From positions 56,725,594 through 56,789,593 of the forward strand of contig OY979716.1 of NCBI GenBank assembly GCA_963855995.1: 64,000 bases of DNA, read 5' to 3'. This document shows, in pieces, positions 1 through 64,000 of this stretch. The notes beneath the pieces were generated by a model. It was not told the origin of the DNA and ran no database searches. It worked only from the letters and a program-made list of their open reading frames with translations. How positions within the stretch are numbered: the first letter of the stretch is position 1; each line of letters begins with the position of its first letter. The position numbers and the translations under genes were made by a program. The stretch is from Muricea muricata (Eukaryota; Cnidaria; Anthozoa; Malacalcyonacea; Plexauridae).

Positions 1-1
1 T

Positions 2-1687
2 CACGATTTCAAGCAAGCCAAGACAAATATATATCAGTGGAAGGTGCATATTCTCATGTCAGTTAATCAGGAACAAGCAAAGTAAGAGGTAATCCAGGCT
101 TTAGACAACACGTCTGTCCTAATAGTGATGGATTGGGCAATGAAATATGTTCAACGAAAGTACCGAGAGAAACAATCTGACTGGTTTGGGAAGAGAGGAC
201 TCAGTTGGCACAATAGTAGTGTTGTGTCGAAGGACGCTGACAAGAAACACATCAACGTATCATCATTTGCACATCTTTTTGATTCGTGCACCCAAGATTG
301 GTTTGCCGTCACCTCCATTGCTGAAAATCTCCTTTGCAACATCAGGTCTATTTATCCTCGCGTGAAAACTGCTTATTTCCGGTCAGATGAGGCGGGCTGC
401 TACCACAATAATCTGTTAATTGTCGCCCTAAAAGACGTTGGAGTTCGTACTGGGATTACCGTTAAGCAGTATGACTACTCGGAGCCTCAGCAAGGAAAGG
501 ACATTTGCGATAGGATAATTTGTCCTCTTAAATATTCTATCCAAATGTACTGCAACGAAGGAAAAGACATACTTACTGCATTTGATATGCATGCAGCACT
601 TACAGCACATCCTGTTAAAGGCACTTCATCTTCAGTCAATAAAATCAATCAATCCGTGAGCCATATTAAAGTAAAGAAATTAAATCACTTTAGTGCATTT
701 CATAACTTCAAATATGAGGAAGACGGTATCAGGGTATGGCAAGCGCACGGTATCGGTCAGGGAAAGAAATTTGAATATGAAGATGTGCACATTACTCACC
801 AGGGTGAGACGAATCTTCTGGTTGATGAAGAGTTCGTTGTTAAAAATCCATCAAGATTGCCTCTACCAACTCAAAAAGAAGCAATTATGGAGAAGGAGAA
901 TGGATTATTTTACTGTACTGAACAAAAGTGCAATTACACCTGCTCTTCGCTTGATGACTTAGACTTGCATTAGAGTTTTGGCGAACATTGTAGGTTTATG
1001 GAGAATGAGGGGCTTTACGATACCTTGAGAAGGGAGTGGGCAGCATCTTACTCTACGGTGACACAGGCGGCAGCAATTGAGGATATCAGTGACAGGCTGG
1101 CGAGATTAACCACTCAAGAAAAATCGATACACCTGCAAATGGGTTGGGCGCTAAGCAAACCGAGAACAGGCGCGGCACGTTTTCCACAAAAAGTACGCGA
1201 TTATCTTATAGCCAGGTTTGATTCAGGCGAAGCTACAGGAAACAAGGCGGATCCCAATCAAGTGTCCTTAGACATGAGAACAGCAAAAGAACAGGATGGA
1301 GAAAGACGTTTTAAGAGGGATGAGTGGCTCATGAAAACACAAATTCAAAGATTTTTTTCCAGACTTGCAAAGGCCAGACGCAAAGGATTGGCACTTCCCA
1401 TGGAGATAGTTGATGACATCCCGATGGAGGACGACGAGGAGGAAACTCATGACAATGAGGACCTTCTGCGAGATATTCAAGAGGCAATTGACGTAGCCCA
1501 TCCTATTATTTATGATGTGTTTAATTTGTGTGAACTTCATGCGAACAATAAGTTAAACAATTTCAAAGTAATCATGCTAAAGGAATTATGTGATCATTTC
1601 GATATAAATTTCAAATCAAGGGACAAAAAGCAGGACTTAATCCAGAAGATCAGCAACATGATAAAAAGATGCTCTTGTAAGCAATGA
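2..1687 (+). pseudogene. Transposon-type protein with C2H2 finger and SAP-like tail, two in-frame stops, cut by window edge
   Basis: One reading frame runs from the window edge to TGA at 1685-1687, broken only by TAA at 83-85 and TAG at 971-973, so the two long open pieces are one protein of more than 550 residues. The first half contains MDWAMKY, SDEAGCYH and SEPQQGKD, acidic motifs that look like an RNase H/DDE transposase core. Next comes a C2H2-like finger at about 914-991, and the second stop falls inside it between Cys pair and His. The C-terminal half has a conserved basic block around RFFSRLAKARRK (about 1346-1381), an acidic stretch, and an SAP-like helix-turn-helix at about 1565-1660. 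I recall this family as abundant and unnamed in invertebrate genomes; DDE activity is inference. The first stop is one base from CAA and the second one base from TTG. Recently inactivated copy; the N-terminus lies outside the window. Confidence 0.75.
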
Positions 1688-3595
1688 CCTCTCGGCAACC
1701 TTGTCGTCGAAAAATTATTGACAAGATATTGATATATAGCAACTGTTTACGGAGTGAGTTGGCAAATACAACATCCATGGATGAAAACCCCAGAAGTTGC
1801 CAATTGCTGTTTTAGATATTTTACTATCCTAGTTATAAATTTACTCCACGTTTTATGCTGGTGTTATCATTATATGTGTTGGTAATATGAAAACTTATTT
1901 GGGAAAACGCATCCAAAACTGGCCAGCAATAAATATTTTCCGAGTTTCCCCTGAGTCATTAAGTATGCAAAAGCGGAAGCGTAACGCAATGGCCTCTATA
2001 TTTAAATATCTTCAAATCGAAACTACTTGGATAAACAGTTGGACATGAACAAAACGTTTTTGATAGAACGACAGTGCATTTCAGAAATTTCGTAGATTTG
2101 ACGACTAACCTCGCCGCGACATTTTGTAAGGTAAACAAATTCACCGAAATTCTACGATACATGGGAGGCTCTTAGGCTGTCAATCGCGTTTGCAGACAAG
2201 TTTAATTGTTGATATAGGTACTTCAAGCCCTCCTTTCTTCAACTATACTAGTCGCTGAATCTAGTTAGGTCCCACATTCGAGAAATTCACTGTCAAATAT
2301 GACAGGTGAACATAGCTATATTTAGACGTGATGCCCGTTGTCGCTAAAATTTGCCAGAAATGTGTCGTATTTGCACTTTAAAATGAGTTTGTGTGAAAGT
2401 AAGATAAATTTCACGTTACGGGTGAAAATATCATGGAATTTGGTCGAAATTACTTGAAATTACGTGTGTTTGAATTGGGCTATTTTTTTATGCTTAATTT
2501 GGTAGTGGGTTTTGGACGCGACAGGGCGAGACCGAAATATTGCTAAAACTTGAAAAGTACATAAAATTTGAAAATTCCAAAAAGCGTTTGTTTGTTGTTG
2601 AGGTCAATGCTACTCATGGGCAAAGTAAGAAGGAAATTCATTTTTGACACCTGAAGTCAGTGGTCGGTTTTTAGAGACACACGCTCTTAACAATTTCAAT
2701 AAGTTTGCAGCCTTTGCTTCGTTAATTGGTATGATTTGTTTCGTTTCAATAAGAAATTACTGTAGACCCTAAAAGAAGCGCTGCCAAAAGTAATGGTCAA
2801 AGGTACTGTAACGTAACAACCCCTTAAAAGTAACTCCCCAAGAATCCGTACTTAATTCAAAAGTTGGGGGGAGCGTTACAGTACTTTTGCGATTCTAATG
2901 TGCAATCAAATTAAAATATAACGGAAAATATTAAAATGTAACAATAACATTCTTCTGAAGGAAAAGATCAAATGTCATTTGGTATTGTACCTCTAAGCAT
3001 GCCACACAAGCTATGCCAGAGCTCTAAATCTGTTTTTCCACTGGCAATCTCAAAGTGTCCTGAAAAAAGGTTGGTAAAAATTATGAATATAGTAATACAG
3101 TAATGTTAAAAATGAAATGCTGCTGTAATTTTAGCAATTATTGATCGATATTGTTACTATCATGAAAAATACAAGCCATTTTAAATTATTAAAAAATAGT
3201 CACTTATTTAACCTTTGCAACATTTGCAATCGCATAATTTCTATTTTTTCATTTTCTAGAACACTACTTTTGTCATTGTGCTAAGTTTTCACAAATATTT
3301 TTATTAGAAAACATTAGGAAAATGATTGATGATGTTTGCTACGCAAAAAAAAGATATTAAAAAATGGAATAACGGCGGATAAAAAGAATGCGGAATTAAT
3401 TTTGCAGGTGTGCACCAACCTATTATTGTATTGTGATACAGTATAATACAGGATTTCTTTATCATTAAATTAACGATATCATAAATTTGGATAGTGGATT
3501 GGATATAAAATTGAAATAAGATAAAATAAAAACAATAACCCGTTTTATCTTTTAATCAATTAACAGTTACACTAGACTACAAAGCACATCTGCTA
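1688..3595. other. No gene recognised
   Basis: AT-rich sequence with no convincing coding frame, splice-bounded exon or terminal repeat. It separates two disrupted transposon-type genes. Confidence 0.6.
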
Positions 3596-5803
3596 ATGAT
3601 AGTAAAAAAGCCGTTGCTGCCAGATGACGATGAAAATTGTCATGATGTTGATATTGTACTTGGAGGTAGAGGCATTGGTGTCAAATTTTGCGTGTTTTGC
3701 ACTGCCATACGGGTACGTGATTGTTTCACCATAGTCTTTTTATGTGCTACTATATATGGGTGGAAAATCTATTTCATCACGCATTACTTAATTTGCAGTA
3801 ACTGTTTTGAAATCATTAACATAAATGTTTCTAGGGTTGTGCTTGCCCAGATGTGGCTTCTGGTGATACCTGTTTGGAATGCTTCTCTAAAAGTAAAGGG
3901 AACATTGGAAAGTAAGCACAACTTTATAAAAAGGGCCCATTTTAAAAAGGTTACATTTATGAACCTAATTTTCAATGAATACCCCATATCGTCATTCATA
4001 AAAAATGTTTAAAACGACAAGTATTGAAACAGGTTATGTTTCTATTTTTTATCAGTTGGAAAGGAACTCGTGACGATATTGGTCTGCTGTTGGAGGAAGA
4101 CATTACTTCGGTTAACCTATGTGCTTTGCACTGTGAGATTTGAAATACGAAGCAATTTCTTGGGTCTTTAGGCCTTTCCGCTTTTAAAATCGGATCTTTG
4201 GAATCGCTCAATAAGGCATTGTCAAACCTGGGTCCAAGTGCAATGAAAAAAGACTTCATCAACAAAGCGCACATTAAAGTTGCATCACTTTCGGGTAACT
4301 GTGGGGTTTTCATTTAAACTAATTCTGAGTAATAGCAGAGACGTAAATCCGCAGTAATTGTGGTTGCCGGTCATTTGCTATTACGGCTGCAAAGATTCTA
4401 ATCTTATATAAATGTTGGCGATTATCGTTTTCTATTGCCCAAGTCCTATCTCCTCTACTGAAATAAAAACATGGTGACAAACCAAAACACCGAAACCAGG
4501 CAATTAAAACTATAAAGCTAACAATTAACCATTAAACTATATACTAATACCAATGGATTTCGTTAATGATTTGTTGTACTTATGTTAAGGGCCAACCGAA
4601 AGAACTTTTCTCGCCAATGTTGATGACATTGTTATAGCAGCAATTCCTAAAGATCATTTGGTGAAATACCTAAATGAAGACTCTGCAGAGGATTACCTAC
4701 TGAAAAAGGTTGCGTTCTGCGAGGAAATGAAAAAGGTTAGACCAGGGTGACTCCAACATACCATCAGCAAAATTAGCAATACATCAACTCAGTTATAAAC
4801 ATATTAATGACGAGTGCAATGTTGCTGACACTTTAACTTTGATTCTTGTCAGTTAATTCATTGAGGCTTTTTCCAAAAGTTTTTTAGTGACATTATTGAA
4901 GAGCAAACCTTCACGAGGGATTATGGTGTTCCACAAGAGTTGCTATTCCTCCACTAGGTAGGTTGGTTGTTTAATCTGAGTAAAAAATGTCTCTCATAAT
5001 ATCACAAGATATTACTTGTCATTGTCAAATAAATGTATTCAATTGTCTAATTTAAAGGGTTAGTTGACGTTCATTTGAGACTGAGACTGACATTTTGGGC
5101 AGAAATGCAAGAATGAATCAAGGAATGCCTATTGTCAGATGATAATTCCAATTTCTAAAAAAGCGAGGAAACGAAAATCGATCATGCTGCTGAGCTCTAT
5201 CAGGAGTTGTTTACACTCGTAAGTAATTTATGCTTTTTAGCATAAAAGTTAAACCTATGATTCGCTTGTGATAAAAACTTGATTTATCTATGATACAACT
5301 AAAGATTGGGAATATGTGGAAGGACATTGCCATGGTTATGCGCGAAAAAATCTATCAAGAAGATGATGCTGATGAGATTGACGTTTTTGATTTGCAGGTT
5401 AGTAGCAATTTACTGCAACAAAAAGCACATGCAGAATAGGTAGGAATAGAGGGAATAGAGTAGGTACAAGAGCTAGCGTTGAATTACAATTCTATATCTG
5501 TGACTCCCTATAAGATCTGCTGACTCTATATTATGTCAATTAGAGAGTTGCATGGTTTAAAATATATATTTCACTTTCATTGTCCTCTAGTGCAAGGAAT
5601 GGGGTTTTAATTTGTGTGAAATGTTTGGCACACTTCTTGGAACTGGTGATTATGGACATCTCGTAATTGAACATGTGCCAATGCTTATGAGGTCGTTTGG
5701 ATCAATGAGAGAGTTCAACAAGGTTTTGAAAGCCCCCACAAAGTTGATCGTAGACTTTATCAACAAGCAACAAATCACGATATTTATCAAAAGGACTCAT
5801 CAG
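3596..5803 (+). pseudogene. Intron-containing cysteine-rich gene (transposon-associated family), one stop and one frameshift
   Basis: Exons with GT/AG borders and matching phases can be chained: 3596-3712, 3835-3911, 4056-4294, 4590-4735, a poorly bounded one near 4880-4955, one ending at 5218, 5305-5397 and 5591-5803. The first two exons together carry CVFC, GCACPD and CLEC, a Cys-rich (likely zinc-binding) N-terminus. Exon 3 carries RDDIGLLLEEDITSVNLCAL, then an in-frame TGA at 4141-4143 where the family appears to have Arg. The last exon carries GTGDYGHLVIEH and then shifts frame at about 5718-5724; in the shifted frame the expected FESPHKVDRRLYQQATNHD follows. I recall similar uncharacterised proteins from cnidarians and fish, with function unknown. 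Splice phases agree across the first four exons, so this was once an expressed spliced gene. The start at 3596 is the first Met before the Cys cluster. Confidence 0.65.
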
Positions 5804-6839
5804 GTTGGTTGCTTTTAACTTTACGATTGATGTATTTTTTGAAATGTTTAAGTGATAGTTCAAATACAAGAAGTCGGAAGTCACGTATTTGAATGTACTT
5901 CTCAATCTAAAATTCCCAAAATACTAGTACCTGGAAATATTTCCAAAGTACTAGTACTTTCCTTAAATTTCAAGGTACTCATTAAATAATTATTTCTTTT
6001 GTTATTGATTCATGAATCATTAATGCATTTTAGAAATTAATATCTAAACCTTATACGTTTTGATGCTATACACAAGAGTGGAAAAAATAAGCAAGCAGGA
6101 AAGTTTTGCTATTTTACTGACATGCAAATCCGAGCTTTTCACAATTAATTTTGTTGCATGCAAAGCCATACTAAGTGTAGTTCAAGTTTACTTTCAACAT
6201 TTTTACTATTTTTGACAAATAGAATGATGAAATTTTGCCCTTGTCTGTTGAGTTGTAGATACATACACAGTAGACAATGTGGTAAGAAGGTGCAGAATCA
6301 GTGACAATGACAAAAAATAATATTCAAACAAAATATATATATAATTTAAACAAAACAATAAAAAATACTATTTTTCAAAAACAGTGAATGGGCAGGATAC
6401 TATGACAAATACTATCCAAAATTACAAGTAAAGATAACATTTATATGTACATATTGAAGAATAATAAAATAATAAGTGATTGTTTTTTTTGACTATATTT
6501 TGGAATGTGCTACATATCTGTGTTGGTAAATTGCAGACACCAGTGATATAACTTATATTCACTAACTGATCAACTGTAGCGATCAATTTAATATATGATT
6601 TTTCACTTTCTAGTCTGCAGACTGCAGGCTCATTTATAATTTTTTAAGCAGTGTTATTTATTTTGAATTAAGGATCCCACTTCATCAAAATCCTTCCTTG
6701 ATTTATTAATAGGATCAATAATTGTTGATTATATTTACTGCACTAATATCCGTTATGGTACATTGTGTGTTGCTTGCTATGTACTAGCTTTCTGTTATGG
6801 AATACTTCAACAGTCAGCACCAAGACCAAGATGTTTGTT
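5804..6839. other. No gene recognised
   Basis: AT-rich. A small palindromic patch built on ACTAGTAC lies at about 5925-5975. No coding frame supported. Confidence 0.5.
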
Positions 6840-7360
6840 TGAATTTCATTTTGTATTGATTGTCAAATGTCACTTGTCAAATTATTCCATGGCGTGTGCT
6901 GTGGGTGTCTCGAATGGATATGTCCATCCATGTATATGTTGATGTTTGATTGTCTTCACATTATATGGCAAATGTCTGTGCTGTATTATTCCAGATGTAG
7001 CAGCTAGTGCATTGTTTATTCTGCTGCACGGTCTTTTATTTATAATGCTTCACCAAGTTCCACACATATGAGTATTCCATATGACACAGCAACATAACTG
7101 TCAACATCATAGTTAGTGTATTTCCATAGCTGTAACATCGGGTGTAACCATACATGTGTGTTGACGTTAGTTCACCAATCGAGATCAGTAATGTACCAAA
7201 TAACTTTTAACAATATTGGTGCATTGTTTTTTTTGGTTCCACTGTTTTTTGTTTTCAATGTCTTACCATGTTTCATACATAGGTCATTGAGTATTCCACG
7301 TGACATGTAGCAACATAACTGTAACACTGTATAATGGTTGTGTCCATACATGTTCATTGA
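6840..7360. repeat. Degenerate tandem repeat (period near 218 bp)
   Basis: A block containing GAGTATTCCA, GTGACA and AGCAACATAACTGT recurs at about 7070-7101 and 7288-7321. Weaker relatives containing TATTCCA lie near 6885 and 6990. It sits just 3' of the Helentron endonuclease domain on the minus strand and could be the 3' noncoding part of that element; this is inference. The interval 7361-7803 holds nothing recognisable. Confidence 0.4.
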
Positions 7361-7803
7361 ATTTTACTTTACATTGCTCCTTCTTTTTTTGGCCATTCAC
7401 TAAAATAAAAAAGTAAGAAAACAAAATTAGAATTGAAAGAAGCTCTGCTAAAAGTGGTCAGGAACAAAATTTAAAACTAAAATAAACGTGAAAATACATA
7501 CCTGTTAATATAATGAGTATTCAATCTTTTGCATGTACGGTTGGAATGTCAATAATAAGGACCAACCATACATTAAAGACATCGCAGCAATTACTATCAA
7601 CACAGGTGGTTTACCATGCTGCAGCATCTGCAATAGAGCAGTTATATACATGATTGGTTTAAATTGCTTGCATCGTAACATTATATATTTACATTGCTTT
7701 GTTATAATTAAGGTCACTACAGGTGAACTATCATTCCTGTTTCATTCTGTAGAAATGCGACAATTGCTTTTAAATTACTGTACCTAGCTCATTAGCTGTA
7801 GGT

Positions 7804-8480
7804 CTATTTTTCTTGGCATGACATCCATATTGCTTTATGATCACTAAAGTATGTTTCTAAATTACCTGAGACAGTTTCCACATTTACAATGTTGGTATAT
7901 ATATGGTCAATAAGTGTATTGTTACCAGTTGTAGGATTGTCAATTAATTGTCCATAGCCATTGTCTCTGACCATGACATTATTAAGTGATTGCCTTTCCA
8001 CTTCAACCAACCAATTTACATTAAAATCACCAATAAATATGTTATGGCTGCTGTGATCCACAATGTGCTGCAATGCTGAACATAGATGAGTCAGAGGAAC
8101 TTGTGGAGGACGATATACCGCGATAATGTTGATATGTTCATAACTGTTAACCTTGATAACAGTAAATTCAATACCATTAATATTGTTGCTGTAAGGGTAC
8201 AATTCAACAAAGGGTAACTTGCTATATACCGCTGTACCATGGTATGGTCGTCAATTGTTTTGATTTGACATCAAATCATCATTTCTGAACAACTGAAAAC
8301 CATCAATGGCATACATTTCATCGTCATCATGTGGACTCAATTGCGATTCTGTAAATATTGCTACATCACAAGAAATAAAGTTAAAGTCTTTACAAACGTC
8401 GTTAATATGTTTATGCAAAGATCGAGCATTCAGATGACAAATTTTAAAATCAGACTGATTTAAACGGTAAAGAGGAGTGA
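7804..8480 (-). pseudogene. Endonuclease/exonuclease/phosphatase (AP-endonuclease-like) domain of the Helentron
   Basis: Directly follows the helicase in the same frame. Recognisable pieces are CHLNARSLHKH at the start (about 8445), IAVYRPP, the metal/catalytic signature GDFNVNW (near 8030), TLIDHIYTN (near 7905) and SDHKAIWM (near 7830). These are the ordered motifs of the DNase I-like nuclease fold used by non-LTR retrotransposons and by Helentrons. An in-frame TGA lies at 8251-8253; translation in the same frame resumes immediately with RPYHGTAVYS, so only this stop breaks the domain. The stop is one base from CGA. The natural end is TAG just after CQEK at about 7804. Confidence 0.8.
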
Positions 8481-10205
8481 AACAAAGCTGTAAACTCCTT
8501 CGTGTTCTTAGCTCTAGCATTTCTTCTACTACCTTTGGGTCAACTGCAATTTTATTTTTGCAAATGTCAGTAACATACAATCCTTCCATTGTAGTTACTC
8601 TGCTCAGTGCCACATAATGTATGTGAGGAATGGCTCTTCTGGTGTTAAGATTGACAACAATTTGAGTCTGAGTATCTCCTTGAGATCTATGAACAGTTTT
8701 AGCTGCTGCTGGGCATAATGGAAATTGCTTTCTTACAACCTGGGCTGATTTTGTTCTGCCCACAGCGAACTGTGTAGTTACTGGTTTGATTGGTGTCCAT
8801 GTCTGTTGGATTCCCTCAATGTTATAAAGATGTCTGTTCTCATGTCTAGTTTTTCTACCAATATCTGCATCATCAAATTCTACCCATATAATACCAGATG
8901 GTTTATTACGTTGATTTAACTTTACACATTTAACGACACTACTGGCTCCATTGGTCAGCCCATCATCTGTTCTTAGATTAAGTGCAATTTCTGTCCTTTC
9001 TTCAGCAACTTGTAACTTTCTAGCCATCTGTTTAGAATTTTTCAATGGAACATGAGGAATTTGCCTCGTTATTTTCTCTCTTAACTCTGCTGAAATAGCT
9101 CCAATAACACTGTCATGGGCATTAATTTTATATTTATTTCTAGTTGAAGTTTGATAAACAGTTTCATTATAATCATCTACCATGGCATTTTGTATAAACA
9201 GTCGAGGAGGTTCTCTTGGGCAATTTTGGTCATTTGTGCACCTTTCCTTTATTTTGATGATATCATCTTTACTTTGTTTGCCTTCTCTTAATCAGTTTAA
9301 AATTTCAGCAAACACTTTGCTTTCTCTTTGACGCATTATTTCGTCAAGTTCAAACATTTTAAAATGTTTCTTCCATAAATTTGGTACAAGTATACTGTAT
9401 TCAGAATTTTGAATATCATTAAAAATATAACTATCAAATACAGGTGGTAATTGGAATAAATCTCCAATTCCAATTATACTGACAACTCTAAAATCTTCTT
9501 TGCTACCTTTAATGTCTTTGAGCCTGTTATTAATTTGAACAGTAAACATGTTGCTTAACCATTGATATTTCATCTAACAGTATTAACTGGACACCTCCCA
9601 GCTGAGATCTTAATGTGTTCAATCTACTACAGTCTAATGGTTTGTGATTTTTTTAAGGACTGGCTAGCTGGAACAGCAAGAGCACTATGTATTGTGTTGC
9701 CCTTAATAATATAAGCAGCCTTTCCAGTGGGTGCTAACAGCATTACTTTTACCTGATGAAAGTCCTCACCAGCTTTTGTGTTGTAATATTTAATTGCAGC
9801 TTGGTATATTGACTTTATAAGATAGGATTTACCAACTCCTCCACCTCCACTTGTGAAAGCATAAAACGGTTTATCACTTATCTTAATAAAGTGCAATGCA
9901 TGCTGGAAAAACTCCTTTTGCTTCTTGTTTAGTGACTGTACCATTGATCTGTATTCATCATCTTGCATTTCATTGAGGATAAGTGGCTCATTATTTTGTG
10001 CTGTAGATGGAATACCAATGTCTTCTGACATGTCATACTGTTCATTTAAATCAGGATGTAAATTTTGGTTTCCTTCATCCTCATCTTGAGCTTCAGTAGC
10101 TTGCGTAACTGGTGCAATTGAATCAAACTGATCTTCATTGTCATCATCATTTAAGTGCTCTTGTATGTTATTTAAGTCTTCACTGCAAACAGCATATTGC
10201 TTCAT
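8478..10205 (-). pseudogene. Pif1-family (SF1) helicase domain of the Helentron
   Basis: An acidic lead (about 10140-9990) precedes the helicase. Walker A GGGGVGKS is at 9848-9825, followed by LLAPTGKAAYIIKGNTIHS (motif Ia), Walker B LILLDEISM near 9585-9557, IGIGDLFQLPPV (motif III), then FPLCPAAAKTVHRSQGDT and HYVALSRVTTMEGLYV (motifs V and VI) near 8720 and 8620. That is the full motif order of Helitron Pif1-like 5'-3' helicases, which unwind DNA during rolling-circle transposition. Lesions are a 1-nt shift in a T7 run (plus strand 9648-9654), a second 1-nt shift near 9556 just after Walker B, and TGA at 9292-9294 in a context where the family has LNRLREG (Arg). After that stop the same frame continues to 8254. 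The homopolymer shift may be a sequencing error. Confidence 0.85.
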
Positions 10206-10250
10206 TTGCTCATTAATTTCATCATGTCTGGCAAGGTAATGTTCTTGGAA

Positions 10251-12771
10251 TTAAGAGTAATGAGAAATTAAATCAGTTTCTTCATTTCTCCAAGGAGTAA
10301 AAAGCATAAGAAGCTCACAGTAGTGTTTTTCTGGTTGAGCTTCACGATTAAACCATACACTTCTTATAACTCTAGAATTTGTTCGTTTCTTAATGCCACC
10401 TTTAGCTTGTGATTTATCTGTCATGTTGTCATCACAGACGTCATCATCGTCAGTTTCCTCATCAATTAATGACTCTGTCGGAAAATTGTCAAGGTCTATC
10501 TGTGTAATTTTAGTTTTCTTTTTAACGTGTTTGCTGGAGTCATACCATGCTGCCCAATCAGCTAAAGTTGCATTTTGGAGAGATGCAGGGCGTTCAGCAT
10601 ACCGCTTCAAAATACCTCCTGAATGGATCTCGTCACATTCATCTTCCATTTCTTGAATTTCATTCATTGGCTTGAGAAGCTCAACTCTATCACCTGGTGG
10701 TGATGTATTCACAAAAATTACTTCCCTAGATGATTTGCGCATGGGCAGCTGCAAAATAATGTAAACTGCTTCTTGAGCACTGATCTCCACACTGTTTAGA
10801 AATTTGTTTCCAATATCTCGTACTTGCTGTTTTATAGTTGAGTTGCCTTCATTGGCTTCGGCACATGCTTTCCGCAGTAACTCATTCATTCCTTTTTGTG
10901 CTTTGGAAATGTATGAAACAATGTACATTGCACAGGCGTACACATCGAGAACATACTGAATGTCCATATTAGCCCTCCATGGTGCAAGGCATGCAGGGTT
11001 ATAGTTATTAACTCTTAGTTCATTTGGCTTTCTTTTTAAAAATACAGTTAGACAGTTAAGTGATGAACGTATTGCTAGTATGTACTTTTCTTCGGACACA
11101 CCAAAAGTTGCTCAAATGTCTGGACCTTCTTTTAGGTCATTTAGTTCTTTCTTTATTTCCTTCCATAAATCTTTCAGTACTTTGACATCACCTTCAGAAG
11201 CATTTTCAAGTGGGTGAAGTATTTGTGTTGATCTCATCAGTGGTTGTGGACAATTAAATCTACAAACACTTTTTGATTTTTTTCTACAGGTGTGAGAATG
11301 TCTATGCATTTGTCTGTTTACCAGGTTAAGTAATGAGGTGTCATCATCAGGTTTCCTGCAGGTGATTATTGTGTCAATAAATGATGAAACATCTTCATCT
11401 TCATCCACTCCAAACACTGGGGCATCTTCAAGCCATATCAACATATGAACATGAGGCGAGCCTCTTTGTTGATATTCAACTCGATAAAACCAATCTTTTA
11501 TTTTTCCAATTGGAGCTATTTTACTCAACAAAAATTGTTTCAGGAACATATTCCATATTCGAACAATTGAAATGCCTTGCACAAGTAACTGGATCACTTT
11601 GAATTAATCTGCATTTTTCCTCCCAATTCAAATTTTCTAATTCTTCAATAGTGTAATTTCGTTGGTCAACTAATTGTCCAAGAATGTTTAGGACATGCAT
11701 CCATTTTGTTTCTGCAGAAGAAAAACTACAAAACAGAGTTGCTGGACCTAGCTGTCGAATCATAGCAAACAGATCTTTCTTTGCTTTTTCAAAATATGGT
11801 GGTGAACCATGCAGTGCTCTTAAAAATTTATAACCTTCATCATGATGAATTAATCTTTCTAAGCTGCCTTGTTGCTTAAGCTGTCCTGCAGTCAGTGACG
11901 TATTGCTACCTTTGCATTTTCTTAAAGCAATTTGAGATTTTCCCAAAAGAAGTTTCATTTGAAGTTTTTTTTGTTTTAAAAAAATGTTTTCGACACACAT
12001 GGCTGCTCTTCGATCAGACCGTCTTAGTTCTGACTTACAAATATCACTATAGTAAACATTTGACAAACGATCTTTGTTTTCAGGTCGTTGTTGGCCTAAA
12101 AATATACCTGGATAAGCAAGTTCCTCTGAATATTTATCTTTAAAAACACTGAGAGGTCTATTACCCTTCCCTGGTGCAACATTAAGTATATGCTGTCTTT
12201 CACTCTCATCGACAAAGTCTGGTGGTGTTAGCATACTGTCAGTGACACCAGCAGAGATCTCTGCTTCGATTCACTAAATTCATCATCTGTCAATTGCTCC
12301 AATGTATTTTTACTTAGATTTTGAGTATCACTGGCTTCACCCATGTCCTCAATTTGTTCATTTGGTTGATTACTTTGATCAAAATTTATCTCCCAGTCAG
12401 GATTGAAAGCTATCCCTTGTTCTTGGTAAAGTGTACTACTACTTGCCAACCAGTTTGCAGCTTGCAGAACTTCATGTGGTCTAATGTTTAGTGATAGGGC
12501 AGAACTCTTGTACAGCAATGTACGTTTTAACTGAACTTTTATTGTCCCACTTTGTTCCAGTAGCCTGGGTAAAAGATTAACGGTATTAATGACATCTGCT
12601 GGTTCATTTACAACATTACCATTTATTTTCAATTGCTTACCCCTGGGGGCTTGCATAATTTTTTGAAAAGCCAGTCTGGGTGCAATAAGCCTGCACTCAA
12701 GTTCATTCAGGTAAAAAAAAGTGGGTTTTTCAGGAAATTTCATGCCATTTGCAACAGCCAAAGGTGGTACC
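10251..12771 (-). pseudogene. HUH Rep nuclease region of the Helentron polyprotein
   Basis: Starts in the Helitron helicase-like N-terminal domain (ELECRLIAPRLAFQKIMQAP and NGNVVNEPADV, about 12700-12590). It continues with LTPPDFVDESERQH (12230) and DPVTCARHFN (11600), then the HUH motif within GSPHVHMLIWL (His codons at 11453-11445). The Rep catalytic tyrosines appear in MYIVSYISK (Tyr codons 10925-10923 and 10913-10911), giving the two-Tyr arrangement of Helitrons. Rep nicks and joins single-stranded DNA at element ends. Lesions are 1-nt shifts near 12255 and near 11550, TGA near 11104 and TAA near 10252, after which the frame runs into the helicase. The upstream edge is the nested insertion at 12775; the frame resumes beyond it at 15962. 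Confidence 0.85.
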
Positions 12772-12774
12772 TTT

Positions 12775-15700
12775 CACGCCTGGCATTTTTGAACGCAAAA
12801 TCGCTAGTTCGCCTGTACGCAAATCCAGCGGTTATTTCGCAAAAAATATCCAATAACTTCAGCTTACACCAAGTATTCCTCGTTATTGATTCAAAATGGC
12901 GAACAAATTTTATTTGCACGAAATCGCAAATTACAATAAGACAAGAGATGCACAATACTATGGCAAGGAAAATGAAGGGATTTAAGTTTTTAAGAAAGGA
13001 TTGTACAAATGTTACAGCAAGACAATTTTCCATGCCACGTTTTCTTCTCTGTAAAGGCTTCGATTATATATTGGATAGAGTGGACACTGGACAGTCACAA
13101 ATCACAATTGTATTATTGCAGTGAATAGCTGAGTGCGAGCAAATTTTGTCAAAATCTGCTTGTCTTGTCACAGTACACAATTGGAAACTTTGCTTAGAAG
13201 TTTTTACCCGTCAGGAAGTGACCACAAGAAATATGAAAACAATATGCTATCTTGTAATACATTAGCTACTAAACTAGTACAAGAATGAATTTGTATCAAA
13301 CAGTATTAATATGGTCACAGCAATAAACAATATAAAAGCAGAAAGATTTTATGAAAGACATTCTCATCGTGTAAGTCTCAATAGTTTCGTCGTACAACTG
13401 ATGCTTTGTTAGTTAGGGTAGGGTGTACATTATTATAGTTTATTATATAAAGTACAGTGCTTTATAAGGATTTTGGGCACTGATAAAACTGATAATCTCA
13501 CATGTGAGATTAATCTCACATGTGAGATTATTTATGATGATTTCACATGTGAAAATTATCGCTTTTCAAACAATTATTAATCATAGCTTCTGGACATTTT
13601 ATATTGGTGGAAAACCTGTAGTTTATAATAATAAACAGAAAAATACATGGGTGCTTGGAAATACCAGATTTATTTCTCTGCGCTTACTCGTGAGATATCA
13701 TGTTCAACACTCGAAATAAATCTGGTATTTCCGAGCACCCATGTATTATTCTCTATATCATTGGTGTGAATTAGACCAACAAAAGATAAAAAGCAAAACT
13801 GTTTTTTATTTTATATGGTTAATTACTGTAATTTACACAATAGTTACAGGCTTTGTAAATTTAAAATTAAATACTGAATAAATTGTCTTAAATTCATATA
13901 TTGTCATAGTTTGCTTCGGACTCAATGGTTCAAACAGTTAGTATCCATAGGCTTCCCTTGACAAGTAAAAGTAATAGTCTATTATGTATATGTTATGTGT
14001 AATGAAGTAGTGGGGACATGTTCAGTATTACCCACTATGAAACCAATTTTACTTGCCAAGGGGAATCTGTTGCTCAATGGCTTAGGCAAACTATAAAAAA
14101 GTTAACTAATTTGACCAATTAGGCAATTACACCCTAATACAATGTGACACATATAGGTTCATTAATTGTCTGATGTGCAAAACCCTGACCTTCATGTGAA
14201 AACTTATAACTTGTTTGCATAATAACCTTATATAGGTGGGTAATAATATAGTTAAAATCTACCAAATATCTGCTTGGGGGAGACCACACAATGTCTGCCC
14301 TAATTATGATAATCATAATATGATTTATGACTTGTCATGTCAGCTGATACAGGCAGTTGGAAACAATCTAAATAACACAAGCAGAATGTTAGTTTGGTCA
14401 GATCATAAATGTTATAGCATATATGTCGCCCAACCTATCAAATGTTTCAGGTGTTTTGTTCAACCCACTAAAATTTGGCAAAGACAAGATGATTAGAAAT
14501 CAGAACTTTAATCATATATTTTGAAAAGAAATTTGCTGTGCACATTTTTTGTTATAATTCTTGAATTACTAATTTGGCTCACATAGCACAATGATATAAG
14601 AAATTGTATAAATAGCAGAAAAATTATACAATGTAATATATACAATGGTGCAGGCATAGTTGAATTCAAATATATTCCGTACTATGTCAAGCTTTATACA
14701 AAATCACTTTTAATTGCTGAAAATTAAACAGTCCTTTCAAATGCAGATGTCTAAAACAGGTGTACTATTAACAATAACTCTCAATAAATATATAGCTCAT
14801 ATTGTTCACTATTAACAAAATCTCTTCCGGCAATCATCAACCATCAATTTCTCTTTGCTAATAATCATCTATCAATTTATAATAAATTCATTACTCTGGG
14901 TTGGGCCATGTAGTACTTATAGCTTGACTGTCAAGTGGATTAGTGCAAAATGTTTAGCCCTATAAATCACCAGCATAGCACAAACATATCATAACCAACT
15001 ACATCTATTTTCATTTTCTTTCAGAGAGTTGTTAATTTTAGTCTGGCAGAAATTTTTAATGATCATTGAGCTTGGTGTAGTGGTTATACTAAAACCCATT
15101 GTGGCATATGAACACTATATATATATATAGCAAAATATAGCATTATATATATTACAACTACTTTTAGATAGCAGATTTTCTGAACAGTTAACAAACTTAG
15201 GCACTTTAACAGGCGAAAATAAATTCATCAACACAAAAATATATGTGAGTTCTTCTTTGATGAATACTATATTGTGATATGTTGACTTGAAATTTTATGG
15301 AAAAACAACAAATCAGAAACGTTATCACAAGAAATACAAAATCTATAACACGTTTCCTACCTTTTGGAGCAATCGCTTAGGTTTTTGAGTTGTATTTTAT
15401 GCTTTTTGATCCTTCTCTTTTTTGCTTTTTGATCCTTCTCTTTAACCGTGAACGCGCCGAACCATTTCTTGCACCTTTATTCACAATTCGCCAAAATTCA
15501 TGCCTTTGTAAAAGCCATTTTTTATGTTTTACTAACATTTTTTGAAAAACAAAAAACATACAAACTTTTATAGATGTCTTAACTTGTATAGGCAACAAAA
15601 ATTAAATGAAAAGAAGCCGGAACGAAGGAGCCTATACAAGCCGAAGTTGTCACATTTTTACAACACCATACAAAAAGTCGCCATTGCGCGAAATGCCTGG

Positions 15701-15958
15701 AACAAGAAGCCTTCCCGTAGAAAAACATTGCATGTAACCATGGCAATATTGATATCATTTTGATCCTCGAAAAACCCTCTATCTCCCTATTACCATCAGA
15801 TAATCCTCCAGGAAAACGCGCACGAGGAAACACTCGATGAATTTAAAGAATTTTTCAAGAATTAAATTCGCTACCAAGTTCTCCAATTTTGACGCGCGGT
15901 GGCAAAAAAATTGTCACACTTTAAACTAGCGTTTTCGCATGCAAAAATGCCAGGTGTG
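12775..15958. mobile_element. Nested inverted-repeat DNA transposon (3184 bp), probably non-autonomous
   Basis: The ends are inverted repeats beginning CACGCCTGGCATTTTTG on the left and, reverse-complemented, CACACCTGGCATTTTTG on the right. I count 30 of 35 matching terminal positions. TTT flanks both ends (12772-12774 and 15959-15961), consistent with a 3-bp target duplication; GAAA/TTTC (4 bp) is an alternative reading. Joining the flanks at one TTT restores the Helitron frame exactly. CAC-starting ends with 3-bp duplications fit the EnSpm/CACTA superfamily, which is inference. The interior has no transposase I can recognise. A Lys/Arg-rich minus ORF at 15377-15598 lies partly on a 21-nt direct repeat (15400-15443) and is not convincing. 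Interior 13760-15360 holds nothing else. Confidence 0.8.
13497..13747. repeat. Palindromic cluster and 35-bp-arm hairpin (MITE-like)
   Basis: At 13497-13556 the palindrome AATCTCACATGTGAGATT occurs twice back to back, followed by a variant TTTCACATGTGAAA. At 13642-13676 and 13713-13747 there is an inverted repeat with 35-nt arms, one mismatch and a 36-nt loop, containing GGAAATACCAGATTTATTTC. The whole lies inside the nested transposon and looks like a further small inverted-repeat insertion. Confidence 0.7.
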
Positions 15959-15961
15959 TTT

Positions 15962-16741
15962 CCACTTTTTAAATGTTTCATACTAGTGTGGCAAAGCCAC
16001 TCGGCACTGTTAACACTAGTTATATTCTGTAAAAATTTGACTGCACTAGGATTTGATGCTCTAATACTATCACCAAGACTGACACTATGCTTATACCATA
16101 GTTGATCACAGCAAGTGCAAATGTAAACTGGTCCATTGGACACAGTATTATGGAAGTCAGTAATTAGTTGTTTTAGGGTTGTCCTTTTCTTCCTACCATT
16201 TTTTCCACTTAGAGCAATCCTGTTATGGTGCCAGGCCTTCTTAGCCTTTTGTCTCTTTTGTGTCAACCTATTTTCTCTCTGTTCATCTGATTCATTATGA
16301 ATAGCTTGTTTCTTTTTTTTTCCGTTTATTCGATAGTCTCAGTTCTCTTTGTTCAGTTGTTTCACTCTCAACTGCGTGCTTAGCCTGTTGATGTTTTTTT
16401 AACAACCTGCTTTTTCTAGCTTCTGAGGATTCATTCATTATATTTTGCCTAAGCCCCTGGCGTTTGTCAAGCAGGCTCTTTTCTCTTTTGTCAGAGGACT
16501 GATATTTTCGCATATCGCAAAGTTTTGCTGACCTCTCTTTTCTAATTTCAGTTGTTTCATTTGCTTTTTTCTCTTTATACTTTTGCCGGCGTTTTTCCAG
16601 CTGTATTTTCTTCTTATTTGAAATTTCACCTTGTCTAATATCATGATTGTCATGGTCAGCTACTGTGCTTACCAATGAAGATTTTACACCCTTGACTTCA
16701 AATGGTGTTGTAGTGTTAGGAGGATGAATGTTTTTAAAAAA
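15962..16741 (-). pseudogene. Helentron polyprotein: basic repeats and CxxC segment upstream of Rep
   Basis: Two parts. From about 16675 to 16290 is a Lys/Arg/Glu-rich segment with a recurring 25-30 residue theme (NETTEIRKERSAKL, NESSEARKSRLLKK, SETTEQRELRLSNK), typical of the linker ahead of Helitron Rep. From about 16266 to 15962 is GPVYICTCCDQLWYKHSVS and WLCHTSMKHLKSG, the Cys-rich motif of Helitron N-termini; the second Cys of a CHTC pair appears as Ser. The frame runs straight into KVPPLAVANGM at 12770 once the nested insertion is removed. A frameshift lies in the A8/T8 run at about 16735-16742 between this part and the protease. Confidence 0.75.
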
Positions 16742-17241
16742 AACTCGACAGATTTTCTAAATTCTCAACATATATTAAAACACATTTACCAAATGGATCT
16801 GTTATACCATATAAATCCCTTGCATGAGAATCAAAAATTTTAAATGTTCCTACAGAAATCATACATATGGCAACTGTATTACAGTCGATGGTCAGTAAAC
16901 AATGATGGTAGTTTAATTCTGTGGGAGAGAATATTTTATTTAGAGCTGCTTTCAATGTATAAAGTGGTTCATCGTCAAATATTTTGAATACATCTCCAGA
17001 GAAAGACACATTGTATTGTAAACAATAAACTTTATTATCAACTGAAACCATCTCTGGTACATAATATTTTATTTAAAAATGACGAGTCCCATGTCGTTAT
17101 ATCTTTAATTTGTGTTTGAACTATTGCAGTCAGTGACATAGCAACACATTGCTTACCAGCATTTTGTCTAAATTTCCTTGCATTAGATTGACTAAAATCT
17201 GCACAGATAGTTTTGCTTGGGTCAACTATATCATATAAAGT
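16734..17241 (-). pseudogene. OTU-like cysteine protease domain of the Helentron
   Basis: Begins right after the 2A-like Pro. NARKFRQNAGKQCVAMSL supplies the candidate nucleophile Cys (codon 17148-17146), and FKIFDSHARDLYG supplies the candidate His (codon 16826-16824), with LTIDCNTVAICMISVG as the preceding strand. The spacing of about 120 residues and the FDSH motif match the protease-like domain I associate with Helentrons. Its role (polyprotein processing or deubiquitination) is not established here. A 1-nt frameshift lies at about 17040-17051, between CTRDG and VPEMVSVDNKVY. Confidence 0.65.
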
Positions 17242-17996
17242 AGGTCCGGGATTTTCTTCCACGTCATTTGCCATTCTGAGCAACAAAGGAACATATATAA
17301 TATTACCCAACAAATATAAAATTCGAGCAAGTACAATGAAAGTTCCACTTATATTCCCGAAAACTGTTTCAAACCTAGTTCTTACGTCCTTTGTTTGAGC
17401 AAAACAAAAAACACTCTTATTCTTCATTGGAATTTTATTTGGGAAATTACCTTTATTAATAATTTGTGACCCATGTTGTGTAAATAACATGCTTCGTTTT
17501 ATTAGCCTTTGCCGTTCATTGCTAAAGGCACAAGTAAAGTGATGTATTTTTTATTTGCTTGGGATATTAATTCTTTTATACCTACGAATTACTTTTCCAA
17601 ATTTTCTCTGTTTGTTCAAGATCTGAACAAGTTGTTTAAGTGGAATTCTGCTTGGTTTGCGGTCGTGTTGTAAATATTTTGAGAAACGTGACCTGAAGTC
17701 TTTGCCTGAATTCGAGTGTAAATTGAAGATATTGGAAAACATGCGTATTGAATGCGATAGGTTTGCAATTTCTAGTATAATGTTACTCTTTTTGTTTAAG
17801 ATTTGGCCAGCCAGTGGCCCATTCTGACTTATAATTAGTTCGTATTTTTTGGGATACCACCCGTCACTGGGACGACGCCTATCATTGGAATCGGGGCGTG
17901 GCCCATAATTGGGATAAGACCTAGCCTTGGGACATGGCCCAAGAGTGCGCTGGTGATTATTCCCAGCAGATCCAAATTCGAAGACAATGCATTTTC
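17242..17996 (-). pseudogene. N-terminal Helentron segment ending in a 2A-like ribosome-skipping motif
   Basis: A single frame is open from an acceptor-like site (pyrimidine tract then CAG, near 17997) to 17242, with one TAA at 17551-17553. The C-terminal end is hydrophobic (IVLARILYLLGNIIYVPLLL) followed by MANDVEENPGP, with DVEENPGP at 17265-17242. DxExNPGP is the invariant core of 2A peptides, which make the ribosome release at Gly and continue at Pro. Here Gly before Asp is replaced by Asn. The downstream product would begin with Pro of the OTU-like domain. The upstream part is Pro/Gly-rich because it crosses a minisatellite (17858-17946), so that portion may not be authentic protein. Confidence 0.6.
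17858..17946. repeat. Short minisatellite, CCCATAATTGGGA-like unit of about 18-24 bp
   Basis: Four to five diverged units with the theme CC-AT-ATTGGGA-AAG/CG recur: CCCGTCACTGGGACG, CCTATCATTGGAATCGG, CCCATAATTGGGATAAG, CTAGCCTTGGGACATGG. It lies at the 5' side of the 2A-bearing frame. Confidence 0.55.
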
Positions 17997-18863
17997 TGAA
18001 AGGAACAAAAGGGCTAAATTAGGTGAAATAATATATCACGACCTGGTTATATGAGGCAAAATTGTTGCTGCTTTTAATCCCATTACACAGCTAAAAGACA
18101 GTTGAAAATTACAATGTCTATGGACATTTTACAGTACAAACTTGACACATACTTTTCGCATGTGATACAAATATAACATTGAACGTACTGAATTAGCTTA
18201 TTTATGTTAAACAAATATACAAATGTATAACACAAACATACATGTAAGGATGAGTACTTCTGGAAAGTATGTCGCCTTGTCAGCCTTTCGTTAGTGAGCC
18301 AGGCTTTAGCTGATGTCAGATACAGTACATGCAAACAAGCAAGAGTGGCATACTATCCAGAAGGGTGTAGTTACGAAACTTTAATTTAAATTTTAGTCAA
18401 ATTTGTAACTTACGTTAATTATTCTTTATTTTTATCAGGATGCTACAAGAGGTTATACAGGTAATATTTTAGTTTTGGAAACCTTCCACGAATATGGTGT
18501 AATTGAGCAAACAAGTAGCTGCGTCTTTTATGACTGCATATAGCAATTTATTTAATACATCACTCTTGCGAAATTGAAACATTACAAGTGTGAGCCCTCT
18601 AACCTCTGTTAATGCATCCTGTAAAACTAAAGGATAAAGTATGCGGAAGATCGCTCAAAGGAATCTACCGTTTCCTCTTTTTAAAGCAATTTCAAATTGC
18701 ACGCATATAAATATCAAGAGTAAATATATCCATAGTTATACACCCAATGGGTAATAAAGGAATATCAAACACAACAAATATATATGAACTTATAATGTCA
18801 GACAAAACGCAACACAGAAAAGTATGTTGACTTGTGTCAACTCCTAATTAGTTATTGTCACCA
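17997..18863. other. No gene recognised between Helentron frames
   Basis: Probably intron or 5' noncoding sequence of the Helentron. A 22-nt stretch bounded by AG and GT at 18439-18461 on the plus strand could be a chance microexon. Confidence 0.5.
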
Positions 18864-19905
18864 TCACTGATGTGCAATCTGAGAAACAACCATGTCCTGA
18901 TTGAATGAAATTTTAAGGTTTCCTAATAGTAAAAGTTTTTCCGCAATCTCGTCGGCTGATAAAACGGTTATATCCACACCGAGGAATTTTTCAATCACTT
19001 CAGAAAATACAGTAAGGCTGAGTAATGAATCATTCTCATCGACAACTGTGATTTTTACCACCACCTCGAGTTTGCAATCTTGAAAACGCATTCTGTCGCC
19101 ACAACAGAGACACTTAAGGATCTTTGTTTGGATTGCAGATGGAATTTTAGCAGAACACCCAATGCAACTTTGAAAGATTTCAATATTGACTGACCTTAAA
19201 GATTCCACGAGTACTGTTGCATCTGACGGCGGTAGAATCATCTAACTGCTGGAGAGCTTTGTCATCAGCCTCGATAATCCGACTTACTCGGGTGGTTGTC
19301 ACATATTTCGACTGACCACGAAACCGTACCCCCACACCATGGATCTGATAAACACAGCCATCTTTGATATTCTCGATTTCATCCTCCCAGATCATGATTG
19401 GCAACACACCAGTGTGGTCGGTAATGGCGCATTTCAGTAACCTCGAATTGTTTTTTCCAACAGTCTCTTCAGTCGCGCCTTTTGTCACCTTTCCTTTAAC
19501 GTTGACATAGCTGCCACTTTCTGTATCCGACAAAACAACAGACAACGGCGTGATGGTGTTCCCTTTCCCATCATCCTCGTACTGAAAGCTGTACTCGGAG
19601 GAAGCTGAAGTTTGCACAACACTCATGTCGTTTATGAGAATTTCCTCTTCGAAGCCATCTAACGACGTGGACATGACATAATTGGATATCTTAGCTGGGG
19701 TGATTGTCTTTTCCTTTTCCGCGAATATGTTGTACTTGTCGTTCGAGAAGCAAACGGCTCTAACTCGTCCGCTAGCAGTTTGTAATTTCATATCGAACCA
19801 TTTGCGTTTTGGACCCTGTCGAATTCTGGACAAGTCGTGTATGTAGCCAATGACCGGTGGCATATTTTTTTTTGGTGATTTCGTTGACTTTACTGGAGAC
19901 GACAT
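18864..19905 (-). pseudogene. RPA1-like single-stranded DNA-binding protein, one frameshift
   Basis: Starts MSSPVKSTKSPKKN at 19905. A first OB-like segment follows (PPVIGYIHDLSRIRQ, KWFDMKLQT, VRAVCFSNDKYNIF), then a second (GSYVNVKGKVTKG, LLKCAITDHTGVLPIMIWED, YQIHGVGVRF). After a frame change near 19205-19240 comes a zinc-ribbon-like CIGCSAKI...LKCLCCGD and a third OB-like segment ending near 18864. The order OB, OB, zinc ribbon, OB resembles RPA1-family proteins; Helitrons of several lineages carry RPA-like genes. It lies upstream of and co-oriented with the 2A/OTU/Rep frames, which argues that it is part of the element, but an independent gene cannot be excluded. The frameshift could also hide a short intron (a GTCAGT donor lies at the break). 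Confidence 0.6.
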
Positions 19906-20317
19906 TGCTAAGGCGCTTTAAATAACGTTACAGTAAATTAAATTAACTTCTCCACAACAATAGTAGCACTTGCAAATGACACTCTTATCTGCAATTTGCT
20001 ACAAATATATAACACGTTCCTGTCAGGTGATTTATTTCTGGCCAATAGACGAACAGGTTTTGTAGGAAGCATGCTGGACGTGCAGGTCAATGATGATGTT
20101 TATTTTTTCGACGTTTACTATTATTTTAATATTTTCCAACAATGATTTGTACAGCCAAAATAAGAGACTGCAAATTAATTCAATAACTGTAATGCTAATA
20201 AATAAAAGCAGACAATATTGAAATTTGAAGTTGTTTGCGGGAAGCCATTTAGGTGCATTGCATAAACCCATGGGAAATGTAGATTGTAGTTTACAAAATC
20301 AGTTACACATGTTGTAA

Positions 20318-20472
20318 AGCCCCTTTGACACGAACAAATTTTCTTTGACAAATTTTATGTGTCAAATGCTTATTCAATATAAATTTATCATAACTTCCAC
20401 ATTTACATGGTGAAAAACCATTTAACGCATGGAATTTGTCAAAGAAAATTTGGTCGTGTAATAAAAGGGGCT
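20318..20472. mobile_element. 155-bp MITE with long inverted repeats and TAA target duplication
   Basis: The left end begins AGCCCCTTTGACACGAACAA. The right end, reverse-complemented, begins AGCCCCTTTTATTACACGAC and continues with the same AAATTTTCTTTGACAAATT. TAA flanks both sides (20315-20317, 20473-20475), as expected of PIF/Harbinger-type insertion. No coding capacity. The stretch 19906-20314 has no recognised gene. Confidence 0.8.
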
Positions 20473-20475
20473 TAA

Positions 20476-22113
20476 AAGAGGGTGTAAAAGAGTAAAAAGA
20501 CTTGATGTTTGATGACGACTTGAGTTTTATAGCTTTGATTTATGATTCATCACATAGCAAAACTATGGTATATCATCAAAGTGACTGCGAATAGTCCAAC
20601 AAGCATTGCGCTAAAGCATGTTCAATTACCGTCTAATTAAGATTTAAAAGTTTTTAATAAATATTCCCTGTTCTCTGTTTTAAAAATAACGGTTGTCAAT
20701 TTCAAGATAGTAGCAGACCTAAACAAAATACATTTACATTTATTACTCAAAAGATCAATATCGAATAAGACTACCAATGTTACAGTAAATATTGAGTTAA
20801 ACGTAGCAGTATGGCAAAAAATGATGTCACAAATAATGCTTAATTTAATACTCGCATAATTTCTATGTACATTGTTATATTATTTATATACCGTACCATG
20901 CCATCACATGCATTTCACTATGTGTTGATTTACCTTGCGATATATTCTATCCATCATATGCCGTGTTCATTTTGACATTCAAATAACTATTGTATTCTAT
21001 TGACTTTCATTTGAAGTCGCTCAACTGATTCACAACAAACGAAGAATAAATAATTCAAATTTTTCCGTTGTTGTAAGTTTTGTTTTCGATGAAAGAATCC
21101 ACAAACTGGTTGCAGCAGCGCGACTATATACACAAAAGATTGAATCATTCGTATTATATTTTGTTGCACATTTTATAGGTTTCCATTGTTTATGAACCAA
21201 TTAATAATTAGATATTATACGTCCACTGGGCGAGTATATTTCAACGAGCGTTTAGATTTTTGAGACATACAACGATTTCTTCGAGTTTATGAACGACACA
21301 ACGGCTTCGTTTAGCTTGAAGAAGTACAATGACTTCTTTGACTTCTGTTTTTATAATGTTGTGCGAGAGCTCACAGCAATGATCTTGATGTTCTTTGAAT
21401 CCAACACAGGGATCTACAAAGAAAAAATATATTTACATTATTAATAATAACACTTAATACTGTTTGGCACTGGCAAACATGAGGGCAAACACGCACAAGT
21501 GTAGTTGGTCACCATATTAATTTATATTGTCACCCTCGTTTGTATAAAATTCTCTGTAAAATTTGCGATTTTAAAACAAATATCTAAATTTTATTATCAA
21601 AAACAAAACAACTAAGAACTTATGAGAGCATACCTTTGTAAAATCCCACAAAGAAAGCCAAGAAACACTTTACAAAATGCCCAATGTATTTCAGCGCTTG
21701 CAACGAACTGCCTTTGAACGAACAAAGCACACTGCACTGAATTTGCAGCGCTACCACAAATTCCATACGTCGTGAGTTATATTGTTACAACTTCGGAGCA
21801 TTGTCGGTAAAATTAAAATACTTTTAAGTGTTAGCGTTTTTTTGTAAGCTCGTGACATCAAAATATGTCATATTCGTTGACCAAACACAGCCAGTCACCC
21901 AGACTTTTATGCCTACATAGCTCTACGTTGCTATGCAACGTAGACGCAAAAAGCACTCTATAATGGCAGCCGTGTAATCAATGTATATAGGAAAATATAA
22001 AATATTTGACAAAACCATGCTCAATATACTGAGGCAAAATAGATACAGTGCAATGTGCCTTAACTAAGAACTTTTGTTTTGTTTTCTTTTCTTTTCTTTT
22101 ACTTATTTGACAG
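20476..22113. other. No gene recognised
   Basis: AT-rich, no supported coding frame. It contains the hairpin listed at 21922-21944 and a pyrimidine-rich tract just before 22100. Confidence 0.5.
21922..21944. promoter_or_regulatory. Perfect 10-bp-arm hairpin resembling an RFX X-box
   Basis: TCTACGTTGC, a three-base spacer, then GCAACGTAGA. The core GTTGC-N3-GCAAC approaches the X-box consensus bound by RFX factors, although the inner half-site base differs. No gene start is visible next to it, so regulatory meaning is speculative. Confidence 0.3.
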
Positions 22114-23526
22114 GTGACTTTGTACTTAAACTTGAACACTGCACTTAATCATAAGAACAATGTAATACAATGTAATTTTTATTCTTCCAGATCAGGGGTT
22201 TTACTTTCGTGGTTATGGATGGAACACAAAAAAGCAAAATGGTCAGCCAATGATCTATCATGGATTCAACAAACAAGATCATTAATGGAAAAGATTTTTG
22301 GCTCAGAGAAGTTTAAATTTAAGACAATCAATAAAAGTGTTGTTGTTCATGAAGATTCCTGGCCAGAGTTAGTCTATGATCATCAAGCATGGGAGGAAAA
22401 TTGTTCCGAAAATGAGCATCATGAGGTGAACAATGAATTTGCGGATTCCGAAATGCTTAAGGAAGAAACACACCCCCACACTAATATGCATCAACCAAAG
22501 ACACGCTGCTCTCTTGACACAAATTATTATGCCAAAATTAGGCCATTGAGGCAAATCATTGCACCAAAATGGGATGGATTTGGAAATTTGAATGATGGCA
22601 TACAGATTAAATTGATTAACACATGTCCTATAGACAATTATTTGACAGTGTTTCACCTATACTTCAAAAGCAATCCTGACATGTTTGACCAACTGGTAGA
22701 TTCACCTGTGACATACACCAGCACAAACTATCTTCTTCAGACACTTCAGCATTTTAACAATCAAGAATTTGCAACTGGAAAAGTACATTGGTTGAGGCAG
22801 TTTCTAAATTTTGATTTTTCTGTGTCAGCAACTGTCAATGTTTGGGGTAGTGAACAGGACATGATCATGCCATGCTTAGCAGAAATTCTACAGAGTACTC
22901 AAGAAACCATTTGTGACTCAGCTGATTGTCTCCAGAAGAAAAAGGTACATGATTCCAAAGGCATTTTTATTGTTTCCACTAGTGAAGAAAAGAAAGATGG
23001 TGAAAGTAATTTCAGGCAATGATTAAGAAATGGCTTGGTCCAGAAAAACAAAAATGTGGCATGTGATTTAATCAAAACCCTTCATTAACTGCTCAAGTAA
23101 GAATGAGTGAGCCTAGTTTAGCAATCCCCGATAACTACTGGTATCTGTCAGCACTTTGTGATGGTTCACATGTTTTACAAGCAAGAATATTCAAAAATGG
23201 AACTCCTTGGGGTTTTCCAGTGTTCTTTGGCGATTTGGTAATGACTGGTCATCTGAAAGGCCTGAAGATCTTCCTTTAGTATTGGAACTATGCAATTCAA
23301 CCTACCGTCTTATAGGGGTTACATTTTGGAATGGTAATCATTACATTGCCTGAATTTATTATAACAGCAGATGGTACACATATGATGGCTTACAGAACAT
23401 GCCTTTACAACCTGTATCAGCCCATTCGGCTGCCATGCAGGCAGATTATATCATGTCATCATGTGTCTATTTCAAAGACTTCCATGGCCCATGATGTGGT
23501 TAAAGGCATCTGTACTGTATAATGGC
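22114..23526 (+). pseudogene. C19/USP-like cysteine-peptidase-type protein of a transposon, frameshifted
   Basis: An open frame runs to TGA at 23020-23022. It carries LRQIIAPKWDGF and INTCPIDNYLTVFHLYF, where Cys is the candidate nucleophile (near 22625). A 1-nt shift brings in IKKWLGPEKQKCGM, a stop, and then MSEPSLAIPDNYWYLSALCD. Another shift gives YRLIGVTFWNGNHYIA (candidate His near 23342) and WYTYDGLQ. The Cys-box plus N/G-HY plus W-x-YDG pattern resembles ubiquitin-specific-protease folds found in some transposon proteins; family assignment is inference. At least two frameshifts and three stops are present. The start is uncertain: acceptor-like CCAG near 22190 suggests that the 5' end is an internal exon. 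Confidence 0.5.
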
Positions 23527-24123
23527 TGATAATGGTGAGTTTTTAATGTGTCTATTTTTGACAAATACAGTATATGTAGTTTAATAGATTATTGACACGG
23601 CTCCTGATAAAGATGACACAAAGAAATATTAAATATACAGCTTTACTCACCCCCAACTCGCTATCTATCCTCATCTGTAAACTCAAAATCGGCGGCATAT
23701 TCAATATCATTTTTTCCGTTTGATAGACAAAAATGTCAGTATGTTTAATGAAAAGATATAATAATTTATAATCCAGTGAAGAGCACGATTCTCCAAATTG
23801 TGGTTCTCGCAATCTTGCTTTATTTTTTCATGAATAGTTATGTGCTTGCGGGCATGCAGAGGGCTGCAAAAATCGCAGGCCGCTACTTCATGTTATCCTT
23901 TTATGAGACTTATAGTCCGCCGACTACTCATGCATGCGTCCACTCGCAGTAAGCCAGTAACAAAACGAAGGACATTAATAGTTGCAAAAAGCTTTTACTT
24001 TGAAACTAAAATATTAAAGTTTTTTCTTAAGTAAGTACTTGGATACAAGTTTGGAGTGTACATGTGTTATTAGTTGGACAGAAGAAAATGTTTAATTACA
24101 AATAATAGATCACCAGCATCCGT

Positions 24124-24849
24124 TCATTGTATATCACATTTCTGTATGAAAAATCTCAATTGAAACTTGCACTGTTTCGAAAGTGAATGGAGACCTGGCC
24201 AATAAATAATTTCAGCTTCCCGAGTACAACGCCCTTCACCCACTGATACGACTAAGGAACTGCGCGATGTTGGCAACTCTCGGTTCTTTGAGTGTATCTT
24301 GCATCTGGCGATTTTTTCTTTCATCGTCATACTTTTTGTATTTTCAGCAGTTTCAAGTTTTTCGTCGTACCGAAAGGCAGCTGATTGACACAGTTTCACT
24401 ATATTTTGTTCCTGCCGAGCCATTTGTAGAGCAACCAGATCGTAAACGCTGTATGAAACTTTCTGTGTTAGCCTTTTATAAGGTAAACCCCTCTGACTAA
24501 GGTATTTGACGCTGTGCGGCGAAATAACTTGGTCAGTCTGGTCCAGAATTCTTGCCAAAAAATGTAACACAAAGTTTTCTGGAACGCATGGATCCTCTAT
24601 GCATGTCCATCGCCCTGAAAATGGAAGTATATCAGGTAAGTATAAATAATGCAAACCGGAGTGTTTCGAGGAGCAGTCTTGTATATTCCGTACTAACAAA
24701 ATGTTTAAATACCAAACGATATTGAAATATAAACTATATAGCACCTGATAAAGCTGGATGTAGGGCTTCATTAAAACATTCTTGGACGGAAACCAACCAT
24801 TCAATATACAATTGGTACTCTGTCGATTGTGGAAGAATAAGATGAGGCC
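24124..24849 (-). CDS. Unidentified gene, two C-terminal exons
   Basis: Exon A (24849-24745) reads GPHLILPQSTEYQLYIEW and ECFNEALHPALS, ending at a GT donor. The intron is 24744-24615, with a strong TTTTCAG acceptor. Exon B (24614-24124) continues in phase with RWTCIEDPCVPENFVLHFLA, ILDQTDQVISPHSVKYLS and a Lys/Glu-rich helix, ending at a stop. No stop or frameshift lies within the spliced frame, unlike the neighbours. I do not recognise the family; it looks like the C-terminus of an ordinary helical host protein. Upstream exons should lie at higher coordinates but are not visible, and the sequence there is a MITE. Interval 23527-24123 shows no gene. Confidence 0.5.
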   Translation of the reverse strand, partial: GLILFFHNRQSTNCILNGWFPSKNVLMKPYIQLYQVLYSLYFNIVWYLNILLVRNIQDCSSKHSGLHYLYLPDILPFSGRWTCIEDPCVPENFVLHFLARILDQTDQVISPHSVKYLSQRGLPYKRLTQKVSYSVYDLVALQMARQEQNIVKLCQSAAFRYDEKLETAENTKSMTMKEKIARCKIHSKNRELPTSRSSLVVSVGEGRCTREAEIIYWPGLHSLSKQCKFQLRFFIQKCDIQ

Positions 24850-24915
24850 CTTTTATCGAGACAGGTAGGTTATTTTGATCCAGAAACTCAACTGGCTGAC
24901 TTGCAAGTTGGTGTG

Positions 24916-25408
24916 ACCATAGACAATCTAAGGAATGGACTGGAAACGCAAGCTAAAGTTTGGTACGCTTTACTTTGGAACCCTGTAACTTCACTTTAAA
25001 TACATTTCAGGACTTTGTATTTACATATTTTAAACAAGAACAGAAATGTGAATGCAACTATGGACTTTTAAAACTTTTCAGAGAGATAAACAAGGCGGAA
25101 AATCACTATTTAATGTTTCCGTGAATCTTTTTCAACAACAACATTGGCAACATTTCTGTAGTCAAAAAGAACGCAAACATTCAGCATTGGGTTTTAGCTT
25201 TGTTATATCCATAAAGAATTTTAAAAGTCAATAGTTCCATAGACATTGCCGTTCTTGTTTAAGATAGTAAATAGAAAGTCCTGAAGTATATTTAAAATGA
25301 AGTTACAGGGTTCCAAAGTATAGCATATCAGGTCGTACACGGATGTCTCGTCAGCAACATTGACGCTTTAGCTTGTGTTTCAGGTCCATTCTTTTGATTG
25401 TCTATGGT
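24916..25408. mobile_element. Inverted-repeat (foldback/MITE-like) element of about 490 bp
   Basis: The left arm (ACCATAGACAATC, AAGAATGGAC-like, AAACGCAAGCTAAAG, CTTTGGAACCCTGTAACTTC, CAGGACTTT) recurs inverted at 25265-25408 with the same order of blocks. The right arm carries about 40 extra bases between AAGCTAAAG and the CTTTGGAACCC block, so one arm has an indel. The loop has no convincing gene. Confidence 0.75.
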
Positions 25409-25413
25409 GTGAC

Positions 25414-26760
25414 TCTTTCATATGTCGTCATGTAGCTCCAGAGCTCTTGAAACGCCTTGAACATTTTAAGCATTCCACAGAGCAGCTATATCTCCCGTGG
25501 CCATATTTTAACTGAAATCTTTCTGCAAACTGTTACGAGACCGGTCGATATTGAATAAAGTGAACAAAAGCAAGTTTACTTGCGCAGCTTCACACTCGGC
25601 TCTGCGTCAAAACAACTGAAGGCTTCCGGTTCTTGTGCGTTGAGTAGAGCTGTCACAGTGTTTAAATTGTGCAACAATATATTGTATTCAACTTTTTTTC
25701 ATTATATATTTTAACATTTGAACAAGTGTTTGGGCAGGTTGTGTAAATTCCCCAATTCCGTTTAAAATTGTATATAGCAGATGGGACATTTGCCACCGCT
25801 GTGCAAAAATATTGTTAACGACTGAACACAAAATGTAATCAGCATATTCTTTGCGAAATACAGATTGGTTTCAGAGGTGCTCGGAATTTAATTTCCAAAC
25901 TTTGACATGTGAGTTGGTTGCCAAGAATTAAGCGCGATGTTGAATTTACATTTGACTTAATACTGAAAAATTTAGCTTTTGCTCCAAAAAGATATTTGTT
26001 TCCTGTTACTTCTAATATGTTTATGTTCCTTTCGAAACCAATTTTTTTGTTTTATAAATGCCGCTCATGGCCAATAGTTTGTTGTGAAACTCGCTACCAG
26101 AAAAGTACTTTAAATTACGGTTGTTGTTGAAATGGTTGATAAAGTGATAAAACATCCACAATCACATGGGCCGTCAGTGCAATGATGTCTTTGATACCGT
26201 ATAAATGTTTTCATACAAATGGTAAAGATATTTTTCAATTAACTAATACGTTTAGTCGATAGATTTCGGTGGCGTTTTTGTGTTGTTGTTCGGGTGTGAG
26301 CGTTGACTGGTTTGAGTCGAATTTTAAAAAATCAGCCTTTTGCTCCAACATGATTTTAGCTCGAACTTGGCCTTCATGTTTATATCTACTCACCTGATTT
26401 GTTAGCGTGCTCTTAAAAATTACGCTAAAAGGTCGTTTAGTCCACTGAAAATGCTTGTGATCCATGTTTGTTATATGATCTTTAAATGTCACGCATAAAT
26501 CACGCAATTTCCACGCGTTCACGCAGGCTTATCTGGCGCATGCACAAATTTCCCAGTTGCTATTGTATATACCCTAATCACATGTAAAAAACAGTTTCTG
26601 GGCAGAGGTGTTGGATATAAGGGGTAGACTTTATATGTAATTTGAGATTTTACGTTTCAGTCAGCATGTGAGTGAGAGTCAGAATACGAGTATGACAGAT
26701 TCGGTAAACAAAGTTAAATCTCAATTTCACCGAGAAAATACTATTGAAGAGAAGTGAAAA
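25414..26760. other. No gene recognised; one unsupported minus ORF
   Basis: A 95-residue minus frame at 26235-26522 (LRDLCVTFKDHITNMDH...) is open but shows no family signal or splice context. The rest is AT-rich and noncoding as far as I can tell. Confidence 0.4.
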
Positions 26761-27916
26761 ATGCGAAGGGACCAAAACAAATGCAAGAAAATCAAAAGGC
26801 GACTAAAGAAAGAGGCGGTAAATAGAGATAGGGCAAAAGAACTCGAGACTGCTACAAAGGCAACTCTTCCGGCAAACCAATATAAAGCTGTTGCCTGGAA
26901 ATATATGAATTTATGGAGAAAAACGACGCAAGTGAGGAAGAACCGTGCACTGGTATTCGATGAAACTGTAAATTTTATTCAGTCACATGTTTCAGTGCCC
27001 TGGGCCACGAAAACGCTTAAACATATAAAAAATAAGCGAATGCTCTTTATCCTGACTTGATTCAGTGACAACTTACAAACTTATATAAAACATGACCCAT
27101 AAAAATCAAACTTGCTTTTGGTTTTCGTTTTTATATGAACACAGGAATCTCATGACCAATTAAAAACAATTAGTCGCGACGTCTTAATCAATATCAATGA
27201 CAACAAAACGTTCGCAAAAGGTGTGTTTAGAAAATGTAAGCTTAAGTTGTACCAGGGGCAACTCGTGGTTGCAAAGCATTTTAAGAAAGATGTTTCCAAG
27301 GAGGAAGTTATTAATGAAGCATGCATTTTACCGAAGTTGTCGCATCGTGGCCTACCTTACGTTCTGGGTATTGATTTGTCAACAACATCATTTATTATGG
27401 TAACATTCTTTTATGGCATTGGCCAGAAAAATACAACTTTGCACGAATTGTTGGACTCTGATAGTTTTGATGCTGTGATAAAACTGGATAAATTGCAGGC
27501 ATTACCTATCATTGTTGAGCTTAGTGAATTATTAAGTTACATTCACGATAAAGGCTTCTTGCATAACGATATAAAAAGTGATAACATTGTGTTCTGCGTT
27601 GAAAGCGCCAAATTGAAGCCTCTTCTTATAGACTTTGGCAAAGAAAGGAGAGTATCATAAACTTTCACCAGAAACTCAACAAAAATACCGCCAAAATCAT
27701 TCCCATATTGCTCTCGTAATCGTCAACGGGACAGTGCCACAATCACACTCTAGTGATGTATATTCGATAGGCCGAGTTGTCGTAAAAATCGGTGAATTTG
27801 TTTCCTAGGAAAAAATTGTTAAATTGGGGGGCATGTGCGCAGAACCAAACGTAGCTAAGAGATGCACTTTAAGTTTTCTAATCGACGAATGCAAACTTTT
27901 GGGAAAAACACAATAA
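26761..27916 (+). pseudogene. Protein kinase (cnidarian-type expanded family), frameshift and stop in C-lobe
   Basis: Exon 1 starts MRRDQNKCKKIKRRLKK, a basic coiled segment with YMNLWRK, and probably ends at a GTAAAT donor at 26967. Exon 2 begins after AACACAG at 27145 in the same phase. It shows VVAKHF (ATP-site Lys), EACILPKLSHRGLPYVLG, the catalytic loop FLHNDIKSDNIVF with Asn replacing Arg of HRD, and DFG in PLLIDFGKE at 27622-27648. A 1-nt frameshift then occurs (27636-27656). The other frame continues as SPETQQKYRQNHSHIA, NGTVPQSHSSDVYSIG (C-lobe), TAG at 27806-27808, then the end of the domain and TAA at 27914-27916. The glycine loop is weak. A kinase-like fold is clear; specificity is unknown. 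Confidence 0.75.
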
Positions 27917-28099
27917 TTATATAGTTTTGGCATTGCACTTTTGTTTGTATGTTATGTCACGAAATTACAATGGTTTTGCACTTGTAAATGTCTATAGCAT
28001 GGTATTATTGCAGTTCTTTAAATAGTGTCTTTTGATACTGAAATAGACATTCTTAGCTCAACGTCAATAAAATTAAAACACTTATATGCATGAAAACAA

Positions 28100-29265
28100 A
28101 GCCGAAATGTTGGGAGATAATAAAGTACATTTCTGTATACTTTTTAGTGGACACTCTTGTGCCAGAAAGATGCACCATCTTTTGCTGGCAGGTTATGAAG
28201 ATGCTCCATCTTTTCTTAACCAGTAAAAACTTAAAGTATATACTTGAAACATTCTCATGGTAGCACCTGATTGCAAACATAACTATGTAGTTTGTTTCCC
28301 AAAGATATATACATGATTTTCGTACATGGAATGTTTAAAAATATACTTTTTAGTGGACACTCTTGTGCCAGAAAGATGCACCATCTTTTTCTGGCAGGTT
28401 ATGAAGATGCTCCATTTTTTCTTAACCAGTAGAAACTTAAAGTATATACTTGAGATGTTCTCATGGTAGCACCTGATTGCAAACGTAACTATGTAGCTTG
28501 TTTCCCAAAGATATATACATGATATTTGTACATGAAATGTTTAAAAATATACTTTTTAGTGGACACTCTTGTGCCAGAAAGATGCACCATCTTTTGCTGG
28601 CAGGTTATGAAGATGCTCCATCTTTTCTTTACCAGTAGAAACTTAAAGTAAATACTTGAAATGTTCTCATGGTAGCACCTGATTGCAAACATAACTATGT
28701 AGCTTGTTTCCCAAAGATATATACATGATATTCGTACATGGAATGTTTAAAAATATACTTTTTAGTGGACACTCTTGTGCCAGAAAGATGCACCATCTTT
28801 TTCTGGCAGGTTATGAAGATGCTCCATTTTTTCTTAACCAGTAGAAACTTAAAGTATATACTTGAGATGTTCTCATGGTAGCACCTGATTGCAAACATAA
28901 CTATGTAGCTTGTTTCCCAAAGATATATACATGATATTTGTACACGAAATGTTTAAAAATATACTTTTTAGTGGACACTCTTGTGCCAGAAAGATGCACC
29001 ATCTTTTGCTGGCAGATTATGAAGATGCTCCATCTTTTCTTTACCAGTAGAAACTTAAAGTAAATACTTGAAATGTTCTCATGGTAGCACCTGATTGCAA
29101 ACATAACTATGTAGCTTGTTTCCCAAAGATATATACATGATATTCGTACATGGAATGTTTAAAAATATACTTTTTTGTGGACACTCTTGTGCCAGAAAGA
29201 TGCGACATCTTTTGCTGGCAGGTTATGAAGATGCACCATCTTTTCTTAACCACTGGCAACTCATA
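28100..29265. repeat. Satellite, 206-bp unit, about 5.7 copies, with two-unit higher-order pattern
   Basis: The block GTGGACACTCTTGTGCCAGA occurs (last copy slightly diverged upstream of it) at 28147, 28353, 28559, 28765, 28971 and 29177, exactly 206 bp apart. Units at 28353 and 28765 share TTTTTCTGGCAG, CCATTTTTTC and CTTGAGATG. Units at 28559 and 28971 share TTTTGCTGGCAG, TCTTTACC and AGTAAATACTTG. Thus the array contains two copies of a 412-bp dimer. Each unit contains a short minus ORF, but 206 is not divisible by three, so no continuous protein is encoded. Interval 27917-28100 is plain. Confidence 0.95.
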
Positions 29266-31639
29266 GTATACACAGAAATATTCCAATATACTGCAGCACA
29301 ATTGCGAACAGATTATATCTTCGCTTGGTTTCACATGACATAAAAACTGTGTATTTTAGCAGTCACAATGTGTCATGTGCGATGCGTTTTTAGTGTTCTG
29401 CGAGCTTTGTAGGTATAGTACGAGTAAATTAAGTCTTTCGTAGTCTTTTAGTTAAGTCTTAACAGATAAAATTTAATATGAACCACCTTTCTCGACTCAG
29501 TGCATATGCACGGCTGCAACAAAAGCATTTTACATGTCATGCTGTGTTTTAATTGTAACTGTCAACAATCATATATATTATGTTAGCGCAAAACCATTTC
29601 TTCGATATCAGATAGCGAACTATCAATATATAACAGATATTTAACTTATTAAATAGTTGGATTCCCACTGTAAAAAGCAATTTCGCTTAATGCAACCAAT
29701 CAAATTTGAGATTTTTACACATGCAAATTTGTATAACTGAATATAAGCTCATTTACGTCATTAGATGCAGGTCAACTATTAAAATGAAATGAAATCAACT
29801 ATGAAATGAACTGCTGCTCCAAAAGAACAGATACTACACTTCGTTTTCTTCAGACAGACAGTATATAATACTTAGATCATATGTGTAATTGAATTTCTCT
29901 CTATATATATTTTTGATGTTGTTTGCAAGGGGGCTATGCAACATGCTGAAATTTTCCGTTGCTCTCCCATAAGGCATAGCGGTCTTAGTGTAGACACCAA
30001 TACTTGGTGATAGAACATTGATAAAAGCCCTAAACAACCTGCCATATTAAACCAGACTAAACCAAATTAAACCAGACAAATTGGGCGTATGCTTAGTTTG
30101 TAAGAAAACCATTCCACTTAGAACCAATCAGCTGTCTTGAATCGTAAATGTTTCAAGTTTTGAAAAAACTTTCCAGTTGGGACCAATAATAGTCACTCTA
30201 ATGGAAAGGCTTTTTGATTTTATCCAATCAGAGACCAGTATTCATACAAAGCCTTAGGGAAAATATTTTAAATTTGGATTTCATACAGATATGAATGTCA
30301 TGTCATTTTTGACACTTGAGATATCTCTGGATAAAGTTTGCCACAAATGCGTCTCAGCCAAATCTTATATGTTATAATAATACGGAATTTTTATCTTCTG
30401 GTCTGAATTTCAAACTGATAAATTGTGATCTACATGTTGTAATCAACTAAAGCAATTATGTACGCCAAACACAAACAAATATGTAATGTTATACAACTGG
30501 CCACTGGTTATACAATCTTTTCAACTGGGGAATTTCACATAGTGTATGAATCTTCAGTTGAAACAGAATTTTAAACAGTCATTTAACGTTAACAATACGC
30601 ATTTATATTAATTGTTTATTAACATTTATTTAGTGAGATAATTTCGTAAAAAGCCGTAGATATTCGTGTTTTAGATAACTTAGTCTTGGGAGGCAAATCC
30701 TCACGTAGCTACAGTATCTATATGCAAATACATAAACATGTTTGATATTTTCAGTGCAGCATAGACTCACTAAAATCTTATTGCAAGACCATCACATGCT
30801 ATGCAGGTGTTAATTGTTTGTCAATACCTCTTTCCTCATGAGATGAAAAACATCAAACAGTTTGAAACATATATCTATGGCTATATATATTTCAAAAATC
30901 ATCTAGTCAAAAGTCATTTTGATTAACATATAAAATTAAGAACTGGCAGTATTCCACATACGCATCTTTACCTGGTGTTTATTAAATGACCGTATCTGCA
31001 AACCAAGCCAAACAAGATGCCATGAAGAAGGCTAGCTTGACGTGCAGTCTAGCCACCGTGTCATATTTCCGATTGTGCAGAAATGTCGAAGACGTATTCT
31101 GAAATACAATTTTTTGTACTTTGTACTCTGAGGGGAAGACAAACACGTTGCTCGAGGTTGCAGAATTTTTATGAGATAATGTTAAGCAACTGCGCAATTA
31201 GCCGAAATGATTGTCTCACATTTTCTCGCCATAAATTTATGGCATGAATAACAATGCAAAGACTGCAAAGAGTAAAGTAATATCAACTGTGCATTGATTT
31301 ACAATAAACAAAATCAAATAAATATGTATCATGCAGAGTGATTTAATGATGTACCTACCTGTATTGAGCCAGTTCCATCAGTTTGAAAACGGATATTTCT
31401 GAAATGGATAACTCTGCCTGTGCCATTACATGCTGCATATCATTGTGTTACCTATGGTAGCAGTGTCTAAATATACAGTTGCTTCAGCTTCATATAGCAT
31501 CTGGATCATCTCGACATTTTCCATACGGTATTGTCGGTATGAATAAAGCTCGAATTGTAAAACCATGTAACATTGTGAAACTATAACCAGTATAGGCAGT
31601 CATTACCTAGTTATCGAAGCTGTTCAAATAAACTTGTTA
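29266..31639. other. No gene recognised
   Basis: AT-rich. Scattered CCAAT motifs occur at about 29693, 30123, 30183 and 30220, and an octamer ATGCAAAT at about 29722, but without a TATA box or an adjacent open frame. Confidence 0.45.
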
Positions 31640-31880
31640 AAAAATTGTATCAGAAAAGCAGCGTGCAGTGCACCTGAAGGAAACACAAAGCTATTGGCTT
31701 ATTTTGGAAAGGTTTTTTCCAATGTTGTAGATTATTGGTCAATTTCGGAAAGGTTTTCTTCATCGCGTTTATCTATTGGTCAATTTCAGAAATGTTTTCT
31801 AGAGGTTGTCATTCTATTGGTTGCAACCGCAAATGACTGCCTATAAAAGAATCCTAAGTTGTATTGCTTGCCGTCGATAT
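31640..31880 (+). promoter_or_regulatory. Promoter with repeated ATTGG (CCAAT) boxes and a TATA box
   Basis: ATTGG-type boxes at about 31690, 31734, 31774 and 31820 each precede TCAATTT-GGAAAGGTTTT-like sequence, so the box sits in a 40-50 bp repeated unit. CTATAAAAG follows at about 31841. A related unit recurs at about 32287. A GTAACA donor after the first downstream ATG segment (31915) suggests a short 5' exon. Inverted CCAAT boxes plus TATA are a classic animal core promoter. Confidence 0.55.
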
Positions 31881-32390
31881 ATACTTGTGTAATATAACAT
31901 GAAAGATTCAGTATAGGTAACAATTAACACTTAGTTTCTTAATCTAGCGAGCAAGCGATTATTAGCGCGAAGTATTTATATACCTACATATACGTTACAT
32001 GTGGTACAATTACCACCTTTGACCAGAAAGTGGTGGATCATGATTGTAGATTTTGGGATAGTCGTATATGTGTCATGTACATTGATTTTGTAACTTTAAT
32101 TTGAGTGCTCAAACTAACAGTTTTAGGACATACAATTACACTTCACATGTCCCAAAAAATAAAGATCTAATTGTTTTCGAATTTTTTCAAATTTGAACTT
32201 GATAAAAGTCTGTTGCGAGCACGGCGCTAGGTTAATATGCTGCGCAATGTATTGTTTATTGGTAATTCAAAACCTTGTTTTGTTTCTCCAATATTTATTG
32301 GTTGATTTTGGAAAGGTTTACAGAAATTTCACAGCTAATATCACGCGCACTGCAGTTTGTGTTCTTGATTGCCTCCCACAATCACTGGAT

Positions 32391-32655
32391 TTGTTTGCAG
32401 ATAGGTGCGTAGATATCAACCAAGAGGGATGTACTATGTGGCTTGTGATAGTAAAGGTGGCATCAATACGCGTGTTATCGTGCGTGATGAGTTTGGGCTT
32501 GGTGCATTGTCCTCCCATGCAGCTAGTCAATGTCGTCCATCGACTATTAGAGGGGTCTCTGTTGTTAGAGAGGGTAGCATTATAACTGCGATGAATGTAG
32601 TATGGATGCCAGCTATGGGCGTAACATTGTTTATCGCATAATTCTTTTAATAAAT
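32391..32655 (+). CDS. Terminal exon of an unknown protein, possibly TNF/C1q-like beta-sandwich C-terminus
   Basis: An acceptor-like GTTTGCAG precedes 32391. The frame from about 32405 reads GMYYVACDSKGG, VIVRDEFGLGAL, IRGVSVVREGSII and GVTLFIA, then stops (32639-32641), with AATAAA a few bases downstream at about 32649. Alternating hydrophobic strands and the final GVTLFIA recall the last strands of TNF/C1q jelly rolls; this is weak inference. It lies about 550 bp downstream of the CCAAT/TATA promoter in the same direction. A competing frame is also open in part, and the exact acceptor (CAG or TAG four bases later) decides the phase. Confidence 0.35.
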
Positions 32656-32909
32656 ATATGATAAAATATATGCAAAGGATTTTTCCAATCAACAGAAAGA
32701 ACAGTTTCAGTCAAGGCCTGGGAATAGCCTAGGTTTATTTCGTTTTTACAGACGGTTTGGTTTCTGCCCAGACTCCTCTAAACACTTGCATTTCATGCCA
32801 AAATTGAGGGTAACGTGTAAAAATATATTCTATCACACCAAATAATAAAATGGATGCTTTGAAAATACCAAGTAAAGTCGTCTCTGGTACCTCGTAACAA
32901 ATTTTGAAT

Positions 32910-33345
32910 TTTTGTGGTGATGATGGTGGCGATGGTATTGATGGTGACAGCGACGACAATCATGATGATGATGATGATGATGATGGTGACGATGCTGATT
33001 GTTATATGGAAATGATGGCGTTGGTGTCGTTGACGATGACGACAATGATGATGATGATGATGATTGTGGTGGTGGTTGTGGTGGTGTTGGTAGTAGTGAT
33101 AGCGGTGGTGGTGGTGGTGGTCTTGATGATAATTTTTCTTCATAATACAGTGGTGATGGTGATTTATGGTATGGTGGTGATGATGGTGGTGGTGTTTATG
33201 CTGATCGCGATGGTGCGGTGGTGATGGTGACGATAGTAATAATAATGATAATTATAGTGATAGTAGGTTGGTGATAGTGGTGGCGATGATGACAATAATG
33301 GTAATAGTTCGATGGTGATAGCAGTGATAATGATGATGGTGATCT
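32910..33345. repeat. Trinucleotide microsatellite, GTG/ATG-rich on plus
   Basis: Interrupted (GATGGT/GGT/GAT)n over about 430 bp. The His-rich and Asp-rich frames across it are by-products of the repeat. Confidence 0.9.
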
Positions 33346-33597
33346 AGCACATCCTTAAATATTGTTCCTTTTGCTTTTTTTTAAAAACTTTTTTCGCATG
33401 ATTTCGCGCTATTATTGTAAAGTAATTCGATTGGCTGAAACCGTAAGGGTGGGAAGATGTTACCTTCAGCATTAAACAATTTAGCATTTCTAATGTGCTT
33501 ATAGAAAATGGGATTTCCTCACACCTTGCTTTATGCATCTATTTAAAGCGCCAATTAGGAACACATGTTAATTGCGTAGGCTGTTCTCATATTAAAA

Positions 33598-33882
33598 AGG
33601 AACGCGAATTGAAACGCAACAAATTGTTCCGACTTTAATTTGAACGTTCCTTATACTTAATTGTTCCTTAAATAGGAACGCTACCACAAATATTGCAATT
33701 AGGAACAACAAATATGTTCCCTATTATGGTTGCTTATTTAGGAACAAAAGGTTTCACTCTGCGAAACAGGAACGAATAGTAATGCTATAAACTATTATTC
33801 GTTTATTGCTAATCAGCTTACTGAAAGGGAACAACATAGGGTATTGTTCCCTTTACATTATGTTCCTTTTCATTGTTCCCTT
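33598..33882. repeat. GGAAC/GTTCC motif array, copy 1
   Basis: About twelve copies of AGGAAC(A/G) or its complement TTGTTCC in both orientations within 285 bp, including paired forms such as GAACGTTCC and TTGTTCCTTAAATAGGAAC. It lies about 100 bp ahead of the recombinase coding region. The motif density and mixed orientation resemble iterons or a factor-binding array. Confidence 0.8.
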
Positions 33883-33984
33883 TGCAGCATTACATTAACA
33901 CAGTGCAATGTAATATATATGGATGAGTGGATTTTGCAAGCTAATAATTAACCGCAAATTAAAATATAATATAATAAAAATTGC

Positions 33985-35555
33985 AAAACCGAGACATTTG
34001 CACTTGGTGAAAGGTAGCGATGGGCTAGATCATTGTCCTGTAACGGGCTGTGAACATGCAGGATTTTCAAGTCAAAGAGGCTGTCGCAAACATGTAAAAA
34101 CAAAGCATGCTTAGTATTACTATTTCGACAAGAAGCTCACCGTATGCACTTTGCCATGTGCAAACGACAAAAGTAACGCTAATAAAGGCTCTAAAACAGT
34201 ACCCTGCTGCTCGACAGACAATGATTTCACTTGTTCATTCTCCCAGTGGCTTTAAAGCAGTTGCGGCGGCGGAAAATCTCGTAAACAGTCTGACATTTCA
34301 GTAACAAGAGCTTTAAAGTTTATAAAGTTTAGTTACGATGAAAATGGCGAGGGGGAAGAAGATGTGCTCCATATGCCTAATCTGATCGACTACGCCTTGG
34401 GATGTCCTGAGCTGTTGATAAAATTCGTCGACAGTCTAAAAGACAAGTGGGGTATTGGACACTTGGGACAAATGTGTTATGTTGCAAGTATTTCAGATTT
34501 ATTAGATTTTTGATATTTAACCGTCCTGCTGCGTCGGTGCTTCAAAACTTTCCCGTTACCGAAGTGTATGTGAAGAGAGTGTGAAAGTGCCTGCCCAAGG
34601 ACATGTGATCTAACTGGACAAGTGACCTAGACATGGAAACACTCGAATCGCGCAGTTGGGCGATGCTGTCCGAAGTTCAATCCGTTATTCCATTTCACAT
34701 CGAACATTACGAATCCGTATTACAAAATTGCATGACATGTCGTTCAGTCAGACACGGTGATTTCACCTTTGCCACCCGATTCGTCGCAGCTTACCTGTTC
34801 CTAAAAGTGAAAGGCTGTCGTCCCATGACATACCAGCATCTAACCTTGCAAATGTTTGAAAGCACAAAGAGAAACGATGGAATAGTCGATCAGAAAATTT
34901 TCAAAACAGCCAGAAGGTACGGTTTTGACAGTGTATATTTTGACGAATGCAGCATGGATATGATAGAAAAATATATAAAGTACATCAGACCGCTTCTCAC
35001 ACCCACTTGTGAGTACGTGTTAGTCAATCGTAACGGTAAACAATTTCAGCAACTTACAGAACTGCTTAGTGTGTTGGTGTTCGAAGCCATCGGGAAATAC
35101 ATTCATCCAACCAGGTATAGACAAATCATCGAAACACAAAGTTGTGAAGTTCTTCTGCCCAACGAACAGAAATGGATATCTGAAGACCAGAAACACAGCT
35201 CCAACGTTGCTCGTGTGCACTATCAAAAAAAAAGTTCACGGGAAGTGGGCATGAGAGGATGCTGGTGCAGGCAAAAGTTAGTTGAAGAAAGCAAGAGCAT
35301 GGAGAATGATTGCAACAGTGTTGATCAGTCACCACCCATAGAAAACCCAGTGAGTCCAACGAACTTAACAGCGAAATTACCGACACGTCGGACGGGTATC
35401 CGTTTTACATCTGAGGAAGACAACTACCTTAGCTTGGCATGAAAAAATTCGGTTTGAGTTGGTCAGAGATTCTGCATGATCCAGATTTTCATTTCAATTC
35501 ATGTCGTGTTCCAAATACTTTAAGAAAGTGAGCAGAAGCTTTAAAATTAGTGTGA
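33985..35555 (+). pseudogene. C2H2 zinc-finger tyrosine recombinase (Crypton-like) with Myb/SANT-like tail, copy 1
   Basis: N-terminal C2H2 finger CPVTGCEHAGFSSQRGCRKH (34039-34098), TAG where copy 2 has Trp (34112), and a damaged segment. Then ALKFIKFSYDENGEGEEDV and WGIGHLGQMCYVASISDLLD form the helical DNA-binding domain. An intact 269-residue block follows (34633-35442). Candidate catalytic residues are Arg in KGCRPMTY (34819-34821), HPTR (His 35104, Arg 35113-35115), His in DQKHSS (35194-35196) and the nucleophile Tyr in RVHYQK (35221-35223), the R..HxxR..H..Y order of tyrosine recombinases. A 1-nt shift near 35438 leads into a Myb/SANT-like tail ending at 35555. Such enzymes cut and rejoin DNA through a 3'-phosphotyrosine. 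Confidence 0.8.
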
Positions 35556-36132
35556 AGGCATTGATGTCATTTTTAATAACAAAAATAAACACTTACTGTA
35601 AAATGTTACATGTAATCCAAAAATTAACTGAACTTACATATACATTGTGAACGAATTACAATATGTTTAAGAATCATGGGCATGTGTTCAAACAAAAACA
35701 CAAACATTGTACTTGCCCCACTTTGAAGGCTAACCTTTACTTGTTCAAAATTTAATGTTAATGAGGCCAGTTATTGTTTATGTTTGAAACAAGAAAGGTT
35801 TATCTTTGAAATTATAGAATTTAATATATTATTCAACAAGAAAACTCGTGTAAAACAGTTCAATTTATTTTCAACTGTGTCCCATGCATATACAAGGTTG
35901 CGTTGAATGATTTCTTTTCTTTTTTAATATAAGGCATATCCTACAGTAGTGAAATGACATGTCTTAGGAATATATCTAATTTAGTGGAGTTGCTTGTACC
36001 CTATGTAGAATAAAAGGTGTGATATATTATAATCTTATCACTATCCCAAATTACGAATCAAAAAAGTTAAGAATACAAATCATGATAACTGCATACAAAG
36101 AGTGTCGTTGTAATTTACTTTGTCTCAAACTG

Positions 36133-38262
36133 GACCGGCTACCTAATAGAAATCCTAGTAAAATTCACCACCTACCTTATATAAAACAACCGGCTACCAA
36201 CATACAGTACCATATTCTCTCTATTTAGCCCCACCCCCCGGGGGGACTTATTCATTTCAGAAACTTTTGAGGGGGGCTTATTGAAGAGGGGGGAGCTTAA
36301 TTCAAAGGGGTGGCTTATTTATTCATCCAAAAAACCAGTGATGGAGATGTGTCGTTGTAATTTACTTTGTCTCAAACTGGACCGGCTACCGGCTACCTAA
36401 TAGAAATCCTAGTAAAATCGACCGTCTACTGACCGGCTACCGTATATAAAACGGTCATGGCTTTATAGGATACCCTAAGGGTCGAAATGTCGAGAGAGCA
36501 CTGGGACCGAGTTGCCCCGGTGTTTTGTGTATTTCTCACTTACTGGGACTGTATCCACTTTAATCACTGTATCTACTTCACCAAATTTAGCTAAAGAGAG
36601 AGCGCGTAGCACGACAATAAGTGTACTGTTTTGCTATATTAAAACTATTCTCACTCACTGGGACTGTACCACTTCACCAAATTTAGCTGAAGTGCGAGCC
36701 CGAAGGGTGAGTAATGATTGTCGCGCTACACGCTCCCTCTTTAGCTAAATTTGGTGAAGTAGATACAGTCCCAGTGAGTGAGAAATGTGACAACCCAAGA
36801 CTCGATATTGGTAGTTATGTATAGGGATACACAAAACACAGGGGCAACTCGGTCCAAGTGCTCTCTCGACATTTCGACCTTTAAGCACGTTTTCCACTTC
36901 AATCGTATCATAGCAAAACGTAGCGTATTTCATTGTTTCGTGAACACTCAAGCACAACTTATGATATGGACACAATGAAATACGCTACGTTTTGCTACAA
37001 TACGATTGAAGTGGAAACTGGCCTTTAGGGTATCCTATAAAGCCATGACCTATATAAAAGGACCGGCTACCAACTTACAGTAGCCGGGCGTGAAATTTTT
37101 TAAAGTGCCATCGACATTTAGTTTTGTTCAAAGTTGACCGGCTACCAGCTATCTAATAGAAATCCTAATAAAATCGACCGGCTACCAACATATAGTAGCC
37201 GGTCTTGAAATTTTTCTAAGTGTCGTTGTGATTTACTTTGCCTCAAACTCCACCGGCTACCGGCTACCTAATAGAAATCCTAATAAAATCAACCGACTAC
37301 TGACCGGCTACGAACTTATGGTAGCCGGTCTGCTACAATACGATTTGAGGCAGAGGTTTGAGGCAAAGTAAATCACAACGACACTCAGAAAAATTTCAAG
37401 ACCGGCTACCATAAGTTGGTAGCCGGTCATTTTATTATGGTAGCCGGTCAGTAGCCAGTCGATTTTATTAGGATTTCTATTAGGTAGCCAGTAGCCGGTC
37501 GAGTTTGAGGCAAAGTAAATCAGAACGACACTTAGAAAAATTTCTAGACCAGCTACCATAAGTTGGTACCCGGTCGTTTTATTATGGTAGCCGGTCAGTA
37601 GCTGGTTACTTTTTATTAGGATTTCTATTAGGTAGCTGGTCAACTTTGAACAAAACTAAATGTCGATGTCACTTACAAAAATTTCATGCCCGGCTACTGT
37701 AAGTTGGTAGCCGGTCATTTCCAATGGTAGCCTGTCATTTTAATTGGAATTTGTATTGTAGCTGGTAGCCAGTTGGTTTTAGCTTGGAAGTAAATTTATT
37801 GGACACTGAAAAAATCAGGCACCGGCTACACCCAAGCAGCAGCCGATCATTTTCTTATTGTAGCCGGTCCTTTTAATTGGAATTTCTATTGGTAGCTGGT
37901 AGCCGGTTAGTTTTAGCTTTGAAGTAAATTTATTAGACACTTAGAAAACACCAAGCACCGACTACAGCCAAGCAGTAGCCGGTTGTTTTCTTATGGTAGC
38001 CGATCAGTAGCTGGTCATTTTAATTGGAATTTCTATTGGTAGCCGGTAGCCGTTTAGTTTTAGCTCCGAATGAAATTTATTAGACACTTGTGGAAAAAAT
38101 TGAGGACCGGCTACACCCAAGAGGTAGTCGGTTCAGTAGCCGCTCAATTTCATTGCAATTTGTATTGCTAGCCGGTTACTCTTAGCTTTGAAGTAAATTT
38201 AGCACAGGAGCAGAAAGAATGAAGTACCAGCCAGGTAAAAAGGTAGCCGGTCGTTTTTGCTA
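36133..38262. repeat. GGTAGCCGGTC inverted motif array, copy 1 (foldback-like)
   Basis: Dozens of ACCGGCTACC or GGTAGCCGGT motifs are embedded in units such as CTAATAGAAATCCTAATAAA. The left part (36133-37320) carries units in one orientation and the right part (37380-38262) in the other, so the region folds on itself with a centre near 37330. Successive units diverge to the right. It fills most of the space between the convergent recombinase and helicase genes. A GGGG-rich patch at 36225-36310 looks like a further small insertion. Interval 35556-36132 holds no gene. Confidence 0.8.
36455..37045. mobile_element. Nested inverted-repeat element within the array, with a second hairpin inside
   Basis: TCATGGCTTTATAGGATACC at about 36457 recurs inverted at about 37027-37047. 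The following 160 bp (GTCGAGAGAGCAC, CCCCGGTGTTTTGTG, ACTTCACCAAATTTAGCTAA) recurs inverted at 36715-36885. Inside the right arm at 36888-37016 is a smaller hairpin with arms of about 45 bp around CAAAACGTAGCGTATTTCAT. This shows repeated insertion into the array. Confidence 0.75.
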
Positions 38263-38804
38263 ATAGTCAATAATATCATTAGGTAGTCATTTGACCGTGA
38301 ATATTTTTTGCCTGGGCGGTGGCTTTTGGTAATCTATCAATTGACATAGCATACATACTTGATAGGAATTTAGTAACGTTAATTTATCATATCTAAATGA
38401 GAGAGCATAAAGAGTGCTATTTTGTGGCACTTGTAAATAATTGATCATACACAGTTGATATATTTTATTTGCACAACATATAACACAGTATTTATAATTG
38501 CAATAACGCAATGGTATTGTAGTTATTGTAGAGCAGAAACATGCCTGGCAATTGCAAATAATTAATCACGCTTCAGTCACTTATCAATTTAGGGAGGAAT
38601 CATTATTTTTTAGAGGGGGGGGGGAGTATAACAACAGAAAATAACTTTGGAATTATCGTTGCCTTCTCTTAGTACATGAAAAACAAACATCACATTTTCT
38701 AAGATCATTTTAAAATTTTCAAAAACATATAATCCTATCGGCAATTGTAGTAGTTCTTGTCCAATAAACAATGATAAATCCCATAGTAGCAATGTATTTA
38801 CCTC

Positions 38805-38900
38805 CTGTGGAGGGGGGAGAATACCTCCACTGTATCCCCTGCGTGTCGTAAAAGGCAGCTAAAAGGGGTTAGGCGATGGATTAACGCCCGCCCTTTTTTT
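38805..38900 (+). repeat. Possible SINE-type conserved core
   Basis: CTGCGTGTCGTAAAAGGCAG followed by CTAAAAGGGG resembles a short core that I remember recurring in many invertebrate repeats (CGTCGTAAGAGGCGACTAA). No A/B box pair or tail is evident here. The flanks 38263-38804 and 38901-39654 show no gene. Confidence 0.3.
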
Positions 38901-39654
38901 TCTGTTCGAAATTTGTAATAACACAACAGCGTTTGTTTGTAGCTGATGGAAAAAACCCTTAGCATCCTCTATATTCCAACAAGCGATGTAACACACACAT
39001 TCAGGTAATTAGTATTTCTCGTTTCATAACATCGTCCATGCCACTGTTTACATGAGACAGGCTAGACCAGTGAGCTGGCCCCATTTGTGCCAGGAAAATT
39101 GTCCTTCTTAAGCCAAAAACAAGTTTTAGGCTAACTGGTTATTGTCTTTCAAATCTAGTTTACGTAAAATATCGAACTTGTGTTAAGTATAAGAGATATT
39201 AGTCACGGCGGTTAGCCAGGCTAGCCCGGATCATGTAATCAACCGCCATGTTCTAAGTTTTTATTTATTTAAGTTTTCATTCAATTGGGTAAATTTATGC
39301 AGCAAACAATGAGTGCATAATGCTTTAACTTTGTGTTGTACTTTGAAAAGTACTTAAAGGAAACACTTAATCCTTTACTAATGGCAACACACACACAGTT
39401 TCATCATGAAGGGGATTAAAGCTGCTTCAGACCACAAAAGTTTTTGTGATCACAACTTCAATTTTGTATTGGTAAATGATACATTTTGGAGAGTTTGTAA
39501 GAAATCTTAGAGGAAAATTCATGCTAGGTGAAAAACTGATTTGATGATTTACCTTTAAACTTTCATGGTGTGAATTAGCCTTTCCAAAGATATGTTTAGT
39601 AAACTAAACGGAATCTGATTATGTAAGTTCACATAATGAAAGTTCCGTGAGTAT

Positions 39655-42340
39655 TTACCATGGCCGCCATGTCTTAATTTTCATCCAATAAGATTGTGAG
39701 AGGATCTGAGGACGCGCCGGGTCTCCATCTTCATCTAGCTGAATTTCTTCTTCATCGCTATCATTCGGTTCCGGCGTTTGAAAAGCTTCCATTGCATGTG
39801 AAAAAGGACAACAATCTGGAACATGAGCAGTGAGGCATCGATAGTTGGATCGGCGACCACCCAGAAGTTCTTCTCCTGATGTGTTCGCCGTAATCCAGCT
39901 CTTCGTGCACGTTCTCGAAAGCTGTGCACCAGAGCCTTTGACGGGTTTCTGTAGAAAGACCATTTTATCAGCTGGGCAACCCTCGTAAAATATTCATTAG
40001 AGTTAAGCACCCAGCCATCCGGCGGACTACTAATCTGTTGTTGGGGGACAGACGTTGATGGCTCCGAGGTGCTGTCCAGTGGTGCAGGTGCAGGTGTTGC
40101 TCGATCGTCATCAGGGGCTGTTACCTGGCTATCAATGGCTCTTAGATCTTTATCAACGGCTGTTGCATCGTCATCAACGGCTGACTGATCGTGATCAACC
40201 GCTTTTGTATGGTCGTCAACGACTGTTTGTTCATCATCATCAATGGTTGATGCATTAGCACCAAGGGCTGTTGAACCAGCAACGGCAACTGCTATGTTGA
40301 CATCGGACTCAATAACGTTCCAATCAATGTCAGTTTCATAGCCCGTGTTCTCGTCCTCAGCCGTCTGCTCTACTGCATGCGTTAATGAACGTGGCGATGC
40401 GTGACCATGGGAGATTTGTCCCTCGCTGTCGGTGTGCTCATCATCCGTTCCATCAAGTTGTTGTCGCCGACGTTTCCGTAGTCGTTGGTTACGGTATTCC
40501 TGGTGGAATCGCTTGTGAATGACGGGGCTGGTGGGTTCTTTTTCTGGCATTTCCACTTCTTTCAAATCGCCAGGACAAATGCCGCGAACATGCTCAATTT
40601 CGAAAAGGGACGTTGCTTCGTTGGCAGTCATGGTCAGTCTTCTGGTGACATTCGGCTCGTAGCACAACTCGTCCTTTGAAATATGGTGGTAGTGACGTGC
40701 AACTCGTCTAGGATCCAGGCTATACAATCCATAGCATGATCATATCCAACAGTCTATTAACGGTATTTGGGATGGCAAAGACTTTGTGATGAAGACTTGA
40801 ATCCTTCTTTGCACATTTGCATCTTCATCGCCGAAGTTGGGAACATCATTGGTCGTTATGTAGTAGGGACTGTTGTTGATGACCCGTCTCGGTTTACCAT
40901 GCTTGACCGCTGTGACCATCCAGCCACCTTGCAGTATGGTTTTGGTGAGGGTTGAGTCCATCGTATTGGCTGACCACTCGTCGACGATCACCAGCTGTGT
41001 GTCATCGGTAAGCATAGCGGCCGAAAACTGACGTTCGCTTGTGATGGTCGCCATACTTTCTGCTGGAACTACACGATGAAATATGTTTGCCCAAGAGGTT
41101 TTACCAGAATCTCTCGGACACGCAACAACGAGTTTTCTTACTTTCTGTGGCATTTTAGATGCCATCAAACACTGGCACAGCTTGTTGAGAAAGTTCACAC
41201 GTACCGCTGGTTCGTCGAATGAGTTGAGGATGGCTTCTATAAAGTAGCCGGGCTCTGGTCGGGTCGTACAATCATAGGGCATGAATGCCCTTGGTGAGAT
41301 CTTTCTACGCATTGCATCGTCGATAGCACAGGGTACGAAAGTGCAATTTTCGACAGACAAGCACACTCCATGTGATACTTCGATGAGGTCCAGATTGAAC
41401 TTTAACTGCTGGACGATTTTGCGAGGAACTTTTCAATCATGTGGAAATGCTTCATTACACCGTCCCTCAGATACTGATTCGCCAGTAATTTATGAAGGTA
41501 ACTCGTCACGTCCATCATTCTCACGTATGTGAATGATGCACCATCCGGTTTTGCGTACACCTGTGATCGATAGAGGGCGTGGTCTCACAATTTCATGGTT
41601 TTGTTGATTTTTTTACCACAGCAGATACTTCGTTGCTTCCGATTTCATAGGGATGCAGAAAACTGTCGTCGTGTGAAACATCGATATCAATGACGAGGCT
41701 GTCAGAACGTAACCTCTCAACAGCATGCTGTATAGGTGCACAATGCTCTCGTTGATTTATGACAACAATTGCACATGGAACAGTTGGGAAATGGCTCGGA
41801 CAAATGTCTTTGTCATATGAGTCGGGATCGTCGGAGCTGTCGGCTGCTTCTTGGTAGCAGTAGGCTGCTTCTTGGTAGCAGTAGACGTTAGACAAGTCCA
41901 AAATCTCTTGAACTGCCTCGTTGTTATGGTCTTGGATCACTTGGAACAACTGCTTTGCCGCCGTCTCTGTCTGTCGGTTTTGGTCACTGCTTACCCTTAC
42001 TCAGATAGGTGTGATATTCGGCTCCACCTCCTCGATATGCAATTTAGCGAAAATCGTCGTCTTGTTACACTCGTCATTTTCTCAGTACACGATGAAATAT
42101 GCAATCGCTGGATAGGTTTCGCCTCTACAATCTTCTGAGGACTTTGCGTTGGTAGTTACGCACGTAACACGTGAGAAGAAAAATTGAATGCCGCTGATGT
42201 TAGACAGGACATCGTCTAAACTCAATCTTTTGGATGGAATTTTGTACATTGCCAGTTTGATATCCTTGCGGCAAACACGCCAAACAGCTCTGCAGGATAT
42301 AGCTTTGCAATTTGTGGAAATCTAGTGTGTATTTGATAAA
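39655..42340 (-). pseudogene. SF3-helicase replication-type protein, copy 1
   Basis: N-terminal homology to copy 2 starts near 42335 (AISCRAVWRV, IPSKRLSLDDVLS, TYPAIAYFIVY) and passes TGA at 42082-42084 and another near 42003. It then includes LFQVIQDHNNEAVQEIL and, after shifts, MMDVTSYLHKLLANQYL. The helicase block (from about 41430) has Walker A PRDSGKT (41120-41097; the leading Gly is Cys here), Walker B QLVIVDEW (Asp-Glu codons 40982-40977) and motif C NNSPYYITTNDVP. These are SF3 motifs as in small DNA-virus and plasmid replication initiators. After a shift near 40700 come a basic RNQRLRKRRR stretch, an unusual Asp-Asp repeat region (DDDEQTVVDDHTKAVDHD, 40250-40110), and a C-terminal WVLNSNEYF...FWVVADPTIDA domain. 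At least four frameshifts. No capsid gene accompanies it. Confidence 0.7.
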
Positions 42341-42855
42341 TTTTACTGTTTTTCTAAATGTTGTAAAGAGAAGACAATGAAGCAACGCACTCTATATGAG
42401 TTACTTACCATAGTCAGAATGTTTGCACGAAGCGAATTCTGCAATCTTTTTTAATCCAATTCCTTTCTGGGATGTGGAGGAGCCATAACATTGGAAAAAG
42501 CGAACAGCAATACAATATTCGAACAACGACGGTCGATTGAAAAATGCGATAGTTACTACAGACAGCGCAATTTAAACTTAACTTATTATGCGTGCATGCA
42601 TTTATGATTCATGTGGTGGAACGACATATTGTACTTTGGTGGGGTATCGTATAGGTAAAATTTGTTTCCTTAAGCGTATGACAATCACATCCATTAGTCT
42701 TCCATTTTCGCCTCAATGCATGAACAGCACAATTTGTGAGATTCTTAATAATGCGAAGTTATTTCAAGCAATAAACGGATTCTAATGTGCACAAAAAGTA
42801 ACAAAATAGTGTATTTCTTTTTTATGATTTTTTGCATATACTTAAAATGCATAAC

Positions 42856-43094
42856 AGGAACATGTATAAACATTTAAATATTCCTGTTTGGAAAGGGAAC
42901 GTGAATGAAAAAGGAACAAATTGTTTTTATGAATATAATGTTGTTCCGGAGGATTATGTTCCGAATGTCAGAACCGTTTGGGAACGAAAGCCAATTAGGA
43001 ACAGCCAGTCTGTTCCGGTTCATGGTCAAGTAATGAGGAAAAAACGTTCCTCTTGAAAGGAACGCGTAAGCAATTGTTCCCTCTTAGCCTTTGT
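42856..43094. repeat. GGAAC/GTTCC motif array, copy 2
   Basis: About thirteen AGGAAC, GGGAAC, TGTTCC and GTTCCC motifs in both orientations within 240 bp, e.g. AAAGGAACAAATTG and ACGTTCCTCTTGAAAGGAAC. Same motif as the array at 33598-33882, yet the sequence between motifs does not match, so motif and position are conserved rather than the whole segment. Confidence 0.8.
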
Positions 43095-43155
43095 TCCCTT
43101 TACGTTCATTGAAGACGAACGATGTCTTAGTGACATTATGTTCTTCCTGTACGCA

Positions 43156-43163
43156 TATAAATA
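43156..43163 (+). promoter_or_regulatory. TATA box downstream of GGAAC array 2
   Basis: GCATATAAATAGCC lies about 60 bp after the last GGAAC motif and about 300 bp before the recombinase coding region, on the same strand. This suggests that the array is the upstream element of the recombinase promoter. Confidence 0.45.
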
Positions 43164-43468
43164 GCCTGATAATAACATTAGCAGACCACGCAAACACAGC
43201 AATAAACATAAATATAATTCCATAGATTGCTCATTCGTTTGTCTAAATATGCAGAAATAAAAAAAAGCATTGCAATGCCCGTATCATTAAATGCAAGATT
43301 ATAGCTGTGGGCTTGTATTTCATTGTAAAAAGAGCTTAAAAAGCAAAATAAATGCATTTCACATGGCAAACTTTTTAGGTGTTTGCATACAAAAACAAAG
43401 TCGCCTGGCATTTTCTCGCTTTTCATGTGTGCAAGTAAGACGCTAGAATAGATTGGAAGTTAGTAGAC

Positions 43469-45093
43469 GGTGCATTTCCTAAACTGAGACAACTACATCT
43501 AATAAAAAACAGTGATGGGCTAATTTGATGTCCAATTGCTGGCTGTGACCACCCTGGATTTTCGAGTCGGAGAGGATGTCGTGAGCATGTAAAGGCAAAA
43601 CATTCCTGGTATCACTATTTCGACGAGAAGCCCAAACTATTTGAAGATAACTCGCTGTTGACTTTCGCCCGATATGCCTTCAAGGGAAAAGGATCCAAAA
43701 TACCGAACTGCTCGAAGGATAATGATTTTGCACGTTTCTTCTTGCAGTGGCTGCAAAGCAGCTGTGGCGGATATTTCACAAGCAATCGGATATTTCTGTG
43801 ACAAGAGTGTTAAAGTTCATCAAATTTTGTTGCGATGAGAGTGGCGAGGCGGAAGAAGACCTGTTTTCGTTTCCAAATATGATTGACTACATGTTGGGAT
43901 CTTCGCAGCTTTTGACAAATTTTGTCGACAGTCTACACAAAATATGGGGTATTGGCCAGTCGGGGCATATGGCGTACGTAGCGAGCATATCAGATTTACT
44001 TGACTTTCGCAAATTTTGTTCACCACCAGCGTCCGTGCTTCAAAACTTCGCTGTCACCAAGGTCTACGTGAAAAGAATGCAAAAGTGTTTGGCAAAAGAT
44101 GAGATTAAACTGGACAACCGATTTGGATATAGAGACGCTCGAATCTCGCAGAAGTTGGGCCACCCTATTTGAAGTACAATCTGTCATCCCATATCACATT
44201 GAACATTATAAATCTGTTCTGGAAAGGTGTACGATAAATTCAAGTTGTGTGAAGCCTGGAGACCTCACATTTGCCACGAGATTCATCGCAGGGTACTTGT
44301 TTCTTAAAGTGAAAGGCTGTCGACCGATGACCTACCAACACCTTACCCTACATATGTTCGAAAGTGCGAAGAAAAATGAGGGAATGGTAGATCAGAAAAT
44401 TTTCAAGACGGCCAAAACGTACAGTTTCGATAGCGTCTACTTTGCGGAAGGTAGCATAGAATTTTTGGAACAGTACATCAAATGTGTGAGACCCCTTCTA
44501 AATCCATCCTGTGAGTACGCTTAGTGAATCGAAATGGAAAACAGTTTCAGAAACTTACTGAACTTTTCAGCGTCCTAGTTTTCCAGGCGATTGGAAAGTA
44601 CATCCACCCAACAAGATACAGACAGATAATTGAAACCCAAAGTTGCAATGTACTTCCTCCAAAGGAACAAAAGTGGATGTCAGAAGATCAAAAACACAGC
44701 TCGAATGTCGCCCGTGTTTACTATCAGAAGAAACGGTCACGCGAGGTAGCCTAAAGAGGACGTTTGTGTATGAGCAAGTTGCTAGCCACGGAAAATGGGA
44801 ATGTTTCCAACGAGGTGGACAAAACTGTGGAGAATGAAAACAGTCGAACAACTTGTGCATTGAATTCAGCGTTGCAAACAAATGACTTCCCTCAAAAACA
44901 TTGGACAGAGAAATTATTTCGGCGGCGTTCTGGTATATGATTCACAGCAGAGGAAGACGATTTTATTAAAGTTGGCATTACAAAATTTGGGCTGCGTTGG
45001 TCAACGATATTACGTCACCCTGGTTTTACTTTCAATGCATGTCGTGTTCCAAACACTTTGCCCAAAAGAGCAGAGGCGTTAAAACTTGTGTAA
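43469..45093 (+). pseudogene. C2H2 zinc-finger tyrosine recombinase (Crypton-like) with Myb/SANT-like tail, copy 2
   Basis: LRQLHLIKNSDGL, TGA where copy 1 has His (43527), then the finger CPIAGCDHPGFSSRRGCREH and WYHYFDEKP. After a shift near 43800 come VTRVLKFIKFCCDESGEAEE and WGIGQSGHMAYVASISDLLD. A 1-nt shift near 44105 leads to LDIETLESRRSWATLFEVQS. Catalytic-type residues are KGCRPMTY (near 44315), HPTR (near 44609), DQKHSS and VYYQK (44680-44740). A shift near 44520 interrupts between CEY and VNRNGKQFQ. The Myb/SANT-like tail (FTAEEDDFIKVGITKFGLRW) follows an in-frame TGA at 44938-44940 that replaces a CGN Arg of copy 1. The natural stop is 45091-45093. Function as for copy 1. Confidence 0.8.
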
Positions 45094-45370
45094 TTATATA
45101 TGACTTGTAAATCGTATTGCATGAATTGAAAGGCGGACAGGGCCACAATTAAAATAAATCTTGTAAAAAAACAAATACAATTGATGTTTGTCATGTAGCT
45201 GTTGTCTGTTCTAGTCTAATTTTTGATGTTTTTCTAGCCACTTGCACATTCAATAATTAAGAATAGCCACTTGTACATTGTACTTGAAAAGATTTTAAAC
45301 TTGCATGAAGTTGGAAAGATCAAACTTAGAAAATTTCAAGAGTAGAAGTCGTATAGAATGTATAGTGAAA

Positions 45371-45714
45371 CGCTTGGCTACCACCTGGCTACCATAGACA
45401 GTAGCCAGGTGGTAGCCAGGTGTTTTACTAGAGATTTGTATTGGTAGCCAGGTAGCCAGCTGTTTTGAAGTTAGACTAAGTTTCAAGACATGATTTGTAT
45501 AAAAGAACATAAGTTTTCAAATACCTGGCTACCACCTAACTACCATTGTCAGTAGCCAGGTGTTTCAAAACTTATGTTCTTTTATACAAATCATGTCTTG
45601 AAACTTAGTCTAACTTCAAAACAGCTGGCTACCTGGCTACCAATACAAATCTCTAGTAAAACACCTGGCTACCACCTGGCTACTGCCCATGGTAGCCAGG
45701 TGGTAGCCAGCTGT
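45371..45714. repeat. GGTAGCCAGGTG inverted array, copy 2
   Basis: CACCTGGCTACC motifs and their complements surround a long hairpin. TTTTGAAGTTAGACTAAG through ATACAAATCATG at 45469-45510 recurs inverted at 45573-45625, centred near 45540. Further degenerate units occur at about 46553-46568 (interrupted by a MITE), 46808-46818 and 46975-47015. The position between recombinase and SF3 gene matches the larger array of copy 1; the motif differs by one base (CCAGG versus CCGGT). Confidence 0.75.
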
Positions 45715-46568
45715 TAAAAAATCTCTTAACTTTATGCAAGTGACCTGTTGAAAGTTAGTAACAATGGAAAATTAATGCAAATCCTTAGTAGAATAGGTAG
45801 TTATGACCTGGCCACTGGCATTAAACACTAGCCTCATATCTAGGATTGATTAAATTGAGTTATATCATATTCGTTTTGTATGTAACACATATCTGTGTTC
45901 GGTATGATTAGATAATAAAAGCACTTAGTTGGAGTAATTACGTTCAGGTACGTTTCTACACAATAAAGTTGGCAACTTAAAAAGCAAAACAATGATGAAT
46001 GGCAATTTTTTTAATTGTGCACCTTCTTCATTTATATTTTTTTAATATTGTGCACATTCTTTATTTATAATTTTTTATTCTCGTGCACCTTTTCATTATT
46101 TTGTTAGAATTAATATTTTTTGTCTTATTGAATATTGTATAGAATGTATAACAAATTTACTTAACACACAGGGAAAGAAGGTCAAAAATACTGCAACTTC
46201 TCAACATAGTTGTATATTGAAACAAATGTAAAGACACAGACACGAAAAAAGGTAAGTAATGTCATGTTAAAGCGACTTTGGCCTTTTTGTGTGTTAGAAT
46301 ACCAAATAAATCCGTCCGTATTCCTATAGAATTGCAGTAATTGCTGGACCACGTCTCTTTTAGGGCTTCACTTGGAATACCCTGCACTCAACATATATAA
46401 ATAAATGATAAGTTGAAGCGAACCTTAAAGTACTAGAATTGGTATCACACATATATGTTAGATTTAAGAGAAGTGCTAAAACTGTTCTGTGCACTTCTAT
46501 GTTATTCCCATCAAGGCATTCAAAATGATATGATGTCATATAAACTTTTCCTTCAGGTGGTAGCCAGG

Positions 46569-46805
46569 GGCCGGTTGTTCGAAGCTCGTTTAGCTTCAAC
46601 GGTGGTTAAGCTCAAAGTAGAAACCAAGTTCATAGATTCATTCAACAACCGAACTAAAAGTTTTGAACCTTAGTAGAATGATTATGCTTACAACTACATA
46701 TTTACTGCAAAATATTTAAGTTAACTGTTTAACGAGTGATGTAAGAGTGTTATTTTATTTTGACTTATCCACCGTTTACGCTAAACAGGCTTCGAACAAT
46801 CGGCC
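46569..46805. mobile_element. 237-bp MITE inserted in a GGTAGCCAGG unit, CCAGG duplication
   Basis: The left end GGCCGGTTGTTCGAAGC is matched by the inverted right end GGCCGATTGTTCGAAGC. CCAGG occurs on both sides (46564-46568 and 46806-46810). Removing the insert gives GGTAGCCAGGTGTTTCA, which is exactly the repeat unit seen at about 45553, so the MITE postdates the array. Confidence 0.8.
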
Positions 46806-47062
46806 CCAGGTGTTTCAATGATGTAATATTATGTTAATGATTTTTTGAAATTTCTAAACCAAGTAAATGACGTCCCTTCTACCTCGCTACTAGCTTTAAT
46901 AGTCACATGTTTGAAAAACTTGTGTCATTATCTGCTAATCATTTCTTCGAAAGACCAGGCTACGTTGCCTAGCCTATCATAGACAGGTTGTAACCACGTG
47001 GTTCAAAACTCATGTAATTTTATGTGATTTTTTCACACAACTAGGTCCAATGTGATACACAC

Positions 47063-49932
47063 TCATTTCCTGATGGTGGTTATGAACGTTTGAAAGTTCA
47101 ATTGAATGTTACGTTGTTCGCCGTCCACGTCTTCGCGATTTGTTTGGGAAAGAATCTTTTGCATCGGACATCTGTCTGCCATCACTCGAACGTTCACGAT
47201 CCTTCTGATCTGCGATAAGCATTGGATGTATTTGCCATATCTCGTGACGAATGCCTCTAAATCGAATACAGCTCTCGTCCGGCCCATCACAAGCATCCAG
47301 GCATCGATTTCTGGATCAGGTATGGTCCAAAAATCTTTCTCCCATTTCAGTAATCTTCTTTTTGCTCGTTCCATTCTGCGGTTGAAACTACCTGTGTGAA
47401 ATCTAGAAAGTTCAGGAACATCAAACCGCCGTTTCCAAAGTTTTACAGTCTGACGAAAGTACGACCGATCGTTTAACACCCAACCTCTACTTTCGACAGG
47501 GCCAAACATTGATGGAGTTGTTGTACAATGCCGTGGTTTTGTTGGCGAGACGTTGGTGTGGTGCTGTTCAAAACTTTTCGAAGTTGTCGCGTCTTCTTGC
47601 TCCGTATCATCACAAGTGTCGCACGTGTGCGTAACATTTCCGACAGAAGAAACTTGTTCAGGTCTAGTTCTATGTGATGATCATCTTCGTGTTATCACTA
47701 GACCGTGGCCGATAGGTTGGGTGTTCGTTGTGGAGGAGTGGGTGGAATCTTCAGTGGACACGCATTTTTCAGCTTCAAGCTGTTGCTCGATGTGCTCAAA
47801 CACTGGAGGTTCTACAACTTCGGGCAGGTGCATCATTTCCTGGTCAATTTCCTGTTCCGATTCGTTGTGGATTTCGTCCTATTGTGATGCTGCATGTGAG
47901 ATGGTACACCTGACCTTGTGTGCCTGTCTCTTTCTAGACAATCGATGCCGCGTCGTCTCAAGATGGAAGGACTCATGAATGGCGTCGGTGAACTGAACAA
48001 CATCCGATTGATCTTTACTTCTCCCTTTCAACTCATCCATCGTCACTCTCGGGACGGCGTCCACGTCGAAAAGTCATAAGGCGTTGTTCTCGTTTTCAAT
48101 GATTTCGGACCTGTTTTGCATTTCGTACCACAGCTCTTCTGCGGGGATATGGTGTTGGAGACATGTTATTTCATTTGCCAACCAAGAAATGCAATCCATG
48201 GCATGATCAAACATCCAACGATCTGCACCAGAAGTGTATTGAGGCAAAGATTTTGTTCGAAATATTGCTATTCGGCGTTTCACATTTTCGTCATCCTCGC
48301 CAAAGTTCGGCACTTCGTTCGACATGATGTAAAATGGACTGTTGTTCATAACAATGCGCGGTAAACCATGTTTTACAGCCGTCACCATCCAACCACCTTG
48401 AGGAATCGTTTTGGCTAGATCCGATTGCAGTGTTTTGCTTGACCACTCGTCGATAATGACAAGCTGGGTGTCTGGTTTGATCATTGCTGCCGAGAACTGT
48501 CCCTCTTCAGTGATGTACGCGATTTTATTCTTCGGGACAATCCGGTGAAATATGCACGCCCATGAGGTTTTTCCAGAATCTTTAGGGCCTGCCACAACTA
48601 ACTTGTGTGAATTTTGTCTGGCATTTTACCAGCTAGCAAGCACTGGTAAAACTTGTTGCAAAATTTTGCACGCACAATCTCGTCGGCGAATGAATTAAGG
48701 ACGCCTTGTTTGAAGTATCCGGGTTGCGGCATCGTTGAACAATCGTATAGTATGAACAAGTGAGGTGAAATAAGACCGCATTTCGCTGGTGGAATGGCGT
48801 CGCCAATAAATTGTCGACGCGAAATTTGGAAGAAAAACCCATTTGACACCTCTATGAGATCCAAATCAAACTGGATCTGGACGATCATTTCACAGGCTGG
48901 GTGTGACAATATTCTGAGGAGGGACATGAAATGTTTCAGGACGGAGCCACAAATGTACTCGTTCGCTAGCAACTTGTTTAAGTAGCTGCCAACGTCCATC
49001 ATTTGAACGTAGGCCATTGTAGCTCCAGGTGCCTTCGTAAAGACGTCACCTTGATGAAGTGCGTGGCCACAAACGGACATCAGTGCCGTGATCTTTTTGA
49101 CGGTTTCAATCAAGTGGTTATTGGAGGAAAGGCAAGGACCATCCGGCTGTGCAGTGACCCACAAATCGATCTCGACGGTGAGGCCATCCGATCGTGACTT
49201 GTCTACCGCTTCGTGTAGTGGCGAGTTGAATTCGGTGGTGTTAATGACTATAAATTGACATGGTGACGTTGGATATCACGGCCGGCGATCTGTTACGTGT
49301 TCAGGCACATCGCTCTCTTCTTCCGCGGGTGACGATCAGCAATTGGCAACACAAAACTGGTTTGAAGCCTGCACCATCTCCAACACCATTTGATTGTTGT
49401 GGTCTTTCACAACCTGAAAGAGTTGCCGGGCAACGCTCTCCATCGATGTACTCACCCTTGTTGTAATCGGTTGTACGTTAGCTTTGGTATCTTGGTTGTG
49501 AAGCAATGTGTAAATAGATTGCGCGTTGCACGTGTCCGTTTCGCGATACACAACAAAATATGCAACTGCTGGGTACACTTGGTCGCTTGTGCCATTCTCA
49601 TCCGCGCCCTGTCTAGTCTTGTTCGCATTTGTTGACGTTGCCGTGATGCTCGAAAGGAAAAATTGAACACTACATACTTGGCTTATGCTGTCGTCCAGAC
49701 TTAACCTTTTGCTGGCAATCAGGTTTCTCGCTTCTTGTACGTGTGTTTCTTTCACGCGCCATGTGGCTCTGCAGGCTAGAGCTTTTAAGTCGTTGTTGAT
49801 CTGTAGAACAGCCAAACATGAAAAGTTTACATTGCATTCAACGTTTAACTGTTCTAGAAGATACACGTAAAACTCAGGTAGCCTGTTTTTGGATATATTG
49901 GAAATTTCGACGTATGATGTACATGACATCAC
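47063..49932 (-). pseudogene. SF3-helicase replication-type protein, copy 2
   Basis: A 198-residue N-terminal block (MMSCTSYVEISNISKNRLPE, IASKRLSLDDSIS, VYPAVAYFVVYRE) ends at TGA 49336-49338. The same frame continues past another TGA near 49279 into WVTAQPDGP (49164) and MMDVGSYLNKLLANEY. A shift at about 48597 precedes the helicase: Walker A GPKDSGKT (48589-48566), Walker B QLVIIDEW (Asp-Glu 48451-48446), QGGWMVTAVKHG and motif C NNSPFYIMSNEVPNFG. The block ends at TAA 48074-48076. The remaining C-terminus is in pieces: a basic segment near 47950 and WVLNDRSYFRQ...FWTIPDPEIDAW (47480-47270). The start at 49932 is the first Met of the conserved frame. SF3 ATPases unwind origins for DNA replication; the family here is unnamed. 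Confidence 0.7.
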
Positions 49933-50747
49933 TTAAACACCTAGCTGCCATGCCATGACTGTTGCCATGTCGAAAGAGAGTAGTTGCGGAAAATATGCCC
50001 ACAGCATTAAATACATGAAGTTACATATACCATGGCCTGGCTTGTGGCATTGTTATCATTGTGATAAAATTAGAAGTGTTTTTCAACATGTCTTGCCATG
50101 TAGTACGTGTATGCATGTTAAATTTCTCTCACTTAAAGTTAATAATAATTCAGTTATACTTAGTTTTTCCTATCATTCACCATAGTTGTGCCGTGACAAA
50201 TTTTCCTGCATAGGCTTTTAAAGAAAACGGAAAATCGCCTTATTTCTTCATCTTTCACATAAAACAATGAATAACAATGAATAAAATACTCACAATAGTT
50301 ACTGTTGAAAGCATGTCGATCAATTACAATGATGTAACCAAATTATGCAATATTATCTATTTGCGTAGGTTGCTATATGGACCAAGGCCTACGCCCGAGA
50401 CTGAGTTGACAAAGTCAGTGATATATAACTGGCGTTCAACTTACCAATGGCAATATATTTGCTCTTAAAGAATTCTGTAGCCTCTTGGATGTGAGTTCTT
50501 TACAAGGCCAACGACGCAACAATGTTCACAAAACAGTTCAAACTTTTTGACATGTCTTAAAACCTTCTTGGCGATCAGTTTGCAGTGTGGAAAACAAGCA
50601 TTGAATAACGATGTAGGAACACAAGATTTTATAATGACCATTATAAAATCACGTGTATCATACGTGCAGGCTCTAATTCGTCAGCATCGCCCGTCATTAG
50701 TCTTTGTAAATTTCACAATTTTTCAAATGGGAACAATATTAAGCACT
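49933..50747. other. No gene recognised
   Basis: Region 5' of the copy-2 SF3 gene. No motif array or TATA box stands out, and no supported ORF. Confidence 0.5.
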
Positions 50748-51110
50748 TTGGTGATAGTGAAGGTGGTGGTGGTGATAATGATGAAAATGATGGTGGTGAC
50801 GATAGTGATGGTACGGTGACGATAATGGTGGTGATGGTGATGGTATGTTGGCAATGGCATTGATAATAATAGTATGGTGGTAATGATATTGGTGGTACAG
50901 TAGTGATGATGATGGTGATGACGATAACAAGGATAGTGATGGTATGGAGGTGATGATGATAGTGGTGGTGATGATGGTGGCGATTACGGTAGTGATGGTG
51001 CAGTGGTAATAGTGATGATGATGGGAATAGTGATGGCATGCTGGTGTTGATAGTGATGTAATAATGATAATGATATTGATGATAATGGTGCTGATGCTGA
51101 TAGTGATTGT
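50748..51110. repeat. Trinucleotide microsatellite, GTG/ATG-rich on plus
   Basis: Interrupted (GGT/GAT)n. The complementary CAC/CAT tract begins about 30 bp downstream, so the two could pair as a long hairpin. Confidence 0.9.
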
Positions 51111-51136
51111 CCGGCAGGGATAGTGGTGAAGATGAT

Positions 51137-51527
51137 GATGCTACATCACCACCACCATCATCACCACCAGCACTATCACCACAACTATTACCACTATACC
51201 AACACTTTTACCATTATAATCGTCATCACCACAATTACAACCATAATTACCACTGTACCATCACTATTATTATCATCACCATCACTATTACCACAACCTG
51301 ACCACCACCATCACCACCACCATCACCATCACCACCAGCAGCACAATCACTACCATTACCATCCTCACCCTAATCACAATCAGCAACTACTATCACGCAC
51401 CACCATTACCATCATCACCACCACCCCACATCACAACCAATATCACCATCACAACAACCACCACCACCACCACCACCACCACCACCACCACCACCACCAC
51501 CACCACCACCACCACCATCATCAACAA
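51137..51527. repeat. Trinucleotide microsatellite, CAC/CAT-rich on plus, pure (CAC)n near the end
   Basis: Interrupted (CAC/CAT)n becoming uninterrupted CAC at about 51458-51515. The purest part has the most recent expansions. His/Thr-rich frames across it are artefacts of the repeat. Confidence 0.9.
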
Positions 51528-51689
51528 TAGGGACAATGTAGACCAACATCTGTTCCATCAATATTAAATATACACGAATATTAGAAAAATATATTGATTG
51601 AACGCACTGCTACAGTAAAAAAGATATGTTACATGCCACTCGTAGTTCTTTTCATCATAAGTATAATAAACGAAATTTGTTGTTAGTAA

Positions 51690-52330
51690 AAAGTTAGCCA
51701 TAGCTTATATTTTTGTCTCCGTAGCCCAAACACCAGAATCATTCATTCGAACCTTTGTTAGGTATTCGTCAATATCTCGTCCAACAATGTTTCTCCTGCG
51801 CTCTTTCGACTCATCCTTTAACTTTTTCATATAGTTCTTCGTTGCCAGTCAACCAGTAGGAAATAGACCTAAAAAAACAGTTGCTGTCCACCTGGATTGG
51901 AACAGTTTTTGCTGGTGCAGTTGTTTGTTCAAGGCTTTTCTTTTCTTGGTAGGGTGTTTCTTAAGTAACTCCAAACCAAATTTAAGCTGCTTTTTTCCCT
52001 GCCAATCTCCATCAACAGGCCAAAAGTAGAAACTGGATTTAGGCTTTATGGTAGCTGTGCAAACAACTTCATTCTGATCTTTACACGATTGCTGAAAATA
52101 TTTTTTTTATAAGCGTTGAAGAGCTTTTGCATATTTTCTAGCGGTTCCTTCAGTTCGAAACATTTGCCCTCCGGTTAAATTATGGCTTTGGTAAAGATGA
52201 ACTTGGTGTCAACTGTTGCAATATCGTCCCTTTTTGGCCACTGGTAGTAATCCCACTCTTCCTTTCCAAGAACTTGATAACAACGTTACAGTCATCAACC
52301 TCTCGCACAACTTGGCCTGTGTAAAACCAC
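51690..52330 (-). pseudogene. C-terminal fragment of a transposon-associated protein, frameshifted
   Basis: On the minus strand LWFYTGQVVREVDDCNVVIKF (about 52325-52265, one shift after) leads into WDYYQWPKRDDIATVDTKF and then KCFELKEPLENMQKLFNAY, with several stops. The pattern Y-x-G-x-V, Trp-Pro, Asp-Ile resembles the small beta-rich tail at the C-terminus of many cnidarian transposon proteins. It abuts the left inverted repeat of the P-type element, which may have inserted into it. Confidence 0.4.
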
Positions 52331-52426
52331 AGTTGATCGAAGGGAAATGGTTAGGCTAGCCGGTCACGTGACAAAATATGTTATTCAACCTGATATATTC
52401 AGGTCACGTGGTCCGAAGCCTGCATG
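52331..52426 (+). repeat. Left inverted terminal region of the P-type element
   Basis: Two conserved blocks, 52331-52363 (near-identical to 57946-57980 inverted) and 52403-52425 (inverted copy at 57872-57895), separated by about 40 diverged bases. It probably holds the transposase promoter, as it ends about 120 bp before the ATG. Confidence 0.7.
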
Positions 52427-52550
52427 ACTTCGGAAATTCCACTGCGGTGCTATAGAGTAAACACGATCGACAGCGTTAGAAAATTGAATGTTAGAGAAAA
52501 TCTTTTTAGTATTTGTTTTGTATTTCAGTTTGAATGGCGAGTTGAATGCC

Positions 52551-55384
52551 ATGCCTGGTGAAAACTGTGCGTTTTATGGCTGTCCAACGAGCCGAAAACA
52601 TGGAATTTCTCTGTTTAAAATACCGTCCGCTCGGGCTGACGAAAGCCAGGAAACGACTGATTTGAAAAAGAACGCGAGACAAGCTTGGCTGAATTTAATT
52701 CTGAGAACGCGAGAATTAACGCCAGAGTTCAAGAAAAGTATTGATGCGAACAACATCCACATTTGTGAACGGCACTTCAAGCCTGAATGCATTCTAATAC
52801 GTGAGTACTGCAATTGTATTTTGTGCGTCTAATTAATTCTTGTATTGACATTTGTAACTAGTTAGAACAAAGGCCTTTCATGCATATCACGTCGGCTCAT
52901 GGTTGAATCGAATTTTATATTTTAAGATCCAAAAAGAAAGGTCTTGGTAACTGGGAGCATTCCTACTGAGAACTTGCCGACGAAAAGTCATGATCAACCC
53001 ACGAAAGAGCGTAGAACGTTGGTGAGGATTAGTGTTGATGACATGCCGTCAGCGTCCACGTCTAATGTGCCGACATTAACTCTTAAAGATCTTGAGAAAT
53101 ATGTATTTGAAAAACGTATGTTGCCATGGACGGTGGAATTAAATAACGAGGAAAGTACAAAGTTCGTATACAGCGACGAGTCACACAGCATCCCAAAATT
53201 TACTGTGTATGTAAATGCAAACTTGGAATTCACTGTGTGTTTACAATTGGCCAATTCCAGACGATCACAGCATTTACCAAGAAAGAAAGAGGTGCCTTAA
53301 AACCTTGGATGGTGCCATAGAGATGCTAAGCTTAGTCACAAATTCTAACCTTTGTCCAGGGCTACCTCAAGACATTGATGCTATACAAACAGTAGCAGTT
53401 GATCCAACTTGGAGTGAACAATTGTCCCATTGCACTCAGTCCACTGTTATTCGACACTCTGTTCCCAAATCAATTTGTGATACCCATTTTCAGTCAGATG
53501 TATCATTTCGCTTACCAGATTGTGAGGTTATTTTGGAAAACATTTCAAAAGAACAGTGCAAACCATGTTCCATGACTATTAATGCTTTAAGGAAAGCCGA
53601 AACAAGAAAGAGAAAGGTTTCCACAGTTCCAGCAAAAAGTAAAGCCTCCCTGGCTGCCTGTGGCCCAGAAAAGCTGGTAGCAACTGTAAAAGCATCCCGC
53701 CTACAGAACAAGCAGTTAGAGGAAAGGATAAAACTGTTGGAGGATAGAATCCAAAAAGACGGAGTAGGGGTTAGTGAAGGTCTGGAGAATGACATTTTAA
53801 AAATTATGGGAGGGCAGAACCTTGAGGGTACCCCTCACATGAAGTTTTTTTGGGAGCAGCAGATGAAGCTGTTGCAAACTAAAAAAGTGGGGAGAAGATA
53901 TCACCCGCAAATTGTTCGGTTTGCATTGTCTTTACATAGCAAGTCCGCAGCTGCATATAGAGAGTTGCGAGAGAGTGGAGCTTTGGTTTTGCCCAGCGAG
54001 AGAGTTCTTCGTGATTATAAGAACTATTTTAAGCCAAAAGCTGGCATAAATGTGGAGAACATTGAATCTCTTCGTGAAAGAGGTGCCACATTAACAGGCA
54101 TTCAACGGTATCTGGTGTTGGTCATGGATGAGATGAAAATACAATCAAACCTTGTCTTTGACAAGTATTCGGGTGAGTTGATTGGGTTCGTGGATCTTGG
54201 GGATCCAATGACGAACTATGCCAGTCTGGGTGAAGAAGGTGTAATGGCAACTCATGCACTCGCATTTTTGGTAAGAGGAATGTGCAGTGACCTCAAACAT
54301 GTCATTGCATATTATTTTACTGAAAATGTCACATCCTACCAGTTAATGTCCATGTTTTGGAAGGTTGTAGGAGTGCTTGAGTTGTCATTAAACCTTTGGG
54401 TCATTGCTGCAGTCAACGATGGAGCATCACCTAATCGCAAGTTTTTTTGAGCTCCATTCTCAATATATGAGTGACATGGACGGTGATGTCATTTACAAGG
54501 TACATAATATTTTTGCCACAACTCGATTCATTTACTTTTTTGCTGACGCCTGCCATTTAATGAAGACTGCCCGGAATTGTTTATATAACTCTGGTTCGGG
54601 TTCCTGCAGTCGTCTAATGTGGAACAATGGTAGATACCTGATGTTTAAGCACATCGCCGACCTTTTTTACGGTGACCAAGAATTTGCCTTGCACACGTTG
54701 CCAAAACTATCACTCGACCATATAGTTCTAACTTCATACAGCAAAATGAAGGTGAAGTTGGCAACACAGCTTCTTAGTCAGTCTGTGGCAACAGCATTGG
54801 AGGAAAAAGGTGATGATGTTCTTGGCACAGCAGAATTTTGTAAGATGATGAATTATTTCTTCGATTGTGCAAATGTTAGGTCACCGACTGAGCATGTCAG
54901 AAGAAGAAATGATTTCATCAAACCTTACACTTCCCAAGATGACGAGAGATTTGCTTGGTTGAGGGATGTCTTTCTACATTACTTGGAGAAATGGAGAGAG
55001 AGTATCATGCAACGAGAGGGAATCTACACTGCTGATGAGAAGGGTAAGATGTTTCTGTCCTTACAAACTTACAAAGGCCTTAAAATTTATGTCCACTCAC
55101 ATATTGAAGCCATTCAGTTTTTACTTGGCGAAGGGTTTAAATATGTGTTGAGTGAACGCTTCATGCAAGACATGTTAGAGGATTACTTTGGACATCAGAG
55201 AGCAAAAGGTGGCCGTGCAGACAACCCAACTGCACAGCAGTTTGGGTATAATGATTTAACAATTGCAGCCCAGAGAGACATTGCGCCAGTATTGAGAGGC
55301 AATGTTGGAGGAAGATATGAGAAGCAGAAGTGGGGTGAAGTGAGTGACATGCCAGTAAAGAAACGGAAAAAGCCATCCAAGTAA
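52551..55384 (+). pseudogene. P-element-type transposase with THAP domain, two 1-nt frameshifts
   Basis: Exon 1 (52551-52800) encodes the THAP zinc finger: MPGENCAFYGC, Trp, and ICERHF, with the C2CH ligands in place. A GTGAGT donor and TTTTAAG acceptor join exon 2 (52927) in phase, giving PKRKVLVTGSIPT. A coiled-coil near 53690-53760 is followed by RYHPQIVRFALSLHSKSAAA. The RNase H core has first Asp in VMDEMKI (54127), second Asp in FADACHLMKTARNCL (54544) and Glu in MLEDYFGHQRAKGG (55178). Frameshifts lie at about 53237 and in T7 at 54442-54448, which needs T6. The basic tail ends KKRKKPSK at 55384; AATAAA lies about 90 bp on. P transposases excise DNA using GTP. Otherwise complete; the T7 shift may be a base-calling error. 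Confidence 0.85.
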
Positions 55385-56095
55385 AACTGTAGGTTTGCAG
55401 GATATACTTGTGTACCTAGGCCTCCCTATTGAATTTGTAATCTGCTATAATTATGTTATCTACTGTTCATCTATAATAAACTTCAGCAATTGAATTGCTA
55501 GTATAACTTAATCAAGAATGGATTTGCACCAGGGTTGGTGAAAATAAGTACAGCTGTGGCAATGGAAGTGCATGTTCCTAAAATGCCATACAGTAGAGTC
55601 TCAAAAGTAAGCACTCTGCTTACATGTGCTTTAGATAGTTTCTTTGCCATTATATACATGAGGAGCAGTGGAGATCTTACTTGCGAGATTCAAAGGTATT
55701 CCACTTATGAATTGCGATAATATTAAATAATCATGGTCTCAATTCGTTTGCTCACATGAATCAATTCATTTAAGCAAATATTTGAAAGTTTAAAATGTGA
55801 TAAATTTCCTGTTGAGCTCTAATCATCGTGGTTTTGGCACAAGTGGCCAGTCATAAAAAGACAACTGTCTCAAATGAATTGTTTTTTACAAGCAAATGAG
55901 TTGAAAATATATTGATATTTTAGGAACACTTGTATGTTTCTGATTATTTCTGGGGTTAGGATTTACCCTGGTTATTTAAACAAAGATTTTCTTTCTTTCT
56001 ACCAAGGTTATGGGGCAATTATTGATCATCAGTGAAATGAATCACTGGATTCATATTACGATGAATCTAGTTTAATGGACAATGACAGCTTCTAC
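55385..56095. other. 3' noncoding region between the two convergent P-element genes
   Basis: Contains AATAAA at about 55474 for the plus gene. No further coding sequence recognised. Confidence 0.5.
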
Positions 56096-56296
56096 AGGCA
56101 AACTTAGGCCACTTTTGCATGTTTTGCATTCCAAAAATACACTCTGAAGTATATATTCATAATTATTTAATTTTAGGTCTTTACTTTGGTGCATAACCTG
56201 AAAAGTTTTTAAGTCAGAATAACCAGCTGGTGATTGGTTCATCTTAATTTGAAAACATTAAAAATATGCAAAAGTGGCCTTGGCTTGCCTGTTTGA
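56096..56296. mobile_element. 200-bp MITE-like hairpin
   Basis: The left end CAGGCAAACTTAGGCCACTT and the inverted right end CAGGCAAGCCAAGGCCACTT are followed by TTGCAT on both sides. No matching flanking duplication is visible. It sits in the intergenic space of the P-type element. Confidence 0.6.
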
Positions 56297-56494
56297 GCTG
56301 TAATGATAAGTTTCCTGATGACATGTTATCAGTCTGTAATACAATGATATTTGAAATTTGATAAGTGGTGTAAAATGATTTTAATTGTATAAAATTTTCG
56401 AATATATGGAATAATTCCATGGATCATTGTGACAATTATTTTCTTGTTTACTTCACTGACAACACCAGGGCTATATGCATATGGCTGATTATAT

Positions 56495-57757
56495 CTACAC
56501 TGTACTAGATTGTTTCAAGTCCTTTCTCAGTGCTTTCTTCTTAAGTAGTTTTTCTTTTATCTTGTGCTTAGTTAAATAGTCTCTGGCATATGAAAACGAT
56601 CTGACCCTCAGGTAAAGTTTAATAACGTTTTCTAAACACAGTTTTTGTGTGCAACTTGACTGATCAACTCCTGCAGACATTACAATGTTATCCCACAGTG
56701 ACTGGACTACAGGTGATTGCAAGGTGCTATTACATATAGTGTCCGTGCAAATTTTTCTTAATGTGCCTTCGCTTGAGTCACTAACTTGTTTTCGGAATAA
56801 ATATTCTGCTTCTTCTAAAATCCCCACCAGGTCTGTCGAAGGATTAACAAGCCCACCTCTCGAACGAGCAGAAATAAAATTTGTCGACTGATCATTTGAC
56901 TTCATGCTTTGCAAGAGAGACTGTAGCTCCTCGTTTTGATTCCCAGACTTTCGTTTGCTCTTCTGGAAAAGCTTTGAAACCACATAACCAGCAACGTATG
57001 CCAATGGCCCACGCTCAGCTGGGTCAAGTTTTTTGATTTTAGAAGATTCTGTTTCTCCAGTATGTTCCTTACTGCTTGTGTGGTAAAATCCAACGAGGTG
57101 ATCAGGTACGTGAATCATGATAAGATTTGAGACCTTGTAGTCTTTGCAGTTGAGTAAATCACACGATCTTCGGATGAGAGCAAAAAACGATTCGACCAGT
57201 TTGTCTTGGTTTTTCTTCTTACAAAAAGTAGCAAATAACGGATGCAAGGCATCGAACAAAGCTTTAGTCGCAGTCGCTTTTTCTATAGCGGTGCACATTT
57301 CAAGACCATATAGTTTCTCCTTAGTTATTTTTGTCTTGATCGATTCAATTATCGAAGCAACCGTTTCAAATGAAAAAGACTTTAAAATCAACGACTGTTC
57401 GACTGGAACTTGGCCATGTTTTGAATTGAAATGCCTGGTAAGGCCGCCTTTAGACTTGCAAACTTTGTCGCATTGTTCGCATGGAAAGGATTTGACCCCT
57501 GCGATTTCAACCAAGGCCTCATCGAATTCCTCTTCAATTTCTTCCCCTTCTATCTCAGCAATCGTAACACTTAAGTCTAACAAATACAAATCTGTCTGAC
57601 TGGCACTGCCCTCGCATTCGTGGGTTTCATCGACTTGAATCGAAGTTATTGAACTGCTAGGTTCGCCCACTTCGAACGCAACAATATCGTCGATATTTCG
57701 CTCTTTCGCGCCTGAAATTTCATCGCCAATATCCTGAAAATCTTCGCAGACATCCAT
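56495..57757 (-). CDS. C2H2 zinc-finger accessory protein of the P-type element, intact 420 residues
   Basis: A single open frame from ATG at 57757, with an acidic N-terminus (about 1-90), one C2H2 finger CEQCDKVCKSKGGLTRHFNS (residues about 95-115), then a helical domain. PLAYVAGYVVSKLFQ at residues about 250-265 and ARSRGGLVNPSTDL at about 300 recall the C-terminal part of P/THAP9-type transposases, where a YxAGY helix and RGGL segment occur. The tail is basic (KEKLLKKKALRKDLK). I recall similar proteins next to P-type transposases in cnidarians; the function is probably DNA binding or cofactor for transposition, which is inference. It starts about 115 bp inside the right inverted repeat and converges on the transposase. 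It is the only long undamaged frame in the window. Confidence 0.7.
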   Translation of the reverse strand: MDVCEDFQDIGDEISGAKERNIDDIVAFEVGEPSSSITSIQVDETHECEGSASQTDLYLLDLSVTIAEIEGEEIEEEFDEALVEIAGVKSFPCEQCDKVCKSKGGLTRHFNSKHGQVPVEQSLILKSFSFETVASIIESIKTKITKEKLYGLEMCTAIEKATATKALFDALHPLFATFCKKKNQDKLVESFFALIRRSCDLLNCKDYKVSNLIMIHVPDHLVGFYHTSSKEHTGETESSKIKKLDPAERGPLAYVAGYVVSKLFQKSKRKSGNQNEELQSLLQSMKSNDQSTNFISARSRGGLVNPSTDLVGILEEAEYLFRKQVSDSSEGTLRKICTDTICNSTLQSPVVQSLWDNIVMSAGVDQSSCTQKLCLENVIKLYLRVRSFSYARDYLTKHKIKEKLLKKKALRKDLKQSSTV

Positions 57758-57871
57758 TAACTCTTATTCGTTTGTAAACTCCTTTAGCAGACGAGAAACT
57801 CTAACAATAGATCGATATTTTATATGTAATATGATCTTTTTATATATACCGCTCCTGTAATCACGCTGAGA

Positions 57872-57980
57872 TAATGCAGGTATCGGACCACGTGATCAAT
57901 TTTTTCATAGGCTCCCGACATAATGTCGCGAACCCTTTGAAGTTTGCCGACTAGCCTAACCATTTCCCTTCGATTAACTG
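57872..57980 (-). repeat. Right inverted terminal region of the P-type element
   Basis: Inverted copy of 52331-52426 (blocks at 57946-57980 and 57872-57895). Probably carries the promoter of the minus-strand zinc-finger gene. Confidence 0.7.
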
Positions 57981-58225
57981 TGGTAAAACGTTGTTTCACA
58001 TGCCACAGTAACCCAATCAAATGCTTTATGTTTGTTGACCTGTTAACAACTAATAGAAAGTGTAAATTAGTTATGAATTCACGCTTGTTGCAAGTTACTA
58101 TAAAATAAACGTGCACAATCGTAAATATAACAATCGTAAATATAACAATCGTAAATATAGCAATCGATATGATTCCTACGCAGCAGTGCTAATCAATTAT
58201 GCTAAATTAGCTTATTAATACTAAC

Positions 58226-60421
58226 CATAGTCTCATCTTCATTCGTGTCAAGTTTCATTTTTTTCTCCATCTTTTCGTTCGTCTCAATTGATGGCTGAAT
58301 ACATACAAATAGAAAAAAAAGATATGAATTTGGGTAAAAAGCTATCGCAAATGCATACATCGAAGGAACACTACATAAATGCAATTACTTACCGATGATT
58401 TTGCAAGTTCTTTCAGTTTTTGATGGAATACTGGCCTTCTTGAGTTTTTTGTTTGTATCCTTATAATTAAATTTATTTAATATTAGAATTATTATCTAGC
58501 TTGACAAATGTAAGTCTATTCAAATGGCACAAAAACTTCGATAAGTTATTGATGAATTCTGCGGATAAACTTTAATATACCTTATTGTTTTTGTCACAAT
58601 TTTCTTTTACTGGCTTTTTGATTGGCGATTCACACACGGCTGCAGTCCCTAAGACGAATTCCTGGAGTAAAAAGAACAAACATATTTGATTGGTACAACT
58701 ACAAGATAGTCAACAAATAGTTTACCATGCTAGAAGCTTAAATTGTAGACAACGGAAAGCCTTTGGAACAGTTGGTATACACTATTTATATGGCAATTTC
58801 ATATAAAAACAATATTATTTATTGTCTGCCCCTGACACTTGCTCATTCCCTCTCCAAAGATTGTAACAAATGGCAGTGCATCTGTCTGTTTCTCTTCAAT
58901 TAATGTCTCATCGTGCTGTATATAATATAACACACCCAATAAGATTTAATTTTATAAATACAGCATGTAAATAAAACTTTATAAAGGAAACATTTAGCTG
59001 CTGCACATACATTTAAAAAGCACGAGACGGTTTCATCTTTTCGTTTATTTCTACGGCGCTCTTCAAACAATTCTTTTTTCTTTGGAGTGTACTCTTCGTT
59101 ATCTTCATCTATACTTGCATCCTATAAAGTACGGCTCAATTCAAATGTATCTTATTTCTAGGTTATACAGATTCATATATACGAGAAATATTTTCCTACC
59201 TTATCACCCGGTTCCTGTATTAGGAATAATTCACTAGTCTTTTCTTTTAATTTTTCCTCCATACTGGACAGTTTGAGGCGCAAGTCATCGATTTTCTAAA
59301 CAATCATACTTTCAAGTTACCTAAATAATTATAATGTTATTTACAGTTACTATATATTTATCAGTTCTATATTAATGTTGAAAAACTAAGTTGAATCTAT
59401 AACACATACATGTCATACCTTTGCAGCTTTATCTTGAGCTTTTTCCCTAATCTGTCATAAGCCCATCTCTCTTTTTGAAATTCATCATTAACCTTTTCTA
59501 ATTCCTGCAAAACATACAATCCACAAGTTAGATGACGATAAAGATTTAATGACTGAACCTATAATTACAGTTATTGTTCCTCAGTATAAGCATTCATAGT
59601 TTAAAACAATAGTAGCTAAACAATAGTCAACAAACATGTATTGGGATTTTTCACGTTTTGACTAGATTATAATCATCAGGAAAAACGAATATATATAATG
59701 TAGATGAAACAATACCTTCCTTAATTGAACATCACCATCTGTTTCAATTTCACTTTTATTTGCAGTTTTTTACTTCTGAAAAGCACAGAAAGCTAGTTCA
59801 AATTTACACAATCAGTTAATTTTCAAAGTTAAAAACCTGAGCTGATGTACTAAAATGTACAAAAACTGGATAGTATGCTCAAAATGACTGTACTGGCTGA
59901 GCAAACCAAGTAAAAATACTGTCAGCAACTGACACAACCTGCTTGGTAATTGCAACCTACTGGGTAATAATTATATACCTTTCCACTTGGTATGTAGTTT
60001 AGTTCCGTTGCTCTTTTCTTTCCTTCTAATATCTCTGAGAGTAGATCATATGATTCCGGTTCTGACTTTCCATTAAGAAATTGAAAAAAAGCCTTGTGAT
60101 ATAGTCTTAAAGTCTACAAACAAAGATCCAAGTTACAAAGATTAAATTTAATTGATTGAGGAATAAATTTTTGAAAAATTAATCAAGTTAAAAAATAAAT
60201 TTTTGCATATGTACCCACTCACCACTTTCACCCCATAAATTCTTTTGTTTTGATCTTTCCATCGTTTCACGCACGTTTTTTTATTTGAATCCATCTGTGT
60301 CTTATGCATATGCCCAAGAAATCTCTCTCACATTTCCTTGACGGTATCCATAAAGGGAGAAGGTTTTGTTGAGAACATACTTCCAATATTTCTAGGTGTA
60401 TTTTGGCTTTCTGGTTGAATT
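58226..60421 (-). pseudogene. Unidentified coiled-coil gene of about ten short exons, with stops
   Basis: Exons bounded by AG/GT can be chained on the minus strand: about 60420-60230 (MFSTKPSPFMDTVKEM, stop TGA, ERFLGHMHKTQMDSNKK), 60114-59988 (TLRLYHKAFFQFLNGKSEPE), 59776-59717 (SEIETDGDVQLRK, with a TAA near its start), 59507-59417 (ELEKVNDEFQKERWAYDR), 59295-59204 (KIDDLRLKLSSMEEKLKEK), 59122-59010 (DASIDEDNEEYTPKKKELFE), about 58918-58822, 58662-58583, 58459-58393 and 58294-58226. Charged heptad-like helices suggest a coiled coil; the rest is Lys-rich. I do not recognise the family. A TGA (one base from CGA), a TAA and a likely 1-nt shift in the 59417-59507 exon suggest decay, unless my exon borders are wrong. 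Confidence 0.45.
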
Positions 60422-62219
60422 GGTATAAAGTGTATTCTGCGTCAATAAATCTATAGGCATAACACTTGAATCTACTTCAGCTACTTGTTGCAATTTATCT
60501 TCCATTTTGCTTTTTATGTTCGAGTTTTTAAAAGTAACTTCAGAATGTCAGAATAGTTCCAACTTGTCAGTGAGACTGCATGCGAGAGTATGTTTTATAT
60601 GACTGCCTTTTATATTTGCTGAATAGCATACTCAACTTTTAGCAATGTCATTATTTAATTACGTACGAGAATTACCTTTTTACAAAGCAGAGGCCCATAA
60701 AATCTAAAGTATCCTAGGGCCAGGAAGGAAGGGGGATGGGTGGTGTACGTAAATTTTTGAAGTGTTTACACAATGCGTTGGAAAAAGGAGCAGTTGCAAT
60801 CCAATCTAGAAAACGCGTGGGGTCTACTTGATCTAGATGCGTATTAGAGAGAAAGGTGATGTACGCACCTTCTGCGGAAATCCACTATCGGGCAGTTTTT
60901 GTTACTTAAAAAATTTCCTGACAAAGTCTACATCAGTCTCTCTTTCACAGATTAATTAAAAAAACTTGTTTCGTGCATATGAAATACTGCTGCACGAATT
61001 GATATTACTATACTGTTTTTATACTGCATATCAATAAAAATTTCTATCCTACATGTTGAGTCACTTTTGACACATAATTAACTTTCTCCCCGAATAGTTT
61101 TTTCAATAGTTTTTTAAATCAGATAATTAATGTCGTTTTTTTCTGTAAAACAGATTCACGACATATTAGTTTACTGTGGTCAATTCAATATTATTTTGGT
61201 AGCTGTATTTTGACCAGCTAGAAATGTTTAGATGGTATTAAAGTAATAATATGATATGTGTGGAGACATATTGTGGAGGCAATATATTCATCGTTACATG
61301 GCCCTTTATGTTAATACGACTGACTTTTATCATATCACTGGTATAGATGTATAATGTTGCCTTGAGACAACAACCTTCGGGGTCTTTTTATCGTATAATC
61401 CCTAGCTCTCATCAATTCAACTTTTTTACTATGTAAACAGTAGTGATACAGAATATACTGTATGTTAACACAAATCTTGAAAAAAAGAAAGCTATTTTCG
61501 CACATGCGTGTGTTTCATTTTGTAATTTATCTGATGTGTCAGCGCGTGATATGCAAAACACTAATTAGATAGATAATTGTGTGTATTTGACTTGATTCAT
61601 AGACTTAAATTAATGTCATGCCACTAGTTATTTTATACTTCCTATGTTTATATCATATAGAATACCGTGTGTAAGAAACATATAGCATGTTTGGAATTTG
61701 TTGAATCATTCTTTCTCCACCCATGCATTAAATCTAAGATAATCATCAAAAAGCTCGAAATTTAATGGAATCTGTCACATTTACAAGTACATTTACGTAT
61801 TATGACAGTGTTTGCGCAATGTAAATTGGCATGTCGTGAATCTGCATAACTGGGGACTTTTGGCTGGTCTGTATCCTGCTTGCAGCCTGAAATTTCGAAA
61901 AAAGAATATTATCCAATTTCAGTAGGCTAAGCAAGGTAGCTATTATTTGTCAAAACAACTTATATAGCTTTTTAGAAGTTAAAGGCAGCAAATACATTCA
62001 GTCATGTAGAAAAAATTTCACTCTTAGTCACAAAGTACTAATCCAATAACAACGATACAAATGTGTCTTAAGGTTTGAATCCTACTGGAGGATCTTAAAT
62101 ATCGACATGACTATGATTTGCCCTGATATAGATATGTTACGACCACATATTAAATATTTTTATTAAACTCATTAATACTACTGGAAGAAAATACAAAGGA
62201 AATCACAACTGTGACAGAG
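60422..62219. other. No gene recognised
   Basis: AT-rich with no supported exon. Upstream exons of the flanking genes (minus at 58-60 kb, plus at 62.4 kb) could lie here but I cannot define them. Confidence 0.45.
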
Positions 62220-62348
62220 GTTTTAAATCGGCAAGAGATTTGCCGATTTAAAACGCGCACGCGCATGCGCACGCATACGCACGCACATATGTATATATAT
62301 ATGTATATATATATATGTATACATATGTACATATACGTATATATATGC
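62220..62348. repeat. 15-bp-arm palindrome followed by CGCA and TATA/CATA microsatellite
   Basis: GTTTTAAATCGGCAA, a 5-nt loop and its exact complement lie at about 62219-62253. ACGCGCACGCGCATGCGCAC and then TATATATGTATA runs to 62348 follow. Confidence 0.8.
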
Positions 62349-62359
62349 TTTTATTATAG

Positions 62360-63039
62360 GTAGAAAAAGGAAACACTGGGTTTTTACCTACACATATCAC
62401 TGGCGTGATTGCGCATGGACAGAACCTGAAAATGTGTTTCATTGACCAGCTGAAGTGGCCTCCTGATGCCAATGTAACCTTGAACATTTTAGTTACTGTA
62501 TTAAACATTAAGCAGAAGGTTGCGACTTTATGATTTTTGTATATCGATATTACTAGTAATGTGCTCTTCCATGGAAATGCACATCATAGAGTGACACTAA
62601 CCATGCAGTTTTACTTCAATTTCTAATTTTAGTTCGGCTTGGCTCCACCGGTATTGTATCTACAAATGAACAACTGTTTCAGGGATTGTAAAAATGTGCA
62701 TATTTTTGGGTTCTGCACCTATCTTGTGAAGATAGGCTTATTTAAAAAGGTATATATCAGTCTATATTCATTTAATTAGCATGGCGATCAGTTAAATATT
62801 TTGCCATTCTTTAATTCCCCGAAAACTTAAAGACAGGCTCGTCGCAGAGTCGTACAAGGTCGTATACCTCCGATACGCATACTCTAAGAAAGGGATATAT
62901 TTGAGCCTTCTTTATTTTAACTCACATTGCATACACGTTTAATTTTAATTAACTCTTTCTACAGATAAGATTGTCCTATCTGATGGTTGGCCACACGCAT
63001 GAAGATGTCGACCAGGCAGGACGTAAATTCGAAATTTAG
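62360..63039 (+). pseudogene. DUF7869-like transposon protein, three exons, catalytic-type Asp lost
   Basis: Exons 62360-62518, 62633-62749 and 62965-63039 have AG/GT borders and are all in phase 0. They read THITGVIAHGQNLKMCFIDQ and WPPDANVTLNIL; then PPVLYLQMNNCFRDCKN and FGFCTYLVKIGLFKK; then IRLSYLMVGHTHEDVDQ, followed by a stop. These are the three landmark motifs of the DUF7869 family (VLY-Q-DNC and GHTHEDVDQ), an RNase H-like transposon-associated domain. The usual Asp of MDNC is Asn here (AAC for GAC). The protein stops right after VDQ, so the C-terminus is missing. Upstream exons not found. Interval 63040-63304 is plain. Confidence 0.65.
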
Positions 63040-63304
63040 TGCTTTTAACTAATATTCAATTAAAATTAATAATTAAATTTAATTAACTGTCATAGCTACA
63101 TACATTACACAATATAACCTATATTGTCGGAAATAATCCAGATAAGTGTATTTTTGTAGAAACACCACATAATTGCAGTATTCTAATCGATCCGTTAAAT
63201 AGCTCGGATTGTCATTAGTGCATAAGCTTTGCACGCATATAATAAATATATGTGGTGTTTTAGAAAAATTAAATCTATACATAGGTGCACACAGTAAATT
63301 TCAC

Positions 63305-63475
63305 GGGGTTGATTCAACTCCAAAAATGGAGTTAAACCAACAGTGACAGAATGACACCAGATTCAGAGTTATTTTAACTCCTTTAAGATCGCGGTTGTTT
63401 TAACTCCTCTAGGTAGGAGGGTTTTTAATTACCTACCGGAGTTAATACGACTCTTGGGAGTTAATTAGAGTTTAA
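63305..63475. repeat. GGAGTTAA/TTAACTCC motif array
   Basis: Six to seven copies of GGAGTTAA or its complement in both orientations within 170 bp, including AGAGTTATTTTAACTCC and a TAGGTAGG...CCTACCGG pair. Organisation is like the GGAAC arrays, but with a different motif and no recognisable gene beside it before the window ends. Interval 63476-64000 shows nothing else. Confidence 0.65.
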
Positions 63476-64000
63476 TCAATGGTAATTACGCAGGACTCCA
63501 AATTCAGACAGCTGTGGTGGGACAGTTCATTCTGCAGTTCACAGGAGGGCAGGTACAGGTTACATGCAGCATATGATATCTGCTTGCTTAAGACAAAAGG
63601 GCCGTAAGCCAGGCAAAGCAATAAAAAACATTTTGGAGGAAACGAAAGAACATGCATGAACTGAATGGTAATGAAAGTTTATACATACTGACTCATAGTT
63701 TTTACTTTTTAAAACTCTTAGTGCTGTGCAGCTATGTTAAGCTACTATAAAAAAGCAATAGTTTTTTATAACATTAGGAATTAAAAAGCTTCTTCGTACA
63801 TAAAACGGCACATTGCATACAAATTAAGCAATATCAGAGCAACATAATTTGTTATAATTATAAAACGAAGATAAACAGCTAGATTACACTCGTGGCTCAT
63901 AAATTAAAGGATGAACAAGACTAAAAACTTGCTTTAATGCTCTAATGCAGGTCCATATAACTAAAATGTAACTGGCCAGAAAAAATCCCTCGAAGTCTTG

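Follow-up and report, generated by a model that had tools for sequence, protein, structure and literature searches.

Two broken units at the locus

The window analysed here, a 64-kb (64,000-nucleotide) stretch of the Muricea muricata genome, contains two units that have diverged but agree in the order and orientation of their parts, as the initial annotation had noted. Their tyrosine recombinase (YR) blocks (34016-35267 and 43511-44768) align at 70% DNA identity and their SF3 helicase blocks (40722-41285 and 48189-48756) at 68%. The two-unit region that was placed earlier at 33598..49932 stands, but its limits do not, as the ends are found further out, at 33342 and 50752. The ends of other copies assign 33342..42640 to unit 1 (9.3 kb; YR direction +) and place the unit boundary at 42640/42641, for which reason a boundary at the GGAAC array (around 42855) was dropped. 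Unit 1 starts with ATCTAGCACATCC..AATATTGTTCC, after a GATGGT repeat, and terminates in ACTTTGGT (42633-42640). Unit 2 (42641..50752, + strand; 8.1 kb) is directly fused to it, with ACTTTGGT followed immediately by GGGGTATCGTAT..TTTGTTTCC at the junction, and also terminates in ACTTTGGT (50745-50752). The left flank (32918..33341) is a degenerate TGATGG microsatellite and the right flank (50753..51526) is a TGATGG and then CACCAT microsatellite, both representing the target; the k-mer score detected repeat-scoring blocks in the 64 kb only at 32918-33341 and at about 50750-51530.

Both units are pseudogenised, the YR and SF3 frames being interrupted by stops and frame shifts in each. The YR pseudogene of unit 1 (33914..35553, + strand), reconstructed from pieces aligned with unit 2, encompasses a C2H2-like finger, the YR core and a C-terminal Myb domain, and that of unit 2 (43439..45091, + strand) was delimited by alignment with unit 1 and by its Myb match. 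The SF3 pseudogenes are encoded on the opposite strand, at 39655..42450 in unit 1 (helicase core 40743-41432) and at 47063..50525 in unit 2 (helicase core 48077-48625). The SF3 gene probably starts with a short upstream exon, because a conserved piece is present within 42346-42450 and 50439-50525, respectively, and is also found in an open copy elsewhere in the genome.

GGAAC arrays with motifs on both strands are located at 33364..33879 in unit 1 (15 motifs, annotated on +) and at 42857..43097 in unit 2 (12 motifs, annotated on +). The inverted arrays that had been described earlier were recovered in both units and are of GGTAGCC type: unit 1 carries inverted arrays of GGTAGCCGG (36100..38260), and unit 2 carries a GGTAGCCAGG palindrome (45375..45709) with 158-nt arms that are 97% complementary, the region 45340-45760 yielding a z of -32.9 when folded as single-stranded DNA. 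Rfam and tRNA searches of the window returned nothing useful.

Gene linkage and element ends in the host genome

The 453-Mb genome of M. muricata contains dozens of copies of this two-gene mobile DNA, encoding a YR and an SF3 helicase, which measures about 8-11 kb across copies. The open copy outside the window displays the same layout, consisting of a GGAAC array, YR (+), inverted GGTAGCC arrays and SF3 (-), with frames of 559 aa for YR and 961 aa for SF3; its 11.1 kb contains no other ATG-started frame of more than 152 aa. Long and open SF3 frames were found at 9 of the 47 SF3 loci in the host genome.

Loci were counted after merging same-strand matches at most 3.6 kb apart, and the totals of 48 YR and 47 SF3 loci are lower bounds, because only 79 YR and 70 SF3 candidates were scored. 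Both types of loci are clustered, mostly on contig C1. The initial annotation had inferred from recurrence that both genes form one unit, and had proposed to determine whether SF3 is convergent with YR in the host genome more often than expected by chance. At a distance of up to 12 kb this was the case, with a convergent downstream YR at 36 of the 47 SF3 loci scored versus 0.26 expected; random placement, in which contig size was taken as 60 Mb save for C1, C3, C15, C25 and C53, gave a mean of 0.256 and a maximum of 5 in 1000 trials. Random placement loses the clustering of the loci, which is retained in the orientation skew: among the scored SF3-YR pairs with YR downstream within 12 kb, 37 were convergent and 1 was on the same strand. 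Partnerless loci within this distance amounted to 11 of the 48 for YR and 7 of the 47 for SF3, and at 4 further SF3 loci a YR was present within 12 kb only in another arrangement. The outcome that would have spoken against a single unit, most copies of either gene lacking the other, was not seen. Decay, or the number of candidates scored (70 and 79), may explain the partnerless loci, and solo YR or solo SF3 forms may exist as well. YR and SF3 identity were correlated (Spearman 0.58) in 35 hand-listed pairs, which include the query itself and, of the 36 convergent pairs, leave out that with its SF3 at C1:84.51; this gives weak support. A same-contig hint from YR and SF3 proteins on equal-sized protein-database contigs (212384, 1806854 and 155738) was set aside as weak, because for 212384 the two proteins seem to be of different families.

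Near-identical copies at different loci fix the element ends as (C/G)ATCTAGCATATCC ... ACTTTGGT(C/G), at a length of approximately 11.1 kb. Because these copies enclose both genes and start and stop at identical bases, we conclude that YR and SF3 represent one insertion; linkage is thereby shown by the convergence at 36 of 47 loci, the 37:1 skew and the common ends. Two independent insertions are ruled out by the convergence counts and by the ends that both genes share. The clustering of both genes, mostly on C1, would suit a Crypton and an unrelated SF3 transposon that accumulate at a common microsatellite hotspot, but this explanation is barely credible and is refuted in the host genome by the fixed order and orientation (37:1 of the downstream pairs) and by one pair of ends enclosing both genes at separate loci. 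An inverted end motif detected from the window alone, prior to the comparison with other copies, had reached a score of 23, above the 95% mark of its null (21) but below the 99% mark (25).

The end tag was recognised in 9 of the 14 fetched end stretches, the other five (L051, L053, L055, L056 and L057) yielding no usable end. Among the 28 ends scored, i.e., those with a recognised tag and including the window's own two, 26 have a CAT/CAC-type microsatellite as outer flank, for which 500 draws from window positions 1-32500 served as the null, and the end at C15:7.38 is outside any microsatellite. The copies on C53 and at C1:8.65 share a 290-bp left flank at 99.7% and are not independent, since they probably represent one insertion on two haplotypes. 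Integration of the element is well supported. Moreover, neighbouring copies can be fused end to end, in tandem, and the junction between the window units has the same form as junction L041.

The recombinase and the helicase

The R, HxxR, H and Y motifs of the YR and the Walker A, Walker B and motif-C Asn of SF3, reported earlier, were all found in both window copies. The YR residues R134, H229, R232, H259 and Y268 (P0114 numbering) are kept in at least 90% of 39 aligned sequences, one of which is from the window, and its predicted fold is Xer/Cre-like with an additional TRF1-like Myb domain; these catalytic residues and the modelled Xer/Cre catalytic fold place the protein in the tyrosine recombinase superfamily. 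The Myb domain (PF00249) matched 44941-45090 of unit 2 at 1.3e-3, below its cut-off, and the zinc finger gave no Pfam match, the C2H2-like finger being a reading by eye. The unit 1 YR has 712 relatives in the protein database at an E-value of 1e-3 or better, and among the matches listed (the best 120 of the 712) are proteins of the hexacorals Montipora, Nematostella, Exaiptasia and others. Searches with the YR retrieved only chains of the Myb type and a single unrelated entry from the PDB by sequence, nothing useful from PHROGs, and no relative among viral contigs.

The coral element resembles the Cryptons described by Kojima and Jurka (2011; PMC3212892) in being a YR DNA element of Cnidaria, a group in which that paper reports Cryptons. 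Likewise, a YR is accompanied by no reverse transcriptase, as the ATG-started frames of more than 152 aa in the open copy are YR and SF3 only; judged by these frames, the 11.1-kb copy also differs from DIRS and Ngaro in having no reverse-transcriptase-sized frame. The initial description of Cryptons as recombinase-only elements was too strong, since a figure legend of that paper names GCR1_C, DDE, C48 and HTH domains in Crypton structures (PMC3212892). Animal Cryptons, too, are reported there without terminal repeats. They are also reported without a C-terminal domain (PMC3212892), whereas the coral YR has a C-terminal Myb domain. In addition, the coral element differs from Cryptons by its linked SF3 gene and its microsatellite target, and in five recombinases of its YR family Pfam detected neither the Crypton-derived DUF3504 nor phage integrase at E-values up to 5. 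The element is not a plain Crypton, and we do not assign its YR to the Crypton recombinases on the sequence comparisons made.

The SF3 protein (approximately 960 aa) is convergent to YR, and its three motifs are kept in 28 long relatives. Its structure model has a mean pLDDT of 59.7, with about 64-87 in the helicase part, and the best match of the predicted fold among the structures compared is the SaPI5 primase-helicase (PDB); the motifs within a modelled viral-helicase AAA+ fold identify it as an SF3 helicase. In Pfam, PPV_E1_C was matched at 1.2e-5, just under its cut-off, and DUF5906 above its cut-off in P0020, P0030 and P0293. N-terminal of the helicase, where the HUH nickase or HUH-derived origin-binding domain of CRESS, papilloma and parvo Rep proteins was sought in 8 long SF3 proteins, the best Pfam match (0.0059) was below cut-off and not convincing. 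Other SF3 searches gave no helicase in the PDB by sequence, only 'DNA primase' and unknown families in PHROGs besides weak chance-level rows, no relative in viral contigs, and two matches in a phage collection (E 0.3-0.8). Searches of genome_contigs returned nothing useful.

SF3 has diverged under purifying selection. The SF3 proteins whose function is known act as initiators of replication. Both observations argue against a Crypton-like transposon that moves by cut-and-paste and keeps its helicase as a regulator or passenger with no role in copying the element, as do the long open SF3 frames (9/47 loci) and the YR beside SF3 at 36/47 loci. Such a transposon is highly improbable, although 11 of the 48 YR loci scored stand alone and the YR of Cryptons cuts and rejoins DNA (PMC3212892).

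Proposed replication cycle, relatives and implications

The element is an autonomous two-gene DNA element with many copies in one anthozoan genome. We consider it probable that the element, mobilised by its YR and targeting microsatellites, departs as a circle, replicates with the SF3 initiator-helicase that it encodes, and integrates again. The YR would join the element ends (..ACTTTGGT[C/G] and ATCTAGC..), releasing the circle. The SF3 protein would then load on an origin, for which the inverted GGTAGCC arrays are the likeliest candidate, and would copy the circle with host polymerases; circle replication is our inference. The YR would subsequently insert copies at microsatellites sharing a short core (GGTC, TCATC or GGTGA, depending on the target read) or, alternatively, at a resident copy's end junction, generating tandem clusters. 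The GGAAC array adjoining one end probably provides YR-binding (arm) sites, since motifs of the GGAACA type are found in both end arms as well.

Staphylococcal pathogenicity islands and other phage satellites are integrating elements that combine a YR integrase with an SF3 replication initiator; they are bacterial and use the capsid of a helper phage, and the coral element is related to them at superfamily level only. Polinton-like viruses and virophages are eukaryote-associated elements with a YR integrase and an SF3-type replication protein, and carry capsid genes, unlike the coral element, which, judged by frame length only, has no capsid- or packaging-ATPase-sized frame. Elements of that type span 14-40 kb according to the abstract of PMC12220804 (see also PMC4642659). 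Similarly, PMC10871703 describes endogenous nimaviruses of crustaceans that have a YR with a C2H2 domain, insertion into (TAACC)n microsatellites and possible concatemers, with pemonivirus genomes of 300-360 kb. The coral element shares with them a YR with C2H2-like finger, microsatellite insertion and tandem joining, but has two genes, about 8-11 kb and a different repeat motif (PMC10871703).

These crustacean viruses, the SF3 matches to PPV_E1_C and DUF5906, and the RepE1 cressviruses with an E1-like SF3 helicase from sea-anemone data, sometimes apparently integrated (PMC11071296), would favour an integrated small DNA virus or virus satellite with a viral initiator akin to papillomavirus E1-like Reps, whose capsid was lost or, in a satellite, never there. 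This origin is unlikely, as the open copy has no further ATG-started frame of more than 152 aa, viral contigs contain no SF3 or YR relative, and the phage collection (SF3 only) gave E 0.3-0.8. RepE1 cressviruses have capsid genes, section 12 of PMC11071296 mentions no recombinase in them, and a relation of their helicase to the coral SF3 family is putative.

The replicating, YR-mobilised element may be characterised further, in a proposal we regard as evenly balanced, as the animal equivalent of an integrative plasmid or phage satellite of bacteria, namely a capsid-less self-replicating circle with its own SF3 initiator, site-specific re-entry at microsatellites and telomere-binding-type Myb targeting. 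An earlier description of a YR and SF3 pairing in an animal transposon was not found among the best-ranked papers of the open-access PMC literature searched. If true, the proposal would establish a eukaryotic transposon superfamily of the copy-out/paste-in type that is new and that octocorals, and perhaps other anthozoans, harbour. To our knowledge, it is not settled how eukaryotic recombinase-based DNA transposons gain copies, and the own initiator, young open copies, defined junctions and simple-repeat target of the coral element make circle replication and reintegration testable in an animal. Moreover, the element adds a recombinase with (CAT/CAC)n preference, and it gives E1-like SF3 helicases a further setting that lacks a capsid, a point relevant to the origin of small DNA-virus replicases.

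Recombinase-helicase units and their genome-wide linkage

The window (G000:C1:56725594-56789593, in a genome of 453 Mb and 74 contigs) contains two units placed head to tail, each with the order GGAAC array, recombinase (+), GGTAGCC inverted arrays and SF3 helicase gene (-). This confirms the two recombinase-SF3 units of identical order and orientation described in the initial annotation, with the ends of the pair corrected to 33342 (left) and 50752 (right) and the unit boundary at 42640/42641. The units align at approximately 70% DNA identity in the recombinase and 68% in the helicase core, and stops and frameshifts interrupt both alike. Codon comparison indicates that the recombinase and SF3 were both under selection prior to this decay. 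In the recombinase, pN values of 0.17, 0.14, and 0.06 versus pS values of 0.65, 0.83, and 1.00 were obtained for the three largest blocks (of 76, 135, and 76 codons), and 0.13-0.35 versus 0.56-0.78 for smaller in-frame blocks. For the helicase core (135 codons) pN was 0.23 versus a pS of 0.74 (dN/dS 0.08), and the remaining SF3 blocks of at least 20 codons had pN values of 0.30-0.45. Synonymous divergence is similar in both genes, which is expected if they travelled together, but the values are close to saturation.

Among the matches listed, the closest named recombinase relatives are from the octocorals Paramuricea and Dendronephthya, those of hexacorals such as Montipora and Nematostella being more distant; the host is accordingly probably an octocoral. 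An SF3 protein of this family from Paramuricea clavata (P0237) is deposited under the evidently wrong name 'sperm receptor for egg jelly-like'. The window further contains Helitron/Helentron-like fragments (7804-19917, -), including a Helitron_like_N domain (PF14214, 2e-8; 11524-12270, -) and an OB-fold protein (19183-19917, -), a 206-bp tandem repeat (28136-29270; 5.5 copies, 94% matches), and, about 1 kb past the right-flank microsatellite, a P-element-like transposase (52488-55384, +) with a THAP domain, TNP-like RNase H and P-element HTH.

Linkage of both genes as one unit, to be abandoned according to the initial annotation if most copies of either occurred alone, was tested in the host genome and held. 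The SF3 and recombinase queries gave 65 and 76 matches, respectively, which were merged into at least 47 SF3 and at least 48 recombinase loci. At 36 of the 47 SF3 loci a recombinase on the other strand followed within 12 kb downstream; random placement, run 1000 times, gave 0.256 such loci on average and never more than 5. All pairs within 12 kb comprised 37 downstream-opposite, 1 downstream-same, 12 upstream-same, and 12 upstream-opposite arrangements, the upstream classes being cluster neighbours. Against linkage, 7 of the 47 SF3 loci lack a recombinase within 12 kb, for 4 others every recombinase in that range is arranged differently, and 11 of the 48 recombinase loci lack SF3 within this distance. 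Contig C1 (124 of 453 Mb, 27%) carries 35 of the 47 SF3 and 36 of the 48 recombinase loci.

Open copy, element ends and microsatellite targets

The whole plan of the element is visible in a copy with uninterrupted frames on C1, consisting of the GGAAC array (63491135-63491452), recombinase (63491545-63493221), GGTAGCC arrays (63493810-63497420), and SF3 (63498616-63501498), followed by a CACCATC/GATGGTG repeat, past which another copy lies in inverted orientation. Relatives on C3 (a copy of 11,124 bp), C25, C53, C1:8.65, and C1:25.72 are 99.3-99.4% identical to it over 3.6 kb around SF3. At the left end four copies share 98.1-99.5% identity over 620 bp and two more 98.5-100% over 270-280 bp. 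Among the near-identical copies, the left ends that were read begin at one common point, (C/G)ATCTAGCATATCC..AATATTGTTCC, and the right ends that were read terminate at GGAACA..ACTTTGGT(C/G); in older families (e.g., loci L040 and L041) the end sequences vary. The left flanks of the C53 and C1:8.65 Mb copies are 99.7% identical over 290 bp, and C53 is probably an alternative haplotype.

CAT/CAC-type repeats flank 26 of the 28 scored ends, the 99% mark of the null being 0.08 of bases covered. Below this mark were C15:7.38, a true exception, and C1:98.77, of which the flank is by eye a GATGGTGAC repeat missed by the coverage measure. Within the 64-kb window, a k-mer score located such microsatellites only at the two flanks abutting the element pair. 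The C25 copy (C25:192539-204614) interrupts a 302-aa open stretch, a possible gene, within its run of Asp (GAT) codons, and the stretch resumes in an Asp run beyond the copy. A short core is shared, reading GGTC, TCATC or GGTGA at different targets, and is compatible with a tyrosine recombinase; the target repeats this core, so that more than one position would fit the crossover.

Tandem and head-to-head arrangements

Right and left ends are joined without intervening bases in the window, where ACTTTGGT is followed immediately by a left end, and at four further loci (L040, L041, L042, and L049); at L043 and L044 the right end is followed by a microsatellite. The two members of the window pair belong to diverged families; an element inserting into the end junction of a resident copy explains this better than simple duplication does. 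The head-to-head pairs L045-L048 have a microsatellite bordered by a right end on one side or on both. The merged match list contains seven head-to-head SF3 pairs, approximately 3-5 kb apart (C1:25.71, 41.83, 63.50, 66.75, 70.95, 84.54, and 88.12 Mb), and in all five that were read right ends face a microsatellite.

Proposed mechanism and affiliation

The GGTAGCC-type arrays read GGTAGCCGG in unit 1 versus GGTAGCCAGG in unit 2, yet are palindromic in both (158-nt arms and a fold z of -32.9 in unit 2), and thereby behave as putative binding sites tracking their protein would. GGAACA-type motifs are likewise present in both end arms, suggesting recombinase binding. The element carries two genes within a single pair of ends, nearly all of the ends read adjoin microsatellite targets, units can be joined end to end, and some copies are young and open. 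It may form a circle, replication of which would be driven by SF3, with the arrays serving as candidate protein-binding sites.

Among the papers listed in searches of an open-access library, none described a capsid-less animal element that unites a recombinase with an SF3 helicase; a family name may exist in Repbase or closed journals. Crustacean nimaviruses provide a precedent for a finger-bearing recombinase with microsatellite insertion and possible concatemers (PMC10871703), and sea-anemone data are reported to include E1-like cressviruses (PMC11071296). The closest transposons are the Cryptons, which, as outlined in PMC3212892, share the recombinase-DNA lifestyle; relative to that outline, the coral element differs by its C-terminal Myb domain, linked SF3 gene and microsatellite targeting. 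The linkage and shared ends in this genome support the composite mobile element proposed in the initial annotation, which would be a new superfamily-level variant of tyrosine recombinase DNA transposons.
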